Positions 1 to 62,288 of a DNA stretch of 62,288 nt are shown one piece after another. Below the pieces are notes generated by a model. The model worked only from the letters and a program-made list of their open reading frames with translations, did no database searches and was not told the origin of the DNA. The stretch lies in the IMG/VR virus record IMGVR_UViG_3300015371_000033, positions 1-62,288 of that record. One strand, 5' to 3'. Position numbers and translations under genes: made by a program. The stretch comes from a virus. Each line of letters begins with the position of its first letter. Position 1 is the stretch's first letter.

Positions 1-80
1 CGCTCGAAGGCAGCGAGCTCATCCGCGCTCAGACCCAGGTCGACTTCAAGCTCCGGGTCGTACCACTGGTCGAGGTACAT
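1..80 (-). CDS. Partial hypothetical protein (N-terminus only)
   Basis: An ATG at 80 opens a frame beginning MYLDQWYDPELEVDLGL and running off the window edge. The start shares one base with the stop of the upstream gene (TGATG), the coupling used throughout this arm. Only 26 residues are visible; they are acidic and show no recognised domain. Confidence 0.6.
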   Translation of the reverse strand, partial: MYLDQWYDPELEVDLGLSADELAAFE

Positions 81-298
81 CAGCGCCGCCTCCGCCGCCT
101 GGAGCCGCGTGGAATGGCTTGGGACCGGCGCGGTACCGCCTGCACCGCTTCCATCGCCTTAGCAGCCCGCTCCTGGGCCTGCAGCAACGTCTGACGCCAA
201 GCCCACCAGCAGGCTAGGCACGTCTGCTGCCGCGCCCACCCATGGGGACACATGGTCCGGGGACGGGTCTCCTTGACGGCGTACTCGAGAACGGTCAT
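80..298 (-). CDS. Small Cys/His protein, unknown function
   Basis: A 72-residue protein starting MTVLEYAVKE. Its ATG overlaps the stop of the HTH gene by 4 nt (ATGA). Residues ~17-30 hold a C-x-H then C-x2-C arrangement that could bind zinc, followed by an Ala/Gln-rich helix. The C-terminus is six arginines. It may bind nucleic acid, but no family was recognised. Confidence 0.6.
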   Translation of the reverse strand: MTVLEYAVKETRPRTMCPHGWARQQTCLACWWAWRQTLLQAQERAAKAMEAVQAVPRRSQAIPRGSRRRRRR

Positions 299-639
299 GC
301 GAACATCCTCCAGTCGGTGAGGTCGTCCTTGTAGCGACGCCACGCCGCCGCGTAGACGCCAGCGGCGTTGTACCCGTCGAAGAATCCGAGCTTCTCAGCG
401 GCGTGCCTGAGGTGAGACTTCACGGTCTCGTGCGAGATCCCCATGAAAGTACCGACGCCTCGGTGGGAGAGACCCATACCAAGCAGCACGATCACCTCGA
501 GCTCCCTCCGGGTCAGCTGCTCATCGTCGCCTAGCTCGTAGGCCGAGAGATGCTGCCGACCCTGGGCCACGGGGTCGCCCCTACCGGAACGCTTGGATCC
601 CTGTTTGACCAGGGGCCAGTTCTTGTCGATCTCGCTCAA
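295..639 (-). CDS. LuxR-type helix-turn-helix protein
   Basis: About 114 residues. The C-terminal half (from LTRRELEVIVLLGMGLSHR through ISHETVKSHLRHAAEKLG) matches the GerE/LuxR DNA-binding domain: 'LT-R-E-EV', a turn, then 'ETVK-H' in the recognition helix. No sensory domain is present, so it resembles the stand-alone HTH regulators of actinobacterial phages. The likely start is a TTG at 639 that overlaps the upstream stop. It probably regulates phage transcription, but its target is not evident. Confidence 0.75.
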   Translation of the reverse strand: MSEIDKNWPLVKQGSKRSGRGDPVAQGRQHLSAYELGDDEQLTRRELEVIVLLGMGLSHRGVGTFMGISHETVKSHLRHAAEKLGFFDGYNAAGVYAAAWRRYKDDLTDWRMFA

Positions 640-836
640 GCCGGGAAGAGCTGCAGCTGGAGGTGAACGTCGGCCTCGGTGTAGAAGTGACCGTTGCCGC
701 AGAGGAAAGAACGGTGCGGGAGATCCTGCCTGTTCTCGCCGGACTCCCACATGCCTGCGGCCGGAAGCCCGTCCTTCGGGCAGTGGAGGTGAGGGTTCGG
801 GTCGCCCTCGTAGTTTGTGACCGTGATCTCGTTCAC
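636..836 (-). CDS. Small zinc-ribbon-like protein, unknown
   Basis: 66 residues from a GTG at 836 that overlaps the GroES-like stop by 4 nt (GTGA). The sequence has HLHCPKDG and FLCGNGHFY segments, so Cys and His occur in two clusters that could bind a metal. No recognised family. Confidence 0.6.
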   Translation of the reverse strand: MNEITVTNYEGDPNPHLHCPKDGLPAAGMWESGENRQDLPHRSFLCGNGHFYTEADVHLQLQLFPA

Positions 837-1099
837 GACTCCTCCTCGTAGGCGTAAATGTCGTGGGACTCGACGACGAGATGATCGCCGATCTTGTAGC
901 TGCGACGGTAGTAGACGACCGTCCCCTTCTTGATGCCGCACGTGCTGTCGATTGTGTCAGGCACCTCGACCACGATGCCCCGGTCGAAGTCACTCATCTC
1001 GCTGGACGGAAGGATGATGCCGGAGCGCATCTGCTCCTCGTCGACCGGTGACGGGACCACGATGCAGCGACCCTCGGTTGGCTTCAGCGTCGTCATCAT
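833..1099 (-). CDS. GroES-like co-chaperonin
   Basis: 88 residues starting MMTTLKPTEGRCIVV. The order of elements follows GroES/Cpn10: an N-terminal 'L-P-x-R-x-V' strand, a mobile-loop-like stretch (MRSGIILPSS), a 'RG-V-V' strand, then '-GD-' and a C-terminal strand (SHDIYAYEEES, like the bacterial ILA-V end). T4 gp31 is the known phage precedent for a GroES substitute that adapts host GroEL to capsid folding. No groEL is visible here, so use of host GroEL is inferred. It overlaps thyX by 4 nt. Confidence 0.7.
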   Translation of the reverse strand: MMTTLKPTEGRCIVVPSPVDEEQMRSGIILPSSEMSDFDRGIVVEVPDTIDSTCGIKKGTVVYYRRSYKIGDHLVVESHDIYAYEEES

Positions 1100-2040
1100 G
1101 TACGCCTCGCCGCCGCCGGGTTCGCCATCCACTCAGCTGGGTTGATGCCCGGGATGTCGCCGTGCTGGGTGTCCCACTCAGTCGACGGAACGCCTGCCGC
1201 GCCGAGCGCCTTGACCCGGCCACGGATGGAGCAGTCGCGGTCGAAGATGGCCTCGAACTCGCACTTGCCGGTCTTGTAGCAGATCGGCGAGAACGTCTCG
1301 GGCGAAGGCTTCCCTAGCAGCTCCCACTGCCAGCTCCCGTCGCAGGGGTGAATGCCGAGGGACTCGTGCGGGTGCCAGTAGGTGCTCGCGTGCCTCCTGA
1401 TCGACCCCATCAACGACCAGAAGACCTGACGCCACTCGAACTGCGCCTGGGTGCACAGCCGATTGCCGGCGTGCTCGAGAAGGGCGCGGAGGTTGGTGCA
1501 GTAGTTGAGACGAGTGACGGTGGCGTGCGGTAGCAAGCCCCGGGCGTCCTCGGCAGGGACGCCGCTGTTCACGAGCGCCTCGTACGCCTTCTCGATCCGG
1601 CACACCGTCTCATGCCAGATGTCCTCGGCCTGCTCATCGCCGACGACGCTGGGCGGATACGGCGTCTCGGACGCGAGACCCTCCTTGACGGCGAAGCGCA
1701 GGCTCTCCTGCGCGAAGACGGCTGTGCGCTGGCGCACCATCTGGTGTGTGAACGAGCGACTGACCGCCTCGATGAAGAAGTGAAACACCACGAACTCGTG
1801 CGGTGCCCGGAGGTGGCTCTTGAAGGACTCCTCGAAATACAACTGACGTTCCTCGTCAGTGATCTCAGCGAGATCGTAGGTGGGGATGCCCTTGTACATG
1901 CGACAAGCTGCCGCGATGGCCCCCAATGGATCCGGTGTGGCCCAGAGAAGATGCACCTGGGGCTTGACCAGCCCACCCTCGCGCTTGATCGGCGCGGAGA
2001 TGTACTGCTGCTGGTCGCCCCACCTTACGATCTCACTCAT
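1096..2040 (-). CDS. thyX: FAD-dependent thymidylate synthase ThyX
   Basis: 314 residues. ThyX methylates dUMP to dTMP using methylene-THF, with FAD and NADPH as reductant. The signature region is visible at ~102-114 (RQRTAVFAQESLR, fitting the RHR-x7-8-S-x-R class motif with Gln replacing the central His). It is preceded by a HEFVVFHFFIEAVSRSFTHQ helix and followed by a C-terminal arginine-rich region. It is somewhat longer than typical ThyX (~220-250). It starts after a TAAGATGAG junction and feeds the downstream GroES-like gene by ATGA overlap. With the deoxyribosyltransferase and HD genes it forms a dNTP-supply set. Confidence 0.92.
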   Translation of the reverse strand: MSEIVRWGDQQQYISAPIKREGGLVKPQVHLLWATPDPLGAIAAACRMYKGIPTYDLAEITDEERQLYFEESFKSHLRAPHEFVVFHFFIEAVSRSFTHQMVRQRTAVFAQESLRFAVKEGLASETPYPPSVVGDEQAEDIWHETVCRIEKAYEALVNSGVPAEDARGLLPHATVTRLNYCTNLRALLEHAGNRLCTQAQFEWRQVFWSLMGSIRRHASTYWHPHESLGIHPCDGSWQWELLGKPSPETFSPICYKTGKCEFEAIFDRDCSIRGRVKALGAAGVPSTEWDTQHGDIPGINPAEWMANPAAARRT

Positions 2041-2064
2041 CTTACGCTCCCTTGGTGGTATTCG

Positions 2065-2568
2065 TCAGTACGGGCAGAGCTGACCGAATCGGCGTTCCCA
2101 CGCCGGGTCGAACTGCAGCCCGCATCTGTAGTAGCCTGGACTGTCGTACCAGTTGCCCCCGTTCTCGCAGGCAACCGTGTCGCTCCATGAGTACCCTCCC
2201 CCGTCGAAGGGGTCGGGACAGTTCGGCCACGGATCGCCAGCTGACTCTGAGCCGAGAATGTTCGCGGCGTAGAGCTGGCGTGCAATCCAGTGATCGACAG
2301 GAGGCCTCATGGCCTCCCTGGTCTCGCGTAGCTCCCTGGAGACCCATCGCACTTGCGCCCGGTGCCACCGGCAGACTGGCCGGTTCACCTTGAGACGTGC
2401 GCAAGTACGCACGACGCCTCGGGCATGAGCGAGCGCCTTGACTTGCAGACGCTCCTTCTGCTTCAACGTCATGTTGCTCGTCGACCCGTGGTGGAGTGCG
2501 TGGGCACTCGCCGACGGGGCGAAGGTAGCTGCGGCCAGGATGGCCACGATGAGGAAGCCTCTCCTCAT
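2065..2568 (-). CDS. Secreted Rpf-like / transglycosylase-like muralytic protein
   Basis: 167 residues from an ATG with a strong AAGGAGGGGA ribosome site. The N-terminus MRRGFLIVAILAAATFAPSASA is a Sec signal peptide with an Ala-x-Ala cleavage site near residue 22. The last ~60 residues match the resuscitation-promoting-factor lysozyme fold: 'VACENGGNW', then 'GLQF', with Glu of CENGG as the likely catalytic acid. Cysteines in this region could form disulfides after export. It sits among replication genes, not by the endolysin, so an early role such as wall remodelling or superinfection exclusion is possible. Confidence 0.75.
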   Translation of the reverse strand: MRRGFLIVAILAAATFAPSASAHALHHGSTSNMTLKQKERLQVKALAHARGVVRTCARLKVNRPVCRWHRAQVRWVSRELRETREAMRPPVDHWIARQLYAANILGSESAGDPWPNCPDPFDGGGYSWSDTVACENGGNWYDSPGYYRCGLQFDPAWERRFGQLCPY

Positions 2569-2735
2569 TCCCCTCCTTGGGTTGCTGACAAGACACGACG
2601 ACCGCCCTGTGACCCTGTGCCGTCGTAACGCACGCCTCCATAGGGTTCCTGCGTGCACCCACCTGATGGCTACCGGACCCGAAGGTCTCACCCCTCTCTG
2701 AAGGTCCCCTTGGCCCAACCACCCTCGCCATCGCG
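2569..2735 (-). other. 167-nt intergenic leader without a gene
   Basis: No coding frame with a ribosome site was found. The minus strand has small inverted repeats (GGACC..GGTCC near 2685-2700 and GCACGC..GCGTGC near 2630-2660), so a structured 5' leader for the Rpf-like gene is possible. The function is unknown. Confidence 0.35.
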
Positions 2736-2894
2736 CTACCTCGGATCCCCGGGACGGGTGTGATCGTCTGGTAGCTTGTCACCCCGCTGCTCGGTCTGAG
2801 CCTCGGGATCCTTCGGATCGAGCGACTTGTCGCGAAGCTCGTGCTCGATCAGTTCTTCGTTGCGCCACGGTTCGGTTCTGATCTCACGCGGCAT
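2736..2894 (-). CDS. Small acidic hypothetical protein
   Basis: 52 residues (MPREIRTEPWRNEELIEHEL...) preceded by GGAGGAGTC-ATG, a near-perfect Shine-Dalgarno. Rich in Glu/Asp/Arg/Pro, with no cysteines, membrane segment or recognised family. It lies just downstream of dnaE with a 9-nt gap. Confidence 0.6.
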   Translation of the reverse strand: MPREIRTEPWRNEELIEHELRDKSLDPKDPEAQTEQRGDKLPDDHTRPGDPR

Positions 2895-2903
2895 GACTCC
2901 TCC

Positions 2904-5900
2904 TTACAGCTCCGGGTCGATGATCCAGATCTCGCCGATCTTGATCTGGCGCGTCGGCATCCAGTGAGGCTTGACCCCGCGTACTAGAAGCAGGTCGTGA
3001 CCTATGCGGTACGACCATAGCTGATCTCGCAGCTGGGGGTACTTCCAGCGGTCGCATAGCAGGCCGATCTGGTCGGACTCATCGTCGCCGACCATCACCA
3101 GCCACTCGCTGAGGTGTGGATCCTTCACCGGCTTGCCATCGATCTTCGGGTTCTTCGGGTCGCTGAGGTCGAGCTCCTTGCCCTTGGCCTGGTTGAACTC
3201 GAACAGGTCACGGAGGTTGCGCGTCCTGATTGCCCCGAGCCAGACCACCTCGATGTCGTCGCCCCGCTCGTATGGCAGGTCAGACGACACGTGGGTGGGC
3301 ACCGGCACCATGTCCTTGAGATCTCCCTTGGTGATCTGCCGCTTCACCTCGGCGATAGAGCGGTCGAGCCAGAGCGCACCGAACGGGTCATCGCTCTCAC
3401 CGAACTCCACCATCTTCTCGACCGTCTTCGGCCCGATGCCCTTGACGTTGATCAGGTCGCCCCAGGTCTCGAGCTTGCCGCCGTTGTCCAGATACTCGAC
3501 GACGTTGTTCGCGGTCACATCACCGACACCTGGAACCTGTGACCAGCCCGCTATGACCCCACCGGAGGGATCGCGCTGCCATGTACGGCCGCTCAGCGCC
3601 GGTGATGGGGGCTTGATGTCAATGCTCTCACGAGGCCCGTGGCCGCGCACTGCGTCACGAATCAGATCCTGATGCTTCTTGTCGGCCATGTACGTCAGAG
3701 CCTTCTCGTAGAACAGCTCCGGGTGGTACTGCTTCATGTACTGCGTCCAGTAGCCGATGATTCCGTACGACCTCGAGTGCGCCGCGTTGAATGCGTAGGC
3801 TCCTGCCGTGATGCAGTCGCCCCAGATATCGCGAGCTACGTCTTCGTCCATTGCCGGCCAGTCGGAACGCTTGTGCAGGGTAGCAGCCCCGGCCAGAAAC
3901 TCATCGCGCTTGCGGTTGAACGCCTGCTCACCGGTCTTCTTCGACATGATGCGCCTGATCTCGGCAGCGTGGGTCCAGCCGAAGTCACCGATGTCAACCA
4001 CGATGCGCAGGATCTGCTCCTGGTAGACGATCTGGTAGTACGTCGACTCGGTGATGGCGTCGAGCGCCTCGTGCACCGTCTCGTGCTCGGCAGCTCCGCG
4101 TTTGATGTCGATGTACATGTTGGCTGCGCCGTTGTGGAGCGGACCCGGGCGGGCCAGCGCGGTCACGTCACAGATGTGATCGAATGTGTCCGGAGCCAGC
4201 GCCCCGCAGACGTAGCGGCAGGCCCGGCCGTCGAACTGGAAGATGCCAACCACGTCGTTGCGCCGGAATGCGTCGATGACGTACTCATCGTCGAACGGCA
4301 GGTTGTACAGGTCGTCCAGGCTCCAGCCAAGCTCCTGGCGGCAGGCGTTGATGAAGGACATATTCTTCAGCCCGAGCAGGTCCAGCTTCAGCAGGTTCTT
4401 CTTCTCGCAGTCGTACTTGTCGATGCTGATGACCTTGCGGATCTCGCCCTTCACTTCACGCTCGTAGACGGCACACGTATCCGTCACCGGCCCGGCACTG
4501 ATCACGATGCCACCGGCGTGGATGCCCATTCCCTTGACGTTGCCCTCCAGCTCCATCGCAAGCACCAAGTCGGGGTGCTTCTCGAACACCTCACGGGCGG
4601 CGTCGAACTGCTCGACGGTGTCCTCGATCGTGGCCGAAGCACGGAGGTCACCGGAGCTGCGCTCGATCAGCACGTCCTTGACGCGCTCGACCTCCCACTG
4701 CGGGATGCGATAGGCGCGGGCCACGTCGTCTAGCGCCAGCTTGTTCTTGTAGGTCGAGAAGGTGGCGATGTTGTTCACACACTCCCGGCCATACTTGCTG
4801 ACGAGATAGTTGGTGATGGCGTCGCGGTACTCCGAGTCGAAGTCGAGGTCAATGTCAGGGAGGTCAGCCCGACTCTCGTCAATGAACCGCTCGAACACCA
4901 GGTTCGAGTAGAGCATCGGGTTGACCTCGGTGATGCGGAGCAGCCAGCAGGCGAGCGACGCTGCCGCCGAACCGCGAGCCGGACCAACCAGGATCTCGTT
5001 GTCCTTCGCGAACCGAACCACGTCGGCGGTGATCAGGAAGTAGTCGACAAAGTCCTTGCTCTCGATCACATCGACCTCGTGCTTCAGGCGCTCCTTGTAG
5101 GCGCGGCGCTCGGCCGCAGGGAGCTTGTCACAGCCGCGAGAGTGCCAGCCCTGCCTCAGCCACTCACGCCATAGTTCCTTCGCCGTCTGACCCCGCCTGA
5201 CGGGGTACCGGAGCATCGGTAGTGAGGGGATGCTGACGTTGCAACGGTCAGAGATCTCCTCGGTTGCCAGCACGGCGTCGATCGCCTGCTTCTTGGTTAG
5301 CCCGGTGGCGACCAGCTTGCGTACGACCATCGAGTCGGTCCAGGGCGGGCACAGCTCGACATCGTAGCCCCAGCTCTGCATCTGATCCTCTACCGACTGC
5401 CGCGATCCTCCGCGGATGGTGTGGAGGACCGCCTGGATCTCAGACTCCTCAGGCACCGTGTAGTGACAGTCGAAGCTCGCGACCATAGGGATGCCGAGCT
5501 CGGTGCTGATTCGCGCGATCGCCTGGTTGATTTGTCGCGTCGATTCAAGCTGAGGGAAAGCCTGTACTTCCATGTAGTAACTGTCACCGAATGTGTCACG
5601 GAACCGTCGAGCAACCTCTCGGCCCTTTCGGTAACTTGCATCCTCCGGCGCGATGTGTTTACCGCCCACAAGCGAAGTCGCGAGGAGGGAACTGTTACAT
5701 CCCGAAAGAACAATGAGACCCCGGCGATGTGCCGCGACCATCCGCCCACTCGCCGTTGGCTCGTAGTAGAAACCTTCACTGTACGTCCTCCCTACTAGCT
5801 CGAGGAGGTTGGTGTACCCCTCCTGGCTCTCGGCGAGGATCGTGAGGTGGTTCTTCTTCTGCGTGGCACCCTCGCCTACCGCCCCGCAGTAGAGCTCGAC

Positions 5901-6308
5901 ACCGAAGATCGGCTTGACCCCGGCCTTACGAGCTTCCTCTTCCAGCTTGACGTGCGAGCTGACGTTGCCGTGCTCGGTCAACGCCAGCGAGGGCATCCCG
6001 ATCTCCGCCGCCCGCCGGACGTGCGCCTCGGGCAGTGCGTAGCCGTCGAGGTAACTGTACGTCGAGTGATGGTGGAGCGAGCGGAAGCGCATCTCACGGG
6101 TGCGCTGGTGCACCCGCTTCTTCCGCTTGAAGCGGCGAACGAGGACCGGCTGCTTGTGGTGGTCAGGTTCGTCCAGCCGGACGCGACTGACGCCTTTCTC
6201 GAGCCGGTCCCCGTGACCGCTACCCTGGCGCTCTTCTTCCAGGCGCTCGCTCGGGGTGCCGGTCATCCACTCCCCGTGCCCTGAGCTGACGCTGCGGCGC
6301 TTACCCAT
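2904..6308 (-). CDS. dnaE: DNA polymerase III alpha subunit (C-family, DnaE-type)
   Basis: 1134 residues. After a ~75-residue basic, low-complexity N-terminal extension comes a PHP domain (FRSLHHHSTYSYLDG, then LTEHGN and FGVELY). The palm follows, with a GPARGSAAAS loop and the PDIDLDFD catalytic aspartates near residue 484. Fingers elements include ARPGPLHNGAANMY and the AAHSRSYGIIGYWTQYMK helix. A helix-hairpin-helix (NVKGIGPKTVEKM, ~956) and a C-terminal OB-like region complete it. This is the phage's own replicative polymerase. No separate proofreading exonuclease or sliding clamp is obvious, so the PHP domain may proofread or host factors may be used. Its ATG overlaps the upstream stop by 8 nt. 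Confidence 0.95.
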   Translation of the reverse strand: MGKRRSVSSGHGEWMTGTPSERLEEERQGSGHGDRLEKGVSRVRLDEPDHHKQPVLVRRFKRKKRVHQRTREMRFRSLHHHSTYSYLDGYALPEAHVRRAAEIGMPSLALTEHGNVSSHVKLEEEARKAGVKPIFGVELYCGAVGEGATQKKNHLTILAESQEGYTNLLELVGRTYSEGFYYEPTASGRMVAAHRRGLIVLSGCNSSLLATSLVGGKHIAPEDASYRKGREVARRFRDTFGDSYYMEVQAFPQLESTRQINQAIARISTELGIPMVASFDCHYTVPEESEIQAVLHTIRGGSRQSVEDQMQSWGYDVELCPPWTDSMVVRKLVATGLTKKQAIDAVLATEEISDRCNVSIPSLPMLRYPVRRGQTAKELWREWLRQGWHSRGCDKLPAAERRAYKERLKHEVDVIESKDFVDYFLITADVVRFAKDNEILVGPARGSAAASLACWLLRITEVNPMLYSNLVFERFIDESRADLPDIDLDFDSEYRDAITNYLVSKYGRECVNNIATFSTYKNKLALDDVARAYRIPQWEVERVKDVLIERSSGDLRASATIEDTVEQFDAAREVFEKHPDLVLAMELEGNVKGMGIHAGGIVISAGPVTDTCAVYEREVKGEIRKVISIDKYDCEKKNLLKLDLLGLKNMSFINACRQELGWSLDDLYNLPFDDEYVIDAFRRNDVVGIFQFDGRACRYVCGALAPDTFDHICDVTALARPGPLHNGAANMYIDIKRGAAEHETVHEALDAITESTYYQIVYQEQILRIVVDIGDFGWTHAAEIRRIMSKKTGEQAFNRKRDEFLAGAATLHKRSDWPAMDEDVARDIWGDCITAGAYAFNAAHSRSYGIIGYWTQYMKQYHPELFYEKALTYMADKKHQDLIRDAVRGHGPRESIDIKPPSPALSGRTWQRDPSGGVIAGWSQVPGVGDVTANNVVEYLDNGGKLETWGDLINVKGIGPKTVEKMVEFGESDDPFGALWLDRSIAEVKRQITKGDLKDMVPVPTHVSSDLPYERGDDIEVVWLGAIRTRNLRDLFEFNQAKGKELDLSDPKNPKIDGKPVKDPHLSEWLVMVGDDESDQIGLLCDRWKYPQLRDQLWSYRIGHDLLLVRGVKPHWMPTRQIKIGEIWIIDPEL

Positions 6309-6525
6309 AGTCCACCATCGCCCAGGTGCCGTCGGTCTGCATCAGCACCACGTCGACCCCGTCAAAGAGGACCGAGACGAATAGACGATCAACCGGGTCA
6401 GCGGTCCACCAGCGATCGACGACACGCCAGACATCACGCTCCGTGACAGGGAAGCGGTTGACTAGGATGATCTCACCGCTACTGTCCTGTTCGACGTGAA
6501 CCGGGATGGGCTCGACCCTGGTCAC
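6301..6525 (-). CDS. Hypothetical protein
   Basis: 74 residues from a GTG overlapping the upstream gene by 4 nt. It has alternating hydrophobic strands (EIILVNRFPV, RLFVSVLFDGVDVVLMQTDG) suggesting a small beta fold. No recognised family. It is translationally coupled to dnaE downstream. Confidence 0.65.
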   Translation of the reverse strand: MTRVEPIPVHVEQDSSGEIILVNRFPVTERDVWRVVDRWWTADPVDRLFVSVLFDGVDVVLMQTDGTWAMVDYG

Positions 6526-6908
6526 CCGATGTCGTCCTGCTCATGCGCGAGCACCGCGTAGGAGTCGCAGTCGAGGTGGCGGCAGCCCGGAGCGCGGCAG
6601 CCCCGCTCTTCCCCACGCGCCGCGAGCAGGTTGCGCATGTAGAAGACTGAGTAGTTGACGAGGTCTTGCGGGTCATCGATCGCCTCGACCTGCTGGGCAA
6701 GGCTGAGGTGAGTCGAAGCCCAGATGACGCGGGCTGACTTGGAGCGGATGTGGTGAATCGAGTCCTCGATACCACCCTGCTTCCAGAGGTCTTGGTACCG
6801 TTCGTTCCGTTCCCGGAAGAGCTCGAAGCACCGGATCAGCTCCGAGAGCTGCTCCGCGTCGGTGGCGCTGAGATCCTTGTACTCGACGGTGATGTCTACC
6901 CCGCTCAC
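6522..6908 (-). CDS. Hypothetical protein with C-terminal Cys/His cluster
   Basis: 128 residues from a GTG. It is helical through residue ~100, then RGCRAPGCRHLDCDSYA gives a Cys/His group compatible with metal binding. The neighbours are nucleotide-metabolism and polymerase genes in a continuous overlapping operon. The function is not recognised. Confidence 0.65.
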   Translation of the reverse strand: MSGVDITVEYKDLSATDAEQLSELIRCFELFRERNERYQDLWKQGGIEDSIHHIRSKSARVIWASTHLSLAQQVEAIDDPQDLVNYSVFYMRNLLAARGEERGCRAPGCRHLDCDSYAVLAHEQDDIG

Positions 6909-7588
6909 GCAGCACCATCTCCCTCGAAGACGTGCTCGGCGACCGGCTCCCGAGCACCGTGCGGCTGCATCGGGAACATCTTCGCGGCCGGCAATGACTC
7001 CTCACGGAGCATGTCGGTCCACCGCTTGGTCGGGAACATCTGGTCGATGTACGGGGCGAAGAGCTCGTCGTCGTGGAACACGTGGAACCACGTCTCGTAC
7101 ATCTCCTTGAGCACCGGCCGGATGGCCCGGTTGCCTGAGCGGTCCTCCTCGCGGCAGTAGAACGCAACCGCCGCCATGTCAGCGAAGGCAACGATGCGTC
7201 CTTCGACGTCGTCCTCTTTGGCCGTCAGCCAGTTGCCCTCGACTGAGTTGCCGATTTGACCGAGGTTGGAACACAGCCCCTCCATGTTCTGCTCGTCAGC
7301 GGCCTTCATCTCACGAGCAATGTCCGGGTTGCTGTGCTTGTACGAGCGGATCACGTCCCCGCTCAGGCATTCGCTCAGGTCATGTACCAGCGCCCGCTTC
7401 AGCAGCAACTCGAAGTTGACTGAGATCCCCCGCCTGGTGTCGAGATCCTGCCCGACCAGGTAGGCGATGAACGCGACCCACCAGGAGTGCTCCGCCACAT
7501 TCTCGCGCCGGTTGGCCGGGAACGAGGAGTAGCGGTTGACGTAGCTCATCCGAGCGATCGGACCTGTGAGTGTGCTGAAGAGGTTCAT
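6905..7588 (-). CDS. HD-domain phosphohydrolase (YfbR-like 5'-deoxynucleotidase)
   Basis: 227 residues. HD residues are visible as R-x-ENVAEHSWW (His), then LVHDLSECLSGD (the HD pair) and a later ADMAAVAFY aspartate, matching the YfbR/YGK1 order. Such enzymes remove phosphate from dNMPs. Between a deoxyribosyltransferase and ThyX, it would tune deoxynucleotide pools or degrade a specific dNMP. Its start shares one base with the upstream stop (TGATG). Confidence 0.85.
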   Translation of the reverse strand: MNLFSTLTGPIARMSYVNRYSSFPANRRENVAEHSWWVAFIAYLVGQDLDTRRGISVNFELLLKRALVHDLSECLSGDVIRSYKHSNPDIAREMKAADEQNMEGLCSNLGQIGNSVEGNWLTAKEDDVEGRIVAFADMAAVAFYCREEDRSGNRAIRPVLKEMYETWFHVFHDDELFAPYIDQMFPTKRWTDMLREESLPAAKMFPMQPHGAREPVAEHVFEGDGAA

Positions 7589-8130
7589 CAGACGATCGGC
7601 TCCTTCTCGTGCTCGATGAGTTGGTCCGGGTGGTAGTTCTGAACGGCGATGCGGGTGTCGCCCTGAGCCAGATGGACCAGGATCTGGTCGAGGTCGACCC
7701 AGCCCTTCACGACAGCGTCGACGGTACCGGCGAGCATCAGGTTCATGTCCTGCCGGGTGTCGGTGCTGTCGATGTAGGCGCAGACGAACGGAGCCGACTC
7801 GCCGTTGCGACCCCACGCTGCCGGAGCCGTGGAGAGCGCCGCCGCGTAGCCCATCTCCCAGATCACACCCGGATCCACGAAGCCCGCGTCGTAGCCGCCG
7901 ACCCAGGCCACGACGAAGTCGCAGTCCAGGTTCTCGATGTTGCCGCGCAGCACCTGAGCCCGCTCCTGCGGCGAGCAGTCGCGCGGTGCCCGGCCGTCCC
8001 AGATCGCCTGACTGGCGTGGTACGGGCTGAAGACCTCCACGCCGTGGCTCTCGATCAGGTTCTTGATCCGACCGACGATCTCCTGCTGGTGCGGCGTGAA
8101 GATCGGTGCCGCGAGGTAAGCCTTCTTCAT
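7588..8130 (-). CDS. Nucleoside 2-deoxyribosyltransferase-like protein
   Basis: 180 residues. MKKAYLAAPIF at the N-terminus and DPGVIWEMGYAAAL (the D-x-G-x-x-x-E-x-G-x-A active-site helix, with Glu as likely nucleophile) match the Nuc_deoxyrib_tr family. A distal NLML supplies the conserved Asn. It would exchange bases on 2'-deoxyribose or hydrolyse deoxynucleotides. Its position between the HD gene and a flavin-type oxidoreductase suggests base or nucleotide salvage, possibly linked to modified DNA bases (inference). Confidence 0.88.
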   Translation of the reverse strand: MKKAYLAAPIFTPHQQEIVGRIKNLIESHGVEVFSPYHASQAIWDGRAPRDCSPQERAQVLRGNIENLDCDFVVAWVGGYDAGFVDPGVIWEMGYAAALSTAPAAWGRNGESAPFVCAYIDSTDTRQDMNLMLAGTVDAVVKGWVDLDQILVHLAQGDTRIAVQNYHPDQLIEHEKEPIV

Positions 8131-8969
8131 GATGCCTCCTTGAGTGCGCCGCCGGAGGCTAGCAGTCCGACGACCGTCTCGTAGGTGTGGTGGCCCAGGA
8201 CGCCGTGCTCCCAGCGTGCCCAGCGCCCTACGCGCTGGACGTGGGGGTGGCAGTCGCAGTTGTTGCCCACGACCTTCTTGCCAGGGTACAGCTGCGCTCC
8301 GGGCACTGAGTCCTCGACCTCGTGTTGCATCGGCAGCCGGTCGAGCGTGTACTCCCAGATGTCCACGTCGCGGATGCGCGTGAACCGGAACCAGGGGCAG
8401 TCGTCCGATCCGTCGTAGAGCATGAAGTTCTGGTCAGCTCTCGGCCACTGGCCGTTCCCTGCACCCGGCTTGTCGATGGACGGTGCCCGCACAAGGAACG
8501 TCTCGCGCTCCCAGAAGCGGTGCTCGTCCGGGTGCTGGCAGAGCGAGGGTGCCGGGATGGTGCTGATCACGAGCGGGTAGGCGTAGCAGATGTCCGTCAC
8601 CGTCTCCGGCGTGATCTTCACCTTGATGATCATGTGCTCGTACCAGTCGTAGAGCTGCTGGTACGTCTCCTGCAGCCACCAGATCGGATAGCGGCCCTCA
8701 CGAAGCTCGTCCCACGACACCTTCTGGCCGGCATTGCCGTAGACCTTCTTGGCGTACCCGTCACGGTCGCCCCGGCAGACGTAGGTCATCATGGCATCGG
8801 CGACGTTGTCGTCCTTCAGTAGCCCGGGCACCGGCCTCTGGAGGAACTCGTGCGGGTTGATCTCGGACTTGGGGCCATCGCTGATGATGACCGGCTCGTG
8901 CCCGTGCGTGAGTACGGCGTGCGCCGCGATCAGGCCGACCGGTCCGCTCCCCAGGATCGCTGCCTTCAC
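8127..8969 (-). CDS. FAD/NAD(P)-binding oxidoreductase-like protein
   Basis: 280 residues. The N-terminus MKAAILGSGPVGLIAAHAVL is a classic Rossmann GxGxxG dinucleotide fold, with an acidic/polar stretch ending its second strand (PVIISDGPK). A second binding element, VISTIPAP, near ~130, resembles the 'T-x-P' strand of flavoprotein amine oxidase/UDP-galactopyranose mutase-like folds. The C-terminus has GRWARWEHGVLGHHTYETV. No substrate can be assigned. Such genes are uncommon in phages and this one sits in the nucleotide-metabolism cluster. Confidence 0.7.
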   Translation of the reverse strand: MKAAILGSGPVGLIAAHAVLTHGHEPVIISDGPKSEINPHEFLQRPVPGLLKDDNVADAMMTYVCRGDRDGYAKKVYGNAGQKVSWDELREGRYPIWWLQETYQQLYDWYEHMIIKVKITPETVTDICYAYPLVISTIPAPSLCQHPDEHRFWERETFLVRAPSIDKPGAGNGQWPRADQNFMLYDGSDDCPWFRFTRIRDVDIWEYTLDRLPMQHEVEDSVPGAQLYPGKKVVGNNCDCHPHVQRVGRWARWEHGVLGHHTYETVVGLLASGGALKEAS

Positions 8970-9217
8970 TTGACGTACACCTTCGAGTCCGGCCCCGCCT
9001 CGACCACGAGCGTCTTGCCATTGTCGAAGATGAACTCCGCTGCCTCGACGCGGTGGTCGCCCCCGCCGAATGCCGGCAAGACGGAGTCAGACTTGATGCG
9101 CTCCAGCCGTGCCCCGATCAGGTCGCGACCGAGCTCGTGCTGACCGAGCATGTGTGCCGCCAGCTGGTCGGTCTGGCGACGCTCCTCGTTTTCCTCGAAC
9201 CGGATCTCACCGGCCAT
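8966..9217 (-). CDS. Hypothetical protein
   Basis: 83 residues (MAGEIRFEENEERRQ...). Charged N-terminal helix, then a beta-rich C-terminus (AAEFIFDNGKTLVVEAGPDSKVYVK). Overlaps the upstream stop by one base and the downstream gene by 4 nt. No family recognised. Confidence 0.65.
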   Translation of the reverse strand: MAGEIRFEENEERRQTDQLAAHMLGQHELGRDLIGARLERIKSDSVLPAFGGGDHRVEAAEFIFDNGKTLVVEAGPDSKVYVK

Positions 9218-9492
9218 CAGGCACCTCCCTGCTTGCGCTCTCGCTCCGCCATCGCTCCAATCAGGAAGAAGTGACGAAGATGGGTGTTCATGAATGGTTC
9301 CAGACGCGGGTCGAGATCGGGCAGCCGTGCGTGAAGCGTCTGCCAGTGGTGCTGCAAGAACTTCTCGAATGCGGCCTGGTCGACCTGCGCCTTGCTGAAC
9401 AGGACGCCCTCAATCTCTGCCGCGCCGGACGTGATCTGCGCAGCACCGGCGAGGTGCCGCTCAGCCATCTCGATGTGGTGTGCGTTGATCAC
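9217..9492 (-). CDS. Hypothetical protein
   Basis: 91 residues from a GTG at 9492 inside the primase-helicase stop region (GTGA overlap). Mostly helical, with no cysteines or membrane segment. The tight coupling to the primase-helicase suggests a replication accessory role, but nothing in the sequence identifies one. Confidence 0.65.
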   Translation of the reverse strand: MINAHHIEMAERHLAGAAQITSGAAEIEGVLFSKAQVDQAAFEKFLQHHWQTLHARLPDLDPRLEPFMNTHLRHFFLIGAMAERERKQGGA

Positions 9493-12272
9493 AGCTTGAT
9501 CTCCCTCAGTAGCTCGTGCAGGGTGGGCTCGACGCGAACGTCACCGCCCTCCTTGCGGACCATCCTTGCGTTCCAGAGCGTGTTGATGACGGCGTTTGCC
9601 TCCTCCCGGCTCATGTTCATGATCTCCTCCAGATCCTGACGGCGGAACTTGCCCTGAGCCCGGAGGAACTTAGCGAGACCCTTGCGACCGACGAGGTACT
9701 GCTTGATGTCGTCGCGATGGTCCCTAGCGTGCTTGCGGTCCTTGATGATCTCCTCTGACCGCTCGGCGTATCCGAAGCCTCGCATCTTGTAGAGCCGGTT
9801 GATGAACGCGACCGCATCGTTCACGTGCTCGACCTTCACCACGACCCGCTCGTAGGTCTCGTCCGTGCTGAAGAGACGAGCTGCCAGCGCCACCGCTACC
9901 CGGGCGATCTTGTGCCGGATGTTCGCGGCCTGTACCAGCGGCGGGTCCTCGATGTAGGCTGCGCCCATGACCATCGCGGCGTCGTACACCGCTTTCTCCG
10001 CGTCGCGCGCCCATACCACCTGCTCCGGCTTCCGAGTCCAGGCCCACCGTACCAGGGCCGCGCATGCCTCAGAGGTGTACTTCAGCTCGCCGCCCTCAAC
10101 CGGCCGATTCATCTCGGCAGCGTCCACCTCGCCGAGCGAGACGCTCATCGCCATGTCGAAGCGGGCGATGTCCTCGTTGTTCCCGATCAGCGGACGGATG
10201 GCCTGCACCCCGTAGGTGAAGTCCGACATACGAGCCTCACGAGGGTTGCCCACCCATAGCAGCCGGGTACGAGCAAAGGTCTCCTCCTGCTGAATCTTGA
10301 TCAGCTTGGCTACCCCGGAAGACCTGATGTCTGACATCTGTGAGATCTGCTCAGGCGTCATGCCCGAGACTTCCTCCAGCACCACGAGGCGCTGGTCGTT
10401 GAGCGGGATCGAACCCCACGTCACCGCCCACTCCTTGCCCGAGCCGAACGTCTGCAGCCCGCCTACGACACCGGCGAAGCTAGCCGCCTCGCAGTTGACG
10501 ATCTCGCCTGCCTGATAGTGCCGGGCCAGCGAGCGAGCGGTCTCGGACTTACCCTGCTGGGTGTCTCCGATCACGAGCGCCTCGAGCCAGCCCCGGGTCA
10601 CTAGGTCACCGCCGAAGCGCCACTGCAGGACGCTATGCCAGACGAGGTCCATCATGGCGTGCATCTCGGGCCGACCGTAGATGCGGGTGACGTGCTGACT
10701 CAGATTGTCCGAGATCTCGCGCATCTTCTTGAGCGGCCGACCCTTGGTCTGGAATCGCTTCATCAGCCGCACTACGTCGTCGGTCAGCTCGAACCGATCG
10801 ATGCTCGTCTCCTGACGGTTCACGTCCCACGCCTGGAACTCGTTGCCCTGGTGGCGCGGGTTCGGATGTAGTGCGCCCACGACTGACACCGTGTTGTTCG
10901 GCAGCGTGTTGTGCCTCCCGACCGAGGTGATCTTGATGTTCTTGTAGTCCCCGGCCTGGCCGTCGGCGTGGTCGATGCTGGGCCGGGCGAACAGAACCTC
11001 TACGGCCTGGTGCCCGGACGCCTCGATGCTGAGGTGGTTGCACTTCTGCGCACCGTATGCCTTGCGCACCGCCTCGAAGATCTGGTTGCTCGAGGAATCC
11101 ATCAGCTCGAGTACGACCGGATCCTGCGGGCTGATCTCGTAGGTGGCCTCGCCGGGTGTAGCATTCATCGGGCAGAGCTGGCACTTGGTACCGGCCGCTC
11201 GGTCGCAGGTCAGCAGCGCCTCGGAGGGCACCGTGTACCCCGGCTCCTTCTTCCCCTTGATGGTAACGAGCATCTTCACCGGCTTGCCGACGCGGTTAGA
11301 GTCGAACGACTCGAGCACCGTTACGGTCTCGATGTCATCGCCCTTCTCCTTCTTCTTCATCTCAACCGCATCAGCAAGCCGACGCTCGAAGTCACCGCTG
11401 TCGTAGCGGAGCCAGTAGTCCGTGGCGTCCTCGCCGTTCTTCTCCTTATGCGGGAACGGCCACTTGATCTTCTTGACAGCGACGGCGTAGCGACTTACGG
11501 CTCGAGCCACCTTACGGTTGGCGAGCTCACCCTTGTCGTCGCAGTCGTGCCCGACGTAAACCTCGAGACCCTCGAAGAGCGGCGACCAGGAGTCAAGCCA
11601 GACGTCTTCGGCCCCGGTGCGAGTAATCGCGATGTATCCATTCTGAATGGTGATCAGCGCGTCCCACTCACCACCGCAGATGATGATGCGACTGCCCGAC
11701 TCGCGCGCAAGCTGAAGCGACGAGTACGGGTACAGTGCCTTCGATACCATCCCCGACACCTGCCAGATCTTCCTGCGGCCGTCAGCGGGGCGCGGGTTGT
11801 ACCGTCGCACGTTCAGCAGCTCGCCCTCCGGGCCGCGCACGGGGATCGTGTACACCCGTCTGCCCCGGTCCCAACCGATCTCGTATTCCTGAAGCGTGTC
11901 GGTGCGGAGACCCCTGCGTTCGATCAACCAGTCAAGTGCCTCGTCTTCCGAGAGGAGTGCCGAGGCCCACCCTGCCACGTGAGCCTCGGTCACCACCTCT
12001 TCCTGCTCCCGTCGCCGAGCCTTCACCTTCCCCGATCCGTTTCGGTGGGCCGGTGGGTCTACCCACTCGTCCTGCCGCTTGATCAATTCGATGACGCTCC
12101 CACCTCCGCATCCTCTGAAGCACCACCACTCAGAGGAGTTGACCTGGAGGCTGGCCGAACGGGTCGTGTCTTCGTGGAGCGGACAGAACATGTCCCACTC
12201 CCCGTTCGACCGAGCCTCCTCACCGATCAAGTACGGCTCGAGACGCCGCAGGTGCTCCTTGCGTACTGCCAT
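9489..12272 (-). CDS. DNA primase-helicase fusion
   Basis: 927 residues. A CHC2-type zinc domain is at ~29-60 (FCPLHED...WWCFRGCGGGS: C, H, C, C ligands). A TOPRIM region follows near 195-265 (IIICGGEWDAL, then VYVGHDCDDKG for the metal-binding acidic residues). A Cys-rich segment (CDRAAGTKCQLCPMN) lies in the middle. The C-terminal half is an AAA+/MCM-like ATPase with Walker A GDTQQGKSET (~567) and Walker B RLVVLEEVSGM (~627), followed by an arginine-containing sensor region and a C-terminal winged-helix-like segment. It would unwind and prime DNA for the phage polymerase. Confidence 0.9.
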   Translation of the reverse strand: MAVRKEHLRRLEPYLIGEEARSNGEWDMFCPLHEDTTRSASLQVNSSEWWCFRGCGGGSVIELIKRQDEWVDPPAHRNGSGKVKARRREQEEVVTEAHVAGWASALLSEDEALDWLIERRGLRTDTLQEYEIGWDRGRRVYTIPVRGPEGELLNVRRYNPRPADGRRKIWQVSGMVSKALYPYSSLQLARESGSRIIICGGEWDALITIQNGYIAITRTGAEDVWLDSWSPLFEGLEVYVGHDCDDKGELANRKVARAVSRYAVAVKKIKWPFPHKEKNGEDATDYWLRYDSGDFERRLADAVEMKKKEKGDDIETVTVLESFDSNRVGKPVKMLVTIKGKKEPGYTVPSEALLTCDRAAGTKCQLCPMNATPGEATYEISPQDPVVLELMDSSSNQIFEAVRKAYGAQKCNHLSIEASGHQAVEVLFARPSIDHADGQAGDYKNIKITSVGRHNTLPNNTVSVVGALHPNPRHQGNEFQAWDVNRQETSIDRFELTDDVVRLMKRFQTKGRPLKKMREISDNLSQHVTRIYGRPEMHAMMDLVWHSVLQWRFGGDLVTRGWLEALVIGDTQQGKSETARSLARHYQAGEIVNCEAASFAGVVGGLQTFGSGKEWAVTWGSIPLNDQRLVVLEEVSGMTPEQISQMSDIRSSGVAKLIKIQQEETFARTRLLWVGNPREARMSDFTYGVQAIRPLIGNNEDIARFDMAMSVSLGEVDAAEMNRPVEGGELKYTSEACAALVRWAWTRKPEQVVWARDAEKAVYDAAMVMGAAYIEDPPLVQAANIRHKIARVAVALAARLFSTDETYERVVVKVEHVNDAVAFINRLYKMRGFGYAERSEEIIKDRKHARDHRDDIKQYLVGRKGLAKFLRAQGKFRRQDLEEIMNMSREEANAVINTLWNARMVRKEGGDVRVEPTLHELLREIKL

Positions 12273-12571
12273 CAGGAGACCTTGAGTCGGCGGCTGCGGC
12301 CGTCCACACCGAGGAACTCGTACATCAGCACACGGACGTGTGTGAGCTCCCGGGTGAACCTTCTCGGCTCGACCTTGCAGGACGACGACTTGATCTCCGA
12401 GATCAGGTCCTCGAAGAACTCCTCGTCGTCCTGCTGGCCGAACCGGAACACGAAGATAGCGAGCTGCCGCCCGCCGTCCGTGTTCCGCTCGAACGACGGC
12501 GTCATGCCATGCATCGACAGCACGGCTGCTTCAGCCATGTCGCCGGTCTTGTAGACGCCGTCGACGATCAT
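12272..12571 (-). CDS. Hypothetical protein
   Basis: 99 residues (MIVDGVYKTGDMAEAAVLSM...) with a mixed alpha/beta pattern (QLAIFVFRFGQQDDEEFFEDLI). It ends in overlap with the primase-helicase start (TGATG) and lies one base after the ssDNA-binding-like gene, so it belongs to the replication operon. Family not recognised. Confidence 0.65.
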   Translation of the reverse strand: MIVDGVYKTGDMAEAAVLSMHGMTPSFERNTDGGRQLAIFVFRFGQQDDEEFFEDLISEIKSSSCKVEPRRFTRELTHVRVLMYEFLGVDGRSRRLKVS

Positions 12572-12572
12572 C

Positions 12573-13397
12573 TCAGTCGTCGTCGAACGGGTCGTCGTCG
12601 TCCTCGTCGTCGGCCTCGAGGGCGGCGATCATCTTGGCCCGGGTCGCCTTGCCCTTGATCTCGAGCTCGCGGCTCTTGATCTCCTTCTTGAGCTTGGCGT
12701 CGGTCCACTCGTCCTCGTCGGAGTAGTCGGGCTTGTCGTCGTCGTCATCGTCGTCGCCGCCGCCCAGCTCCTCCTTCACCTTCTCGACGAGGGCCGCGAT
12801 CACCTTGTCGCGGTTCTTCGCCGCCTTGCCCTTGAGACCGAGCGACTGGTTCTCGACCTCCTCGAAGACGTCGTCGTCGTCCCAGTCGTCGTAGTACTCC
12901 GGGTCCGAGCTGAGCTCGACACCGTTCAGCTCGCCGACGATGGCCTCGCCCTCGTCGCCGTCGGTGTCGGTGTCCTCGGCGTCCGGATCGTCCGGGTCGT
13001 CCTCGGCGTCGACGTCCTCGTCGGCCGAGGCCTCGAGCGGAGCGAACCGACCGGCCCGTGCGCGGTACTCGTTGTTGTACGTGTCCGCGTTGACCTTGAC
13101 CTTCATCTTCTTGCCGAGCAGCTTGTCCGTGTCGATCGTCCCCTTCTCGGGGAGACCGAGCGCGTCCGTCAGCTCGGCGAGCTTCCACTGGGTGGACTCC
13201 CCCAGCCCGACGTAGGTCCACAGGCGCGAGCCATCGAAGTCGCTCCCGATGATCTGGATGACAAGCTCGATGTCGTTCTTGCCGTCCTCCGTCCGTGCGT
13301 TCGCCTCCACGATCTCGACCGTGTAGAGGCCGGGCTTGGGCTGCTCGAAGTCACGCCCCCGCTCCACGCCCTTGACGTCGTACTTGATCTTCGCCAA
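12573..13397 (-). CDS. ssDNA-binding-like OB-fold protein with acidic tail and SAP-like motifs
   Basis: 274 residues. The first ~125 residues (PGLYTVEIVEAN, ELVIQIIGSDFDGSRLWTYV, MKVKVNADTYNNEYRARA) fit the phage SSB/DUF669-type beta-barrel. Then come long Asp/Glu tracts typical of SSB acidic tails. Two helix-turn-helix stretches (GLKGKAAKNRDKVIAALVE; LEIKGKATRAKMIAALEAD) resemble SAP motifs, an unusual addition. The extreme C-terminus DDDDPFDDD echoes the SSB-tip (Asp-Asp-x-Pro-Phe) that recruits partners. The gene sits between the RecA-like ATPase and primase. Confidence 0.75.
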   Translation of the reverse strand: MAKIKYDVKGVERGRDFEQPKPGLYTVEIVEANARTEDGKNDIELVIQIIGSDFDGSRLWTYVGLGESTQWKLAELTDALGLPEKGTIDTDKLLGKKMKVKVNADTYNNEYRARAGRFAPLEASADEDVDAEDDPDDPDAEDTDTDGDEGEAIVGELNGVELSSDPEYYDDWDDDDVFEEVENQSLGLKGKAAKNRDKVIAALVEKVKEELGGGDDDDDDDKPDYSDEDEWTDAKLKKEIKSRELEIKGKATRAKMIAALEADDEDDDDPFDDD

Positions 13398-13409
13398 CTG
13401 TGCTCCCTT

Positions 13410-14234
13410 CTATGCGGCGCGGCGCTTGCCGCCACCGGTCTTGGTCTTGGCGGCACCACCGCCGCTCTTCCTCTTGGCAGCCTCAACGGCCGCCACGATC
13501 TTGGGCAGGGTGGGGTCGATCATCCGACCCTTCTCGAACGCCTCGAACTGATCCTTGGCGTAGAAGTCTTCCGTCTCGTTCACGGTGAGCTCGCGGTAGA
13601 CACGGCCGCTGCTCGGTGACCTCTTCACGTCGAGGTAGCCGACGACGTTCATGTACCCGCACGTCTTCTCGCTCATCTGCTTGCCCTGCACCCACGGCAT
13701 CATCTTCCGCTCGCCGTCAGGTGCATCTAGACGGTGAGTCGGGTGGGCGGTGATGCCGAAGTGGAAGGTATCGAGAGCGACCACGTCGCGCACCCAGCCT
13801 GAGAGCCGGTCCATGTTCCGACCGTACTCGCCCTTGTCCAGCCCGGCGTGCTTCGCGTTCCGTGAGGGGTTGCGCTCGATCGTTGCTGCCCAGATGTCGT
13901 CAAGCCCCACGTCCTGCCAGAGCGAGATCGAGTCCAGCCACACCCACTCCCAGTCTCCGCCCTGCAGTCGCAGGTACTGCTTCACCTCCTCCATCGCGTC
14001 CCAGTCGCGGACCACCCACTCCTTGGGACGCTTGGCTTTGGGGAACCTTGCGATGATGCTGTCGGTGTGGTCCACCGGAGGACGCACGATCAGGCAGCGC
14101 GGCCCAGCAGTCCCGATCAGCACCGTCTTGCCCACTGACCAGCGGCCGTACACGAGAAGCTTCAGGTACTCGGACTCGCCGAGGTCCCGAATCGAGTTCG
14201 GCATCTGAGGAGCGGACCGCGTCGTCTTGGCCAA
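13410..14234 (-). CDS. RecA-like ATPase (Sak4/AAA_24-type recombinase)
   Basis: 274 residues from a TTG with GGAGGGACG upstream. Walker A is YGRWSVGKT at ~30, and a Walker B-like strand ends in WVWLDSISLW near ~105. The length and order match the phage Sak4/AAA_24 group, a RecA-core recombinase lacking DNA-binding extensions. The C-terminus is Lys/Arg/Gly-rich. With the adjacent ssDNA-binding-like and Cas4-like nuclease genes it makes a plausible recombination module. Confidence 0.82.
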   Translation of the reverse strand: MAKTTRSAPQMPNSIRDLGESEYLKLLVYGRWSVGKTVLIGTAGPRCLIVRPPVDHTDSIIARFPKAKRPKEWVVRDWDAMEEVKQYLRLQGGDWEWVWLDSISLWQDVGLDDIWAATIERNPSRNAKHAGLDKGEYGRNMDRLSGWVRDVVALDTFHFGITAHPTHRLDAPDGERKMMPWVQGKQMSEKTCGYMNVVGYLDVKRSPSSGRVYRELTVNETEDFYAKDQFEAFEKGRMIDPTLPKIVAAVEAAKRKSGGGAAKTKTGGGKRRAA

Positions 14235-14877
14235 CTAGCGTCCCTCCTTGATCGATGTAATGCGTGGATGCCCAGCCGAGGACGGAAGGTGGCTGGCTCC
14301 CGGGGAGAGGTTGGGAGGACTCCAGCCAGGCGGGGTAGCTCCGCTCCACGCACTCCCCCTTCGCGTCAGACGGAGCACGTATCCGGCCGGTCCGGACCTG
14401 AGCTCGTTACTCTCAGGATTTAGCTCGCTGACGCGATCTTGTAGCGAGGCGCACGGGACATGCCCTCCGGGCCGTGCTTCTGCCTCCCGGTATGTACAGG
14501 ACACTTCACAGGTTACTCCACCGCCGCTGAAGACCGTCACTCCGCGCGACCCTACCAGTAGACGCGCAGAGGGTAAGTCTGACGACCCACGCTTGAAAGT
14601 GGAGATATCCGCAGAGCCCGTTACGGCGAATAACCCACGCCTCGCAACATCGTTGGACGCCAGGGCACACAGGCTCCGATCACGGCTTAGCCCTAGCGTG
14701 CGCTTCTCGGACACGCGCCGTCGTGCACGACGGCGGAGGATCCTATCCCCAGTCACCGGCAAGTCCTGAATCCGGGGAAGCGCAGTTCCCTGACGGGAAC
14801 TTATTCCGTGGCGAGCAGGCAACCCCCGACTTAGTGCCTGTGGGTCTCGTTGCCCCGTCGGGTTGCGGACCACGGTC
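14235..14877 (-). other. 643-nt region with no convincing gene; structured, possible ncRNA or regulatory region
   Basis: Open frames exist on both strands (219 aa minus, 173 aa plus), but their Arg/Ser/Pro-rich products resemble shadow translation. The region is rich in inverted repeats: a perfect 20-bp palindrome at 14716-14735 (centre GTGCAC), AGTTCCC..GGGAACT near 14790-14807, and GCACGG..CCGTGC near 14450-14480. It interrupts an operon whose genes otherwise touch or overlap. A large structured RNA, an origin or a promoter region is possible; the sequence alone does not decide. Confidence 0.4.
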
Positions 14878-15885
14878 TTAGTGGCTGTGCTCATACTCCA
14901 CAGCCTCCTTCACGAACTCTTCACGCGGCTTCATGATCAGCCGCTTCATCTCTTCCCAGTCAGAGCCGGTCTCGTGCAGCTCGCAGATGTCCTTGACATC
15001 GCAGAACTTGCAGTGGATCTTGTCCGGCGTCTTCAGGAGCGAGAGCTTGCCGGCCTTGACCAGCTTGATCTCGCGAATCTCTTCAGCGACGCGCTGACGG
15101 GTGAGCTCGCGCTCGTGCTCTCCCCGGTAGCTCGGCTGGCGCAGGAAGTGCGGCGACGGCTGAACCTTGCTGACCGATCCGTCCTGGTTCAGATACTGAC
15201 CCTTCGCGTTCTTAGGACGGGTGTCGCGCTCAGCCTTGCGCAAGAAGTTGAACTCAATCCCCATCAGCTTCTGGCCGGGCTTGAGTATCCCCTGCTCCTC
15301 GAGCCAGTCAGGGCCGAACGTCCAGTACCCGGACGACTGGTCGTCCATCGCAAGGTAGCTGGTGTCGATCGACTTAGCTGACTTGTGATCGCGGAACCAA
15401 ATCTGCTGCGTGCCCCGGTGCTCGAGGACGTTGTCAAGCACGCCGACGTAAGTTCCTACGCGCTCGCCCGTGATCGGGTCCAGGACAGGGACGGTGAATC
15501 GCTGCTCAGTCGCGATCACCTTCCACTCGTCGTCCTTCCCGTACTGCTCGACGTAGTGCTCGAGCATCTCTACCCCGAGGTGTGCTGCGTCGTGCCACTT
15601 ACCGTCCTCGTCCTTGAAGCCCATACCCCGAGCCGTCTCAAGCTCTAGCTCGTACAGCCGCTCGAAGGTCTTCGCCGGGTGCGGTCCCCGCTTGACACCC
15701 GGAGGATAGTACACCTCTAGGGCGGAGTGAATCAGCGTCCCGAACCTGAGCGGCGGAGCCGCAATCTTGGGCTCGAGCTTGTCCATGTACCGGAAGGACC
15801 ACTGGTACCGGCAACGCTTGAATGCCGCCCGCATAGAGGCGGAGATGAATTGACCAGACTCCTGGATGCGCTTCTTCGGGGCCAA
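14878..15885 (-). CDS. Cas4/RecB-like PD-(D/E)xK exonuclease with predicted Fe-S cluster
   Basis: About 335 residues if the TTG at 15885 (preceded by GAGGGAG) is used; an ATG at 15834 is the alternative. The N-terminal 'FISASMRAAFKRCRYQW' fits the family's first helix, favouring the upstream start. The nuclease core shows HSALEVYY, then GVLDNV and FRDHKSAK (D...(D/E)xK). The C-terminus has C-x2-C-x5-C (IHCKFCDVKDIC) which, with the N-terminal Cys, makes the four-cysteine 4Fe-4S ligand set of Cas4/AddB nucleases. Likely 5'-3' end resection for the neighbouring RecA-like ATPase. Confidence 0.85.
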   Translation of the reverse strand: MAPKKRIQESGQFISASMRAAFKRCRYQWSFRYMDKLEPKIAAPPLRFGTLIHSALEVYYPPGVKRGPHPAKTFERLYELELETARGMGFKDEDGKWHDAAHLGVEMLEHYVEQYGKDDEWKVIATEQRFTVPVLDPITGERVGTYVGVLDNVLEHRGTQQIWFRDHKSAKSIDTSYLAMDDQSSGYWTFGPDWLEEQGILKPGQKLMGIEFNFLRKAERDTRPKNAKGQYLNQDGSVSKVQPSPHFLRQPSYRGEHERELTRQRVAEEIREIKLVKAGKLSLLKTPDKIHCKFCDVKDICELHETGSDWEEMKRLIMKPREEFVKEAVEYEHSH

Positions 15886-16222
15886 GCGCCTACACTCCCT
15901 CTGATGATTCCGACCGATGAATGAAGAACTCGCGACCCCCGACGACTCGGCTCCCGCAGCAGAGCTTCGTCGCCGGGGAATCGCGAGGCGTAACCAACAC
16001 GCCCGTGCTTGCGGCGCGCAGGCTACCCTACCACCGCCGCGCACGCTACCGGTTTTGGCTCCAACCGCCGCTCCAATCGCATCGTCGAGCTTGCGCCCCT
16101 GAGCAGGTCAGCTCCCCTTGCCCGCGCGTGCACGGGTGCGAAGCCGGTTAGGTACGCGACGACTTTCCCCCGCACGCATGCATGCGCGTAGGGGAAGGAA
16201 ATCGGCCAGCTAGCGGCAGCGG
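15886..16222. other. 337-nt spacer with alternating purine-pyrimidine tracts
   Basis: No gene is convincing; a 67-aa minus frame (16023-16226, GTGA-coupled to the RuvC-like stop) encodes repetitive His/Ala/Arg peptides arising from the DNA pattern. Inverted repeats include CCCGCGCGTGCACGGG near 16119-16135 and a palindromic GCATGCATGC core within 16171-16190. See the Z-DNA-like repeat entries. Confidence 0.5.
16171..16190. repeat. Alternating purine-pyrimidine tract (20 bp)
   Basis: Strict Y-R alternation (CGCACGCATG then CATGCGCGTA), flanked by CCCC and GGGG so that the minus strand can also fold as a hairpin. Such tracts can form Z-DNA under negative supercoiling. Confidence 0.7.
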
Positions 16223-16832
16223 TCACGTGTGCATGCGCGTGCGCGCAAGGTGTCTGGCTCGGGCAGCACGCATCGTCTGGAACTTCTTCGCCGCCACGAA
16301 GAATGCGAGGATTCGCCAGGCGTCGCGTTCGTGCTCACGGCCCGGCACCCAGAGACCCCACCGCTTCAGCCGCTCGTCCGTCGCGTAGGTCATGTGATCG
16401 GATGGCTGAACCCAGTGGACCTCCGGCGTTTCCGCTTTGCCGAAGCCGCCTGACTCGAATCCGGCAGCCAAGCCCGCGCGGTAGCCGTACATCGCCGCTC
16501 CGACCCAGACCGGGTACAGACCCTTGCGATCGGACGACTTCATCCGCGTCAGGATGAAATCTTCCATCGCGAGAAACGACGGAAGTCCGGCTTTCCGGCA
16601 CTGGCGACGGAAATCAAACCAGAGCTCGCTGAGCTCTCGCATCTGGACCTGCCAGTGGCCGGTCAGGGTCGCCGACCCGCGCCACTCCGCTGGCGAGGCA
16701 GCGAGCCGCTCGGCGATGGTTCCCTCGTCACGGATCCTCGCCCAGGCTACCCCGCTGCTGCCTCCCTGGTCAATCGTCATCACTCCATACGTCGGTACGA
16801 TGCTGCTCTGGTCCTGCGTCCTCTTCGTCATC
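16223..16832 (-). CDS. RuvC-like resolvase/endonuclease
   Basis: About 202 residues from ATG at 16832 (GGGAG four bases upstream); ATG at 16780 is an alternative, right before the core. Core acidic residues follow the RNase H/RuvC order: MTIDQGGSSGVAWARI (Asp), FLAMEDFIL (Glu), and HERDAWRIL near the C-terminus (H-x2-D-A). It would cut branched replication or packaging intermediates. The last ~12 residues are Arg/His repeats imposed by the alternating DNA tract and are probably not functional. Confidence 0.8.
16224..16247. repeat. Alternating purine-pyrimidine tract (24 bp)
   Basis: Strict alternation through CACGTGTGCATG and CGCGTGCGCGCA, overlapping the last codons of the RuvC-like gene and thereby fixing its odd C-terminus (RTRMHT). 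Same class as 16171-16190 and the tracts near 29.2 kb. Confidence 0.7.
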
Positions 16833-16973
16833 AGGCTCCCTGTAGACCCAGTTCCGGAAGTTGGTGGCGTACACGAAAAAAAAGAGGGCCACGGCACCGC
16901 CCCATAGGAGTCCCGGAACCCATTCCGGAAGACCCAGGAACAATGCCATGGCCCAAAGGTGTCCTAGGGACAT
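16770..16973 (-). CDS. Small membrane protein
   Basis: 67 residues (MSLGHLWAMALFLGLP...). One strongly hydrophobic span of ~25 residues (PGLLWGGAVALFFFVYAT) is followed by an acidic cytoplasmic-like tail (EPDDEEDAG...WSDDD). Three Phe codons create a run of eight T in the mRNA, a possible slippage site. Overlaps the RuvC-like gene. Function unknown. Confidence 0.6.
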   Translation of the reverse strand: MSLGHLWAMALFLGLPEWVPGLLWGGAVALFFFVYATNFRNWVYREPDDEEDAGPEQHRTDVWSDDD

Positions 16974-16978
16974 AGAGC

Positions 16979-17083
16979 TCACAGCACCGCGTGAAGTACC
17001 ACGGCGATGACTATCCCCACCAGGAGGAGAGCCACCACGATGATGTAGGTCAGTGCAACCATGGTGCGGTCGTCTTGGTTCAT
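16979..17083 (-). CDS. Single-span mini membrane protein
   Basis: 34 residues: a short polar N-terminus (MNQDDRTM) followed by one long hydrophobic helix (TYIIVVALLLVGIVIAVVL). Its ATG overlaps the upstream gene's stop by 4 nt. No family assigned. Confidence 0.6.
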   Translation of the reverse strand: MNQDDRTMVALTYIIVVALLLVGIVIAVVLHAVL

Positions 17084-17316
17084 CGCATCGACACCTTGAT
17101 TGCAGCCTTCCCGAGCTCACGCCACTGGTACATGGCTCGGTCATGCCCTCCGGAAGCTGGCGACATCGCAGCTTTGAAGGTGTAGAACAGAGCGTTACCG
17201 AACCGTTCACAGACCTCGAGGATGTCCTCAGCGGCTTGGCGCTCCTCATCATCCAGTGAGGTGACGCCCAGCTCAGCCAACTCCTCGTCACTGATGAATC
17301 GCTTCTTCTTGGCCAT
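17080..17316 (-). CDS. Hypothetical helical protein
   Basis: 78 residues from ATG at 17316 sharing a base with the upstream stop. Acidic helices (SDEELAELG, DDEERQAAEDILEVCERFG) then a basic C-terminus. Function not recognised. Confidence 0.65.
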   Translation of the reverse strand: MAKKKRFISDEELAELGVTSLDDEERQAAEDILEVCERFGNALFYTFKAAMSPASGGHDRAMYQWRELGKAAIKVSMR

Positions 17317-17534
17317 CACCGTCGCCCCTTCGGACGGCCGTGTGCACGGCGTGGACGGTTGTTGGCCGGGCGCACCCGGCTAGGGCCGTTCTTGCGCTTC
17401 CAACGCGCTACAGCCCGGTGTCCGGCCGCCAGAACCTCGTCTGGCAAGCCGCACACCTTGCACGCCTGAGCCTGGGCGTCGTGGGCGAACTTCGCCCCGC
17501 AGCACGGGCACGTCGGCGTCTTCTTGTCGCTCAT
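17316..17534 (-). CDS. Small zinc-ribbon protein
   Basis: 72 residues. CPCCGAKF and CKVCGLP give two C-x2-C knuckles 15-20 residues apart, a standard zinc ribbon, followed by an Arg-rich tail (RRAHGRPKGRR) that would suit nucleic-acid binding. ATGA-coupled to its neighbour. Confidence 0.7.
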   Translation of the reverse strand: MSDKKTPTCPCCGAKFAHDAQAQACKVCGLPDEVLAAGHRAVARWKRKNGPSRVRPANNRPRRAHGRPKGRR

Positions 17535-17680
17535 TCAGCGTTCTCCATCTGCATGGCCTCCCAGCCTCTCGGGTCCTTCTGCTTCTCGCCGTAGGCCTGA
17601 GCGTCTTCCTTGGAGCTGAATGGCCCGACGACCCGGAAGCCGCCGGTGAAGCAGTTGACGTAGAGCGCCACCCAGATCAT
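17531..17680 (-). CDS. Small hypothetical protein (SPOR/sporulation-repeat-like fold)
   Basis: 49 residues starting MIWVALYVNCFTGGFRVVGPF. The pattern strand-turn-strand then 'F-S-K-EDAQAYGEKQK' with an alpha helix is typical of small phage proteins of unknown function. Its start overlaps the upstream stop (GGATGATC). Confidence 0.55.
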   Translation of the reverse strand: MIWVALYVNCFTGGFRVVGPFSSKEDAQAYGEKQKDPRGWEAMQMENAE

Positions 17681-18201
17681 CCCTGGTACTCCGGATGGTC
17701 GTTGACGAGGTCGCTGGCGGCGGAGCGGCACTCCTCGAGCCACTCCTCCTTGTCGTCGGCATCGCCCTCGTCCGTGTCCGGCTCCCAGCTCTCGAGGCTG
17801 CTGGCGTAGCTGTCGAGCTCGTCTGCCGTGGAGCGGCAGGCCTCGGAGGTCGGATTGCCCGAGGGCCAGGCCGACTCGATGCCGTCAGCCGCCTCGCCGT
17901 ACTGCTCGCCCACCGAGCGGGCTGCCTCGGCTACGTCAGCCAGCGCCGACTTGATGTCGTCGACGGACTCGCACGAGCTGGGGTCGAACGCCTCGACGGC
18001 GTCGTACAGCTCGCCCATCTTCGAGTTGGTCAGCTGGCTGGGCTTCGGCCGACCGTGCTCGGCGTGCTGGAAGTACCGTGCGCCGTGGTTGAACTTCCAC
18101 GTCCAGTACTGCTCGCCCGCCTTGATGGGCTCCCCGCACACCGTGCAGGTGTAGACGTGATGCCCACCCCGGTTCTTCTTCTTGAGGAAGGGGCGGGGCA
18201 T
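17677..18201 (-). CDS. Zinc-finger protein with acidic helical tail
   Basis: 174 residues. Residues ~17-50 (TCTVCGEPIKAGEQYW ... FQHAEHGRP) carry C-x2-C plus H-x2-H in the spacing of PARP-type zinc fingers, suggesting DNA-end or RNA binding. The remainder is helical and strongly acidic (DDKEEWLEECRSAASDLV). A TAATG overlap joins it to the upstream gene. Confidence 0.65.
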   Translation of the reverse strand: MPRPFLKKKNRGGHHVYTCTVCGEPIKAGEQYWTWKFNHGARYFQHAEHGRPKPSQLTNSKMGELYDAVEAFDPSSCESVDDIKSALADVAEAARSVGEQYGEAADGIESAWPSGNPTSEACRSTADELDSYASSLESWEPDTDEGDADDKEEWLEECRSAASDLVNDHPEYQG

Positions 18202-18530
18202 TACTGCCCCAACCCCTCGAACGTCTCGCGGACACCGATGAGGTGCAGCTTGAGCTCGTTCTGCATCTCGGTGACCTCGGCCCGCTCCGACGGCGTGAGG
18301 TCGTCCGGTGCCTCGCCGATGCCGTCGATCATGGCCTCCAGGGCAGCCAGCTGGTTCAGGCCCGCCTTCCGAAGTGCCCCGATCGAAATGATCCGGTGCT
18401 CCTCCGGCACCTCGCCGAGGAACTTCGCGAACGACTGCAGGCCGCGCACCAGCCCGGACATCTCGCTGGTTGCGGTCGAGACGAACGTCTCGCTGACGCC
18501 GCGCTGGATCATGGTGGTGATGGTAGCCAC
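18201..18530 (-). CDS. Hypothetical helical protein
   Basis: 109 residues from a GTG directly following the helicase stop (TAGGTG). Predicted all-alpha (NQLAALEAMIDGIG, PSERAEVTEMQNELKLHLIG). Function unrecognised. Confidence 0.6.
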   Translation of the reverse strand: MATITTMIQRGVSETFVSTATSEMSGLVRGLQSFAKFLGEVPEEHRIISIGALRKAGLNQLAALEAMIDGIGEAPDDLTPSERAEVTEMQNELKLHLIGVRETFEGLGQ

Positions 18531-20447
18531 CTACTTTGCTCCCTTCTCACGAATAGCCCGGAACCCCTGACGGCGGAGGTCCAGGATATCCTTGTTGACG
18601 AATGCCTTGTCCTGGTTGACTTCCCAGATGTACTCGTGCAGCGTGCTCTTGGTGCGGTAGAAGTAGGCAGTGACCTGGTGGATCCGGCTTGCCCGGTGGA
18701 TCCGGTCGATCAGCTGCTCCTGGTCGTCCGGCACCCACGTCTCCGTCAAGACGTGGACCGTATCGGCCCGGTCGAGGGTGATGGCAACGCCACCGGCCAG
18801 GGTACTCAGGCACATGACCCTTGGAGCGTCCGCTCCACCGGCCTGGAACGCCTGGACTAGCCGCTTGCGCTCACCGGGCTTGACCGTGTTCCCGGTGATC
18901 TTCTCCGCCTTGATGCCCTGCTCGTTCAGGTAGCGGTGAACCATGTCGATGATCTCGAGTGACTCGCTACCGACGACGGCGCAGGCCTCACCGGAGGGGT
19001 CCTCCGGATCGATGCCGGCACCGCTCAGCCGCTCCATCAGGTAGGGCAACTGGGCGCAGTCGAAAGTGGGCTTGAGCTTGAGAGCCTCTGAGACGCCCTC
19101 ACCGCCGCAGGCCTCGCAGGGGACATCACGAGCGAACCCGGTGCCCTTGCAGTTCTTGCAGCGACGCATCTTGCCCTCGACCTCGCAGTAGGCAGAGGCC
19201 AGAACCTTCAGTCGTGCGTACTCCGCGAGGATGCCGGTGGCGGTCAGGTTGTACTCGTCGATCCGCACCTCGGCCTCCTTCGCGAAGGTCTCGTACTGCT
19301 TCTTCTGCTTGGCGCTCATGGTGCACCAGACGTCCACATACTGCTTGGGTGGAAGCTGGGGGAGCACCTCAGACTTCAGGTGCCGCACCATGTACTTCGA
19401 GTGGTGCCGGTAGAACGCCTCCTCCTTGCCCTTCTGGATGCCACCGACCTCCTTGGCCTTGCGGCCGCGCCCGATGTCCACTTCTGTGACCTCGAGCCAG
19501 GTCTCAGCCCAGCGCCAGTAGGAGGTGTGCTCCTTGGGAGCGATGAACTTCAGCGGACCGAACAGCTTCTTCGGCACGCCTCCGAACGGTGTTCCCGAGG
19601 CACCGTAGCGCCGCTTGGTGTCGAGAGCGTACAACGCCCGAGCCGCGAGGGTCTTCTGGTTGTTCAGGCCCACCTTGTGGAACTCGTCAATGCTGGCCGT
19701 GTTCCACTTGATGGTGAAGAACTCCTCGTACTTGGGCTCAACGCCCACCTCGACTATCTTCTCCTTGTACTCGTCCCACCCCTTGATGGCGTTGTACCTG
19801 ACCATCCCGGCGTTCACGACGAGCCAGAAGGGCTCACCGGCCGCATACAGCCGCGCGGCCTCCTTGATGTTCTTCTCCCGCTCGCGCGGGTCCTCGGCAG
19901 CCAGAACCGGAAACGGTTGCCACCGTTCCAGCTCGTACTGCCACACGACCTCGATGGACGTGACCGGGGCCATCACCAGCTGTGGCCCCTCCTCGAGATC
20001 GGCCTCGAAGACCGCAGCAATCAGCTCAGCGGTCTTACCGAGACCCTGCTCGTTCGCGTTCAGGGCGGAAACTTGCCCAAGGAACGCTGTGTCAGCTCGC
20101 TGGTATCCTCGCATCCACTCCGCCAGTTTAGGCAGCTTGGTCGCGATCTTCAGCTGATCGAGCGGGTGATCGGTAGCGTGAGCGAGTTCAGTGATGTGCT
20201 CCTCGCGGTCACGCTGCTCTCGCCCCCAGGCAAGAACGTTCGGTCCCCATCTTACCTCGCCGTCGAACTTCGACCGCAAGGCACGGGCGCTGATCATGTC
20301 AGCGGGGATGGTCCAGTACGGACCACCGTGTTCGGGATCGACGTACTTCCGTCCTGGGATTGACTTCACTCGGTCCAGAACGGACCGGCTGAACGAGAAG
20401 CGGACGATGATGCGGTCGCGCTTCTCGTTCAGCTCAGCCTCGATCAT
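18531..20447 (-). CDS. SNF2-family helicase with HARP-like N-terminus and DnaJ-like zinc insert
   Basis: 638 residues. The N-terminus (FSFSRSVLDRVKSIPGRKY...WTIP) resembles the HARP segment of SMARCAL1-like annealing helicases. The first motor domain has motif I NEQGLGKTAEL and motif II IDEFHKV (DEFH instead of DEAH). The second has CLSTLAGGVAITLDRADTVHVLTE and QLIDRIHRASRIHQV (motif VI). Between them, CKNCKGTG and CEACGGEG form a DnaJ-type zinc centre, an unusual insertion. Probable role: fork remodelling or annealing during phage replication. Its start overlaps the upstream stop (TAATG). Confidence 0.88.
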   Translation of the reverse strand: MIEAELNEKRDRIIVRFSFSRSVLDRVKSIPGRKYVDPEHGGPYWTIPADMISARALRSKFDGEVRWGPNVLAWGREQRDREEHITELAHATDHPLDQLKIATKLPKLAEWMRGYQRADTAFLGQVSALNANEQGLGKTAELIAAVFEADLEEGPQLVMAPVTSIEVVWQYELERWQPFPVLAAEDPREREKNIKEAARLYAAGEPFWLVVNAGMVRYNAIKGWDEYKEKIVEVGVEPKYEEFFTIKWNTASIDEFHKVGLNNQKTLAARALYALDTKRRYGASGTPFGGVPKKLFGPLKFIAPKEHTSYWRWAETWLEVTEVDIGRGRKAKEVGGIQKGKEEAFYRHHSKYMVRHLKSEVLPQLPPKQYVDVWCTMSAKQKKQYETFAKEAEVRIDEYNLTATGILAEYARLKVLASAYCEVEGKMRRCKNCKGTGFARDVPCEACGGEGVSEALKLKPTFDCAQLPYLMERLSGAGIDPEDPSGEACAVVGSESLEIIDMVHRYLNEQGIKAEKITGNTVKPGERKRLVQAFQAGGADAPRVMCLSTLAGGVAITLDRADTVHVLTETWVPDDQEQLIDRIHRASRIHQVTAYFYRTKSTLHEYIWEVNQDKAFVNKDILDLRRQGFRAIREKGAK

Positions 20448-20791
20448 TACTCGCCTTTCAGTTCGTGCATGAGCGAGAGTGCTGCCTCGCGGCCGAACCA
20501 CTCACCGCCCACACGGTCTTCTTCCAGCCACTCGTGTGCTATCGCCTCCGCACCCTCTGGATCGTGAGTGCGCATGGCGTAGAACAGTTGTAGCCTGTTG
20601 GGATGTCCGGTCTGAAGAGCCTTCAGCCGGTCCTGCGGGTGGTCCCGGGTCATCCCCACCTTGATCGGCCCCTCACGGCTGCCGATGAAGTAGAGCCACC
20701 CGAGACCGTTCTCCTCGTTGTGTTCCTGAACCTTCTTGATCGTCAGTGCGATGACGACGACCAGGAAGAGGATAGCGAGGACTACCTCCAT
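20447..20791 (-). CDS. Membrane-anchored T5orf172/GIY-YIG-like protein
   Basis: 114 residues. An N-terminal span (MEVVLAILFLVVVIALTIKK) precedes a domain reading LGWLYFIGSREGPIKVGMT, RLKALQTGHPN, and a terminal EWF segment, matching the T5orf172/MUG113 branch of the GIY-YIG fold. In the canonical fold the YF-IG and KVG-T strands hold the catalytic tyrosines; here Tyr and Phe occupy the first strand, so activity is uncertain. A membrane anchor on this domain is unusual. Confidence 0.7.
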   Translation of the reverse strand: MEVVLAILFLVVVIALTIKKVQEHNEENGLGWLYFIGSREGPIKVGMTRDHPQDRLKALQTGHPNRLQLFYAMRTHDPEGAEAIAHEWLEEDRVGGEWFGREAALSLMHELKGE

Positions 20792-21063
20792 CAGCCCAGC
20801 TTGACTACGTCGAAGTCTGGCTTGATCCGCTGATTGAGATAGGTGCCCACGCTCTTCGCGTAGGCCGTGGCGACCGCCCGTTGCCGGGACACGCCCATGT
20901 AGACGTATGTCGCCCCGGACTTGAACCGGACGTACATGTTCCGGGCCTTGTCCCAGCCGACGCGGTCGACGTTGCTCGAGTCCACGAGACGGAAGTTGAC
21001 GAAGACGTCCGCGGGCGGCTTCCCAGGAATCCGCACCGCGATACCGTCGAGCTTCTTTACCAT
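20791..21063 (-). CDS. KTSC-domain protein
   Basis: 90 residues. SSNVDRVGWDKARNMYVRF, SGATYVYMGVS and SVGTYLNQRIKP follow the KTSC domain order (PF13619), a small fold found in phage and lysyl-tRNA-synthetase-associated proteins of unknown role. The leader contains CUACCACCAAGGAG, the same element seen after the ribozymes downstream, and a TGCGTGC/GCACGCA hairpin at about 21088-21103. Confidence 0.75.
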   Translation of the reverse strand: MVKKLDGIAVRIPGKPPADVFVNFRLVDSSNVDRVGWDKARNMYVRFKSGATYVYMGVSRQRAVATAYAKSVGTYLNQRIKPDFDVVKLG

Positions 21064-21130
21064 GGCCTCTCCTTGGTGGTAGGTTGCGTGCAAGCACGCA
21101 TGTTACTGCTTCCAGCAGCGCCGCGCCGCT

Positions 21131-21373
21131 CTAATCGTCTTCCGGAACGCGACTCACCTTGGAGCAGTAGGGACAGGGACGGCCGAAGATGGTCACCTTC
21201 GTACCGTCACCTTTGACGTACACCTTCTCACTGACCCACACGCTGAGGGTGACCGTGAAGGACACCTCGCAGCGTGGACAGGTCACGTGGGCCGCGTCCG
21301 TGGTGAGCGGAACGACCTCGAAGGTCGGCAGGTTGCTCTCGGTCTCGATGTTCGACCTTACGGCCACAACCAC
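21131..21373 (-). CDS. Zinc-ribbon hypothetical protein
   Basis: About 78-80 residues depending on which GTG near 21367-21373 is used; the start overlaps the end of the upstream membrane protein. HVTCPRCEVSF and RPCPYCSKV provide two C-x2-C knuckles ~35 residues apart, typical of small zinc ribbons. Confidence 0.6.
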   Translation of the reverse strand: MVVAVRSNIETESNLPTFEVVPLTTDAAHVTCPRCEVSFTVTLSVWVSEKVYVKGDGTKVTIFGRPCPYCSKVSRVPEDD

Positions 21374-21501
21374 ATCAGAGTCTGGAAGGCGATCCAAACA
21401 CCGCCGACACAGAAGAAGACGAGACCGATGACGCACGCTACTTCAGGCCACCTATCACGCTTCTCCCAGAGCACCTGCATGAGCAAGAGAACGTCTGACA
21501 C
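21358..21501 (-). CDS. Single-span mini membrane protein
   Basis: 47 residues from a GTG preceded by GAGGAGGTGAA. A charged stretch (WEKRDRWPE) precedes one hydrophobic helix (VACVIGLVFFCVGGVWIAF). A 7-bp hairpin (GCGGTCC/GGACCGC) lies just upstream at 21533-21552. Role unknown. Confidence 0.6.
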   Translation of the reverse strand: MSDVLLLMQVLWEKRDRWPEVACVIGLVFFCVGGVWIAFQTLMWLWP

Positions 21502-21532
21502 TTCACCTCCTCTCGTTCGGATGCTCAGCCGA

Positions 21533-21552
21533 GCGGTCCGTTGCCGGACCGC
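21533..21552 (-). promoter_or_regulatory. Intergenic hairpin
   Basis: GCGGTCC and GGACCGC pair across a 6-nt loop between the DUF2786 gene and the following mini membrane gene. No U-tract follows, so it is more likely an mRNA-stability or leader structure than a terminator. Confidence 0.45.
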
Positions 21553-21559
21553 CGACTCA

Positions 21560-22597
21560 TCAACCGCCGAGCTCCCTTCCGCCCCTGTTGCCGACGGTCG
21601 GGGTGTCGCTGATGATCTGCACTTCCTGAGCTGCCTTGGAGCCGCGAGCCACGACTCCCCAGTCCATGCGAACCTCGCGAGCTTTCACCGGCTTGCGCTT
21701 GTCGCGCTTCGCCTTGCAGCGAGGCCGCTCGCAGTCTGGGTCGTCACACTCGTGGCACTGATCGCACTCGCAGTCATCGGGGTGCGGGCGCATGTCCTCG
21801 AACATGTCCCACATCGCCGACCTGACGATTCCGCGGATGTCGTGCAGGACAACCGCCATCGAGCCTGTGCTCTGGCCCTGGTCGTCCCTCATCTTGCGGA
21901 GCCGCTCGCGCAGCGACCACTCGAAGCCGTCCGTGAAGGACCGCTGGTAGATGGCTGGGCTGGTGTACGTCCGCTCCTTGCCGTGCTCCTGGCAATAGCG
22001 GGTGTACTTCCCAGCGAAGTTCATCTTCGAAGCGACCTTCTTGGACCAGGGCTCGTCCGGGACGAGTCCGGCAGCACGGAGCCGCCGATGGCACTCCTCC
22101 CACTTGAGCCCTGCCTCCTTCATGCGCACGAGCGCCTCGATCAGCGGCTCCCCGGGCTTGGGGCGAGGGTCCATCGCGTCGGCCAGCTGCACCAGAAGAT
22201 GCGTGAACAGCATGTCCAGATATGCGATGTCCTGCTCCAGCCCGACAACCGGCACCGTCTCCCGCTTGTAGTCCGAGTGACGGGCGACGACGACGCAGCG
22301 GCAGTGCACGGCGACCTCGTGGAAGATGCCCCACATGGCGGAGCGAACTTCATACGGAGTCTTGTACGTGTACCACCAGCTGATGTCCATGTCCTTCCGG
22401 ATCGGCTTGCGAGAGCTGACAGCATCGCTGCCCACCCGCGCCTTGTCGATCTGCCACATCTCGATGGCGTACTTGGTCATCAGCTCGTCAGCCTTCGCCC
22501 GGAAGGTCTCGGCCTCCTCGGGGAACTGAGTCCCGGCTGCCTTGTCCAGCAGCTTCCGAATCGTCTGGAGCAGTTTCTCCTGGCGATCGTCGCTCAT
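21560..22597 (-). CDS. DUF2786-domain protein
   Basis: 345 residues. The N-terminus (QEKLLQTIRKLLDKAAGTQFPEEAETFRAKADELMTKYAIE) is the DUF2786 helical domain common in actinobacterial phages. A central region follows with HCRCVVVARHSDYKR and VGLEQDIAYLDMLFTHLL (DUF7168-like), then a late Cys-rich segment (CDQCHECDDPDCERPRC) that may bind zinc. Biochemical role unknown. Confidence 0.8.
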   Translation of the reverse strand: MSDDRQEKLLQTIRKLLDKAAGTQFPEEAETFRAKADELMTKYAIEMWQIDKARVGSDAVSSRKPIRKDMDISWWYTYKTPYEVRSAMWGIFHEVAVHCRCVVVARHSDYKRETVPVVGLEQDIAYLDMLFTHLLVQLADAMDPRPKPGEPLIEALVRMKEAGLKWEECHRRLRAAGLVPDEPWSKKVASKMNFAGKYTRYCQEHGKERTYTSPAIYQRSFTDGFEWSLRERLRKMRDDQGQSTGSMAVVLHDIRGIVRSAMWDMFEDMRPHPDDCECDQCHECDDPDCERPRCKAKRDKRKPVKAREVRMDWGVVARGSKAAQEVQIISDTPTVGNRGGRELGG

Positions 22598-22604
22598 GGA
22601 GCCA

Positions 22605-22784
22605 TCACAGCCTTTCTGTGGCCCTGGATAGGGCCGTGGTAGGGTTGTAGCGGGTCCAGCCTATCGCTGGCCCGTGCAGGGCCGGACACGCGCGTGGAGT
22701 GCGGCCTCCCCGTGCGCCGTCAACGGCCCTGCACGCGCCAGCGGTGCAGCGCGTCCCAGGCCCATTACAGGCCCGGGTGTGCAT
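22605..22784 (-). CDS. Possible small Cys/Arg-rich protein (or structured RNA)
   Basis: 59 residues (MHTRACNGPGTRCTAGACRAV...) from an ATG with GGGAGGTGATCGCG upstream. The DNA is also strongly self-complementary: GTGCAGGGCC at 22674-22683 and GGCCCTGCAC at 22725-22734 form a perfect 10-bp inverted repeat. Good ribosome site argues for a peptide, biased composition argues for RNA structure. Confidence 0.4.
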   Translation of the reverse strand: MHTRACNGPGTRCTAGACRAVDGARGGRTPRACPALHGPAIGWTRYNPTTALSRATERL

Positions 22785-22789
22785 CGCGA

Positions 22790-23065
22790 TCACCTCCCTC
22801 GGGTCGAAACCTTGCCGCGATGCACGTGGATGGTCATCCCGGGACCGTCCCAGTAGCGGAATGATCGACCTCCGTCGGCCCACTGGACCTCGACGCCGAT
22901 CCCCATCCGCTTGGACTTCTCCGGATAGCCGGTGACCGTGTACATGACGTTGCCCTTCTCGTCGACGAACTCGTCGCCGGGGCGCAGCTCTGACACTGTC
23001 ACCTTCGTGAGATTGCCGGTGGCAACCTTCACCTCACGATGGTACGTCTTCTTCTTAGGCGGCAT
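22790..23065 (-). CDS. Small beta-rich hypothetical protein
   Basis: 91 residues (MPPKKKTYHREVKV...). After a basic N-terminus come strands such as VTVSELRPGDEFVDEKGNVMYTV and a final WDGPGMTIHVHRG, resembling a small barrel (Hint/OB-like). Starts within the end of its upstream neighbour. Confidence 0.6.
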   Translation of the reverse strand: MPPKKKTYHREVKVATGNLTKVTVSELRPGDEFVDEKGNVMYTVTGYPEKSKRMGIGVEVQWADGGRSFRYWDGPGMTIHVHRGKVSTRGR

Positions 23066-23303
23066 GGCGTCCCTTCCTCCGCAGCTCACGCAGTGTGGGG
23101 CGAGGCCTGTTCGGCACCATCCGGCGCAGCTGATAGAGCTCGTCGCTGTCGACGTGCTCTCCGACCACGATGGTGGTGCGTACCTTGCCTTCGAGCCTGC
23201 GCAGCTTGTCGTAGAGGTTATCAGCCCGGTGCTTCTGTGTGAACCAGCGGTGATGCAGCTGAGACACCTGAAGCTCGAGCTCCTCGTAGGTGGGCTTCGC
23301 CAT
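23055..23303 (-). CDS. Coiled-coil hypothetical protein
   Basis: 82 residues. Residues 5-45 (YEELELQVSQLHHRWFTQKHRADNLYDKLRRLE) have heptad spacing of Leu/Val expected for a coiled coil; the C-terminus is Arg-rich. Located 3 nt after the DUF6011-like gene. Confidence 0.65.
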   Translation of the reverse strand: MAKPTYEELELQVSQLHHRWFTQKHRADNLYDKLRRLEGKVRTTIVVGEHVDSDELYQLRRMVPNRPRPTLRELRRKGRHAA

Positions 23304-23306
23304 GGC

Positions 23307-23858
23307 CTACCAGTCCATCTTCGCGCGACAGATCGGACCGATGCCGTACCGTCGCGACTCTTCGTTGGTGAGGGTCCGTCCGCAGTGCCCGCAGCTGCCG
23401 ATCTCTCGGCCGTAGCGGAGCATTGCCTCCTTCGGATCCTTCTCGATCTCGGTCAGGATGCCGTCCCGCCGCACCCGGTCCCTGACCGCGTGCAGCTCGT
23501 CGGATGCCTGGACACTGAGGAAGATCCGTCCAGCCCACCGTCCCTCAGTGGGGCGGTCGACCTTGTAGAACTTCAGCACGCTGTCGGTCGGATCGACGAC
23601 CGCGAAACGGCCAGCCGGAATCTTAGGCCAGTCGTGCGTCGGTCGGCGGACGCCGGTGTGCGGAAGCTCCTTCAGGGTGTTGATGACCCTCGAAGCCTGA
23701 CCCTTCGTCAGCCTCACGCCCGCCGCCGTCCCGAGTCCTTCCAGGTTGGCTTCGAGCCACGCGACCTGCCGGTCGGAGAGCTTCTCAGTCTCGCGCTCTC
23801 GGCAGAGCCCACGGATGAAGTTGATCTGGGCCTCGCTGGCGATATCCGTTGTCGCCAT
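23307..23858 (-). CDS. DUF6011-like zinc protein
   Basis: 183 residues. The C-terminal SCGHCGRTLTNEESRRYGIGPIC motif (C-x2-C ... C) is the signature of the DUF6011 family, frequent in actinobacteria and their phages. The N-terminal half (SEAQINFIRGLCRERE...) is helical. A strong AAGGGAGC ribosome site precedes the ATG. The leader has the CUACCACCAGAAGG element. Confidence 0.75.
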   Translation of the reverse strand: MATTDIASEAQINFIRGLCRERETEKLSDRQVAWLEANLEGLGTAAGVRLTKGQASRVINTLKELPHTGVRRPTHDWPKIPAGRFAVVDPTDSVLKFYKVDRPTEGRWAGRIFLSVQASDELHAVRDRVRRDGILTEIEKDPKEAMLRYGREIGSCGHCGRTLTNEESRRYGIGPICRAKMDW

Positions 23859-23948
23859 ACGGTAGCTCCCTTCTGGTGGTAGTGGTCCTGCTCGTGTACC
23901 TTAGCACACGTCGCAGGGGGCCACGAGGGTGACCCCCTCCAAGCTGTG
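23859..23948 (-). promoter_or_regulatory. Structured intergenic leader
   Basis: The minus strand folds a 9-bp hairpin (GGGGGTCAC/GTGGCCCCC, at 23916-23937, one G-U pair), preceded by GCTGT/ACAGC around the upstream stop codon. No ribozyme core is present, but the CUACCACCA leader element occurs just before the ribosome site. Confidence 0.5.
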
Positions 23949-24158
23949 CTACAGCACGGTGATGTCGGCGAGCCTCACAGTCCGCATCCCTCTGTCTGAG
24001 TAGAACTGAAGGAGGGTGGAGGCCCGCCCACCAGTGAAGCGGAGTTCGCCGTCGTCAGCGATCTCTGCTTCGAGCATGGTGGGCGGGAAGATCCTGGGTT
24101 CGTCCGAGAGGACCTGACACTCGATGGGCTCCATGCCCGGGTAGTTGATCGAGACCAT
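23949..24158 (-). CDS. Hypothetical beta-rich protein
   Basis: 69 residues (MVSINYPGMEPIECQVLSDE...) with strand-turn patterns through FTGGRASTLLQFYSDRGMRTVRLADITVL. The ribosome site (GGTAGG) is weak. The upstream gene ends 50 nt earlier, so coupling is loose. No family recognised. Confidence 0.55.
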   Translation of the reverse strand: MVSINYPGMEPIECQVLSDEPRIFPPTMLEAEIADDGELRFTGGRASTLLQFYSDRGMRTVRLADITVL

Positions 24159-24208
24159 CCTACCCGGGCGCAGAGCTCTGATCAGATCCTCATCAGAGGA
24201 GGTCGCCG

Positions 24209-24733
24209 CTAGGCGTTTCCCCGGACCCGCTTCTTCTTGCCCGAGGTCTTGCCGCCGGACGTCTTGCTCGACGTCGCCTTCGGCTTCGACTCCGCCCGCT
24301 TGCTGGCGATGTTCTCCGCCTTGGGCGTGTAGAGGCCGAGCGCCTCGAGGCCCGTCTTGATGAAGCCCTCGGACTTCCCGGACCGAGCGGCGAGCCAGCC
24401 CCACGAGGAGTACTCGTCGGCCTTGTTCCGCTCCTTCGAGATCGCCTTGAGCAGCGCCTCGTCCGTCTTGCCCGTGATCGCCGGGACCTCGCCCTCCGCG
24501 ACCCGGTGCTGCATCGCGAGGAACGCGGCCTTGCCCGGCGTGATCTTGAGGTGCTTCGCGACCGCGCTCAGGCTCTCGTCGCCGTCGACGTAGTGCTCGA
24601 CGACGTAGGCCATCTGCGTGGCGGTCTGCGCCTCGCGGGCTGCCCGCTTCGCCTCGGCAGCGTTCGCCGAGCCGTTGTCCTGACCCTTGGCCTGCGTCTT
24701 CTTCTTGGAAGACGTGGTCTTGGTCTTGGGCAT
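24209..24733 (-). CDS. Lys/Ala-rich DNA-binding-like protein
   Basis: 174 residues starting MPKTKTTSSKKKTQAKG. Both tails are Lys/Ser/Ala-rich, histone H1- or nucleoid-protein-like, around a helical core with an HTH-like stretch (DESLSAVAKHLKITPGKAAFLAM). Its 142-nt leader is unusually structured: ribozyme HHR1 and two further hairpins precede a GGGAAGGGAG ribosome site. It may coat phage DNA or regulate transcription. Confidence 0.65.
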   Translation of the reverse strand: MPKTKTTSSKKKTQAKGQDNGSANAAEAKRAAREAQTATQMAYVVEHYVDGDESLSAVAKHLKITPGKAAFLAMQHRVAEGEVPAITGKTDEALLKAISKERNKADEYSSWGWLAARSGKSEGFIKTGLEALGLYTPKAENIASKRAESKPKATSSKTSGGKTSGKKKRVRGNA

Positions 24734-24748
24734 TTGGTGCTCCCTTCC

Positions 24749-24801
24749 CCACCGCTCTGCGCGGTGGTGCTTGGTGGTAGAGCGCATCCTACCGGATGCG
24801 C
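24749..24801 (-). promoter_or_regulatory. Two-hairpin 5' leader downstream of ribozyme HHR1
   Basis: After HHR1 cleavage the mRNA would carry GCGCATCC/GGATGCGC (24782-24801, 8 bp, loop GGTA) and CCACCGC/GCGGTGG (24749-24767, 7 bp, loop GCAGA), the second ending at the ribosome site. CUACCA lies between them. It could control translation of the Lys-rich gene. Confidence 0.5.
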
Positions 24802-24811
24802 CGGGTGAAGG

Positions 24812-24877
24812 AACCCGGACGGTCCTCCAACTTTGAAGGACCGTTTCGCCGGAATTGCACCGGCTCGTCAGCGGGTT
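24812..24877 (-). ncRNA. Type I hammerhead ribozyme HHR1
   Basis: Minus strand order: stem I AACCCG, core CTGACGAG, stem II GCCGG/CCGGC, core CGAAAC, stem III (9 bp, one G-U), cleavage triplet GTC, stem I partner CGGGTT. Predicted cut is between 24818 and 24817. The stop TAA (24876-24878) of the upstream gene opens stem I, 4 nt before the core. It is the last (most downstream) copy of the array and has the longest stem III loop region. Confidence 0.92.
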
Positions 24878-25187
24878 AGAAGCGCGAGTTGAACTCCCTG
24901 GCCTTCAGGATGCGCTCCAGGATGTCGGGCGGGGTACCCAGGTGAAGAGCGTCGTGCCACTCCTTCCCGTCCCACTCGAAGACGCCCTGGTAGAGATCGC
25001 CCATGTCGATGACGCCGACTGTCTTGCGGCCATCGTCGAACCTGAGCTCCTCCACGTACAGGTCGTACGCGATGTCGGAATCACCATCGTACTGCTCGCG
25101 AAGGTGATCGGTGTCCTGCACGATGGACGCGACGTCGCGGGCCGTACCGTCAGCCCTGCGCTGCAGAGCTTCATGTGCGTCGGTCAT
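24876..25187 (-). CDS. Hypothetical protein (ribozyme-bounded cassette)
   Basis: 103 residues (MTDAHEALQRRADGT...). A helical start, then beta strands DIAYDLYVEELRFDDGRKTVGVIDMGDLYQGVFEWDG. Its ATG overlaps the upstream gene stop (ATGA), so HHR2 and HHR1 would release these two genes as one bicistronic mRNA. No family recognised. Confidence 0.65.
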   Translation of the reverse strand: MTDAHEALQRRADGTARDVASIVQDTDHLREQYDGDSDIAYDLYVEELRFDDGRKTVGVIDMGDLYQGVFEWDGKEWHDALHLGTPPDILERILKAREFNSRF

Positions 25188-25420
25188 GACCGTGACCTAC
25201 GAGCGACCAGCAGGTCGGCCTCGAGATCGAACGGACTCAGCAGCTGGTGGTGCACCGGGTGATCCTGGATCTGCTCCCGCAGCTTCCGACTGATCGTCTG
25301 GAGCCTTACGGTTGCGTAGCCAGGCTCGACCGTCTTCCCCCGCCGCTTGCGAGGCAGTGAGATGACGATGACCGGCGTACCGGCGCTGAGTGGCCCGAAG
25401 GTCTTCCTCAGTACGTGCAT
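25184..25420 (-). CDS. Hypothetical small beta protein
   Basis: 78 residues from ATG at 25420 (AAAGGA six to seven nt upstream). MHVLRKTFGPLSAGTPVIVISLPRKRRGKTVEPGYATVRL has the look of a small SH3/KOW-like barrel, then a polar C-terminus. First gene after the HHR2 cleavage site. Confidence 0.65.
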   Translation of the reverse strand: MHVLRKTFGPLSAGTPVIVISLPRKRRGKTVEPGYATVRLQTISRKLREQIQDHPVHHQLLSPFDLEADLLVARRSRS

Positions 25421-25447
25421 CGGCATTCCTTTCTGGTAGGTTGGCAT

Positions 25448-25501
25448 GCCGGACCCGACCGAAGTCGGGTTTCGTCAGTTGCCAGCTGACTCGTCAGCGG
25501 C
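25448..25501 (-). ncRNA. Type I hammerhead ribozyme HHR2
   Basis: Stem I GCCG/CGGC, core CTGACGAG, stem II GTCAG/CTGAC with a 7-nt loop, CGAAAC, stem III CCCGAC/GTCGGG closed by a UUCG tetraloop, GTC triplet. Predicted cut between 25452 and 25451. The stop TAG at 25501-25503 begins 3 nt before the core. Confidence 0.93.
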
Positions 25502-25959
25502 TACAGGCCGTGCAGCTCGAGCTTGTCCATCGTGGCCTCGTCGATGCCGTTGCTGCCGAACATCATCAGCTTGAGACCGTAGGTGATCCGGCGCTTGATG
25601 AGCTCGCGCAGGACGTCGTCGTTCGGGATGGGCACGCCCAGCTCGAGCTCGTCGCTCAGGCAGCGGCAGGCGTCGGCCCACAGCGGGAGCAGGAAGTCCT
25701 TCGAGAACTCCCAGCCCTGGCCGAACTCGCGGCTCAGCTCGGACGGGAAGTCCTCGTCCCAGGTCTCCCAGTGCTCGACGACCTGGACGCACAGCCGGTT
25801 GGCGTAGCGTGCCCAGGAGCGCGTCGGCTCCTTGAAGAGGACGAACGTCTCGTTGCCGTCCCAGAACACGCGGTCGACGACGTGGGTGAGCCCGTCGCTC
25901 GCAGCGATCAGCCGGTCGCCCGAGACCAGCTCGGCTGCCAGCTTGTTCTGCTTCTGCAT
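25501..25959 (-). CDS. Hypothetical protein (ribozyme-bounded cassette)
   Basis: 152 residues (MQKQNKLAAELVSGDRLIA...). First ~60 residues look beta-rich (LTHVVDRVFWDGNETFVLFK), the rest helical and acidic. The ribosome site GAAAGGA follows CUACCA directly after HHR3. Single-gene product predicted between HHR3 and HHR2. Confidence 0.65.
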   Translation of the reverse strand: MQKQNKLAAELVSGDRLIAASDGLTHVVDRVFWDGNETFVLFKEPTRSWARYANRLCVQVVEHWETWDEDFPSELSREFGQGWEFSKDFLLPLWADACRCLSDELELGVPIPNDDVLRELIKRRITYGLKLMMFGSNGIDEATMDKLELHGL

Positions 25960-25980
25960 GGGTGGATCCTTTCTGGTAGA

Positions 25981-26033
25981 TGACCCGACCCACCCGGAGG
26001 TGGGTTTCGTCCTAACGGACTCGTCAGGGGTCA
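25981..26033 (-). ncRNA. Type I hammerhead ribozyme HHR3
   Basis: The clearest copy: stem I TGACCC/GGGTCA (6 bp), CTGACGAG, stem II GTCC/GGAC with loop GTTA, CGAAAC, stem III CCCACC/GGTGGG with loop TCCG, GTC. Predicted cut between 25987 and 25986. The upstream stop TGA is itself the first three bases of stem I. Confidence 0.95.
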
Positions 26034-26555
26034 GCTCTCCTCCCACTCATCGGAGAGGAGCTCGCAGTTGTGCTGCGAGAGGTAGTCGGTCAAGCCAGCC
26101 AGCAGCTTGTCGGGATCCTGCTCGTGCAGCGGGACGCGGACGTCGATCTTGAAGAGGACGTCGCGCTGCAGCTGCTCTTGGCAGTAGTCCACGACCCAGG
26201 CTTCAGCTGCCTCGCCAGCGGCCTGCTCGTACGCATCGCTGATCTCGTCGATCAGGCCGTAGCGTGAGAAGACCTCGATCTGGTCGTCGCTCATGCCCAG
26301 CTCGCGGTACAGCGACTGCGGAGTGGGGTCGTCGGCATACTCACCGGCGAGCCAGCCACTCGGCAGCGTGTCGAGGATGGCAGGATCCCCATCGGCGAGG
26401 CCCTTCAAGACACGCTTGAAGTCTTCATCCTTGGGATCCGAGCTATCGAAGTACCAGGACGCGGCGTTCACACCGGCCATCCCGCCCAGCTTGCGTGCCT
26501 CTTCGACGAGGACGCTGTGCTGCTTGGGGACTTTGACGCTGTGGGACTCGCTCAT
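26031..26555 (-). CDS. Acidic hypothetical protein (ribozyme-bounded cassette)
   Basis: 174 residues (MSESHSVKVPKQHSVLVEEARKL...). Strongly acidic and mainly helical (DEISDAYEQAAGEAAEAWVV), one Cys pair far apart, no membrane segment. Lies alone between HHR4 and HHR3. Function unknown. Confidence 0.65.
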   Translation of the reverse strand: MSESHSVKVPKQHSVLVEEARKLGGMAGVNAASWYFDSSDPKDEDFKRVLKGLADGDPAILDTLPSGWLAGEYADDPTPQSLYRELGMSDDQIEVFSRYGLIDEISDAYEQAAGEAAEAWVVDYCQEQLQRDVLFKIDVRVPLHEQDPDKLLAGLTDYLSQHNCELLSDEWEES

Positions 26556-26578
26556 TTCGAGCTCCTTCTGGTAGGGTG

Positions 26579-26632
26579 CCCAGACCCCTCTCGCGAGGGG
26601 TTTCGCTGGATTCTCACCAGCTCGTCAGTGGG
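26579..26632 (-). ncRNA. Type I hammerhead ribozyme HHR4
   Basis: Stem I CCCA/TGGG, CTGACGAG, stem II GCTGG/CCAGC (7-nt loop), CGAAAC, stem III CCCCTC/GAGGGG with a GCGA (GNRA) tetraloop, GTC. Predicted cut between 26583 and 26582. Stop TAA at 26633-26635 abuts stem I, 4 nt from the core. Confidence 0.93.
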
Positions 26633-26959
26633 TTATTCCTCGTAGGCTGCAGCCTCTGCAGCTTCAGCCTCGTCGATCGCCTGCTGGTCCTTGCCCTCGT
26701 CGAAGCCGACGTTGTAGCCCATCTCGCGTGCGACTGTGACGAGCGCCACGACCGCAGCCTCGAGTTGGTTCGCCGGGTTCGGCAGCGAGCCGAGATCGAA
26801 CTTGCCGTTGAAGATGCTCTCGATGATCGGCGCGTGGTCCGGGCACTCCTTCTCGAACTTCTCTTCGAGCGCCAGCCAGAACGCCTCGTCGGCTGTGTCC
26901 TCAGGACGGTTGCCCGGGATCATGCCTTCGCTGACTCCCGGTGGTAGGTTGCTGGGCAT
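26633..26959 (-). CDS. Acidic hypothetical protein (ribozyme-bounded cassette)
   Basis: 108 residues from ATG at 26959 with AAGGAGGACGC upstream. Proline-rich N-terminus then amphipathic helices and an Ala/Glu tail (EAEAAEAAAYEE). A second CUACCACC sequence occurs inside its first codons, so an internal start at MIPGNRPED is a weak alternative. Confidence 0.62.
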   Translation of the reverse strand: MPSNLPPGVSEGMIPGNRPEDTADEAFWLALEEKFEKECPDHAPIIESIFNGKFDLGSLPNPANQLEAAVVALVTVAREMGYNVGFDEGKDQQAIDEAEAAEAAAYEE

Positions 26960-26977
26960 GCGTCCTCCTTGTAGATT

Positions 26978-27036
26978 GCCCAGACCCCGCACCTCCGAGC
27001 GGGGTTTCGTCGCGTCGCAGCGACTCGTCAGTGGGC
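26978..27036 (-). ncRNA. Type I hammerhead ribozyme HHR5
   Basis: Stem I GCCCA/TGGGC (5 bp), CTGACGAG, stem II GTCGC/GCGAC, CGAAAC, stem III CCCCGC/GCGGGG (8-nt loop), GTC. Predicted cut between 26983 and 26982. The stop TAG (27040-27042) is 8 nt before the core, the widest stop-core spacing in the set. Confidence 0.93.
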
Positions 27037-27039
27037 TGA

Positions 27040-27222
27040 CTACTTGACCGGCTTGTAGATGTTCAGGCCGATCTTGACGCCGTCGGCACCGGGCACCTGC
27101 TGGTTGCCCTGGCTCGAGGCGATGATGGTCGACTTGCCGCTCGCCGAGGTCCCGTGCTCCTTCTTCAGATCCACGGTGATGACGAGCTTGTTGCCGTTGA
27201 CCTTCATGTCCATGTTCAGCAT
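27040..27222 (-). CDS. Small beta-rich hypothetical protein
   Basis: 60 residues (MLNMDMKVNGNKLVITVDL...). Two beta hairpins flank a Ser/Gly loop SASGKSTIIAS, which superficially resembles a P-loop but lacks the rest of any nucleotide-binding fold in so short a protein. Small proteins with this pattern are common and uncharacterised in phages. Confidence 0.65.
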   Translation of the reverse strand: MLNMDMKVNGNKLVITVDLKKEHGTSASGKSTIIASSQGNQQVPGADGVKIGLNIYKPVK

Positions 27223-27245
27223 GGAGGGCTCCTTTCTGGTAGATT

Positions 27246-27301
27246 AGCCCGACCGCCCGGGTGGGCGGTTTCGCCAGGATCTCACTGGCTCGTCAGGGGC
27301 T
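27246..27301 (-). ncRNA. Type I hammerhead ribozyme HHR6
   Basis: Stem I AGCCC/GGGCT, CTGACGAG, stem II GCCAG/CTGGC (7-nt loop), CGAAAC, stem III CCGCCC/GGGCGG with loop ACCC, GTC. Predicted cut between 27251 and 27250. The TAA stop (27301-27303) ends at the first stem I base, 4 nt from the core. Confidence 0.94.
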
Positions 27302-27846
27302 TAGACCGAGTCGTAGCCGGACGCCTTGGCGCGGGCCATCTCGAACTCGTGCTCCTCGCGATCGCGGAACCGCTTGCCCCACTTGGGGTGGTCGATCCAG
27401 AGATCGCGCATCCTCTTGTAGCCGCGATTCCGCATCAGCGACTTCATGGCGCGGTCGCGCTGGTACCTGGCGACCCACTCCATCGCCTCGCGGTCCGTCA
27501 GATTGTGCGGATACACCATCTGATTGAGGCTGGGGCTGAAGACGACCATCGGCCGGTTCTCCAGCTGGCTGAGGATGTGTGCGACCCGCGTCTGCGGCGA
27601 GCGGAACCAGGGCCGGGTGTAGCCGCGCTCCAGCAGGAACTCGTCGCGCTCGTCGCTGGTGGCGAAGACGCGGCCGTAGCTGTCTGCGGGAGTCCAGCTC
27701 CACTGGTCCCTGTCGTCGTGGATCGTGGTCTGGTCCACGATGCCCGGTGTGTAGGGCTCGTGGCTGACCGGTGACGTTCCGCTCACCGAGAGGCGACGGT
27801 TGCCCGCCACGCGCTCGTTGACGCAGGTGGTCTGCCTTCGGGACAT
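27301..27846 (-). CDS. Hypothetical protein (ribozyme-bounded cassette)
   Basis: 181 residues from ATG at 27846 (GAGGAG upstream). Aromatic and Arg-rich (DQWSWTPADSYGRVF, EMEWVARYQRDRAMKSLMRNRGYKRM). Possibly nucleic-acid binding, but no known motif. It is the largest gene in the cassette array and lies alone between HHR7 and HHR6. Confidence 0.65.
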   Translation of the reverse strand: MSRRQTTCVNERVAGNRRLSVSGTSPVSHEPYTPGIVDQTTIHDDRDQWSWTPADSYGRVFATSDERDEFLLERGYTRPWFRSPQTRVAHILSQLENRPMVVFSPSLNQMVYPHNLTDREAMEWVARYQRDRAMKSLMRNRGYKRMRDLWIDHPKWGKRFRDREEHEFEMARAKASGYDSV

Positions 27847-27874
27847 GGTGCTCTCCTCACTGGTAGTTGGCAGT

Positions 27875-27928
27875 GCCGGACCCACCCGAAGGTGGGTTTC
27901 GCTCGTCGCCAACGAGCTCATCAGCGGC
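27875..27928 (-). ncRNA. Type I hammerhead ribozyme HHR7
   Basis: The only copy with the canonical CTGATGAG core (all others CTGACGAG; position 7 is variable in the family). Stem I GCCG/CGGC, stem II GCTCG/CGAGC, CGAAAC, stem III CCCACC/GGTGGG with UUCG loop, GTC. Predicted cut between 27879 and 27878. Stop TAG (27928-27930) 3 nt before the core. Confidence 0.94.
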
Positions 27929-28209
27929 TAGAGTGGCCAGACCAGGAACTTAGTCTCGCCTTTGTATCGCCCGGTGGGCGTGAAGCGTCGCACGTAGATG
28001 ACTCCGCTGCGACGCCTGTCCCTCAGCTCGATGATCGCGGAGGCTGTGTGCCATCCGCCACCATCCGGCCGGTTCTTCAGGAAGATCCCGGCAGCCTCCA
28101 TCGGGCTTTCGGCCACGACGACCTCCACGCGGGTGGGCCGTGGTCGAGACCAGGAGACCTGGCTGGTGGTGCGACGCGGCTCCCTGTAGATGCCGAATTT
28201 CTTCAGCAT
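27928..28209 (-). CDS. Hypothetical beta-rich protein
   Basis: 93 residues (MLKKFGIYREPRRTT...). Strand-rich (VEVVVAESPMEAAGIFL, ASAIIELRDRRRSGVIYVRRF) and basic. Coupled to the upstream 66-aa gene by TAATG, making a bicistron between HHR8 and HHR7. Confidence 0.62.
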   Translation of the reverse strand: MLKKFGIYREPRRTTSQVSWSRPRPTRVEVVVAESPMEAAGIFLKNRPDGGGWHTASAIIELRDRRRSGVIYVRRFTPTGRYKGETKFLVWPL

Positions 28210-28409
28210 TACTTCAGCTTGCCGAGGATGCCCTCGAGCTCCATCCCGAGCGCGTTGTTCGCCTGGCGCTCGTCCTTGGACGCGCCCTGGTTCCACTCGC
28301 TCGAGAGCTTGCTGCGCTCGGAGCAGACGTCACGCGCTCCCTTCAGCACCTCGCGGATGATGTCGAACTCGCGAGGGTTGAGGTTGAGCGTGATCTTGGC
28401 ATCGGCCAT
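28209..28409 (-). CDS. Small helical hypothetical protein
   Basis: 66 residues (MADAKITLNLNPREFDIIREVLKG...). One beta strand then two helices; no known motif. The ribosome site GAAAGGA follows CUACCA after HHR8 cleavage. Confidence 0.65.
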   Translation of the reverse strand: MADAKITLNLNPREFDIIREVLKGARDVCSERSKLSSEWNQGASKDERQANNALGMELEGILGKLK

Positions 28410-28436
28410 GATGGTTCCTTTCTGGTAGGTGGCGTT

Positions 28437-28495
28437 GCCGGACCGGTCAGCCGGAGCTGGCCGGTTTCGTCCTTTGCCTAGGACTCGTCAGCGGC
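28437..28495 (-). ncRNA. Type I hammerhead ribozyme HHR8 (overlaps coding sequence)
   Basis: Stem I GCCG/CGGC, CTGACGAG, stem II GTCCT/AGGAC, CGAAAC, extended stem III CCGGCCAGC/GCTGACCGG with one C-A mismatch, GTC. Predicted cut between 28441 and 28440. Unlike most copies, the upstream 51-aa frame reads through stem I and the core (encoding ...ADES) and stops at TAG 28478-28480 in the stem II loop. Confidence 0.92.
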
Positions 28496-28633
28496 GTGTG
28501 TCTGGAGGTACTCGTGGAACGCTGCGTGCTTGGCGAGCAGCTCTTCGATCTCTGCGATCGTGTAGGCTGCCCACTTGGCGATGCAGTCCTGGTGGTCGCG
28601 CGGGTTCAGGTCGATGTCGATGTACTCGATCAT
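28478..28633 (-). CDS. Small hypothetical protein ending inside ribozyme HHR8
   Basis: 51 residues (MIEYIDIDLNPRDHQDCIAK...HAADES). Helical and acidic. Its final codons GCT-GAC-GAG-TCC are the ribozyme core and half of stem II, so translation and ribozyme folding compete for the same RNA. Its ATG shares a base with the upstream stop (TGATG). Confidence 0.65.
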   Translation of the reverse strand: MIEYIDIDLNPRDHQDCIAKWAAYTIAEIEELLAKHAAFHEYLQTHAADES

Positions 28634-28737
28634 CACATGTCACCCGTGAGGATCATCGCGACGAGGCAGCCGATGAAGACCGTGCTGCCTACGGCGACGA
28701 CCCAGACCATGAGGAGCAGCTGCAGTGTCTTGGACAT
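28633..28737 (-). CDS. Single-span mini membrane protein
   Basis: 34 residues, MSKT followed by a continuous hydrophobic helix (LQLLLMVWVVAVGSTVFIGCLVAMIL) and a short polar end. GGGAGCC ribosome site. First gene after HHR9; translated as a pair with the 51-aa gene. Confidence 0.65.
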   Translation of the reverse strand: MSKTLQLLLMVWVVAVGSTVFIGCLVAMILTGDM

Positions 28738-28757
28738 GATGGCTCCCTGGTAGGTTA

Positions 28758-28813
28758 TAGCCTGACGAGGGCGGTGCGCCCTCGTTTCGCTCTTCTGAGC
28801 TCGTCAGAGGCTA
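28758..28813 (-). ncRNA. Type I hammerhead ribozyme HHR9
   Basis: Stem I TAGCCT/AGGCTA (6 bp), CTGACGAG, short stem II GCTC/GAGC with loop AGAA, CGAAAC, stem III CGAGGGC/GCCCTCG (7 bp), GTC. Predicted cut between 28764 and 28763. The upstream stop TAG is the first three bases of stem I. Confidence 0.94.
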
Positions 28814-29092
28814 GATGATGACGGAGATCGCGCTGTCGACCAGCTGGTTGATGTGGTTGAAGACCGTGCGTGCTACGTCTTCACCTACCAGCCGCCCGAA
28901 CTCGCCCTCGAAGAACTCCTGCAGGTCGAGCGCCGGGGTGACGCTGTGGTCGATCAGGGCAGCCCACCGCTTGACGTCTTCATAGTCGTAGTCGCGCCGC
29001 TGCTGTGAGTACCTGGTCGAGACGATGACGACGGTCCCGGCCGTGCAATCGATGCGGACATGACTTATGACGTCGTTGATCACGCGAGTCAT
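28811..29092 (-). CDS. Hypothetical protein (ribozyme-bounded cassette)
   Basis: 93 residues (MTRVINDVISHVRIDCTAG...). Beta strand VVIVSTRYSQQ then helices (EDVKRWAALIDH, VARTVFNHINQLVDSAISVII). The leader consists of repeated GAGAGG units (29100-29119) that mimic a Shine-Dalgarno several times. Function unknown. Confidence 0.65.
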   Translation of the reverse strand: MTRVINDVISHVRIDCTAGTVVIVSTRYSQQRRDYDYEDVKRWAALIDHSVTPALDLQEFFEGEFGRLVGEDVARTVFNHINQLVDSAISVII

Positions 29093-29262
29093 GGCTTACT
29101 CCCTCTCCCTCTCCCTCTCCATGCGCGTATGCGCCTGCGCGGACGAGGGCGGTTTGGTAGTTGGCGTTTCTGCACTCCCCTGTACGCATGTATGCGCGTG
29201 CGGGAGGCAGCGGCTGGTAGCTTAGGCCTCGTGTGTGTGCATGCGCATGCGTAGCAGGGCAT
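29089..29262 (-). CDS. Doubtful Arg/His-rich small ORF over a repeat region
   Basis: 57 codons from an ATG with GGAG five nt upstream, just after HHR10, ending in ATGA overlap with the next gene. Those signals favour translation, but the product (CACTHTRP, TRIHAYRG, RRIRAWRGRGRG) merely reflects alternating purine-pyrimidine tracts. It may be a leader region only. Confidence 0.3.
   Translation of the reverse strand: MPCYACACTHTRPKLPAAASRTRIHAYRGVQKRQLPNRPRPRRRIRAWRGRGRGSKP
29098..29119 (-). repeat. Short tandem GAGAGG repeat at a translation start
   Basis: Three-plus units of CCCTCT on the plus strand, giving GAGAGG repeats 7-28 nt before the ATG at 29092 in the mRNA. It may act as a multi-register ribosome binding site. 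Confidence 0.6.
29181..29202. repeat. Alternating purine-pyrimidine tract (22 bp)
   Basis: Strict alternation through TGTACGCATG and TATGCGCGTGCG, flanked by CCCC/GGG so it can also form an imperfect hairpin. A CUACCA copy lies next to it on the minus strand, at about 29152-29157. Confidence 0.65.
29230..29253. repeat. Alternating purine-pyrimidine tract (24 bp)
   Basis: CGTGTGTGTG followed by CATGCGCATGCGTA, fully alternating, with a GCATGCGCATGC palindrome inside. CUACCA follows on the minus strand at about 29214-29219. Same family as the 16.2 kb tracts. Confidence 0.7.
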
Positions 29263-29269
29263 GAGTTCT

Positions 29270-29328
29270 CCAGCCGACGGCCGTAGTCTTACCGGCCGTT
29301 TCGCGGTCTTACCGCTCGTCAGGACTGG
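29270..29328 (-). ncRNA. Type I hammerhead ribozyme HHR10 (overlaps coding sequence)
   Basis: Stem I CCAGTC/GGCTGG (6 bp, one U-G), CTGACGAG, stem II GCGG/CCGC, CGAAAC, stem III CGGCCG/CGGCCG with a 9-nt loop, GTC. Predicted cut between 29276 and 29275. The upstream 43-aa frame reads through stem I and the core and terminates at TAA (29309-29311) in the stem II loop. Confidence 0.9.
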
Positions 29329-29440
29329 TGGGTGGGTCGGCGAGCTCTCCGTCGACCTCCGCGTGGAGTTCTTTGAAGATGCCGACCAGCCAGGCGCTGT
29401 GCCCGGCTCCATCGAGAAGCTCGATGATCTCCGGAGGCAT
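29309..29440 (-). CDS. Small hypothetical protein ending inside ribozyme HHR10
   Basis: 43 residues (MPPEIIELLDGAGHSAWLVG...SPDER) with GAAGGAGACGAA before the ATG. A single amphipathic region and acidic tail. The last codons CCT-GAC-GAG-CGG are ribozyme core, as in the 51-aa gene at HHR8. Confidence 0.6.
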   Translation of the reverse strand: MPPEIIELLDGAGHSAWLVGIFKELHAEVDGELADPPTSPDER

Positions 29441-29477
29441 TTCGTCTCCTTCGGGTAGGTGGCTTGCGGACTTTCGG

Positions 29478-29541
29478 CTAGCCGACGGGCGGACCCGGGT
29501 GGGCCTCGCCCGTTTCGCTCCTGCGAGCTCGTCAGGGCTAG
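29478..29541 (-). ncRNA. Type I hammerhead ribozyme HHR11
   Basis: Stem I CTAGCC/GGCTAG (6 bp), CTGACGAG, stem II GCTC/GAGC with loop GCAG, CGAAAC, a long stem III (CGGGCG then GGCCC pairing with GGGTC then CGCCCG, one bulged A), GTC. Predicted cut between 29484 and 29483. Stop TAG lies within stem I, 2 nt before the core. It is the first copy met by leftward transcription. Confidence 0.93.
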
Positions 29542-29795
29542 AAGGTGATGCAGACGCCGTACTGCGCGTCGATCGTCACCTTGGTGGCCTTCGGCGCGTT
29601 CTTCGGCATGAGCTTCTTGAGCATGTGAGCCACGTGCTGCGGCTTGACGCCCGTGAAGTCCGCCTCGATCCGGCCGGTGGCCTTCTTCGACTTCAGGATC
29701 TCCGTGAGCCGTGCCTTGTACTCCGCCGGTGCGTACTTCGTCGACGGGGCGGTCACCACGGCGATCTGCTCGTCGGTGAGGGTGATGGCGGTCAT
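29538..29795 (-). CDS. Hypothetical protein, first gene of the leftward array
   Basis: 85 residues (MTAITLTDEQIAVVTAPST...). Helical with a beta C-terminus; Lys-rich stretch MLKKLMPKNAPKATKV. Preceded by CUACCAGTTCCAGGAGGAACTCGC, in which TTCC/GGAA could mask the ribosome site. No family recognised. Confidence 0.62.
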   Translation of the reverse strand: MTAITLTDEQIAVVTAPSTKYAPAEYKARLTEILKSKKATGRIEADFTGVKPQHVAHMLKKLMPKNAPKATKVTIDAQYGVCITF

Positions 29796-29843
29796 GCGAG
29801 TTCCTCCTGGAACTGGTAGGTGCAGCCTTTCGGCCGCCGACCC

Positions 29844-29916
29844 GGTAGGGCCGCCGAAGCGTCGAGATCCGTCCCGGCCGTAGCGGGTGACGGGTCGGCG
29901 CTTCGACCGCCCTACC
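29844..29916. repeat. Long inverted repeat (16 of 18 bp arms)
   Basis: GGTAGGGCCGCCGAAGCG at 29844-29861 and its near-perfect reverse complement at 29899-29916, separated by 37 bp. In leftward RNA it would form a stable stem in the 5' UTR of the whole early operon. Confidence 0.7.
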
Positions 29917-30416
29917 AAGCGGTCCCTCGCGGGGTAGCGGCGAGGGCGCTGCCCGGTACCCCGGGCCGTTCGCTCCGCGACGCTGTACCGGTACGCGGCG
30001 TTCCGTCCTACTCCCCTCGGTCCCTCCCCCGGTAACGGGTCGGGGTGCGGGACGGCTGACTAGGTCCGTCCGTCTCCCTCCCCCGGCCGGGTTTCCGTGC
30101 GCCCGTGCTTTCGGTCGGTGCCGCGTACCGGCCGTGAGCCGGTTCGCGAACGTTTGCGGGGTACGGCTTGAACCCCGCGAGCTAACCCTGGTCCCCCGCG
30201 CGGCCGTGTCTCGGCGCGGGCCACTACGGCGGACGCGTCCCTGCCCGACCCGCCCGCGCGTTCGCGCGGTCACGTAGCAGCCCGTCTGCGGTCGCCGGTA
30301 CTACGTGGCGACCCGCCGTTCGGCCGTTCCCTCGCGAGCGGCACCCGCGTGGCCCGGTGGCGGCCGCGTCACCCGCTATCGGGGAGCGACCGGGCGAGGG
30401 AGTATCGGCCTCGCCT

Positions 30417-30435
30417 CCCCCGGCTCACCCGGGGG
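30417..30435. promoter_or_regulatory. GC-rich hairpin
   Basis: CCCCCGG and CCGGGGG with a 5-nt loop (CTCAC). Very stable, no adjacent T-run; role unknown. Confidence 0.45.
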
Positions 30436-30489
30436 ACGAGGGGATCATGCCCTAGGACACGGCCGTTGCCTACCCCCTGGACGATCGAA

Positions 30490-30510
30490 ATTCCCGCAAA
30501 TAGCGGGAAT
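30490..30510. promoter_or_regulatory. Perfect 8-bp inverted repeat, possible operator
   Basis: ATTCCCGC and GCGGGAAT around AAATA, in an otherwise GC-rich region. Symmetry and AT-rich ends suit a dimeric repressor site as well as a hairpin. Confidence 0.45.
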
Positions 30511-30763
30511 ATCTCGCGAACGGCCGTGGACGGCCTCCATCGGGCTGCTACGGCGATGCGCCGGACGGGGGTACGCTGGGGCGGGATTCGCTGGGGTGGC
30601 CCGCTACAGGGCTCCTGTGGCCGTGCAGGGGCGGTCAGTGCCCTCTAACTTGCGTGGCCCGCAAACCCGCATGGGCACTGGGCTTGGCCCGGGGTAGGGC
30701 GATCGAGGCCTCGCTCCGGACCCCGCCACCGGCCGACCGAACGGCTACCCTCATGCGCATGAC

Positions 30764-30789
30764 CGTAGTCCATCTCGAATACGTAGTCC
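30764..30789. promoter_or_regulatory. Direct repeat CGTAGTCC, 18-bp period
   Basis: Two exact copies at 30764-30771 and 30782-30789, 34-59 bp before the first rightward start. The spacing suggests tandem binding by an activator or repressor, but nothing proves this. Confidence 0.35.
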
Positions 30790-30822
30790 GTCCAGAAAAC
30801 TAGCCGAAGGGACTCCCGAGGC

Positions 30823-31398
30823 GTGCGACCCGCATCCACCCGATATCACCTCCCCACCTTCTCCGTGATATTCGCATCACTACTGTTCCCCTTCTCCTCA
30901 GTACTCTCCTCCACCCCACACCACACAGAGAGAACAGCCAGGGCGCAGGTCATGTCCTATGCACAGCCAGCCGCCGAAGCCGCAGAGCCGACGGGCTCGA
31001 GGCTCGCGTACCTCTCCCACCGACTCCAACTGCCCTGCTACACCTGGGACATCCCCAGCCCCTACATAGGCCGGGCCTTCGCGGGGACCCCACAAAACTG
31101 GATCGAGTTCGATACCCGCCGGGTCACGAGCTACGTCGCCCAGGGCCTCCGGGGCAAGACCATCACGCCCGCCCGGGCAGTCGCCATCTTTGCAGTGGCG
31201 CACGAGCAAGGCCATCTCTATGGCCGCCAACCCACCTCAGAGCAGAGAGCGAACACCTGGGCGCGGAATCACTGGAACCTGGTGGCGTTCTATCAGCTCC
31301 AGGGCACCCGCGCCCAACCCCGCCAAGCCTACGACATGATCTTCGATGCGGCAGGCAAGGTGCGCACCTCTCGCAACCTCAACTTCGGGAAGCTATGA
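30823..31398 (+). CDS. HExxH zinc metallopeptidase-like protein
   Basis: 191 residues from a GTG; ATG at 30952 (MSYAQPAAEAAE) is an alternative start. In the longer form residues ~10-30 (PTFSVIFASLLFPFSSVLSS) look like a signal or membrane segment. The C-terminal half carries AVAHEQGHLYGRQ, an HExxH zincin motif, followed by helices that could supply a third ligand. It is the first gene of the late operon. Its substrate is unknown. Confidence 0.6.
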   Translation: MRPASTRYHLPTFSVIFASLLFPFSSVLSSTPHHTERTARAQVMSYAQPAAEAAEPTGSRLAYLSHRLQLPCYTWDIPSPYIGRAFAGTPQNWIEFDTRRVTSYVAQGLRGKTITPARAVAIFAVAHEQGHLYGRQPTSEQRANTWARNHWNLVAFYQLQGTRAQPRQAYDMIFDAAGKVRTSRNLNFGKL

Positions 31399-31574
31399 GC
31401 ACAGAAGAGAAGCTCCAGCGGTACGCCTACGGCCTGGCGCACGAGATCGCGAAGGCACCGAAGCACGGCGGCGGCAGGCGCAATCGCACCTACCTGATCA
31501 ACCTGTTCATCAAGAAGCTCCACGACGAGATTCACCTCATCGACAAGGACCGAGCAGACAACGGGGTGACCTGA
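31395..31574 (+). CDS. Small hypothetical protein
   Basis: 59 residues (MSTEEKLQRYAYGLAHEIAK...). Basic and helical. Overlaps the metallopeptidase-like stop by 4 nt (ATGA) and ends 1 nt before the small terminase. May be a DNA-binding packaging accessory, but no family was recognised. Confidence 0.6.
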   Translation: MSTEEKLQRYAYGLAHEIAKAPKHGGGRRNRTYLINLFIKKLHDEIHLIDKDRADNGVT

Positions 31575-31575
31575 C

Positions 31576-32235
31576 ATGCCACACGTCAAGACGCTACCCG
31601 GAGGCAAGACCGTCGAGACCCACAAGGTCAGGCAATTCAAGATGGGCGACGGCAAGGTCTGCGGGGCGAAGAAGCGAGACCGAGGGCCGGGGCAGAAGCG
31701 AGGACGCTGCCTGCTGGCTGCCGGATGGGGCACCGACCACCCGGGCATCGGCAAGTGCAAGTTCCACGGCGGTAGCACTCCAAACCACATCAAAGCGGCG
31801 GCGGGAGAGCAGCTGGCGGTGCTGCTCGGCGAGGAGATCGAGACCGACCCGCTCAACGCGCTGATGTGGTGCATCAGACTCGCCGCCGGTGAAGTAGCGT
31901 TCTGGAAGCTACAGATCGCCGAGCTCGAGGAGCACGAGTGGTACGAGGACACCATCGCCGGCAAGCAGATGGCCCTTGCCGGCCGCGAGCTACGCCACGC
32001 CCGCGACGCTCTCGCCAACTACTCGAGCCAGGCGATCAAGCTCGGCCTGCAGGAGCGGCAGGTCCGCATGGCCGAGATGTACGGCAGCATGCTCTCGAGC
32101 TTCGTCAAGTCAATCCTTGACCCGATCATGCCACATCTGTCCGAGGAGGGGCGCAAGATGATTCCGCAGGTCGTCAGAGAGGCGTGGAACCAGCTGGAGC
32201 GTCAGCAGCTCGAATTGCCGAAGGGTGACAGCTGA
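31576..32235 (+). CDS. Terminase small subunit (HGG/zinc type)
   Basis: 219 residues. The N-terminal CGAKKRDRGPGQKRGRC and GWGTDHPGIGKCKFHGGSTPNH match the Cys/His-rich 'HGG' DNA-recognition module found before terL in actinobacterial phages. The rest is long helices expected for oligomerisation (ELEEHEWYEDTIAGKQMALAGRELRHARDAL). It would recognise the packaging site and recruit the large subunit encoded 257 bp later. Confidence 0.8.
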   Translation: MPHVKTLPGGKTVETHKVRQFKMGDGKVCGAKKRDRGPGQKRGRCLLAAGWGTDHPGIGKCKFHGGSTPNHIKAAAGEQLAVLLGEEIETDPLNALMWCIRLAAGEVAFWKLQIAELEEHEWYEDTIAGKQMALAGRELRHARDALANYSSQAIKLGLQERQVRMAEMYGSMLSSFVKSILDPIMPHLSEEGRKMIPQVVREAWNQLERQQLELPKGDS

Positions 32236-32495
32236 TGGAGCTCAAGCGGGCGGATCTCACGTTCGAACGCCGCAGAGAGCTCAAAGAACAGATCTCAGAG
32301 GCGCGTAGGAAGGCGGTCTCAGGCGGTAAGAAGGGGCCATATAGCGTCCCCAGGCGGCGAACAGCGGACGGAAGGAAGTGCCAGGCGATTCTGGGCCCAT
32401 TCAGCGCCCGTCCGGGCGAGAAGTGCGGTCGAGTGCCTCGGCCGGGCGAGAAAGCCTGCGGCCTACACCTCTCGCAGATGCAGAGAGCCGCGTGA
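32235..32495 (+). CDS. Small Cys/His protein next to terminase
   Basis: 86 residues. A basic helical N-terminus, then CQAILG...EKCGRVPRPGEKACGLHLSQ, a C...C...C-x2-H group similar to the zinc element of the small terminase. It may assist packaging. Overlaps both neighbours. Confidence 0.6.
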   Translation: MELKRADLTFERRRELKEQISEARRKAVSGGKKGPYSVPRRRTADGRKCQAILGPFSARPGEKCGRVPRPGEKACGLHLSQMQRAA

Positions 32496-34030
32496 GCGTC
32501 CCGCGCTTCCACATGCCGACTGAGGTCGGCGAGATCATGCTCGAGCAGCTGTTCCCCGAGCCGGATCCGTACATCACTGATCCGGTGGCGTGGGTACGGG
32601 ACGAGCTCGGCGAGGAGCTTTGGTCTCGCCAGCGGGAGATCCTCGAGAGCGTGCGGGACAACAGATTCACAGCGGTGAAGGCGTGCCACGGGCCAGGGAA
32701 GTCCTTCTCTGCTGCCCGAGCCGCGACTTGGTGGAATTCCGTCCACCCGCTCGGCTCAGCATTCGTCGTGAGTACAGCCCCGAGCTGGCCGCAGATCGAG
32801 GCGATTCTCTGGCGGGAGCTGCGCCGGGCGCACCGTAAGGGCAACCTCAGAGGCCGCGTCACGCTCGACTGCAAGTGGCACATGGCCGAGGACGGGGGCA
32901 AGCGGGCTGACGCCTCCGAAGAGCTGATCGCAATGGGCCGCAAGCCCGCTGACTACGACGAGCAGGCGTTCCAGGGGATCCACGCCCGCTACGTCCTGGT
33001 CATCATCGACGAGGCCGACGGCGTCCCTGAGCAGCTCTACAACGCGGTCCTCTCGCTCGTGACCAACGAGCACTGCCGCGTGCTGGCAATCGGCAACCCG
33101 ATGGACCCGACCAGTCACTTCGCAGAGGTCTGCAAGCCGGGCTCAGGCTGGAACGTCATCACGATCCCGGTCTGGGACACCCCGAACTTCACCGAGAAGG
33201 TCTGTCAGAGCTTCAACCGGCACCGCGAGCTGCCTGAGGAGCGGCACATGATTACCGAGGAGATGCGTGAGGTGCTGGTGGGGCCGCTCTGGGTCGAGAC
33301 CGCCAAGAAGAGCTGGGGCGAGGGTAGCCCGCTCTGGCTCAGCAAGGTCGAGGCCGAGTTCCCCGAGGTCACCGACGACACGCTGTTCACGCCTCGGATG
33401 ATCCTGGACGCCCAGGCTCGCAACCTCCCGGGCTTCGAGCGAGGCAGATTCGCGGCCGACATTGCAAGATTCGGCGACGACGAGACCGTCCTGTACCGCA
33501 ACCGGGGTGGGCAGATCAGGCTCGAGGAACGCGGCTTCAAGCAGGACACGATGGAGACGGCTGGTATGATCGCCAAGCCCCTGAACGAACTTCTGAAGAA
33601 CCAGGTGGTCGTGCCGGCGATCATCGACGCCGACGGACTGGGCGCTGGCGTCTACGACCGGCTGCGCGAGCAGGGTTACGAGGTCGGCGCGTTCCACGGG
33701 GGTAAGGCCGCGTTCGACAAGACCAAATTCAAGAACAGACGCGCCGAGCAGTACTGGCGCTTCAGGGAGATGTTCGAGGCCGATCTGATCGATCTCGACC
33801 CCGAAGACGAGCAGCTCGCTGCTCAGCTCCTCTCGATTCGCTGGTTCCTTGACTCTACAGGCAGGATTCAGCTAGAGTCCAAGGACGACATGCGCAAGCG
33901 CGGTCTTCCAAGCCCGGACCGCGCTGACGCGGCGATGATGAGCACGGTCGATACAGGGCTGGTGGGGTTGGTTGTCGATGTGATTCGCGATTCCAGCCTC
34001 ACCAGCGATCTTCTACGGCGCAAGCTGTAG
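32492..34030 (+). CDS. terL: Terminase large subunit
   Basis: 512 residues from a GTG at 32492. ATPase: Walker A KACHGPGKSF (~60), Walker B YVLVIIDEADG (~165). Nuclease: FAADIARFGDDETV, PAIIDADGLGAGVYDRL and the late ADAAMMST give the RNase H-fold acidic triad. The two domains drive DNA translocation into proheads and cut at headful or defined ends; the sequence does not say which. It is followed 13 nt later by the endolysin. Confidence 0.93.
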   Translation: MSVPRFHMPTEVGEIMLEQLFPEPDPYITDPVAWVRDELGEELWSRQREILESVRDNRFTAVKACHGPGKSFSAARAATWWNSVHPLGSAFVVSTAPSWPQIEAILWRELRRAHRKGNLRGRVTLDCKWHMAEDGGKRADASEELIAMGRKPADYDEQAFQGIHARYVLVIIDEADGVPEQLYNAVLSLVTNEHCRVLAIGNPMDPTSHFAEVCKPGSGWNVITIPVWDTPNFTEKVCQSFNRHRELPEERHMITEEMREVLVGPLWVETAKKSWGEGSPLWLSKVEAEFPEVTDDTLFTPRMILDAQARNLPGFERGRFAADIARFGDDETVLYRNRGGQIRLEERGFKQDTMETAGMIAKPLNELLKNQVVVPAIIDADGLGAGVYDRLREQGYEVGAFHGGKAAFDKTKFKNRRAEQYWRFREMFEADLIDLDPEDEQLAAQLLSIRWFLDSTGRIQLESKDDMRKRGLPSPDRADAAMMSTVDTGLVGLVVDVIRDSSLTSDLLRRKL

Positions 34031-34043
34031 GAAGGGAGGGAGC

Positions 34044-34832
34044 ATGACGATCAAGCAAGTCCCGAGTCCGAATCACACGGAGGCGACCGGGCGACCGATC
34101 GACCTGCTGGTGATTCACTCGATGGAGATCGCGGAGAAGGGCGACACGGCCGAAGCCTGCGCCGCCTACTTCGCGAAGCCCGTAGCCAAGGCGTCGAGCC
34201 ACTACTGCATCGACAACGACTCGGTCGTGCAGTGCGTGAGCGAGGAGGACGTCGCCTGGGCCGCTCCGGGTGCGAACCACGACGGGATCCAGCTCGAGCA
34301 CGCCGGGTTCGCTCGGCAGAACCTCGCCGAGTGGAGTGACCCGTACTCGAAGGCGATGCTGAAGCAGAGCGCCCAGCTCGCCGCCGGGATCTGCAAGCGG
34401 CACAAGATTCCACTCGTCCCGTTGCTCGCGCCACAGCTCGCGGCGGGGATGCGTGGCATCACGACCCATCTCGAGGTCAGTCGCGCGTTCGGGCTCAGCA
34501 CGCACTGGGACCCGGGCTTCTCGTTCCCGATGGGAACCTACGTCGCTGCCGTCAAGGCATTCGGCGTCACTCCTGCTCCGCCGGTCAAGGAGCCGGAGCC
34601 GACTCTTCGCCCGGGCGATACCGGCTGGAGAGTCTCGCAGGTGCAGCGGCTGCTCAACGCCGCGCACCAGAACATTCCGGTGGACGGCAAGTTCGGCCAC
34701 TGGACGGAGGTCGCGGTCAAGGCGTTCCAGAAGCACGTCGGCTTGCCGTCGGACGGCATCGTCGGTCCGCGGACGTGGCGGGCGCTCTGGATGCACCGCT
34801 ACCTCGAAGGGGCCGAGAGGCCCGGTCACTAG
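34044..34832 (+). CDS. Endolysin: N-acetylmuramoyl-L-alanine amidase with peptidoglycan-binding domain
   Basis: 262 residues with GGAAGGGAGGGAGC before the ATG. Amidase_2 domain at ~1-170: LVIHSMEIAEKGDTA (first zinc His), SSHYCIDNDSVVQCV, and THLEVSRAFGLSTHWDPG (second His plus H-x-D-P ending). A PG_binding_1 repeat follows at ~195-255 (LRPGDTGWRVSQVQRLLNA ... GIVGPRTWRALW). It cleaves the glycan-peptide bond at lysis. The holin-like genes lie immediately downstream. Confidence 0.92.
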   Translation: MTIKQVPSPNHTEATGRPIDLLVIHSMEIAEKGDTAEACAAYFAKPVAKASSHYCIDNDSVVQCVSEEDVAWAAPGANHDGIQLEHAGFARQNLAEWSDPYSKAMLKQSAQLAAGICKRHKIPLVPLLAPQLAAGMRGITTHLEVSRAFGLSTHWDPGFSFPMGTYVAAVKAFGVTPAPPVKEPEPTLRPGDTGWRVSQVQRLLNAAHQNIPVDGKFGHWTEVAVKAFQKHVGLPSDGIVGPRTWRALWMHRYLEGAERPGH

Positions 34833-34843
34833 GGAGGAGGGAC

Positions 34844-34939
34844 ATGCCGAACCATCCGGTGCTGGCGAACTGGCTACTGCTCGCGATCCTGATTGTGCTG
34901 CTCGTGGCCCTGTTCGCGGGGTGGGATCTGAATGTTTAG
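34844..34939 (+). CDS. Mini membrane protein, candidate holin/antiholin component
   Basis: 31 residues: MPNHPVLAN followed by one hydrophobic helix (WLLLAILIVLLVALFAGW). GGAGGAGGGAC ribosome site. Placed between endolysin and a second membrane protein, whose start it overlaps, so a lysis role is likely. Confidence 0.65.
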   Translation: MPNHPVLANWLLLAILIVLLVALFAGWDLNV

Positions 34940-35171
34940 GTCCCCGATGTCGAGGTACTACCTTCGGATCGCAGTCCAGGGAATCATCGCTTCGGCGGCG
35001 ATCGCCGGCACGATCTGGGTAGACAACCCCTACGTCAAGATCGTCTCGGGCGCGATCGCGGCGATGGCTGCCTACGCCTCGGCGGGTGCAGTCCTCAAGC
35101 CGGTCGAGCCGTTCGTCGGCAACGTCAAGGACGACGCCCAGGTGCCGCCTGGGCAGCCGACCGAGCCGTAA
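34932..35171 (+). CDS. Putative holin
   Basis: 79 residues. Two hydrophobic segments (IAVQGIIASAAIAGTIWV and IVSGAIAAMAAYASAGAVL) separated by a short turn, then a polar tail (KDDAQVPPGQPTEP). Size, topology and position after the amidase fit class II holins. It overlaps the preceding mini membrane gene by 8 nt. Confidence 0.7.
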   Translation: MFRSPMSRYYLRIAVQGIIASAAIAGTIWVDNPYVKIVSGAIAAMAAYASAGAVLKPVEPFVGNVKDDAQVPPGQPTEP

Positions 35172-35181
35172 GGGGTCACTA

Positions 35182-35224
35182 GGCCGGGAGCGGCTTGCCC
35201 AAGCCGTTTGAGCCGCTCCCGGCC
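35182..35224 (+). terminator. Strong hairpin after the lysis genes
   Basis: Perfect 13-bp stem GGCCGGGAGCGGC/GCCGCTCCCGGCC with a 17-nt loop, 10 nt after the holin stop. Only a weak T-containing stretch follows, so termination may be factor-dependent or partial. Confidence 0.6.
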
Positions 35225-35272
35225 CACATTCGTTCTTTGAGCCCGCCGGGCCGGGCCAGTAGCCTGCCCGCC

Positions 35273-35467
35273 ATGCGCGCAAACGAGCCTGGCCCGCTCG
35301 GGAGACTTGTTCCGCCCGGTGAGGGCCACGAGGACAGGAATCCAGTGCGAAATACCTTCCAGAATCCGGGGGACGATGGCGGCTCCTCGGTGCGGGCCGG
35401 TTCAGGGGTAGCCTCGACGTTGGGCCACGTCTGGCTGCCCCTGGCCTGCCTGACGGAGAGCAGCTGA
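35273..35467 (+). CDS. Doubtful small ORF before portal
   Basis: 64 codons (MRANEPGPLGRLVPPGEG...) ending in TGATG overlap with the portal start, but without a Shine-Dalgarno and Pro/Gly-rich. Otherwise 35225-35466 holds no visible gene; it may be the 5' region of the head operon transcript. Confidence 0.25.
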   Translation: MRANEPGPLGRLVPPGEGHEDRNPVRNTFQNPGDDGGSSVRAGSGVASTLGHVWLPLACLTESS

Positions 35468-36828
35468 TGGCTGTAGCCGTCCAGACCGTAGGGAGCGCCT
35501 CCCCTCCCACCGACCTCATCTCGTCAGTCCTGCAGGCGGGCATGATGCCCACCGCCCGGAACAAGGCGTGGACGGACCTGATGGACGAGTTCGAGTACGT
35601 CCCAGAGCTGATGTGGCCGCTCAGCGTCGCGGTCAACGAGCAGATGCGCACCGACTCACAGCTCGCGGCTCTGTACGGGGCCACGGTGCTGACCGTTCAG
35701 AACTGGAAGTGGACCCTGGACCCGAACGGCGCAGAGGACGCGCTGGTCGAGCGGATCGCGAAGGACTACAACCTTCCGATCAACGGCGACGATCCGAAGC
35801 CCAAGGGACGCCAGAAGAATCGGTTCACCTTCCATCAGCACCTCCATCGTGCCTTCCGGGCGCTGATCTACGGCCACCAGTACTTCGAGCAGTACGGCAA
35901 GATCGGCGACGACGGCAAGTGGCACGTTCGACGCCTTCAGGAGATCCCGCCCCGGACGATCGCGAACATCAAGGTCGCCTCGGACGGTGGGCTGATCTCC
36001 GTCAGCCAGAACATCTTCAATGGCTACACGCCGCTGCGCCAGCCCTGGGATCTTCCGGAGATCCCGGTCGACCGTCTGCTCGCGTACATCTGGGAGCAGG
36101 AGGGCGGCAACTGGTTCGGCCGCAGCATCTTCCGCGAGTGCTACAAGAACTGGCTGATCAAGGATCGCCTGATGCGGATCGACGCCATCAACCACGAGCG
36201 CGCAGGCGGCGTCCCCATCGGCATCGCCGCTCCGGGCAGCTTGCCGAGCGATGTCGACAAGGTCGCGCAGATGGCGTCCGAATTCAAGCAGGGCGAAGGT
36301 TCCGGGGCAGGGCTGCCGCCTGGAGCCGACCTGAAGATCCTGCGGGCGGCGGGATCCGACGTGGTCGGCTCCATGCGGTACCACGACGAGTCGATGGCTC
36401 GGCGCTTCCTGCTGATGGTGATGCAGCTCGGTCAGAACCAGGTCGGTTCTCGGGCGCTGGGCACCACCTTCGTCGACTTCTTCAGCCGCGGCCTCGACTT
36501 CGTCGGGCAGTGGGCGGCGGATACCTTCAACGAGTTCCAGCTCGAGGATGACGTCGACTGGAACGAGGGCGAGGAGACCGAGCTCGTGCCGCGCCTGGCG
36601 TTCGAGCACGACCCCGAGATCGACTTCCAAGCTCTGGCGACGCTGGTCGACGCGGAGGTCATCCGCACCGACAACGACCTCGAAGATGCGGTCCGCAAGG
36701 AGATGGGCCTCACGAAGCGCGGGCGTCCGAGAAAGAGGGCGAAGGATCAGAAGGCACTGCCCACGGCGACCAAGCCCGCTCAGGATCCCGGCGCTCCCGA
36801 CCCTTCGCAGGCGCAGGAGGACGAGTGA
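35467..36828 (+). CDS. Portal protein (DUF935 / Mu gp29-like)
   Basis: 453 residues. It begins with the family-like SNMDEF/WDLMD-type region (AWTDLMDEFEYVPELMWPLSVAVNEQMRTD), then a clip/stem region (HRAFRALIYGHQYFEQYGK) and a long helix with NQVGSRALGTTFVDFFSRGLDFVG. The basic/acidic tail (KRGRPRKRAKDQ) follows. It forms the dodecameric DNA gate and connects to the Mu-like protease encoded downstream. Overlap with the preceding small ORF leaves the start well supported by position only. Confidence 0.85.
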   Translation: MAVAVQTVGSASPPTDLISSVLQAGMMPTARNKAWTDLMDEFEYVPELMWPLSVAVNEQMRTDSQLAALYGATVLTVQNWKWTLDPNGAEDALVERIAKDYNLPINGDDPKPKGRQKNRFTFHQHLHRAFRALIYGHQYFEQYGKIGDDGKWHVRRLQEIPPRTIANIKVASDGGLISVSQNIFNGYTPLRQPWDLPEIPVDRLLAYIWEQEGGNWFGRSIFRECYKNWLIKDRLMRIDAINHERAGGVPIGIAAPGSLPSDVDKVAQMASEFKQGEGSGAGLPPGADLKILRAAGSDVVGSMRYHDESMARRFLLMVMQLGQNQVGSRALGTTFVDFFSRGLDFVGQWAADTFNEFQLEDDVDWNEGEETELVPRLAFEHDPEIDFQALATLVDAEVIRTDNDLEDAVRKEMGLTKRGRPRKRAKDQKALPTATKPAQDPGAPDPSQAQEDE

Positions 36829-36923
36829 AGCCGGGAACCCTGGGACGGGCGGCGGCGGGCGAGGGGGCTCCCTCCCTCCCGTCGTCTGCCCGTTCCACAA
36901 CGCACGAGGAGGTGTGAAGAGGC

Positions 36924-37061
36924 ATGGCCGGTAAGGTGAACGACACGAAGATCAAGCCCGCTGCGCCGCAGCCGGTGAACCAGTACCCGGGCGGAGTTCC
37001 GCCTGCGGGGATGGGGAAGCAGCTGCACGACGCGATGCGGGGCGGGACGACGAAGAAGTAG
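36924..37061 (+). CDS. Small hypothetical protein
   Basis: 45 residues (MAGKVNDTKIKPAAPQPVNQ...) preceded by GAGGAGGTGTGAAGAGGC. Gly/Pro/Lys-rich and disordered-looking. Abuts the protease gene (TAGATG). Upstream 36829-36923 contains only a GC-rich imperfect hairpin. Confidence 0.55.
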   Translation: MAGKVNDTKIKPAAPQPVNQYPGGVPPAGMGKQLHDAMRGGTTKK

Positions 37062-38642
37062 ATGAAGCCGTCGTTCGTCACCATCCCGAACGTCCCGATC
37101 CTGTCTACCGGGATCGAGTACCCGTTGCAGACGGGCCTGACGACGTTCACCCCGGATGACCTCCGGGAGATCGTAGCGTCACAGGACGACTCTGCTATCG
37201 CGTCTCCCCGGCTGAAGCTGAGCCGGGGTGCCGTGCATGACGAGAACGGCTACAACGAGCCCGCGTTCGGGAAGGTCGTCAACATGCGGCTCGGTGACAA
37301 CGATCAAACCATCTACGGCGACTATGTCGGCGTTCCCAAGTGGCTTGCCGACATCATGCCCGTCGCCTACCCCAACCGTTCGGTCGAGGGCAACTGGGAT
37401 GTCGAGACAGTGACCGGCAAGAAGTGGCGGCTAGTCGTTACTGCCGTCGAGCTGCTTGGCGTACACTGGCCCGGCTGTTCAGTCCTCGAAGACCTTCCAC
37501 TCCTCTACGGCGACGAGATGCCCGAGGACGTGGAGCTAGCTGCCGCCATCCAGGCCCAGTTGGCAACCGGAGGTGATCCGATGAAGTTCGGAAGGAAGAC
37601 GGCGGCGGCGGTCAACGTGGACGACGTTCGTCGTGAGTTCTACGACCAGATTGCCGACGGCGATCGGTACTGGTGGTGGATTCGAGCGATCGAGCTCGAG
37701 CCAGACCAGCTGATCGTTGACGACGACAACGGGACGCTCTACCGGATCCCGTTCAGCGCCGCCAACGACGAGGTCTCGTTCGAGGACCCGATCGAGATCA
37801 AGATCAACTACGTGGACGTCGCAGCGACGGCCACCAAGGAGGAGAAGACGGCAGCCACGGCGATGATCGCGGCGGGCCTCCTGGCCGGTGAGGAACCGGC
37901 AGCCGTGTACGCATCTCGGGCGGAGTCCCGCCCGGTCAAAGCGACCCAGGAAGGAGGCGATGTGGACCTCGAGTCTCTTCGCCAGCGGCTGGGACTGCCC
38001 GAGGGAACGTCCGAGGAAGCGGTCCTCGCCGAGGTCGACCGTCTGCGTGACGCCGGTACCAACCCGGCTCCCGCGCCGACAGGGCCGACCCCCGGTCAGG
38101 GGAACAACCCCTCGCCGGAGCAGGATCCACAGCAGCAGCCGGGCAGCACGGACGCACCCGATCCGACTCCCCCGGCCAACGAGCCCACCGGCGCGACGCC
38201 GCCGGACTCTCCCGAGCCGGACACGACGGCCAGCGCGGGCGAGGGCACGGTCACGATCGACAGAGCGACGTTCGAGCAGCTCAAGCAGGGCGCAGCGGCC
38301 GGTCTCCGGCTCGAGGCCTCCACGCTCGACCGCGAGAACGACGCCCTGCTCGACCAGGCGATCAAGGACGGGAAGTTCCCGCCCGCTCGCCGCGAGCACT
38401 ACAAGGCGGCTCTGGGTGCCGACCGCGCAGGCACCGTCGAGCTGATCAACAAGCTGGCCCCCGGGCTGGTGCCGGTCGAGCTTCGCGCTTCGGTCGGGAC
38501 CGGTGGCGGGACCACGATCGAGGGCGACGACGGTGGTCTGCCCGACGAGTGGTTCCCGGAGGCCAAGCGCAACCGGGAGGCGCTCGCGGCGGGTCAGTCG
38601 ATCCCCGGCCGGGGCACCGTCCTGCAGGCAAGGGAGGCGTAG
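37062..38642 (+). CDS. Capsid maturation protease/scaffold fusion (Mu gpI-like)
   Basis: 526 residues. The first ~165 residues (STGIEYPLQTGLTTFTPDDLREIVAS ... LSRGAVHDENGYNEPAFGKVVNMRL ... RSVEGNWDVETVTG) look like the gpI/S78-type head protease, with GAVHD and NRSVEGN as plausible active-site region. Residues ~180-290 add a beta domain. A Pro/Gln-rich linker (~310-395) leads to a helical scaffold-like end (DRATFEQLKQGAAAGLRLEASTLDRENDALLDQAI...), then VPVELRAS. Protease plus internal scaffold in one chain is typical of Mu-like heads. Confidence 0.75.
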   Translation: MKPSFVTIPNVPILSTGIEYPLQTGLTTFTPDDLREIVASQDDSAIASPRLKLSRGAVHDENGYNEPAFGKVVNMRLGDNDQTIYGDYVGVPKWLADIMPVAYPNRSVEGNWDVETVTGKKWRLVVTAVELLGVHWPGCSVLEDLPLLYGDEMPEDVELAAAIQAQLATGGDPMKFGRKTAAAVNVDDVRREFYDQIADGDRYWWWIRAIELEPDQLIVDDDNGTLYRIPFSAANDEVSFEDPIEIKINYVDVAATATKEEKTAATAMIAAGLLAGEEPAAVYASRAESRPVKATQEGGDVDLESLRQRLGLPEGTSEEAVLAEVDRLRDAGTNPAPAPTGPTPGQGNNPSPEQDPQQQPGSTDAPDPTPPANEPTGATPPDSPEPDTTASAGEGTVTIDRATFEQLKQGAAAGLRLEASTLDRENDALLDQAIKDGKFPPARREHYKAALGADRAGTVELINKLAPGLVPVELRASVGTGGGTTIEGDDGGLPDEWFPEAKRNREALAAGQSIPGRGTVLQAREA

Positions 38643-38645
38643 GCG

Positions 38646-39050
38646 ATGCCGGCCAACGAGGTCATCCCCTACTACGAGGTCGCCGATCGGATCACCGCTC
38701 GCTGCTCGGCAGCGGTGACCGGCAAGAAGTTCGTGAAGATCTCGGGGAACCGCATCAGCGGCCCGGGTCTCTCTGCCGCAGGCGACGGCGGCACGTACCA
38801 GGTCGCCCAGACGGTCGCGGGCGACAAGGCGTTCGGCGTGGCGATGTGGGACGCGGCCATCAACACGATGGTCCCGGTCATCCGCGAGGGGATCGTCCCC
38901 GTCACCGCAGGCGCGGCCATCACGGCCGGGCAGGAGGTCCAGTCGGACGCGAACGGGGCAGCGATCCCGCTCGCGGCGGGCAAGGCCCTCGGACTCGCGT
39001 GCACTGGTGCGGCCAACGGGGCCGACGCCGAGATCGCGCTCTACAAGTAG
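38646..39050 (+). CDS. Head decoration protein (DUF2190-like)
   Basis: 134 residues. ANEVIPYYEVADRITARCSAAVTGKKFVKISG, FGVAMWDAAINTMVPVIREGIVPVTAGAAITAGQEV and ALGLACTGAANGADAEIALYK follow the DUF2190 beta-tulip pattern of phage capsid-stabilising proteins. It is immediately before the major capsid gene, the usual place. Confidence 0.82.
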   Translation: MPANEVIPYYEVADRITARCSAAVTGKKFVKISGNRISGPGLSAAGDGGTYQVAQTVAGDKAFGVAMWDAAINTMVPVIREGIVPVTAGAAITAGQEVQSDANGAAIPLAAGKALGLACTGAANGADAEIALYK

Positions 39051-39066
39051 AAGGGAGGGAAGCAAC

Positions 39067-40113
39067 TTGAACTCCAGCGAACTCACCGAGTTCGTCGACT
39101 CGTTCGTCGGCGGAGAGATCGGCGACTGGTCGGTCCCGTTCGGCGTCGAGCTCGAGGATCCCGACCTTCTCAAGCGCGGGATCATCCGGGCCGGTGCGGA
39201 GTTGAAGGCGTCGACGTATCCGTCGGCCGTCTTCCACCCGCTCGGTCCGCCGACGGTGAGCACCACCACCATCACCGTCGACATGGCGCTCCAGCAGCCG
39301 ACCCGGGTCACCCGGTCGCTGATGGACCTGACGCTGCAGCGGTTCTTCGCGGACCGCGTCTTCACCAGCGCCGGAGGCGTCACCGGTGGGGCCGTCGTCT
39401 ACGACGAGCTCCAGGCGAACGAGCTGTACCTCACCCGCGACATCCAGCGGGTCGAGCCGGGTGCCGAGTTCCCGCTCGTCACGTCCGAGCGCCGCGTCCC
39501 GAAGGTCGCGACGGTCGAGAAGTGGGGCGGGAAGTTCTACACCACGGACGAGGCCCGCGACCGCAACAACGTCGCGGAGTACACCCGCCACGTCCGGCAG
39601 CTCGCCAACACGATCGTCCGCAAGCTGAACCAGCGGGCGGTCGAGGTCCTCGAGGCCGCGATCACGTCCGGCTCCCGCACGGTCACGGGCCGGAACTGGT
39701 CGACGGTCGTGACGGCCGGTTCGTCGGCTTCGGCTGCGAACCTCTGGCCGGCACGCGACTTCGCCCTGGCGCAGTTCCAGGCGGAGACGGAGGAGCTCGG
39801 CATCGTGTACGACCTGTGGATCATGAATCCGCAGGAGTACATGAACCTGGCCACGGTCTACGGCCAGGGGCTGGCGGACATCCTCCGCTCGGCCGGGATC
39901 GACATCTTCGTCACCAACCGCGTGGCGGCGGGCACGGCATACGCCATCGCGCAGGGGCAGGTCGGCGAGATGCGCGTCGAGCAGCCGTTGGCCACCGAGA
40001 CGTGGCGTGACGGCCGGGGAACCCAGAAGACCTGGACGCAGTCCTCGGTCCGGCCTCTCTGGTTCGTCGACAACAAGTTCGCGGTCCTGAAGTTCACCGG
40101 ACTCGCGGGCTAG
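39067..40113 (+). CDS. Major capsid protein
   Basis: 348 residues from a TTG with GAAGGGAGGGAAGCAAC upstream. Position after decoration protein, length and strand pattern fit a HK97-fold coat: an N-terminal helical arm (LTEFVDSFVGGEIGDWSVP), an E-loop-like segment, a long spine-helix region (RDRNNVAEYTRHVRQLANTIVRKLNQRAVEVLEAAI), and a C-terminal A-domain ending RPLWFVDNKFAVLKFTGLAG. Confidence 0.85.
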   Translation: MNSSELTEFVDSFVGGEIGDWSVPFGVELEDPDLLKRGIIRAGAELKASTYPSAVFHPLGPPTVSTTTITVDMALQQPTRVTRSLMDLTLQRFFADRVFTSAGGVTGGAVVYDELQANELYLTRDIQRVEPGAEFPLVTSERRVPKVATVEKWGGKFYTTDEARDRNNVAEYTRHVRQLANTIVRKLNQRAVEVLEAAITSGSRTVTGRNWSTVVTAGSSASAANLWPARDFALAQFQAETEELGIVYDLWIMNPQEYMNLATVYGQGLADILRSAGIDIFVTNRVAAGTAYAIAQGQVGEMRVEQPLATETWRDGRGTQKTWTQSSVRPLWFVDNKFAVLKFTGLAG

Positions 40114-40126
40114 GAAGGGGAGGAAC

Positions 40127-40615
40127 GTGAGCACACAGGAGCAGGAAGTCACCTACTCGGGTGACACCCGCGTCGTGAAGCACCTCCTCTTCCCGTACTT
40201 CGAGGAGACGGAGTCCGACTCGATGCCGGGCGTCAACGTCTTCGCGGAGCGCGTCGCGAAGCGCGGCCAGGTCATCAGCGTCGACGAGATCCGCGAGGCC
40301 GATCTCAAGAAGGGCGAGCGTCTCGGCTCGTTCTTCAACGACGAGGAGCTGGCGGAGATGGAGCGGATCGCCGATTCGGGCGGAAACCCGATGGAGGTCA
40401 ACACGACCTTCGACGCCAGCGAGATGGGCGAGCACGAGATCGCGGAGCACATCGAGGAGAACAAGCTGAGCGTCCAGGACACCGTTGCCCTCGCGGGCAG
40501 CGACCCGGACACCGCTCAGCGCGTCCTCGAGGCCGAGTCGATCGCGCAGGGCGGCGACTCCCGCAAGGGCGTCGTCGCGGGTCTCGAGGCGATCATCGAG
40601 CGGGGCAACCAGTAG
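40127..40615 (+). CDS. Head-associated hypothetical protein
   Basis: 162 residues from a GTG with GGAAGGGGAGGAAC upstream. Acidic, helical and free of cysteines (EMERIADSGGNPMEVNTTFDASEMGEHEIAEHIEENK). Placed after the capsid gene, it could be a head completion or structural protein. No family recognised. Confidence 0.6.
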   Translation: MSTQEQEVTYSGDTRVVKHLLFPYFEETESDSMPGVNVFAERVAKRGQVISVDEIREADLKKGERLGSFFNDEELAEMERIADSGGNPMEVNTTFDASEMGEHEIAEHIEENKLSVQDTVALAGSDPDTAQRVLEAESIAQGGDSRKGVVAGLEAIIERGNQ

Positions 40616-40628
40616 GTCGCCCCTCCAG

Positions 40629-40668
40629 GGGGACCGGCGCGTTTCCTGGCATGGGCGCGTCGGTCCCC
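40629..40668 (+). terminator. Hairpin after the capsid genes
   Basis: GGGGACCG-G-CGCG pairs with CGCG-T-CGGTCCCC (13 bp including one G-U), 14-nt loop, in the 77-nt gap between two head genes. No U-tract; it may attenuate transcription or stabilise upstream capsid mRNA. Confidence 0.5.
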
Positions 40669-40692
40669 ACCTCGTGAGCGAAGGGAGCTTCG

Positions 40693-40956
40693 ATGGCAGC
40701 ACGAAAGTTCGAGGCGCTCACTCGGATCGGGCTTCCCGTTCACGAGGAGCGCGAGGTGTACACCGATGTCACGGCCATGGTGCCGACCGGTGAGACCACG
40801 TACTTCGAGGAGGGCGACAGCCTCACGGACGCCGACTTCCTCAAGCACTACAAGGGCGATGCCCGCAAGGAGCACCTCGTCGAGCAGGCCACGGCCGCTG
40901 CCGAGGAGTCCATCTCCCAGTTCCTCAAGCACAAGTCGATGAAGGAGGTGTCGTAA
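40693..40956 (+). CDS. Small structural-region protein
   Basis: 87 residues (MAARKFEALTRIGLPVHEEREVYTDVTAMVP...). The central segment and a helical C-terminus (EHLVEQATAAAEESISQFLKH) are unremarkable. The stop overlaps the next start (TAATG). Function unknown. Confidence 0.6.
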   Translation: MAARKFEALTRIGLPVHEEREVYTDVTAMVPTGETTYFEEGDSLTDADFLKHYKGDARKEHLVEQATAAAEESISQFLKHKSMKEVS

Positions 40957-41732
40957 TGGAGACGCACGGTCTCGAGCCGAGTGCCCGTAGCTCCAGCGGC
41001 GCGTCCGCCACGGCGCTACTCGAGGGCGGGGACATCTCGGGCGTCATCCGCACCCACTGGCTCTGCGAGAAGTGGGAGCAGGACAAGATCGAGTTCGCCC
41101 AGCGGGAGCTGGAGCGGCTCGGCATCAGTCACATCCAGGACGGGTACGAGCTCAAGCCGGTCCTCGGGCTGCGCGACAAGGTGGCCTCGAGGATTGCCGG
41201 CCGCGATCTCACCCAGGTCGTCCTGGTTCCGAAGCTGATCCCGGTCTCGCACGGCGTGACCAGTGACTGGCTTCGGAAGCTGCTGATCGAGCCGGATGCC
41301 GTCGAGGAGCGGGAGGGCAACCTGCTGCTCAACGAGGGCATCCAGCAGATGCTCGATCTGATGATCGCAGCGTTGAACAACCAGACGGCGGGCAACGCCT
41401 ACAACAACGGCTCGTCGTACATCGGGGTCGGCGACTCGTCCACGGCGGAAGCGGCGACGCAGACGGAACTCCAGGCTGCGACCAACCGCTTCTACAAGGG
41501 CATGGTCGCCACGTACCCGCAGCGGACCAACCAGCAGGTCGACTGGCGCTCCGACTTCACCACGACGGAGGCCAACTACACCTGGGCGGAGTGGTCCGTC
41601 TCGGCGGGTGCAACGACCGCGTCCGGTGCCGGATTCACGACCGGTACCAAGAACCTGAACCGGAAGGTTCAGTCCCTCGGCTCCAAGACGACGGGGACGT
41701 GGACGCTCACCGCCTCGATCACCTTCTCGTAG
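40956..41732 (+). CDS. Putative minor virion protein
   Basis: 258 residues. An N-terminal helical part (THWLCEKWEQDKIEFAQRELERLGIS) then a beta-rich section typical of virion surface proteins (NNGSSYIGVGDSSTAEAATQTELQAATNRFYKGM ... YTWAEWSVSAGATTASGAGF ... TWTLTASITFS). Similar IGVGDS/TxL-A segments occur in phage structural proteins. Exact place in the particle unknown. Confidence 0.65.
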   Translation: METHGLEPSARSSSGASATALLEGGDISGVIRTHWLCEKWEQDKIEFAQRELERLGISHIQDGYELKPVLGLRDKVASRIAGRDLTQVVLVPKLIPVSHGVTSDWLRKLLIEPDAVEEREGNLLLNEGIQQMLDLMIAALNNQTAGNAYNNGSSYIGVGDSSTAEAATQTELQAATNRFYKGMVATYPQRTNQQVDWRSDFTTTEANYTWAEWSVSAGATTASGAGFTTGTKNLNRKVQSLGSKTTGTWTLTASITFS

Positions 41733-41745
41733 CGAGAGGGGACGC

Positions 41746-41773
41746 AGGGCGGAGGCTTCGGCTTCCGCCCTGC
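41746..41773 (+). terminator. UUCG-capped hairpin downstream of the minor virion gene
   Basis: A 12-bp stem (CAGGGCGGAGGC/GCTTCCGCCCTG, one G-U) with a TTCG loop, extended below by GACG/CGTC, 13 nt after the stop. Very stable. The next ATG lies 7 nt after it, so it may also affect initiation there. Confidence 0.6.
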
Positions 41774-41780
41774 TGCGTCT

Positions 41781-42110
41781 ATGCCGACTAACTGGCCACC
41801 GGCCGGAGCAGCGGTCTCGCCTTTCCAGGCGTCTGGCTGGGATGCGCTGCTGCGGCTGATGGACCGGCTGACCCAACAGGGCTGGACCAACCGAGCTCCT
41901 ACCAACCAGGAGCGGAACAGCATCTTCGTGCCGGTTCGCTGCGATGAGGGGCATACCGTCAGCGGCCGGGTCATCGTGGCCCCTGCCGCGCTCGGAGGGC
42001 AGGTCTACTATGTCGCGCTCTGCGACGTGAACCACGATCCGAACGTCGGTAAGTCGCGAGCCGTGCTGACCTGCTGGCCCCCGTTCTACTACAACGGCTG
42101 GGACCGCTAG
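41781..42110 (+). CDS. Hypothetical protein
   Basis: 109 residues (MPTNWPPAGAAVSPFQASGWDALLRLMDRLTQQGW...). Possible helix plus beta pattern (IFVPVRCDEGHTVSGRVIVAPAALGGQVYYVALCDV). No ribosome site other than the hairpin context. The stop shares a base with the following GTG (TAGTG). Confidence 0.6.
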   Translation: MPTNWPPAGAAVSPFQASGWDALLRLMDRLTQQGWTNRAPTNQERNSIFVPVRCDEGHTVSGRVIVAPAALGGQVYYVALCDVNHDPNVGKSRAVLTCWPPFYYNGWDR

Positions 42111-45100
42111 TGGCCGACCTCATCGATGTCCTGGGTCTTGAGGGTCCCATTCTCGACGTCGGTGGCGGCGGAATCTTCGACAGCACTTTCAACCCCAGTC
42201 TCTCAAGCGTCGCGTCCAACAACACGCCGGGCCTGGGCAGCAGCGATCGCTGCGCCTACTTCCAGTGGGTGGACGGTGACATCGTCTTCGATCGGTTTCT
42301 GGACACACTGGCGGGACTCACGACGACGATGGTTGGCTCGTTCAGGGTCAAAGTCGGAACGCTGCAGGATGCGGGTGGACGAACAGCGTTCTTCGTCGTC
42401 ACCGACGAAGTCTTCTCCGAGTACGTCTACTTCGGCTTCGATGACACCAAGCTCTGCTGCTGGGTGGGCTCTGGCAACACGACGACGCAGCAGAGATCGG
42501 CCAGCACCATCAGCGCCGGTACCGAGTACGTCATCGATTTCAGACGGACGTTCAGCGGCGGCACGCTCACAGTCGAGTGGAAGATTGACGGGGTCACCCA
42601 GACCAATGTAGTCAAGAGCTCTTCTGGAGCGACCGGCCTGGGCGGCTACGAGATTGGAACCATTCAGGACATCGCGACTGACAAGGTGGTCGACCACTAC
42701 TTCGACGATCTCGTCCTGAGCAAGACGTCCGGTGACTACCCACTCGGAGCCTACAACGTCAAGGGATACCGTCCAGGAGCGGTAGGCACTCACAACCTCG
42801 ACGCGAATCCGTCGTCGTACATCAAGCACGTGTCCGGCGCGGCCACAGCACTGACTCCGTCGGAGACGACGTCGTATCAGGCGATCGACGACTCTCCGCT
42901 GATGACCAGTGACCCGGACTACATCAGAATCGAGTCAGCGGTAGCGCCTCCCTCGGCCGCTCCCGTCGTGGCAGGAGAAGCCGATGCAACCGGCACCAAC
43001 GGTGGCTCGATCTCTGCGTGGGGTGCGTGGGACAACGCTCCCTCGGTGGGCGACCTCGTCATCGTCTGTGTCTACACACGGGCCACTGCTGCTGGCAAGT
43101 CGATCAACACACCGGCGGGCTGGGGCAAGATGAACCTCGGCACCGAGCTCGGCACTGGTGGCTCGATCGCTGCCTTCTACCGTGTATGGCAGGCCGGGGA
43201 CACACTGCCGAATATCTCGTTCACGGGCTACACGGCCAGCAACTCAGGCGACTCCGCCTTGGCAACGGCTGTCAGACTTACTGGCGCTGACACGAGCAGT
43301 CCCATCGGCACCATCGGGACGCGAGGGAACTTCGCTGCTTCCACGACCACGGTAGGCGCGATCTCGGGTATCGCCGCCGAGGCCCGTAGCCTGCTATTCG
43401 TGCTTGGCGGTCGCCTCGACGACACCGGCACTGCATCCGTACTCACCGGCGAGTCGCTGACCTGGACCGAGCGAGCTGATCTGTCGAATACGGCCGGGTC
43501 GGACAACCATCTCTATCTCGATACCGCGCCGATTGGGGCCAGCAACACCGCGATCGCAGCCAAGTCGTTCGCGCTCTCGGGTGCGAGCTCGTTCGCCTCG
43601 GCAGGCATCATGTTCACGATCAAGGGTGCCCCGTCGACAACCGAGCCGTCTGGGGCCAACTACGCCGAATATCTTCTCGAGGACTCAGCTGAGGCCGTCG
43701 CGCCCACCGCGATCAAGCTCTATGCTCGGCTCGTCTCGCAGGGCACCGGCGCAAACGATGCTCGTATCACACTGGTAGACGGAGGGATCACAGACGACTC
43801 GGTCTCCACCAGCATCGGATCGACGTCTGCCATCTACAAGAGCAAGCTCTACGCCAAGCGGCTGGACGGCTCCTCTGCCTGGACCGATGCTGCCTTCGAC
43901 GCGCTCAAGCTCAGGCTGCTCTCGTCCGGCGACGCTACGCCTGACGTGCGATTCCACGCCATCACCGTCGAAGCCGCATTCCCGTCGGCGACCTCCACGC
44001 CCGTCTCGGCCAGCGACGCCTCCGGTAGCGCGACCGAGGGTACTTCGCTCGTGTCTTCGGCGACCGTCACTGACACGCCGGGTTCCAAGACCGAGACGGC
44101 TACGCCGGTCTTCTTAGCCTCTGTCAGCGATACCGACGGAACTGAGACGGAAGCTGGTGCGGTGCAGGTGCCGAAGGCAGGGACCGACACGGATGGAACC
44201 GAGACCGAGGCTACGGCGCTCACGGCGCAGGAGTCGGCTTCTGACGCAGACGGCGCAAATGGGGAGACGACCGCCTTGGCTGCCAGTGCCTCAGTATCGG
44301 ACGCTGACGGGGCCAACAACGAGACGGTCGTGCAAACCGCCCAGCTCGCCGGGACGGACACGGACGGTAGCGAGACCGAGGCTACTCAGGTCACGGTTCC
44401 GAAATCATCCTCCGACGCGCAGGGAGCCAGTACCGAGGCGACCAGCCTCGCGGCGGCACTACCGGTCTCGGATGCTGACGGCGCGAACAACGAGCTGACC
44501 GCGATCGTGGCATCGCTGACCGGCAGCGACGTGGACGGTACGGTTACAGAGGTCATCCAGCTGACGACTGCGATCGCCGTTCCAGACGCTCTCGGCTCGG
44601 TGGCTGAGACCGCCGCGCTCACATTCGCCTTGGCGGTCAGCGACACGCTCGGACCGAAGACCGAGCTGGGGGCACTGAGCGTCCTGACGGTCGTCTCTGA
44701 CGCCGATGGAGCGAACGGTGAGACCGGCGTGGTCGCGATCGCCTTCGCGGTCACTGACAGCGGCTCTGATAGTGAGAGCGGCTCCGTCCAGGTAGGCGTA
44801 GTCTTCGTCAATACCTCCGACGCCGCCGGAACCCCGTCCGAGGTTGGGCAGATCACGGGCGCTACGGTCCAGCTGACCGGCAACGACGCGACGAGCGCCA
44901 TCACTGAGCTCGCCACCCCCGTGGTCGCGCTTCTCAGCGGTGATGTGAACGGACCGAAGACCGAGCTCGCCGCTGCCGTCGCCTCGCTGCTGGCGCTCCA
45001 GACCGGCTCGGGTCTTGACCTCGCTGCTACGCTTCAGACGGCTATCGCAGTCAGCCAGTCAGGAGCCGGTTCTGACACCGCCACGATGTCTACCGGCGTT

Positions 45101-45445
45101 GCCGGCACCGACACAGATGGGACGAACACCGAGACCACCAGACTGGCCATCGGGGGATTCGATTCTGCTGCAGGCGTTGACCTAGCTGCCCTGGGTGCAG
45201 CCCTGTCAGGGGCGGAGACCTCTTCGAGCGGCGAGCTAGCCGACATGCTGGTTAGCCTTGCGGCCGGTGACCTGGGTGCAGCTGAGGAGATCGCGAGTGT
45301 GGTCGTCGGGATACTTCTTGCGGCGATCAAGACTGGCAATCTCTACTCGGGCGGTCCGGGTCGTCTGTCCAGCCAGGGTCGACCCGGTTTGTCAGGTTCT
45401 GAATCAGGCGATGTCTCGCGTCCCTCGAGAGGAGAGATTCTGTGA
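42110..45445 (+). CDS. Large repeat-containing virion surface protein (LamG-like N-terminus)
   Basis: 1111 residues from a GTG. The N-terminal ~220 residues (SNNTPGLGSSDRCAYFQWVDGDIVFDRFLDTLAGL ... EYVIDFRRTFSGGTLTVEWKIDG ... VVDHYFDDLVLS) look like a concanavalin/LamG jelly roll. The middle contains further beta domains. From ~640 a series of ~22-26-residue repeats (pattern SD-DG---E-) extends for roughly 300 residues. This arrangement suits a capsid or tail fibre-like adhesin that reaches to the host surface. The repeats are coded by diverged DNA, so they are not recent duplications. Confidence 0.7.
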   Translation: MADLIDVLGLEGPILDVGGGGIFDSTFNPSLSSVASNNTPGLGSSDRCAYFQWVDGDIVFDRFLDTLAGLTTTMVGSFRVKVGTLQDAGGRTAFFVVTDEVFSEYVYFGFDDTKLCCWVGSGNTTTQQRSASTISAGTEYVIDFRRTFSGGTLTVEWKIDGVTQTNVVKSSSGATGLGGYEIGTIQDIATDKVVDHYFDDLVLSKTSGDYPLGAYNVKGYRPGAVGTHNLDANPSSYIKHVSGAATALTPSETTSYQAIDDSPLMTSDPDYIRIESAVAPPSAAPVVAGEADATGTNGGSISAWGAWDNAPSVGDLVIVCVYTRATAAGKSINTPAGWGKMNLGTELGTGGSIAAFYRVWQAGDTLPNISFTGYTASNSGDSALATAVRLTGADTSSPIGTIGTRGNFAASTTTVGAISGIAAEARSLLFVLGGRLDDTGTASVLTGESLTWTERADLSNTAGSDNHLYLDTAPIGASNTAIAAKSFALSGASSFASAGIMFTIKGAPSTTEPSGANYAEYLLEDSAEAVAPTAIKLYARLVSQGTGANDARITLVDGGITDDSVSTSIGSTSAIYKSKLYAKRLDGSSAWTDAAFDALKLRLLSSGDATPDVRFHAITVEAAFPSATSTPVSASDASGSATEGTSLVSSATVTDTPGSKTETATPVFLASVSDTDGTETEAGAVQVPKAGTDTDGTETEATALTAQESASDADGANGETTALAASASVSDADGANNETVVQTAQLAGTDTDGSETEATQVTVPKSSSDAQGASTEATSLAAALPVSDADGANNELTAIVASLTGSDVDGTVTEVIQLTTAIAVPDALGSVAETAALTFALAVSDTLGPKTELGALSVLTVVSDADGANGETGVVAIAFAVTDSGSDSESGSVQVGVVFVNTSDAAGTPSEVGQITGATVQLTGNDATSAITELATPVVALLSGDVNGPKTELAAAVASLLALQTGSGLDLAATLQTAIAVSQSGAGSDTATMSTGVAGTDTDGTNTETTRLAIGGFDSAAGVDLAALGAALSGAETSSSGELADMLVSLAAGDLGAAEEIASVVVGILLAAIKTGNLYSGGPGRLSSQGRPGLSGSESGDVSRPSRGEIL

Positions 45446-46149
45446 ACGTCGTAACCTTCGTTGACTACCTTCCCACTCCCCGCTTCGACGGGGAGCCGTG
45501 GGCCAAGGTCTCAATCGAGGAGTCCGTCGACCAGGATGGGCCGTGGACCGAGATCGAGGAGATCACCTTCCCCGACCCGGATGCCGACCCGGAGAATCCG
45601 AAGCCGCGTTCGTTCACCACCGATCAGGCGACGCTCGACGAGGGCTGGTACCGGGTCACCTTCAAGGATGTCAGCGGCGACACCGCGCTGCCGACGGAGC
45701 CGGTGCACCACCGCATCGACCCGCCGTTCTACCCCAGCGTCACCGACGTTGCTGTCCTGATCAGGGCGAGGACGAAGAACCAGTTCGGGGTTGAGCTCGG
45801 CACCTTCACCGACAGCACTCGTCCCAGCGGCGCGGAGGTGCACTCGATCATTCAGCAGGCGGCGACCGATGTCACCGGCGCGGTCGGCGAGGACTTCCCG
45901 GATGCGTTCACGGATGAGGTCGAGGCGCTGATCGCTCTCGGCGCTGCCATGCGAATCGAGCTTAGCTACTACCCGGAGCAGGTCCGCTCAGGACGCTCGC
46001 CGTACCCGGAGCTGAAGGAGCTCTACGACGGCAAGCTCGCGGCGCTGCTGCTCAGCATGGAGGGTGGTACTGAGCCCACCGCTGAGTCGGCGCTTGCTCC
46101 GAAGTGGAGCTTCCATGACAACGGCCTGGCCGGAGCGCAACGCTGGTGA
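45442..46149 (+). CDS. Head-tail connector-like protein with Ig-like N-terminus
   Basis: 235 residues from a GTG overlapping the repeat gene's stop. Residues 1-85 (VNVVTFVDYLPTPRFDGEPWAKVSIEESVD ... YRVTFKDVSG) look like a beta-sandwich. Residues ~95-210 (PSVTDVAVLIRARTKNQFGVELGTFTD ... AMRIELSYYPEQ ... ELKELYDGKLAALL) resemble gp6/gp15-type connector helices. The combination suggests a neck protein with an added surface domain. Confidence 0.65.
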   Translation: MNVVTFVDYLPTPRFDGEPWAKVSIEESVDQDGPWTEIEEITFPDPDADPENPKPRSFTTDQATLDEGWYRVTFKDVSGDTALPTEPVHHRIDPPFYPSVTDVAVLIRARTKNQFGVELGTFTDSTRPSGAEVHSIIQQAATDVTGAVGEDFPDAFTDEVEALIALGAAMRIELSYYPEQVRSGRSPYPELKELYDGKLAALLLSMEGGTEPTAESALAPKWSFHDNGLAGAQRW

Positions 46150-46580
46150 GGGTCGAGATCGACGTCATCGGTGGGACCAAGATCCGAGCGCGGCTGACGC
46201 GGATGGGCTCGAATGTCATCAACATGCGTCCGGCGATGTCCAAGGTCGCCGACTACATCTTGATGGCCGAGTCGCGCATCTTCGACTCTCAGGGTAGGCG
46301 CGGCGGCGGCTCCTGGAAGCGGGTCACCGTCGAGTGGGCTCGGCGCAAGCGCGAGCAAGGGCTTGACCCCCGTATCCTCCATGCTCGCGGTCGTCTTCGT
46401 AACTCGATGACCAAGCGGGGCGACAAGAACCAGAAGCTCATCCTCACGAGCAGCTCGGTCACGGTCGGCTCCGAGCTGCCCTACGCGGAGGCCATGAACC
46501 GAGAGCGTCCCTTCGTCAAGCTGCTGCCCGGCGACCACGCGAAGATGCGTGAGATCGTCAGGGCGCACATCATGAGCTGA
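46146..46580 (+). CDS. Neck/tail-completion protein (HK97 gp10-like)
   Basis: 144 residues (VRVEIDVIGGTKIRARLTRMGSNV...). The strand-helix pattern with FDSQGRRGGGSWKRVTVEWARRKREQGLDPRILHARGRLRNSMTK matches the HK97gp10/Mu virion morphogenesis group. It overlaps both neighbours, as neck genes commonly do. Confidence 0.7.
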   Translation: MRVEIDVIGGTKIRARLTRMGSNVINMRPAMSKVADYILMAESRIFDSQGRRGGGSWKRVTVEWARRKREQGLDPRILHARGRLRNSMTKRGDKNQKLILTSSSVTVGSELPYAEAMNRERPFVKLLPGDHAKMREIVRAHIMS

Positions 46581-47191
46581 TGAGCATCTTCAAGACAGTC
46601 GTCAACGCGAACCAGGTCGAGGCCGCAGTCCGCGATACTCTCAGAACTTGGTTCAACACGTATCTTCGCGAGACCGAGCTGCAGTGGGGGATTCCGTCCA
46701 GGTCGATCCCAGAGCCGCTCAGCTACATCATCGCCCAGGACAACGCGCGTGAGGCAGAAGATCAGTTGCCGGCCGTCGTGATTGTCAGCCCTGGGCTCTC
46801 CGACGAGCCACTGAAGGAGGGGGACGGCACCTACCGTGCGCCATGGCAGGTTGGTATCGGCATCTTCGCAAGCGCCAAGGATCGCTCTTCTACGGAACAG
46901 CTGATTCGGTACTACTGTGCGGTCATCCGCGCGATCATGCTCCAGAAGCGTTCTCTCGGCGGCTTCGCCGACAACGTGGTCTGGAGCGACGAAAGCTACG
47001 ACGAGCTTGACTTCGACGATGAGCGCACCATCAGCGCAGGACTGGTTGACTTCATCGTCGAAGTTGCGGGAGTCGTGGACGGCAACGCCGGGCCTACGGT
47101 TACAGTACCGCCTGATCCGGATACTCTTCCGGGCAGCAACTGGCCGTTGGTAACGGACGTGATAATCACCGAGGAGGTGAAGAGTTCGTGA
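46580..47191 (+). CDS. Tail-terminator-like protein
   Basis: 203 residues. Helix-strand organisation and RTWFNTYLRETELQWG ... LPAVVIVSPGLSDEPL ... WQVGIGIFASAKDRSSTEQLIRYYCAVIRAIML fit tail terminator/minor tail U-like proteins that cap the tube. The stop-to-start overlap with its neighbours is 1-4 nt. The assignment is from size, order and pattern, not a catalytic motif. Confidence 0.6.
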   Translation: MSIFKTVVNANQVEAAVRDTLRTWFNTYLRETELQWGIPSRSIPEPLSYIIAQDNAREAEDQLPAVVIVSPGLSDEPLKEGDGTYRAPWQVGIGIFASAKDRSSTEQLIRYYCAVIRAIMLQKRSLGGFADNVVWSDESYDELDFDDERTISAGLVDFIVEVAGVVDGNAGPTVTVPPDPDTLPGSNWPLVTDVIITEEVKSS

Positions 47192-47421
47192 AGGAGTACA
47201 AGGTGCCACTCGAACGGCACGCGCAGGATCTCGCCGATGGGCGGGTGGTCGCTCCCGGTGACCGCGTCCGTCTCTCCGACGAGGACGCCCTAGTGCCGCA
47301 CAACGCGGCGCTCCTCGCAGAGGGCGCGCTGATTCCGGTCAGCGACAAGGGCGAGGAAATCCAGAACAAGGCCGAGCGCAGGCAGGCGCGGGCCGAGAGC
47401 CAGACGGGAGGTGAGAGCTAG
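47188..47421 (+). CDS. Small protein upstream of the sheath
   Basis: 77 residues (VKEYKVPLERHAQDLADGRVVAPGDRVRLSDEDALVPHNAALLAEGALIPVSDK...). Short 'DGR-V-PGD-V-LSDEDA' turn, charged tail. Small proteins of this type often precede tail sheath genes; the function is unknown. Confidence 0.6.
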   Translation: MKEYKVPLERHAQDLADGRVVAPGDRVRLSDEDALVPHNAALLAEGALIPVSDKGEEIQNKAERRQARAESQTGGES

Positions 47422-48863
47422 TGGCAAGACCTGGCACCGAAGTCGTCATCCGCGAGACGCCGCCGGTCAGGTCGGCCCCGACCGACACCGGTGTCTGGTT
47501 CGTGGTGGGCCTGGCGGAGAAGGGACCCGTCGACGCCGCGTACAAGATCGACAGCCTCGCGGACTTCGAGCGGATCTTCGGCGCTCGGGTGTCGTACAGC
47601 TTCCTGTACGACTCGCTCGAGACGTACTTCCACGAGGGCGGCGGGTCGGCATACGTCGTCCGCATCGTGGGTCCGGCAGCAGTCACGGCGTTCAAGGTTC
47701 TGAACGACGCCGGTGCTGCCGCGACGCTCCGTGTCGAGTCCAAGGGACCTGGTCCCTACGGCAACAACCTGCGAATCGCTGTTCTCGCAGGCGACGCCGG
47801 AGGGGAGTTCAAGCTCCAGGTCTCGCACGCGACGCTCGGCATCCTCGAGACGTCGCCGTCGCTGGCGGACAAGACGGCCGCGTTCGCGTGGGCGCAGAAC
47901 AGCAGCTACATCAAGCTGGTCGATCAGGCCAGCTCGAACGACCCGGCCGTCATCGCCGCTCAGGCGTTGGCGGGCGGTGCGGACGACCAGGCGGGCATCA
48001 CCGATGCCACCTGGGAGACCGCACTCGGGAAGATGTCCCGCGATCTCGGTCCGGGGCAGGTCAGCTACCCGGGCCGGACGACCGATCAGGCTCACGTCGA
48101 CCTGCTCGAGCACGCCGCCGCGTACAACCGGGTGGCGATCCTCGATCCGCCGGACACGGCGACCAAGGCGACGCTGCTGACTTCGGTCTCCGGCGCTCGC
48201 ACCGTCAACGCCCGCTACGGCGCGATGTTCGGTCCCTGGATCATCATCCCCGGCATCACGGCGGGGACGACCAGGACCGTGCCTCCGTCGGCGCTGGTGG
48301 CCGGTCTGATCGGGAAGCAGGACTCGCTCGGCTCCGCGAACGTGCCGGCAGCCGGGGTGAACGGGCAGGCGGCGTTCGCCATCGATCTCACCCAGGCGGC
48401 GTTCCTGGACGCCGACCGGGAGGAGCTCAACGGCGCGGGCTTCAACGTCATCCGCGAGATGTTCGGTGGAGTTCGCGTCTACGGCTGGCGCTCACTGGCC
48501 AATCCGGTCACCGAGGTGTCGTGGAAGTTCTTCAACAACGTCCGCATGATCATGCAGATCGCGGCCGAGGCGGAGGCGATCGCCGAGAACTTCCTCTTCC
48601 AGGAGATCGACGGCCAGGGCCGCACCATCGCTCGGTTCAACGGGGCGCTGGTCGGTCTGCTGACTCCCTTCTGGACGGAGGGGAGTCTGTTCGGGCTCAC
48701 AGCCGGTGAGTCGTTCGACGTGAACACTTCCTCGGCGGTCAACACGCCGGAGACGATCGCGAACGGCGAGCTTCGTGCGATCATCGGCGTCAGGCTGTCG
48801 CCCTTCGGCGAGCTCGTGCACATCGAGATCGTCAAGGTGCCGATCACGGAGGAGGTGGTCTAG
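47421..48863 (+). CDS. Tail sheath protein
   Basis: 480 residues from a GTG. PGTEVVIRETPPVRSAPTDTGVWFVVGLAEKGPVD is the characteristic sheath N-terminus. The middle has WIIIPGITAGTTRTVPPSALVAGLIGKQDSLG. The C-terminus carries GGVRVYGWRSLANPV, WKFFNNVRMIMQIAAEAEAIAENFLFQ and the terminal strand ELVHIEIVKVPI, used for sheath interlocking. This gene defines the phage as a myovirus. It directly abuts the tube gene (TAG-GTG). Confidence 0.93.
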   Translation: MARPGTEVVIRETPPVRSAPTDTGVWFVVGLAEKGPVDAAYKIDSLADFERIFGARVSYSFLYDSLETYFHEGGGSAYVVRIVGPAAVTAFKVLNDAGAAATLRVESKGPGPYGNNLRIAVLAGDAGGEFKLQVSHATLGILETSPSLADKTAAFAWAQNSSYIKLVDQASSNDPAVIAAQALAGGADDQAGITDATWETALGKMSRDLGPGQVSYPGRTTDQAHVDLLEHAAAYNRVAILDPPDTATKATLLTSVSGARTVNARYGAMFGPWIIIPGITAGTTRTVPPSALVAGLIGKQDSLGSANVPAAGVNGQAAFAIDLTQAAFLDADREELNGAGFNVIREMFGGVRVYGWRSLANPVTEVSWKFFNNVRMIMQIAAEAEAIAENFLFQEIDGQGRTIARFNGALVGLLTPFWTEGSLFGLTAGESFDVNTSSAVNTPETIANGELRAIIGVRLSPFGELVHIEIVKVPITEEVV

Positions 48864-49316
48864 GTGGCGGGTGGACCCACTCGCAGCGACACCTGGGAGA
48901 TCACCGTCCAGATCCAGAACATCCTGCACCCGCAGCGCATCATGCTGGACACCGGCGTGTGGGACAAGAAGGAGGGCGGTCAGGTCGACTCAGAGGAGAC
49001 GAAGTACCCGCCGGGCGGCATGAAGCCCGAGGTCTCGCTCGGAGGTCGCCAGACGGTCGAGAACGTCACGCTGAGGCGTCTCTACCGGCTGGTGCGCGAC
49101 CACCAGGATCTCTCACGTGTCCTGATCGCAGGCGCAGGCAAGGCTCGCGTCACGGTCGCTCAGCAGCCGCTCGACATCGAGGGCAACGTCTTCGGGCGTC
49201 CCATCGTGTGGAGCGGAATCCTGAAGCGGGCCGCGTTCCCGGATGTCGACTCCGAGAACTCGGACGCCGCGCTCGTCGAGCTGGAGATCACGCCGGACGG
49301 CCCGCCGACCGCGTGA
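48864..49316 (+). CDS. Tail tube protein
   Basis: 150 residues, directly after the sheath, starting VAGGPTRSDTWEITVQIQNILHPQRIMLDTGVWDKKEGG. The beta-strand pattern, length and order (sheath then tube) match contractile-tail tube proteins, which stack as hexamers inside the sheath. Confidence 0.85.
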   Translation: MAGGPTRSDTWEITVQIQNILHPQRIMLDTGVWDKKEGGQVDSEETKYPPGGMKPEVSLGGRQTVENVTLRRLYRLVRDHQDLSRVLIAGAGKARVTVAQQPLDIEGNVFGRPIVWSGILKRAAFPDVDSENSDAALVELEITPDGPPTA

Positions 49317-49345
49317 CGTAACTACACAAGGGAGGGAGCATCCCG

Positions 49346-49912
49346 ATGGAAGACACACGCACTTCTCTCGAGCCGGAGGACTCGGCCGCTTCGGTACACG
49401 AGGTGGCTGAGACTCCGGCCGACGAGGGAGTTCAGTCGATCGCAGAGCGCCTGCGGAAGCTCCGCTCTGAGCACAGCCGCACGGTGGACATCGACATCCC
49501 CGGCTACGAGGGTGACCTGTTCTGCCGGTACTCACTGATCGACAGCAAGCGGATCAATCAGATCGCCGAGCGTGTCCGCCGCACCATCAAGGCCAAGGAC
49601 GACCGAGGCCTGGCGGCTGCACTCGACACTCTGATCGCCGCGTGCGACGAGTTCTTCGTCAGGGACAACGGCGAGGAGCGGCCGGTGCGCGAGGTGGCGG
49701 GGCTGGATACGCCCGTCAAGTACGACCTCGACCTGGCCGCATTCGTCGGCTTCAAGGAGGAGCTGCCGCAGGAGGCAACGGCGCGGCAGGTCGCGATGGC
49801 TCTGTTCATGGGCAACGACATCGCGATCGCAGGACACAACGCGGCGCTGAGCCGCTGGATGCTCCGCAATGAAGGTCAGCTGAACGAGGACTTTCTGGCG
49901 GGGGAGCTGTAG
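49346..49912 (+). CDS. Tail assembly chaperone (first frame)
   Basis: 188 residues. A typical chaperone helical C-terminus (DLAAFVGFKEELPQEATARQVAMALFMG...ALSRWMLRNEGQLNEDFL) lies between tube and tape-measure genes. Its last codons GCG-GGG-GAG-CTG contain GGGGGAG, a plausible -1 slip site, and the next frame is open there. Confidence 0.75.
   Translation: MEDTRTSLEPEDSAASVHEVAETPADEGVQSIAERLRKLRSEHSRTVDIDIPGYEGDLFCRYSLIDSKRINQIAERVRRTIKAKDDRGLAAALDTLIAACDEFFVRDNGEERPVREVAGLDTPVKYDLDLAAFVGFKEELPQEATARQVAMALFMGNDIAIAGHNAALSRWMLRNEGQLNEDFLAGEL
49898..49906 (+). promoter_or_regulatory. Candidate -1 programmed frameshift site
   Basis: A run of five G in GCGGGGGAG, 4-12 nt before the TAG of the chaperone. 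Slipping -1 enters the frame of the downstream small ORF, which is open from 49873. A fused chaperone of this kind is widespread in long-tailed phages. No downstream pseudoknot was worked out. Confidence 0.5.
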
Positions 49913-49920
49913 GGCACGAT

Positions 49921-50118
49921 GTGATCGATCAGGCTGCCCGGGTGGCGGTGGCCGGAATGGACCCCATGAGATATCTCAAGACAACCGACGGGTTCGAAAG
50001 AGACCTCATGCTGTCCATCGCCACCCGGGTGGTAGAGATCGAAGATCGGCGGGACCACAATCGTGCCATTGACATCGCAAACCAGGTAGGCAAGATGCTG
50101 AGCGGTAAGAAGGGCTGA
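49921..50118 (+). CDS. Tail assembly chaperone, second frame (probable frameshift product)
   Basis: 65 codons from a GTG without a strong ribosome site (VIDQAARVAVAGMDPMRYLKTTDGFERDLMLSIATRVVEIEDRRDHNRAIDIANQ...). In the -1 frame relative to the preceding gene, and a helical segment typical of the T portion of G-T chaperones. It overlaps the tape-measure start (TGATG). Confidence 0.65.
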   Translation: MIDQAARVAVAGMDPMRYLKTTDGFERDLMLSIATRVVEIEDRRDHNRAIDIANQVGKMLSGKKG

Positions 50119-52016
50119 TGGCAGAAGAAGATCTTGACATCAGGACTCGAGTAGTCAACCGCCGCAAGACGCAGGCCGACCTGGCTGCGGTCGCAACCAG
50201 CATCAAGCAGGTCGAGCACGCGACCGACGACGCCGGTGCCGCGATGGGCCGGACCACGAAGCGAGGGTTCCTGATGAACCAGGCGCTGTTCACAGCGCGT
50301 CGTCTGGTTTACGGGCTGACCCTCGGCCTTGGAGTCGCCACGTCCGCCGCGATCCTGTTCGGCTTCAACTTCAATCGCACGATGGAGTCCAACACGGTGG
50401 CCCTGAGCTACCTGATGGGCTCCGAGCAGGCAGCTCGCGTCGAGACGGCCAAGCTGTATGACCTGGCCGCCAAGACGCCGTTCCAGTTCGCAGACGTGAC
50501 GGACGCCGCCCGTCGCTTCCTCGCGTTCGGCTTCACGGTGCAGCAGACGAATCGCTATCTGACTGCCACGGCCGATGCGATGTCAGCGATGGGCGGCGAT
50601 CCGGAGATCATGACCCGGATCGTCCGCGCGTTCGGGCAGATCCAGGCCAAGGGTAGGCTGTTCGCCGAAGAGGTGCTGCAGCTGACCGAGGCCGGGATCC
50701 CCGCGTACAAGTTCTTGCAGCAGGAGCTGGGCCTGACAGGGGATCAGATGGCCCGGATCGGTGAGCTCGGCATCCCGGCCCAGACAGCGATCGACGCGAT
50801 CGTGTCAGGGATGGAGCGTGCACCGGAGCAGGGCGGATTCAAGGGAGCCGCCGAGGTAATGGCCCAGACGGTGAACGGTCAGCTCAGTACGATTCGCGAC
50901 TACACCGCTCAGCTCTTCGGGCAGCTCACGCTGGCACCGTTCGAAGCCTTCCGAGAGGACTTGCCGGCGATCAGCAAGGGGCTGCAGGACGCGACCGAGG
51001 CGATGCGCTCCGGCGGCTGGGACGCATTCGTCGCTTCGGTCGACGAGAGCGTTGGTGCTGGCGGGAAGCTGATCACGGTGATGCGCTTCCTGCGCCAGGA
51101 TCTCGGGGCGCTGGCCCGGATCCTGTCCGGCGCGGTCTTCCAGGCGCTCTGGGCCGACGCGAAGGTCGTCGGTACACTGCTGCTCCCGGTCTTCCTGCTT
51201 CTGCACTACTCACTGCAGGCGCTCGCCGATGTGAGTGAGTACCTTGCGCCGATCCTGGCGCTGCTGGTCTTCTGGTGGCTCGCTGAGAAGACCGCCGCCA
51301 TGCTCTCGACGATTTGGATCGGGCGCAACTCGGCCGGCAAGAAGCTCAATGCCTTCTGGTCTCTGGTCAACAAGCGGGCCGACCAGGGACTGGCCCTGGC
51401 GCGATGGAGCCTCGTCGCTGCCGACCGCGCCGCCGTGTTCATGCAGACGCTGCTGACCGGTGGTCTGATGCGGCTGATCCCACTCACGCTTCGGATGCGA
51501 GCCGCGATCATTGCGACTACCGTCTCCACCTGGCTCTTCAACGCGGCGCTGTGGGCGAACCCCATCGTGATCATCGTCGCGGGCATCATCGTCCTGGTGG
51601 GCGTGCTCGTGCTACTCGAGTACAAGTTCCAGCTGGTCAGCCGCGCCGTCCAGTTCCTCTGGGACAAGATGAAGCAGTTCTGGGCCTGGCTGAAGGGTCA
51701 CGCCGGAGAGATCCTCAAGTGGCTCAATCCGGTCACGGCTCCGCTGATGGCGTTCCAGAAGGTGACCGGCATCAACGTACCGTTCCTCGCCGAGGGCGGC
51801 ACTGTGCTGAGCCCTGGCTGGACCGTCGTGGGCGAGCACGGCCCGGAGGCGATGAGCCTGCCACGCGGGGCCAGGGTCGAGCCGCTCAACCGTACCCTCG
51901 ACGACGACCACGACGGCTTCGCGCTGACCACCACGGCTGTGCCGTTCAATGTGGACGGCCGCGAGCTCGCAGAGATCGTCTTCGAGCATCGACTCGACAG
52001 AAAGGCTAGGCGCTGA
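50118..52016 (+). CDS. Tape measure protein
   Basis: 632 residues. Residues ~85-260 contain the 'tape-measure domain' (MESNTVALSYLMGSEQAARVETAKLYDLAAKTPFQF ... RFLAFGFTVQQTNRYLTATADAMSAMGGDPEIMTRIVRAFGQIQAKGRLFAEEVLQLTEAGIPA). Then come hydrophobic spans (VFLLLHYSLQALADVSEYLAPILALLVFWW; PIVIIVAGIIVLVGVLVLLEY). The C-terminus has PFLAEGGTVLSPGWTVVGEHGPEAMSLPRG, typical of tape measures. Relatively short, predicting a short tail. Confidence 0.93.
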   Translation: MAEEDLDIRTRVVNRRKTQADLAAVATSIKQVEHATDDAGAAMGRTTKRGFLMNQALFTARRLVYGLTLGLGVATSAAILFGFNFNRTMESNTVALSYLMGSEQAARVETAKLYDLAAKTPFQFADVTDAARRFLAFGFTVQQTNRYLTATADAMSAMGGDPEIMTRIVRAFGQIQAKGRLFAEEVLQLTEAGIPAYKFLQQELGLTGDQMARIGELGIPAQTAIDAIVSGMERAPEQGGFKGAAEVMAQTVNGQLSTIRDYTAQLFGQLTLAPFEAFREDLPAISKGLQDATEAMRSGGWDAFVASVDESVGAGGKLITVMRFLRQDLGALARILSGAVFQALWADAKVVGTLLLPVFLLLHYSLQALADVSEYLAPILALLVFWWLAEKTAAMLSTIWIGRNSAGKKLNAFWSLVNKRADQGLALARWSLVAADRAAVFMQTLLTGGLMRLIPLTLRMRAAIIATTVSTWLFNAALWANPIVIIVAGIIVLVGVLVLLEYKFQLVSRAVQFLWDKMKQFWAWLKGHAGEILKWLNPVTAPLMAFQKVTGINVPFLAEGGTVLSPGWTVVGEHGPEAMSLPRGARVEPLNRTLDDDHDGFALTTTAVPFNVDGRELAEIVFEHRLDRKARR

Positions 52017-52663
52017 TGCCCGGAGAAGTCGTCCTCCGCTCAACGAATCCGAGCCTCACCGTCAGGGCGCTGCTCGACGAGCAGGGCGCGAAGGTCACCA
52101 AGGGCTACGGCGGCTGGTCGGTCGTTCCTCGGCCTCGTCGGCTGGGGCTGACGCAGTGGGACGGCCGCGACCCGTTTGAGATGTCCGTCGGGCTGATGCT
52201 TGACCGGTTCGCTGAGGACGAGTCGGTCGAGGTGCTCTGCTCGAGCATCGAGCGCATGGCGCTGCCGCCTCGTGACCTCGCCGAGCCACCGGTGGTTCGC
52301 ATCTCAGGCCCGGTGCCGCACGACGATCTCACCTGGGTCATCACGGGCATCGAGTGGGGCGACGTGATCCGGAACCAGTCTGGCCTCCGGGTGCGGCAGA
52401 GGCTGACGCTCTCGCTGCTTCGGTACTCGGCTGCCGACCGGATCCAGCTCCGCCCGGCAGCTGAGCGGGCGCGGAGCAAGCCTGCTGCAGCTGGGAGCTC
52501 AGCCTCGGGCGGACGGACGTATGTCGTGAAGCGGGGCGATACCCTCAGCTCCATCGCGGCCAAGTTCTACCGTGACGCGAGCAAGTGGCGGAAGATCGCT
52601 GACGCCAACGGCATCCGTGATCCGAAGAACCTCAAGATCGGCCAGAAGTTGAGGATCCCGTAG
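52016..52663 (+). CDS. LysM-domain tail/baseplate protein
   Basis: 215 residues. N-terminal ~150 residues are a beta-rich virion domain (VLRSTNPSLTVRALLDEQGAKVTKGYGGWSVVPRPRR). The C-terminal LysM (TYVVKRGDTLSSIAAKFYRDASKWRKIADANGIRDPKNLKIGQKLRIP) matches T4 gp53/Mu-type baseplate proteins that carry LysM. It may bind peptidoglycan or structure the hub. Confidence 0.82.
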   Translation: MPGEVVLRSTNPSLTVRALLDEQGAKVTKGYGGWSVVPRPRRLGLTQWDGRDPFEMSVGLMLDRFAEDESVEVLCSSIERMALPPRDLAEPPVVRISGPVPHDDLTWVITGIEWGDVIRNQSGLRVRQRLTLSLLRYSAADRIQLRPAAERARSKPAAAGSSASGGRTYVVKRGDTLSSIAAKFYRDASKWRKIADANGIRDPKNLKIGQKLRIP

Positions 52664-54675
52664 TGGCTACTCGCAAGCTCCAGCCTTCTCGGCTCCTGAG
52701 TCAGCGCGAGCTGCTGCAGCGTGACCTCGATCTCGCGCAGCTGAAGCTCCTGACCCGAGGCAAGGCTGCCTACCCGATCGACGAGGCTGTGATCAGCGGT
52801 GACATCATCCGCACGATCGAGGGTGCCAGCACCGTCGAGATCACGGTGAACGACCGCAGCCGGGCGATCAGGAACAGCGGCCGGTTGGTAGCCGAGACCG
52901 ACATCCGCATCGACGGTCTCTGGTTCCGCCTCGTGAACGTCAAGAAGCAGGGCAACAACCTGTCGCTCATCTTCGAGTCTCGCGAGGTAGCCATCCTGCG
53001 CACCTACAAGAAGAAGAAGACTTCAGCCTGGGGCAAGACCACTCGGACGAGGTTCGCCAAGGCGCTGATCACCGAGGTCAAGGAACTCTCGATCAAGTTC
53101 GTCTGTCCTGAGCTGACCAAGAAGAAGGTCACCAACATGGCCGGTGATCCGGACGCGAACCAGCGCGACGATCCCTACGAGGAGCGCGCATTCGGCTTCG
53201 GTGCTCAGCATGAGAAGCGTGACCTGATCATCAACGGCGCGAAGGCATCGGCCGCGCAGCTGTCCAACGCCGAGGACATTCTGAACGAAGGAGCGAGCAG
53301 ACTGGTGCCCCGCAAGCTCCTGGTCTGTGCGATCATGACCTCGATCACTGAGTCGTCCCTGATCAACGTTCCGTTCGGCGACCGTGACTCGATCGGCCTC
53401 TTCCAGCAGCGGCCCTCGCAGGGCTGGGGTACGGTGCAGCAGATCCTGAACCCGAAGTATTCGGCCGGCAAGTTCTTCGACAGCGCCGTGCAGGTGCAGC
53501 GCAGCAATCCGTCGATTGACTACGGTGATCTCTGCCAGGCCGTGCAGCGCAGTGCCTTCCCGGATCGTTACGCGAAGCACCGCACCGAGGCGGAGAGGAT
53601 CGTGACGGCTTACGGCGTGCCGGGTAGGGACGTCTCCAGCCCCAACGACATCGCCTCGGCGAACAACATGACCGAGTGGGGCCAGATGGCCACCGAGTAC
53701 CAGTTCTCGCGCGGCTTCCCGAAGCAGGCCCGAGGCGGCAAGCGGGCCTGGGATCCTGAGGATTCCTGGGAGTGCTTGCAGCGGCTGGCCGACGAGGTGC
53801 ACTGGCGCTGCTTCGAGGTGAGCGGCTCGGTCTACTTCATCAGCGAGCCGAAGCTCTTCCAGAGCGCACCCCGTGCCCGGATCAAGGAGGGTGACAGTGG
53901 GGTCGACTGGGTCGACTGGGACTACGACGTCGGGAAGCACAACGCGCGGGTGACTGTCACCGGCCGCATCGATCGCTGGGCCGCGCCGCCGGGCTCGGTC
54001 GTCGAGCTGTATGACGAGGGCGCGGTGAACGGACGCTGGCTCGTGACTGAGATTCGGCGCTCGCTGTTCAACCCCTCAGCGACGATCACACTGAAGAAGC
54101 CCAGGCCCAAGCTGCCCGAGCCCAGCAAGGATGACCTCACGGGGCTGTGGGACAACCCCTGGACGGGCGAGACCAACCAGGGTGAGGGCGTGGGCGGGTT
54201 GGCCGTCGGTCCATACCACCCGCCGCTGAACACGCCGCGTCCGAGCAGCTCGCAATTCAACATCCAGGATCCCGAAGGAGCGCCCGACTCGAGCGGCGTC
54301 CGCTGGCACGCGGCGCTCGACTGGATGGCCCCGCTGGGCGGGCAGCCCGTCTTCGCGGCGCAGGACGGCGAGATCGTGGAGGTCACCCCGTCACGGGGCA
54401 GCTTCGGACAGGTCTTTGGCGGCGTCGTCAAGATCAGGAATGCTCGCGGGTACGTCTGGGTCTACCGGCACGTCGCGCCCAAGTCAGCCCGCGAGGTCGG
54501 GCAGCAGGTGTCGGCCGGTGACATCGTCGCCGAGGTGGTTACCTGGAGCACCAACCCGTCCAGCTCGCACGTGCACATTGAGGTGTGGAAGACGCTCGAC
54601 GGCGGCTACCACAAGGAGAACATGGTCGATCCGCTCGAGTACATCGACCAGATCAAGGCGGGCAAGCTCGTATGA
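52663..54675 (+). CDS. Baseplate hub with transglycosylase-like and M23 peptidase domains
   Basis: 670 residues from a GTG. An N-terminal hub fold is followed by a lysozyme-like stretch (~190-310: LVCAIMTSITESSLINVPFGDRDSIGLFQQRPSQGWGT, with Glu of TESS as likely acid). Then another beta hub domain, and near the C-terminus an M23-like fold (HAALDWMAPLGGQPVFAAQDGEIVEV ... SSHVHIEVWK). The classic M23 first ligand HxxxD is seen as HAALD and the last as HxH. Two muralytic activities in one hub would bore the host wall at injection. Confidence 0.8.
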   Translation: MATRKLQPSRLLSQRELLQRDLDLAQLKLLTRGKAAYPIDEAVISGDIIRTIEGASTVEITVNDRSRAIRNSGRLVAETDIRIDGLWFRLVNVKKQGNNLSLIFESREVAILRTYKKKKTSAWGKTTRTRFAKALITEVKELSIKFVCPELTKKKVTNMAGDPDANQRDDPYEERAFGFGAQHEKRDLIINGAKASAAQLSNAEDILNEGASRLVPRKLLVCAIMTSITESSLINVPFGDRDSIGLFQQRPSQGWGTVQQILNPKYSAGKFFDSAVQVQRSNPSIDYGDLCQAVQRSAFPDRYAKHRTEAERIVTAYGVPGRDVSSPNDIASANNMTEWGQMATEYQFSRGFPKQARGGKRAWDPEDSWECLQRLADEVHWRCFEVSGSVYFISEPKLFQSAPRARIKEGDSGVDWVDWDYDVGKHNARVTVTGRIDRWAAPPGSVVELYDEGAVNGRWLVTEIRRSLFNPSATITLKKPRPKLPEPSKDDLTGLWDNPWTGETNQGEGVGGLAVGPYHPPLNTPRPSSSQFNIQDPEGAPDSSGVRWHAALDWMAPLGGQPVFAAQDGEIVEVTPSRGSFGQVFGGVVKIRNARGYVWVYRHVAPKSAREVGQQVSAGDIVAEVVTWSTNPSSSHVHIEVWKTLDGGYHKENMVDPLEYIDQIKAGKLV

Positions 54676-54923
54676 GCATCCTCGAGGACGAAGTCCCCGT
54701 CAGCCAGGATGGCGCGTGGTTCGCAACCGTCGCGACATCGGCTGGTGCCCTCAGCGATCTCATCGAGGTCGTGATCCCCGCGTTCAGCACCACCCATCGG
54801 TGGGGTCCGTGCCGGTGGCAGTCCCGCGACGACACCTCCCTGCCTGCCCGGGGCGACCAGTGTCTAGTCATCTTCGACGACAAGCGACAGCCGTGGATCG
54901 TCTCATGGTGGCCGTTCAGCTAG
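54672..54923 (+). CDS. Small baseplate spike-like (OB-fold) protein
   Basis: 83 residues (MSILEDEVPVSQDGAWFATVATSAGALSDLIEVVIPAFSTTHRWGPCRW...). Short OB-like strands (LIEVVIPA, QCLVIFDDKRQPWIVSWW) match small gpV/gp5 N-terminal-like spike proteins between hub and W. Coupled to the hub by ATGA overlap. Confidence 0.6.
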   Translation: MSILEDEVPVSQDGAWFATVATSAGALSDLIEVVIPAFSTTHRWGPCRWQSRDDTSLPARGDQCLVIFDDKRQPWIVSWWPFS

Positions 54924-54930
54924 GAGGACA

Positions 54931-57213
54931 ATGAGCGTCGTAACAGCAGCAGGCTCCATCGCCCTCAATACGGGTGCCAACGGCGCGACGACCGTGACGG
55001 GCAAGACCGCCCCGGCTGGCGGCTGGAAGATCGCCATGATCTGGGTGACGCGCAAGACCGGCGCTGACGGCTATCTGGATGACATGGCGTACTCGATGGG
55101 CTTCGCCGTCGCCGGGTCTGTCGGTCGCGTCGTGGACGTGATGAAGGACAACGGGCAGGGCACGGCGCACGCGGGTGAGCAGCCAAGGAGCGACGGCGTC
55201 ATCTGCATGATGCAGCCGGTCTTCGGAGTCAACAACGACTTCGCTACCGCGTTCACGGCGTTTACGTCAGACGGCTTCACCGTCACGCACTTCGGTGGCT
55301 CGGCTCCAGACGGTGCCTACATCATGAACTACTGGCTGATCGGTGGAAGTGACATCACCGATGTCGAGGTGGGCCACGTCAGCATCCCGACAACCACGGG
55401 AAACTTCTCCAAGACAGGGATGACCTACAAGCCCGACATCACCTTCCTGATGCACAGCGGTGAGGGCGGCTCCTTCCCGTCGCAGCAGGGCGGCAAGATG
55501 GGCTTCGGTGCATTCACGAAGGAGGGCGACCAGTTCGCCTGGGCGGTGACGGACATCCAGGGTACAGCGCAGTCGCACACCGGCGTGGTTCACGTCGAGG
55601 ATGCCTGTCTGATCGAAGTCGACGTGAACGGCAGCGGCGTAGCCTCTCAGCTCGCCCGCGCCAACTTCGTTTCGATGAACACCGACGGCTGGACAATCAA
55701 TGTCACCGACGCACCGGCAGCATCCCTCTTCACCCCGTATCTGTCGATCAAGGGCGGCATCTGGAAGATCGGCTCGGACACGGTCAAGAGCTCTACCGGC
55801 ACGAAGTCACGGACGGGTCTCGGCTTCCGGCCCAAGGGCGTGCTCTACACCGGCACTCAGCAGAGTGACGCCTCAATCCACGGCGACACCAACGCTTGCT
55901 GGTTCCACGGGGCATTCGACGGAACCAACTCCGCCTGCGCCTGCGGCATCTACGGCTTCGGTTCGTTCGGCAGAGGCACCCAGGGTCAGTTCTCGAACGC
56001 GATCATCGTTCACTCGACCACAGCACCTGCCGTCCAGCAGTCCGCAACCAAGACGAGCTCAACGCTCGACTCGGACGGATACACGCTCAACTACGATACG
56101 GCGAACGGTGCCGTTCCGAAGTTCGCCTACATCGCCGTGGGCGATACCCCGTTCCCGGCCGGGATGCCTTCGGTGCTCGGCTCCACCGGCGCGACGGCCA
56201 ACGGCGGCTCCAGCCCCTACGGTGGCAACTTCTCACCGCCCGTCGGCACTAAGTGCGTCGTCGCGATGATCACCTTCAGGCCGGGAGCGCAGACGACCGG
56301 GGTGACGGCCAGCTTCGACGGTGTTCCCATGACGAAGATTGCCGAGGTCGGAACCGACGGGTCACAGCACGCCTTCATCCTGAACGATCCACCGGTTGGC
56401 GGCAGTAGGCCGGTCACCTTCACGAAGGCAGGTCACGCCGGTGACTATCTCTGGGCTGTCGCCGCTGTGGACAAGAACTACGACACGACGCACGCCGTCG
56501 TCGTTGCGAACACACAGGGGAACAACGACCTCAGCGTGAACATCACGCCGAACGAGGGTCTCGGGATCATCTTCTCGCTCATCTCGCACGAGAATGCGGT
56601 GGGACCGACGCCCACCGGAGGTCAGACGCTCATCCTCAGCAACAACGGCTTCGGCTGGGCTCGGGCTGCCGCCTACGAGCTTGCGACGGCCGCAGGAGGG
56701 ACGCAGAGCGACAGCTGGAACAACGGGACGCTTGATCACGGTAGCCTCGCGTCCGTCTATGTCGACTTCGATGCACCGCCTCCCCCGCCTCCCCCACCGG
56801 CTGACGTGGGGAGTGGCTTAGACGCTCCGACCCAGGCTCCGAAGGAGCGTCCGGTAGACGTGACCATTCCCCACTTCAGTCTCCCATTCCATTTTGCCGA
56901 CCAGGGCACGGGGTACCCTACGGCGGCGGTGGTTCAGCAGGATTCAGACGAGGAAGTAGTCAACTGCGTGGAAGCAATCATCCGTTATAGCCCTGACCAG
57001 AGGATCGAGAAGCCCGACTTCGGAACGCCGGATACGACCTTCGGGTCGCCCCAGCCGGACATCGAAGTCATTCGTAGCTCGGTCGCTGAGTTCGAGCCTC
57101 GCGCCGACCTCGCGATCTCGCAGGGATACGATCCGGTGGACGAGGGCTTGAACAAGATCCGGCTCGAGGTCGAGAACCAGGCCAGCCGGGCGAGGGAGTC
57201 GACCGATGTCTGA
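54931..57213 (+). CDS. Large adhesin-like protein fused to a gp25/W-type baseplate wedge domain
   Basis: 760 residues. The first ~610 residues are beta-rich virion surface repeats (VVTAAGSIALNTGANGATTVTGKTA ... FKP-VL-TG-Q type segments twice), a receptor-binding-like body. A run of eight prolines (~615-622) links to the last ~110 residues: FSLPFHFADQGTGYPTAAVVQQDSDEEVVNCVEAIIRYSPDQRIEKPDFG, the gp25/W 'IraD-like' wedge signature. Normally W is a small separate protein before gpJ; here it is the tail of an adhesin-sized polypeptide. The next gene (gpJ) overlaps by 8 nt. Confidence 0.75.
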   Translation: MSVVTAAGSIALNTGANGATTVTGKTAPAGGWKIAMIWVTRKTGADGYLDDMAYSMGFAVAGSVGRVVDVMKDNGQGTAHAGEQPRSDGVICMMQPVFGVNNDFATAFTAFTSDGFTVTHFGGSAPDGAYIMNYWLIGGSDITDVEVGHVSIPTTTGNFSKTGMTYKPDITFLMHSGEGGSFPSQQGGKMGFGAFTKEGDQFAWAVTDIQGTAQSHTGVVHVEDACLIEVDVNGSGVASQLARANFVSMNTDGWTINVTDAPAASLFTPYLSIKGGIWKIGSDTVKSSTGTKSRTGLGFRPKGVLYTGTQQSDASIHGDTNACWFHGAFDGTNSACACGIYGFGSFGRGTQGQFSNAIIVHSTTAPAVQQSATKTSSTLDSDGYTLNYDTANGAVPKFAYIAVGDTPFPAGMPSVLGSTGATANGGSSPYGGNFSPPVGTKCVVAMITFRPGAQTTGVTASFDGVPMTKIAEVGTDGSQHAFILNDPPVGGSRPVTFTKAGHAGDYLWAVAAVDKNYDTTHAVVVANTQGNNDLSVNITPNEGLGIIFSLISHENAVGPTPTGGQTLILSNNGFGWARAAAYELATAAGGTQSDSWNNGTLDHGSLASVYVDFDAPPPPPPPPADVGSGLDAPTQAPKERPVDVTIPHFSLPFHFADQGTGYPTAAVVQQDSDEEVVNCVEAIIRYSPDQRIEKPDFGTPDTTFGSPQPDIEVIRSSVAEFEPRADLAISQGYDPVDEGLNKIRLEVENQASRARESTDV

Positions 57214-58390
57214 TCTCTATATCGATCCGCCGATCGAGACCAGCCCCGACGAGCTCGCCGAGGATGCGTTCGATCAGGTTCAGGAAGCCATCCCGGGATG
57301 GGTGCCCAACGACGGCAACCTCGACACGATCATCCTGGAGGCTGTTTCCCAGATGGCTGCCGAGCTCAGAGACGTTGCCTCGGCGGTGCCCCGCTCCATC
57401 TTCCGCTACTTCGGGCGCTCCTTGGTGGGCGTCCAGCCGCAGGACGCCACACCGGCGACCGCGCTCACGACCTGGACGATGATCAACAACGCTGGCTACA
57501 CGATCCCGGCCGGTACGGTCGTCGCCGTGCCGATCGCAGGTGACGTGCTGATCGAGTTCGTTGTAGACGCCGACTACGTGATCGCGCCGGGATCAACCAG
57601 CCGCGCAGATGTGCGGGTGGTGGCGCTGACGCCGGGAGCGAACTCGTCCGGCCTGGGCAGCGTGAGTCTCGCGCTCGAGCTGATCGACACTCTCGACTTT
57701 GTCTCGAGCGTCACTCTCAACTCGGTCACGACCGGCGGCGTCGACGCGGAGACCGACGACGAATACCTCGACCGGCTGGTTGGGCAGCTCCAGCTTCTCT
57801 CGGCAGCGCCTATCTTGCCGGCCGAATTCGCGGCGATGGCTGCGAACGAGCCCGGCGTGGACCGTGCACTCGCACTGGACGGATACAACCCCGCCGACTC
57901 GACGTACAACAACGAGCGGATGGTTGCGGTGGCGCTCGTCGACCCGTCCGGTGAGCCGGTCTCACCGAGCATCAAGTCGAATGTGGACGCCAAGCTGCAG
58001 GCGCTGCGCGAGATCAACTTCATCGTGAACGTGATCGATCCGGTCTACACCACGATCGATGTCAACGTAACGGTGAACGCTCTCACCGGATTCGATCTCG
58101 TTCAGGTCGAGGCCGACGTCGAGGCTGCGTTGACGGCCTACTTCTCGCCCGCGACGTGGGGACGAGCCGAGGTGACCGGTGACGTAGCCACCCCGACCGA
58201 CTGGGCTTCGGTCACGGTCGTTCGGTACAACGAGCTGATCGCGCTCGTGAGCGGGGTCGTCGGCGTCGACTACGTCGAGACGCTTCAGATGCGCATCGCC
58301 GCTGGTTCATTCGGTACTGCTGACATCACGCTGCCTGGACCGGCGGGCCTGACCCGGCCTGGCGCGATGAACGCGACGGTGAATCCGTGA
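57206..58390 (+). CDS. Baseplate J-like protein
   Basis: 394 residues. IDPPIETSPDELAEDAFDQVQEAIPGWVPNDGNLDTIILEAVSQMAAEL is the gpJ N-terminus. The core follows (AGTVVAVPIAGDVLIEFVVDADYVI ... PGANSSGLGSVSLALELID ... VSSVTLNSVTTGGVDAETDDEYLDRLVGQLQ), with later repeated strand modules. J forms wedges with W and I. Confidence 0.92.
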   Translation: MSDLYIDPPIETSPDELAEDAFDQVQEAIPGWVPNDGNLDTIILEAVSQMAAELRDVASAVPRSIFRYFGRSLVGVQPQDATPATALTTWTMINNAGYTIPAGTVVAVPIAGDVLIEFVVDADYVIAPGSTSRADVRVVALTPGANSSGLGSVSLALELIDTLDFVSSVTLNSVTTGGVDAETDDEYLDRLVGQLQLLSAAPILPAEFAAMAANEPGVDRALALDGYNPADSTYNNERMVAVALVDPSGEPVSPSIKSNVDAKLQALREINFIVNVIDPVYTTIDVNVTVNALTGFDLVQVEADVEAALTAYFSPATWGRAEVTGDVATPTDWASVTVVRYNELIALVSGVVGVDYVETLQMRIAAGSFGTADITLPGPAGLTRPGAMNATVNP

Positions 58391-60072
58391 GCATGCCGAC
58401 CCTGGGTCTGTTCGGCACCGAGCTGTACCGGCGGCTGGGTCCACTTGCAACGCGCGACGCTGAGTTCGACTACCCGCTGGCGAACTACGTCGCGGCGATC
58501 GCTGCGCCGTTCGAGCTGGTAGAGGATCTGGCGCGTGACGTAGGCACCCGGCCCGGCTGGGCCTCGTCGGTCGACATCGACCTCACGCCGGACTTCATGG
58601 TCCCGTGGCTCGGGCAGCTCGTGGGCGTTCCTGCGCCGGGCAAGCAGAAGTCCCGGGGTGCCCATAACCAGATCCCGAATCCGAGTCTCGAGGTTGACAT
58701 CTCAGGCTGGTTGCCCTGGCCGATCGCTGGGACGGCCGCAGAGACGCTCGCTCGCAGCACGGCCCAGGCCAAGTTCGGCGGTGCCTCGCTCCTGATGACC
58801 TCGCTCGTCACAGGTGAGAACTGGGCCAGGGTTGATCCGGGTGTGGGGCTGTACTATCCAGTCGTTCCTGGTCAGGTCTACACACTCTCAACCTACGCCA
58901 AGCAGGGAGTGGGCACTAGGAAGGTGCAGGTCAACATCGACTGGCATGACAAGGACGGCAACTTCTTCGACTGGGATGTCACCCTCACTGACATCGTCAC
59001 AGGGGGATGGACCCGGTGCTCTCTGACGGTAGCGGCCCCCGAAGGAGCTGTATTCGCAAGGGCATGGCTTGGCACTACCCCCGGCGCGGTCAGCGATGCG
59101 GTCTACTTCGATGGCGCTCAGTTCGAGAAGGGCGAGCTGACCGAGTACACAGACGCTCAAGTCGCTGCCAGTCTAGGCCGGACAGAGACGGAAGCGGAGT
59201 ACGCCGAGCGGGCACGCGGTCTCGTCAAGGCGAGGACGGGCTGGTCACGGGGTACGCGCGACGCCATCGTCGCTGCGGCTCAGCAGTTCCTGACCGGCAC
59301 CAAGCAGGTCAACATCTTCGAGCGTGATACCTCGCCGTACCACTTTACCGTTCTTACCCGGGTGAGCGAGACGAGGACATCTGACCTGCCAACCACGAAT
59401 CTGGTGTCCAACCCCAGCGTCGAGACTGACCTGTCGGGCTGGCTGGCCGGGTCCGGTGTGACTGCGACGAGGGACTCCGCCAGGGCGATGTTCGGAAGCG
59501 CCTCCGTGAAGGCGATTCTGAACTCAGTCACCGACTCGTATCTCTTCGTGTGCACCGGAGTCACGATCTCCGGCTCCACGGCGGGTCGCTCCTACACAGC
59601 TTCTGTCTATCTCTGGGCACCCGAGAGCGCGGTGGGGAAGATTGTCGCGATGGGCGTCCGGGCAGCCGGTGGTGCCTCAGCTGACACCGACGTCCTGGTC
59701 AACCACACGCTCGTCGCAGGGTGGCAGCGGCTGACGGCGTCTATCACCCTGACGCAGAATGACCGCACCTCGATTCAGTCCTTCGTGTACCTGACCAACC
59801 TTGCCATCGGAGAGACCGTCTACCTTGACGGCTCCCAGATTGAGCTGTACCCGTTCGCCACTCCGTTCGTCGTCGGCTCCCGCCCGCTGGGCCAGGGTCC
59901 GGTGGGCACTGCTCTTCTGGCAGCCAAGCCCGCTGGTCTGCAGATGACCTACGACATCATCCCGGGTCTCACCTACGACGAGCTCGATCCCCGCTACGTC
60001 ACCTACAACGCTCTCGACGCTGCGGGCTGGACCAACTACGACGACGTCGAGAATGGCGTGATAGGAGGCTAG
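58387..60072 (+). CDS. Tail protein I-like with two inserted carbohydrate-binding-like modules
   Basis: 561 residues. Residues 1-100 (RRLGPLATRDAEFDYPLANYVAAIAAPFELVEDLARDV ... PDFMVPWLGQLVGVP) resemble P2 gpI. Two beta-sandwich modules of CBM_4_9 type follow: ~100-255 (NPSLEVDISGWLPWPIAG ... VYFDGAQFEKGELTEY) and ~335-495 (NPSVETDLSGWLAGSGV ... VYLDGSQIELYP). Between them is a gpI-like helix pair (YAERARGLVKARTGWSRGTRDAIVAAAQQFL). The end (TYDELDPRYVTYNALDAAGWTNYDDV) closes gpI. The modules probably bind host wall glycans. Confidence 0.78.
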   Translation: MSMPTLGLFGTELYRRLGPLATRDAEFDYPLANYVAAIAAPFELVEDLARDVGTRPGWASSVDIDLTPDFMVPWLGQLVGVPAPGKQKSRGAHNQIPNPSLEVDISGWLPWPIAGTAAETLARSTAQAKFGGASLLMTSLVTGENWARVDPGVGLYYPVVPGQVYTLSTYAKQGVGTRKVQVNIDWHDKDGNFFDWDVTLTDIVTGGWTRCSLTVAAPEGAVFARAWLGTTPGAVSDAVYFDGAQFEKGELTEYTDAQVAASLGRTETEAEYAERARGLVKARTGWSRGTRDAIVAAAQQFLTGTKQVNIFERDTSPYHFTVLTRVSETRTSDLPTTNLVSNPSVETDLSGWLAGSGVTATRDSARAMFGSASVKAILNSVTDSYLFVCTGVTISGSTAGRSYTASVYLWAPESAVGKIVAMGVRAAGGASADTDVLVNHTLVAGWQRLTASITLTQNDRTSIQSFVYLTNLAIGETVYLDGSQIELYPFATPFVVGSRPLGQGPVGTALLAAKPAGLQMTYDIIPGLTYDELDPRYVTYNALDAAGWTNYDDVENGVIGG

Positions 60073-60073
60073 A

Positions 60074-60364
60074 ATGCCAGTCGATCCACCGGCAGCATTG
60101 GCAGCACCGACCGAGCAGCAGTTCGAGATCATCAACCAGCCTGACTACTTCAACGATCTCAAGGCGAAGATCAACGCCATCCGGTCTGCCCTGGCCTCGG
60201 TGGAGGGCATGGCTCCTGAGATCACCACCCGGGTCAACGACGTCGTTGTGGTCGTGAGCTTCACGGGCACCAACGAGGGCCGGGTCCGGCTGGGCCTCGA
60301 CTTCGACGGAAACCCCATCTACGACTGGACCTTCCCGATTCGCTGGCTGGAGGAGGTGGCCTAG
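60074..60364 (+). CDS. Small baseplate/fibre-associated protein
   Basis: 96 residues (MPVDPPAALAAPTEQQFEIINQPDYFNDLKAKINAIRSALASVEG...). Amphipathic helix then strands VVVVVSFTGTNEGRVRLGLDFDGNPIYDWTF. Preceded by gpI and overlapping the fibre by one base; probably a fibre adaptor, inferred from position. Confidence 0.55.
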   Translation: MPVDPPAALAAPTEQQFEIINQPDYFNDLKAKINAIRSALASVEGMAPEITTRVNDVVVVVSFTGTNEGRVRLGLDFDGNPIYDWTFPIRWLEEVA

Positions 60365-61218
60365 TGCCGAACACAACTCCAAGGATGGGCCTCACCTCGC
60401 CGCTCGGCACTGAGGCCGTCAACATCGACCAGCACCTCAAGAACCTGGCCGATGGCGTCGATGCCAACGCGGCCATGTTCAGCCAGGGCGTGCTCGCCTC
60501 TCGGCCGACGAGCACCCCGGGCACGCCAGGCAAGACGGGTCGCATCTACTACGCGACCGACAACGGGAAGGTCTACTACGACTTCGGCACCGGCTGGGTC
60601 ATCCTCAACGCCGATATCCCGACGCTGGGGCCGGACAGCATCACCTCGACCGAGATCGCGGCCAATGCGGTCGGGGCATCCGAGCTCGCTGACAACTCTG
60701 TCGATGCAGCTGCCATTATCGACGGCGTCGTGGGCGCGGCCGAGATCGCCAACGCGCTGAAGCCATCGGCAGGAGCGGGCGGCTCCACCGAGGCTCTGCG
60801 GGCGCTGGGAACGGGAGCCGCCAACGCTGCGGCCGGCAACGATGCTCGACTCTCGGACAAGCGCGAGCCGCTTGATTCTTGGAAGACGCTCTTCTCACAG
60901 TTCACGGACGTGAACCCGATGGGCTCCGGTGGCAGCGGCACCTGGGGGACGCTGCTGATTCCCACGGCCGGAACCTACGTCGTGCGGCTCTCGGGCCAGG
61001 GCATCGTTTCCGGTCAGGGCGGAAGCTTCACGCTGACCGTGAGTGCCCCGGTCAGCAAGGCCGTCACCGGTGGTGGCTTCAACTTCGAGCACGTTTCGCC
61101 AGCTTGGCAAGTCGTGGTCTCCGCTGGCACCACAATCACTGTCACCTATCAGAACAACGATACGAATGGACCGGGCCAGCTGCTCAACGGCTCGCTTCAG
61201 GCCACTCGGATCGCCTAG
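60364..61218 (+). CDS. Tail fibre-like protein
   Basis: 284 residues. VNIDQHLKNLADGVDANAAMFSQGVLASRPTS, then a GRIYYATDNGKVYYDFGTGWV motif common at fibre shaft starts, Ala-rich coiled region (ITSTEIAANAVGASELADNSVDAAAIIDGVVGAAEIANALKP) and a beta C-terminus (SGTWGTLLIPTAGTYVVRLSG ... SFTLTVSAPVS ... TTITVTYQN). Likely trimeric host-recognition fibre tip, last of the structural genes. Confidence 0.7.
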   Translation: MPNTTPRMGLTSPLGTEAVNIDQHLKNLADGVDANAAMFSQGVLASRPTSTPGTPGKTGRIYYATDNGKVYYDFGTGWVILNADIPTLGPDSITSTEIAANAVGASELADNSVDAAAIIDGVVGAAEIANALKPSAGAGGSTEALRALGTGAANAAAGNDARLSDKREPLDSWKTLFSQFTDVNPMGSGGSGTWGTLLIPTAGTYVVRLSGQGIVSGQGGSFTLTVSAPVSKAVTGGGFNFEHVSPAWQVVVSAGTTITVTYQNNDTNGPGQLLNGSLQATRIA

Positions 61219-61260
61219 TCGTCAGAAGAGGGCAGTCCCACTCGCCTACAGGGGGACAAG

Positions 61261-61449
61261 TTGACCGGCAATGGAAGGAAGTACAAATGGATGACACGAG
61301 AGAACATCCTCTTCGCTCTCGGTATCGCCATGATCATCGGCACGTGGATCAACAGCGAAGTTCGCGGGCGTCCTTTCCACTACGAGTTCTTGATCGCGGG
61401 CTTGGCGCTCTGCGGAGTTGGTATCGCCACGCTCGGGGACCGGAAATGA
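61261..61449 (+). CDS. Two-span small membrane protein
   Basis: 62 residues from a TTG, or 52 from ATG 61291, which has GGAAGGAAG upstream. Hydrophobic helices ILFALGIAMIIGTWI and EFLIAGLALCGVGIATLG around a short loop. May be a second holin or lysis regulator, given its place at the end of the late operon. Confidence 0.55.
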   Translation: MTGNGRKYKWMTRENILFALGIAMIIGTWINSEVRGRPFHYEFLIAGLALCGVGIATLGDRK

Positions 61450-61556
61450 AGGACATTCGCAAGTGGGCGGCTGACAACGCCTGCCAGTTGATCTTCATGT
61501 CTGTACTGTCCATCCTGACGTGGATCTGGATCCTCGTCGTGAACAAGCTGATCTAG
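61446..61556 (+). CDS. Single-span mini membrane protein
   Basis: 36 residues: a basic start (MKDIRKWAADNA) then one helix (CQLIFMSVLSILTWIWILVV) and NKLI. Overlaps the preceding gene by 4 nt. Function unknown, possibly membrane-fusion or lysis accessory. Confidence 0.6.
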   Translation: MKDIRKWAADNACQLIFMSVLSILTWIWILVVNKLI

Positions 61557-61564
61557 GAGGTGTG

Positions 61565-61966
61565 ATGACCAAGGAGGAAGTCAAGCGTCGGTGGCATCGG
61601 TGGCTCCACCCACGCCCGAGCGAGATTCACCCGTGGCGCTGGCGGGCGCTGACCTTCTGGATCATCGTCTTCTCGATCTCGGTGTTCTTCGCACTGCGCC
61701 AGAACAGTAACCAGTCGGCTGAACTGAAGGAGCAGTCGGCCACGCTGGTGCAGCTCGAGAAGACCAACTGCAACACGAAGGTCTTCCTGCTCACCGCTCG
61801 TGAGGCCCGACTCGACTCCGCGGACACAAACTTCGGGATCCAGCGCGAGAGCGATCTCAAGGCGGCGGCGGGCTACAAAGCGATCGCTGACAACTTCACC
61901 GCGATCGGAAGGTGCAAGATTCCTCTCGAGCTGCGGGTGCACAAGAGAGCGAAGGAACGGCGCTAG
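61565..61966 (+). CDS. Membrane-anchored coiled-coil protein, lysis/spanin-like in layout
   Basis: 133 residues with GGAGGTGTG before the ATG. A basic segment (KRRWHRWLHPRPSEIH) precedes one transmembrane helix (ALTFWIIVFSISVFFAL), then a coiled-coil (QSAELKEQSATLVQLEKTNC) and a charged tail. In Gram-negative phages this layout would be spanin-like; in an actinobacterial phage its role is not clear. Convergent with the last minus gene and overlapping it by 4 nt at 61963-61966. Confidence 0.55.
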   Translation: MTKEEVKRRWHRWLHPRPSEIHPWRWRALTFWIIVFSISVFFALRQNSNQSAELKEQSATLVQLEKTNCNTKVFLLTAREARLDSADTNFGIQRESDLKAAAGYKAIADNFTAIGRCKIPLELRVHKRAKERR

Positions 61967-62288
61967 TCGCGAAGTGCGTACTTCAGCCAGTCACATTCCT
62001 GGCTCAGCCGCACGGCGGCTGACTTCGCAAAGCGGAGCTCGCCTGACTTCTTGCCCCATGTCGCGACATACACCAGGCGATTCTTCAGCCAGGTGTTGTG
62101 CTCCTCGTACCACATCACCCAGTCCACCTGGGCACCTTGCCGCCGATCGTCATCCGTCGGGTCGCGCCCCTCACCCTCCCAGATGCTCAGGCACTTGGTG
62201 AGAACGTGAAGGATCCGACGGGACCGCTTCTTGTCGAGCGCCAGCTCCTCCCGGCTCGCGTCTGAGATGCGGCGGGGGATGGTGGCCG
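61963..62288 (-). CDS. Partial hypothetical protein (C-terminal part)
   Basis: An open minus-strand frame entering from the right edge and ending TAG at 61963-61965, about 107 codons visible (…LALDKKRSRRILHVLTKCLSIW … VDWVMWYEEHNTWLKNRLVYV … LKYALRD). Helical and charged, no recognised family. It shows that leftward genes resume to the right of the window, so the genome extends beyond it. Confidence 0.6.
   Translation of the reverse strand, partial: ATIPRRISDASREELALDKKRSRRILHVLTKCLSIWEGEGRDPTDDDRRQGAQVDWVMWYEEHNTWLKNRLVYVATWGKKSGELRFAKSAAVRLSQECDWLKYALRD

Follow-up and report, generated by a model that had tools for sequence, protein, structure and literature searches.

Eleven type I hammerhead ribozyme motifs at the gene junctions of a phage operon and their probable role in dividing its transcript

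A structural search of the window, the whole 62,288-nucleotide stretch of viral DNA analysed here, identified eleven hammerhead motifs, all complete and of type I, on the minus strand between 24812 and 29541, and we consider it probable that these are functional ribozymes punctuating one minus-strand operon transcript and dividing it into mRNAs of one or two genes. The virus is uncultured and carries terminase and portal genes. The operon comprises 15 consecutive genes and 14 junctions; a hammerhead is present at all 11 non-overlapping junctions (gaps of 68-216 nt) and at none of the three overlapping ones (-1, -1 and -4). Each spacer follows one fixed plan, consisting, in order, of the stop codon of the upstream gene, lying within or next to the ribozyme, then the ribozyme, the cut, a leader with a ribosome-binding site, and the start codon. 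Some window copies cannot be given an upstream gene automatically, since GC-rich frames, antisense or shifted, remain open; the window genes were therefore assigned by SD, overlap and third-position GC. The features are listed below in minus-strand order (bit scores and E-values are from covariance model R1; distances to the next ATG are counted from the cut).

29538..29795, minus: first gene ahead of the array, 85 aa, unknown function; SD, third-position GC 0.97; no Pfam or convincing PHROG match
29478..29541, minus: HHR1; cut after 29484; 32.8 bits, E 2e-6; stop TAG of gene 29538-29795 within stem I; next ATG 43 nt
29309..29440, minus: gene between HHR1 and HHR2, 43 aa; SD, third-position GC
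29270..29328, minus: HHR2; cut after 29276; 41.4 bits, E 7.9e-9; stop TAA of gene 29309-29440 within stem II (+11), so that the HHR2 core is translated; next ATG 183 nt
28811..29092, minus: gene between HHR2 and HHR3, 93 aa
28758..28813, minus: HHR3; cut after 28764; 37.0 bits; stop TAG in stem I; next ATG 26 nt
28633..28737, minus: gene between HHR3 and HHR4, 34 aa, hydrophobic; overlaps next gene (TGATG)
28478..28633, minus: gene between HHR3 and HHR4, 51 aa; reads through the HHR4 core
28437..28495, minus: HHR4; cut after 28441; 30.2 bits; stem I of 4 bp; stop TAG in stem II/loop II (+11); next ATG 31 nt
28209..28409, minus: gene between HHR4 and HHR5, 66 aa; overlaps next gene
27928..28209, minus: gene between HHR4 and HHR5, 93 aa
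27875..27928, minus: HHR5; cut after 27879; 34.3 bits; stop TAG touches stem I; next ATG 32 nt
27301..27846, minus: gene between HHR5 and HHR6, 181 aa
27246..27301, minus: HHR6; cut after 27251; 41.2 bits; stop TAA touches stem I; next ATG 28 nt
27040..27222, minus: gene between HHR6 and HHR7, 60 aa; 69% identical homologue in L255, without flanking ribozymes there
26978..27036, minus: HHR7; cut after 26983; 43.1 bits, E 2.7e-9; stop TAG 11 nt before C3, directly upstream of stem I; next ATG 23 nt
26633..26959, minus: gene between HHR7 and HHR8, 108 aa; L255 homologue
26579..26632, minus: HHR8; cut after 26583; 38.3 bits; stop TAA adjoins stem I; next ATG 27 nt
26031..26555, minus: gene between HHR8 and HHR9, 174 aa; partial homologue in L257
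25981..26033, minus: HHR9; cut after 25987; 40.8 bits; stop TGA in stem I; next ATG 27 nt
25501..25959, minus: gene between HHR9 and HHR10, 152 aa
25448..25501, minus: HHR10; cut after 25452; 32.2 bits; stop TAG touches stem I; next ATG 31 nt
25184..25420, minus: gene between HHR10 and HHR11, 78 aa; 4-nt overlap with next gene
24876..25187, minus: gene between HHR10 and HHR11, 103 aa; L255 homologue
24812..24877, minus: HHR11; cut after 24818; 31.4 bits; stop TAA touches stem I; next ATG 84 nt
24209..24733, minus: gene past HHR11, 174 aa, Lys-rich; 51% identical homologue in L255

The structural detector required, in order, CTGANGA, stem II, GAAA, stem III, UH and stem I. It returned 11 matches in the window and none in 200 shuffled windows, and the same 11 were still the sole matches when the requirement for any single stem was removed; the reversed pattern gave 0 matches. 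The core reads CTGACGAG in 10 copies and CTGATGAG in one, and CGAAAC and GTC are present in all 11. The stem I end is open and loops close stems II and III, which is the type I topology. The initial annotation had placed eleven type I hammerheads within exactly these limits and described their cores as intact; the detector and model R1 agree on the first point, and the invariant residues (C3 U4 G5 A6 N7 G8 A9, G12 A13 A14, A15.1-U16.1 and H17) were found in every copy.

The covariance-model check that it proposed gave a divided answer. At the gathering score of Rfam, 0 of 11 copies reach the threshold, the best scores being 29.3 bits for RF00008 and 26.7 bits for RF00163 (HHR4), but model R1, trained solely on hammerheads from other phages, recovered all 11 with E-values of 2.7e-9 to 1e-5 and no further match up to E=10. 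The best sub-threshold matches are to RF00163 (Hammerhead_1), RF00008 (Hammerhead_3), RF02275 (HH9) and RF03152 (RAGATH-1-hammerhead), which have the same catalytic core and three-way junction as the window copies; the latter differ in scoring below the cut-offs, in their short stem I (4-6 bp) and in the variable length of stem III. The missing Rfam match is what could be said for chance, or for ordinary terminator hairpins mistaken for ribozymes, an explanation that we regard as ruled out for practical purposes by the shuffled windows, the R1 E-values and the absence of T-tracts.

That the stems are preserved while their sequences differ, as previously noted, is supported by covariation in all three stems across the copies. 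Stem I (at least 4 bp) pairs with its own partner in 11 of 11 copies and with the partner of another copy in 15 of 110 combinations. In the model-fitted alignment, 97.5% of pair cells hold standard pairs; the figure falls to 62% for shuffled and 23-40% for slid versions. Of the 15 pairs, 11 vary on both sides. Stem sequence is almost unshared among the copies, while pairing and every core base are kept; repeats copied by recombination would look different. This, together with the exact placement at stop codons, argues against the elements being selfish or recombination-prone repeat remnants with no present catalytic use, a highly improbable reading even though phages do carry repeats at gene boundaries and relatives exist that lack the elements.

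The hammerhead fold is the minimum-energy structure of 9 of the 11 copies. The exceptions are HHR9 and HHR10, for which rival folds are predicted to be more stable by 1.0 and 3.8 kcal/mol, respectively; HHR9 is among the copies whose helices the initial annotation had called best formed. Its prediction that all copies self-cleave, drawn from the intact cores, is weakened by these two competing folds. A 5-bp pseudoknot between loop II and the 3' tail is plausible in HHR5 and HHR10 only. As a general feature, it was no more frequent than among mismatched pairs when the common 6-bp stem I class was compared, and other phages gave no general signal; a tertiary contact for fast cleavage in the window copies is uncertain.

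Sequence, covariation and layout make the earlier suggestion that type I hammerheads act here as gene separators well supported. Each ribozyme would fold as RNA polymerase passes and cut 3' of GUC, leaving the upstream mRNA with the ribozyme as a structured 3' end bearing a 2',3'-cyclic phosphate. The downstream mRNA would start at a 5'-OH; in 9 of 11 cases this would be followed by a leader of 23-43 nt that includes its own ribosome-binding site. The predicted products are one- or two-gene mRNAs with defined ends, in which neighboring genes are uncoupled and mRNA stability and translation are probably altered, comparable to the effect of engineered hammerhead insulators. One of these, RiboJ, the hammerhead of satellite tobacco ringspot virus, has been employed as an insulator in E. 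coli; it raises transcript levels about twofold and protein levels two- to tenfold (PMC6206723). Like the proposed downstream function here, it sits ahead of a gene, gives its mRNA a defined 5' end and shields the gene from the sequence upstream; unlike the window copies, it is engineered, single, and without an upstream stop codon.

The position of the stop codon suggests a further layer. Its offset from C3 is -11 to -5 in 9 of 11 window copies and +11 in the other two, and so stem I and part of the core should lie beneath any ribosome that terminates on the upstream gene, and cleavage may be delayed until that ribosome departs. We compiled 227 non-redundant viral hammerheads from 142 records, of which 164 could be assigned a clear frame. 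In 73% of these 164 copies the stop codon falls at -9 to +12, inside or touching the ribozyme, compared with 4% of random positions; in 31 of 164 the stop codon is the UGA contained in the CUGA core, and in 15 of 164 it is a loop II trinucleotide. Such placement, also found in nearly all window copies, would suit a translation-gated switch in which the ribozyme could not fold under a ribosome at the stop codon, and a gene would therefore be cut from its neighbor only while untranslated. This is a refinement of transcript division, compatible with it, that would couple mRNA separation to translation; we find it rather doubtful, since base saving in compact phage genomes could favor the same overlap and the stop codon is well away in 20-25% of copies. 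Stopping of all three reading frames is enriched (31% versus 6%) yet not general, and was rejected as a universal property.

The cleaving elements could alternatively serve mainly 3' ends, with hairpin-capped cyclic-phosphate ends replacing terminators and downstream separation arising as a by-product. Type I topology keeps the whole ribozyme on the upstream RNA, the ribozyme begins at the stop codon, the most useful spot for a protective 3' structure, and no terminator-like site was found on the minus strand between the array genes. However, 3'-end protection would need only a plain hairpin and no catalytic core, and the downstream side is equally constrained: an SD and start codon lie 15-45 nt past the cut in 65% of viral copies compared with 8% of random positions. 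We therefore judge a main role in 3'-end formation to be unlikely, if worth considering, and retain division of the transcript as the preferred reading.

Hammerhead ends (5'-OH and 2',3'-cyclic phosphate) are substrates of RtcB. This end chemistry, and the occurrence of several ribozymes around the same genes, could allow an RtcB-type ligase to rejoin or circularize the pieces into spliced or circular RNAs. We consider this very improbable: a search of the window and of ten further records with arrays found no RtcB, although most of these records are fragments and a host could supply the enzyme, and Perreault et al. (2011; PMC3088659) sought rejoined or circular products and found none.

Perreault et al. 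(2011; PMC3088659) described clustered hammerheads in prophages, flanking single genes or short gene blocks, and proposed that long phage RNAs are thereby reduced to mRNAs the length of one gene or one operon; in vitro, every ribozyme in three tandem arrays was active in cleavage, and in E. coli cleavage was seen for one triple array. The same-strand hammerheads of the window likewise flank single genes or short blocks, and in both cases several lie in one transcript. Those authors reported types I, II and III, from prophages within bacterial genomes, in small named clusters (a triple in A. tumefaciens), whereas the window has a single type, I, in 11 copies that occupy every non-overlapping junction of one operon with a stop-codon-embedded layout; the term 'stop codon' is absent from the text of that paper. 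The initial annotation's description of the system as little described is accordingly half right. Clustered, active hammerheads between prophage genes and a processing role were already on record (PMC3088659); what is new is the scale, a stop-cut-start layout that recurs in unrelated phages, and the existence of ribozyme-free relatives with the same genes. In the literature we found no paper on eleven copies in one operon with a strict layout common to unrelated phages.

Comparison of the array proteins with Pfam and PHROG yielded nothing convincing, an IMG/VR search for relatives of the proteins encoded at 26031-26555 and 25501-25959 found none, and megablast of 15.5 kb against cultured phages gave no match. 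The array continues on the same strand into replication genes, in keeping with the early operon that the initial annotation had named, although its earliness is presumptive. Relatives identified by terminase or primase-helicase are without hammerheads; the ribozymes are therefore dispensable for the lineage, a point that weighs against the preferred reading.

The role of hammerheads in bacteria and phages has been a standing question since 2011, and an operon with all non-overlapping junctions occupied, ribozyme-free relatives with the same genes and a layout rule common to unrelated phages (the ribozyme contains the stop codon, and SD and start follow about 27 nt past the cut) make it directly testable. 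If this is confirmed, ribozymes would take the place of host RNases in the mRNA processing of some phages, and the modules would be ready-made parts for splitting synthetic operons. We also put forward, tentatively and as possible rather than probable, a widespread phage architecture in which the stop codon is built into the hammerhead (stem I, CUGA core or loop II), the cut frees a fixed short leader, terminating ribosomes gate the cut, and one DNA-phage operon yields separately controlled, end-defined mRNAs without host nucleases.

Hammerheads on both strands of one record were found in 0 of 108 records searched. Among cultured phages, Agrobacterium OLIVR1 and Pelagibacter HTVC201P each contain a single hammerhead that is missing from their annotation. 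An array of equal size on one strand (12 hammerheads), with similar cut-SD-ATG spacing, occurs in L133 (record G007), a phage contig with DNA similarity to Pelagibacter phages that, unlike the window, has a GC content of 33%, and no detected gene is common to the two.

The window, 62,288 bases with 64% GC, is a complete virus record from IMG/VR. Its minus-strand genes form a run, with the hammerhead array at the upstream end:

Plus strand: terminase and portal genes
Minus strand: genes for DnaE polymerase, primase-helicase, exonuclease, helicase and ThyX
24812-29541, minus strand: eleven type I hammerhead ribozymes, HHR1 to HHR11 in transcript order
29795-24209, minus strand: array region, 15 genes with 14 junctions

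Exactly 11 sequences on the minus strand have the full type I core and three stems, and our detector placed all of them where the initial annotation had. The same detector found no match in 200 shuffled windows, and it returned these 11 and no others when the requirement for any single stem was removed. The strands of stem I pair with their own partners in 11/11 copies and between copies in 15/110 combinations. In a model-fitted alignment of the window copies, standard pairs fill 97.5% of pair cells and two-sided changes occur at 11 of 15 pairs; when the structure is slid along the alignment as a control, standard pairs fall to 23-40%. The hammerhead is the minimum-energy fold in nine copies, and a competing fold is more stable in HHR9 (by 1.0 kcal/mol) and HHR10 (by 3.8 kcal/mol).

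The Rfam models that the initial annotation had proposed as a check brought none of the 11 copies to the gathering score, the best matches being sub-threshold, to four hammerhead families. A covariance model, R1, was therefore trained on 79 hammerheads taken solely from viral contigs other than the window (98.6% of cells paired in the training alignment; two-sided changes at 13 of 15 pairs). In the window, R1 recovered precisely the 11 copies (E 2.7e-9 to 1e-5, scores of 30-43 bits) and had no further match up to E=10. The Rfam miss is thus probably due to the shortness of stem I and the variability of the stems and not to defective hammerheads. In other phages (e.g. contigs L017, L018 and L106), stem I most often measures 6 bp and is flanked by a conserved A on its 5' side and AA on its 3' side, while loop II has the sequence UNANU; these features probably reflect a tertiary contact. 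The window copies do not follow this pattern, their stem I being 4-6 bp long.

Array genes were called from Shine-Dalgarno (SD) sites, overlaps and third-position GC (0.75-0.97). A hammerhead is present at 11/11 non-overlapping junctions and at 0/3 overlapping ones (-1, -1, -4). The gaps that hold one are 68-97 nt in nine cases and 142 and 216 nt in two. Relative to C3, the first core residue, the upstream stop codon begins 5-11 nt 5' in nine copies; in the other two it begins 11 nt past C3, so that their catalytic core lies inside a translated gene. From the cut, 3' of GUC, to the next ATG is 23-43 nt in nine copies, with longer leaders after HHR2 (183 nt) and HHR11 (84 nt). The unusually long HHR2 leader (29093-29275, minus strand) contains GCATGCGCATGCACACACAC alternating with GGAGAGGGAGAGGGAGAGGGAG repeats. 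A CUACC(AG) element lies upstream of SD sites across 24.2-29.8 kb on the minus strand and also at 29819, 23882 and 21082 (16 copies of CTACCAG on the minus strand vs 3 on the plus); since it also precedes hammerhead-free genes, it seems to go with gene starts in this phage.

The minus strand of the array region yielded no terminator-like site, and a sigma-70 scan, a weak test in so GC-rich a genome, gave no promoter for it. Upstream of the first array gene, about 700 GC-rich, hairpin-rich bases with no convincing gene (29800-30500, minus strand) may hold the operon promoter and leader.

Hammerhead cleavage leaves a 2',3'-cyclic phosphate upstream and a 5'-OH downstream; neither end is known to be favoured by 3' exonucleases or 5'-monophosphate-sensing RNases. 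The predicted cuts would retain each ribozyme on the upstream RNA, with its cyclic phosphate, and release a downstream RNA with a 5'-OH, the likely outcome being mRNAs of one or two genes, each with a short, uniform leader and a protected 3' end. RtcB ligation or circularisation of the cleaved RNAs is unsupported. Because the stop codon overlaps the ribozyme, the layout suggests that terminating ribosomes may delay cleavage. In E. coli, an engineered hammerhead ahead of a gene gave about twice the transcript and two to ten times the protein (PMC6206723).

R1 had no match across the whole records of terminase relatives L009-L015 (49-54% identity) or primase-helicase relatives L236-L243 (48-57%), and hammerheads are absent from 9/9 cultured relatives. 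One of the R1-negative records, L255, encodes homologues of four array-region genes, tightly packed at 2200-9700 on the plus strand with stops and starts overlapping or nearly so. There, the homologue of gene 27040-27222 (69% identity) ends within about 10 bases of the next start, with no ribozyme between. By sequence comparison, then, the same kind of operon appears both with and without hammerhead modules.

An IMG/VR pattern scan gave at least 120 stretches among the matches listed, in which the detector identified at least 188 distinct non-window hammerheads in at least 107 records, at least 36 of them with two or more copies; none of these listed matches had hammerheads on both strands of one record. 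Large arrays among them (12 copies in L133; at least five each in the examined stretches of L025, L039, L051 and L106) span 33% to 59% GC. A stricter pattern matched 113 stretches in viral contigs vs a single one in bacterial and archaeal genomes totalling 257 billion bases, indicating that hammerheads of this kind are largely viral. Between the window phage and the other loci with hammerheads, almost no genes are shared, and no array gene is.

Layout was compared in 227 non-redundant hammerheads, among them those of the window, drawn from 142 records; the sample covers type I with stem III starting CCC, and its IMG/VR records are mostly fragments. An upstream stop codon falls at -9 to +12 of C3 in 73% of 164 clear-frame viral copies vs 4% of random positions. 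The distribution peaks at -9/-8 and -3, at +1, where the core's own UGA (within CUGA) is the stop, and at +11, in loop II. An SD and start codon follow 15-45 nt past the cut in 65% of viral copies vs 8% at random (median cut-to-start distance 27 nt where a start was found).

The initial annotation had called such gene separation little-described. Clusters flanking prophage genes were already described by Perreault et al. 2011, who proposed a role in mRNA processing and whose tandem arrays cleaved in vitro and in E. coli (PMC3088659); we found nothing extending that work in the open-access literature searched. What is new here is an operon of 11 copies in which each non-overlapping junction has a ribozyme, a stop-cut-start rule that is put in numbers and recurs in unrelated phages, the near absence of such hammerheads from cellular genomes, and a comparison with relatives that lack ribozymes.

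The L133 array (2298-8601, plus strand; twelve type I copies on one strand of a 33% GC viral contig) equals that of the window in size. Leaders there measure about 20 nt and contain AAGGAGG, and the contig's DNA resembles Pelagibacter phages HTVC115P and HTVC201P. Unannotated hammerheads also occur in two cultured phages and are open to experiment:

3958-4011, Agrobacterium phage OLIVR1: hammerhead, R1 E 6e-13
2260-2324, Pelagibacter phage HTVC201P: hammerhead, R1 E 2e-10
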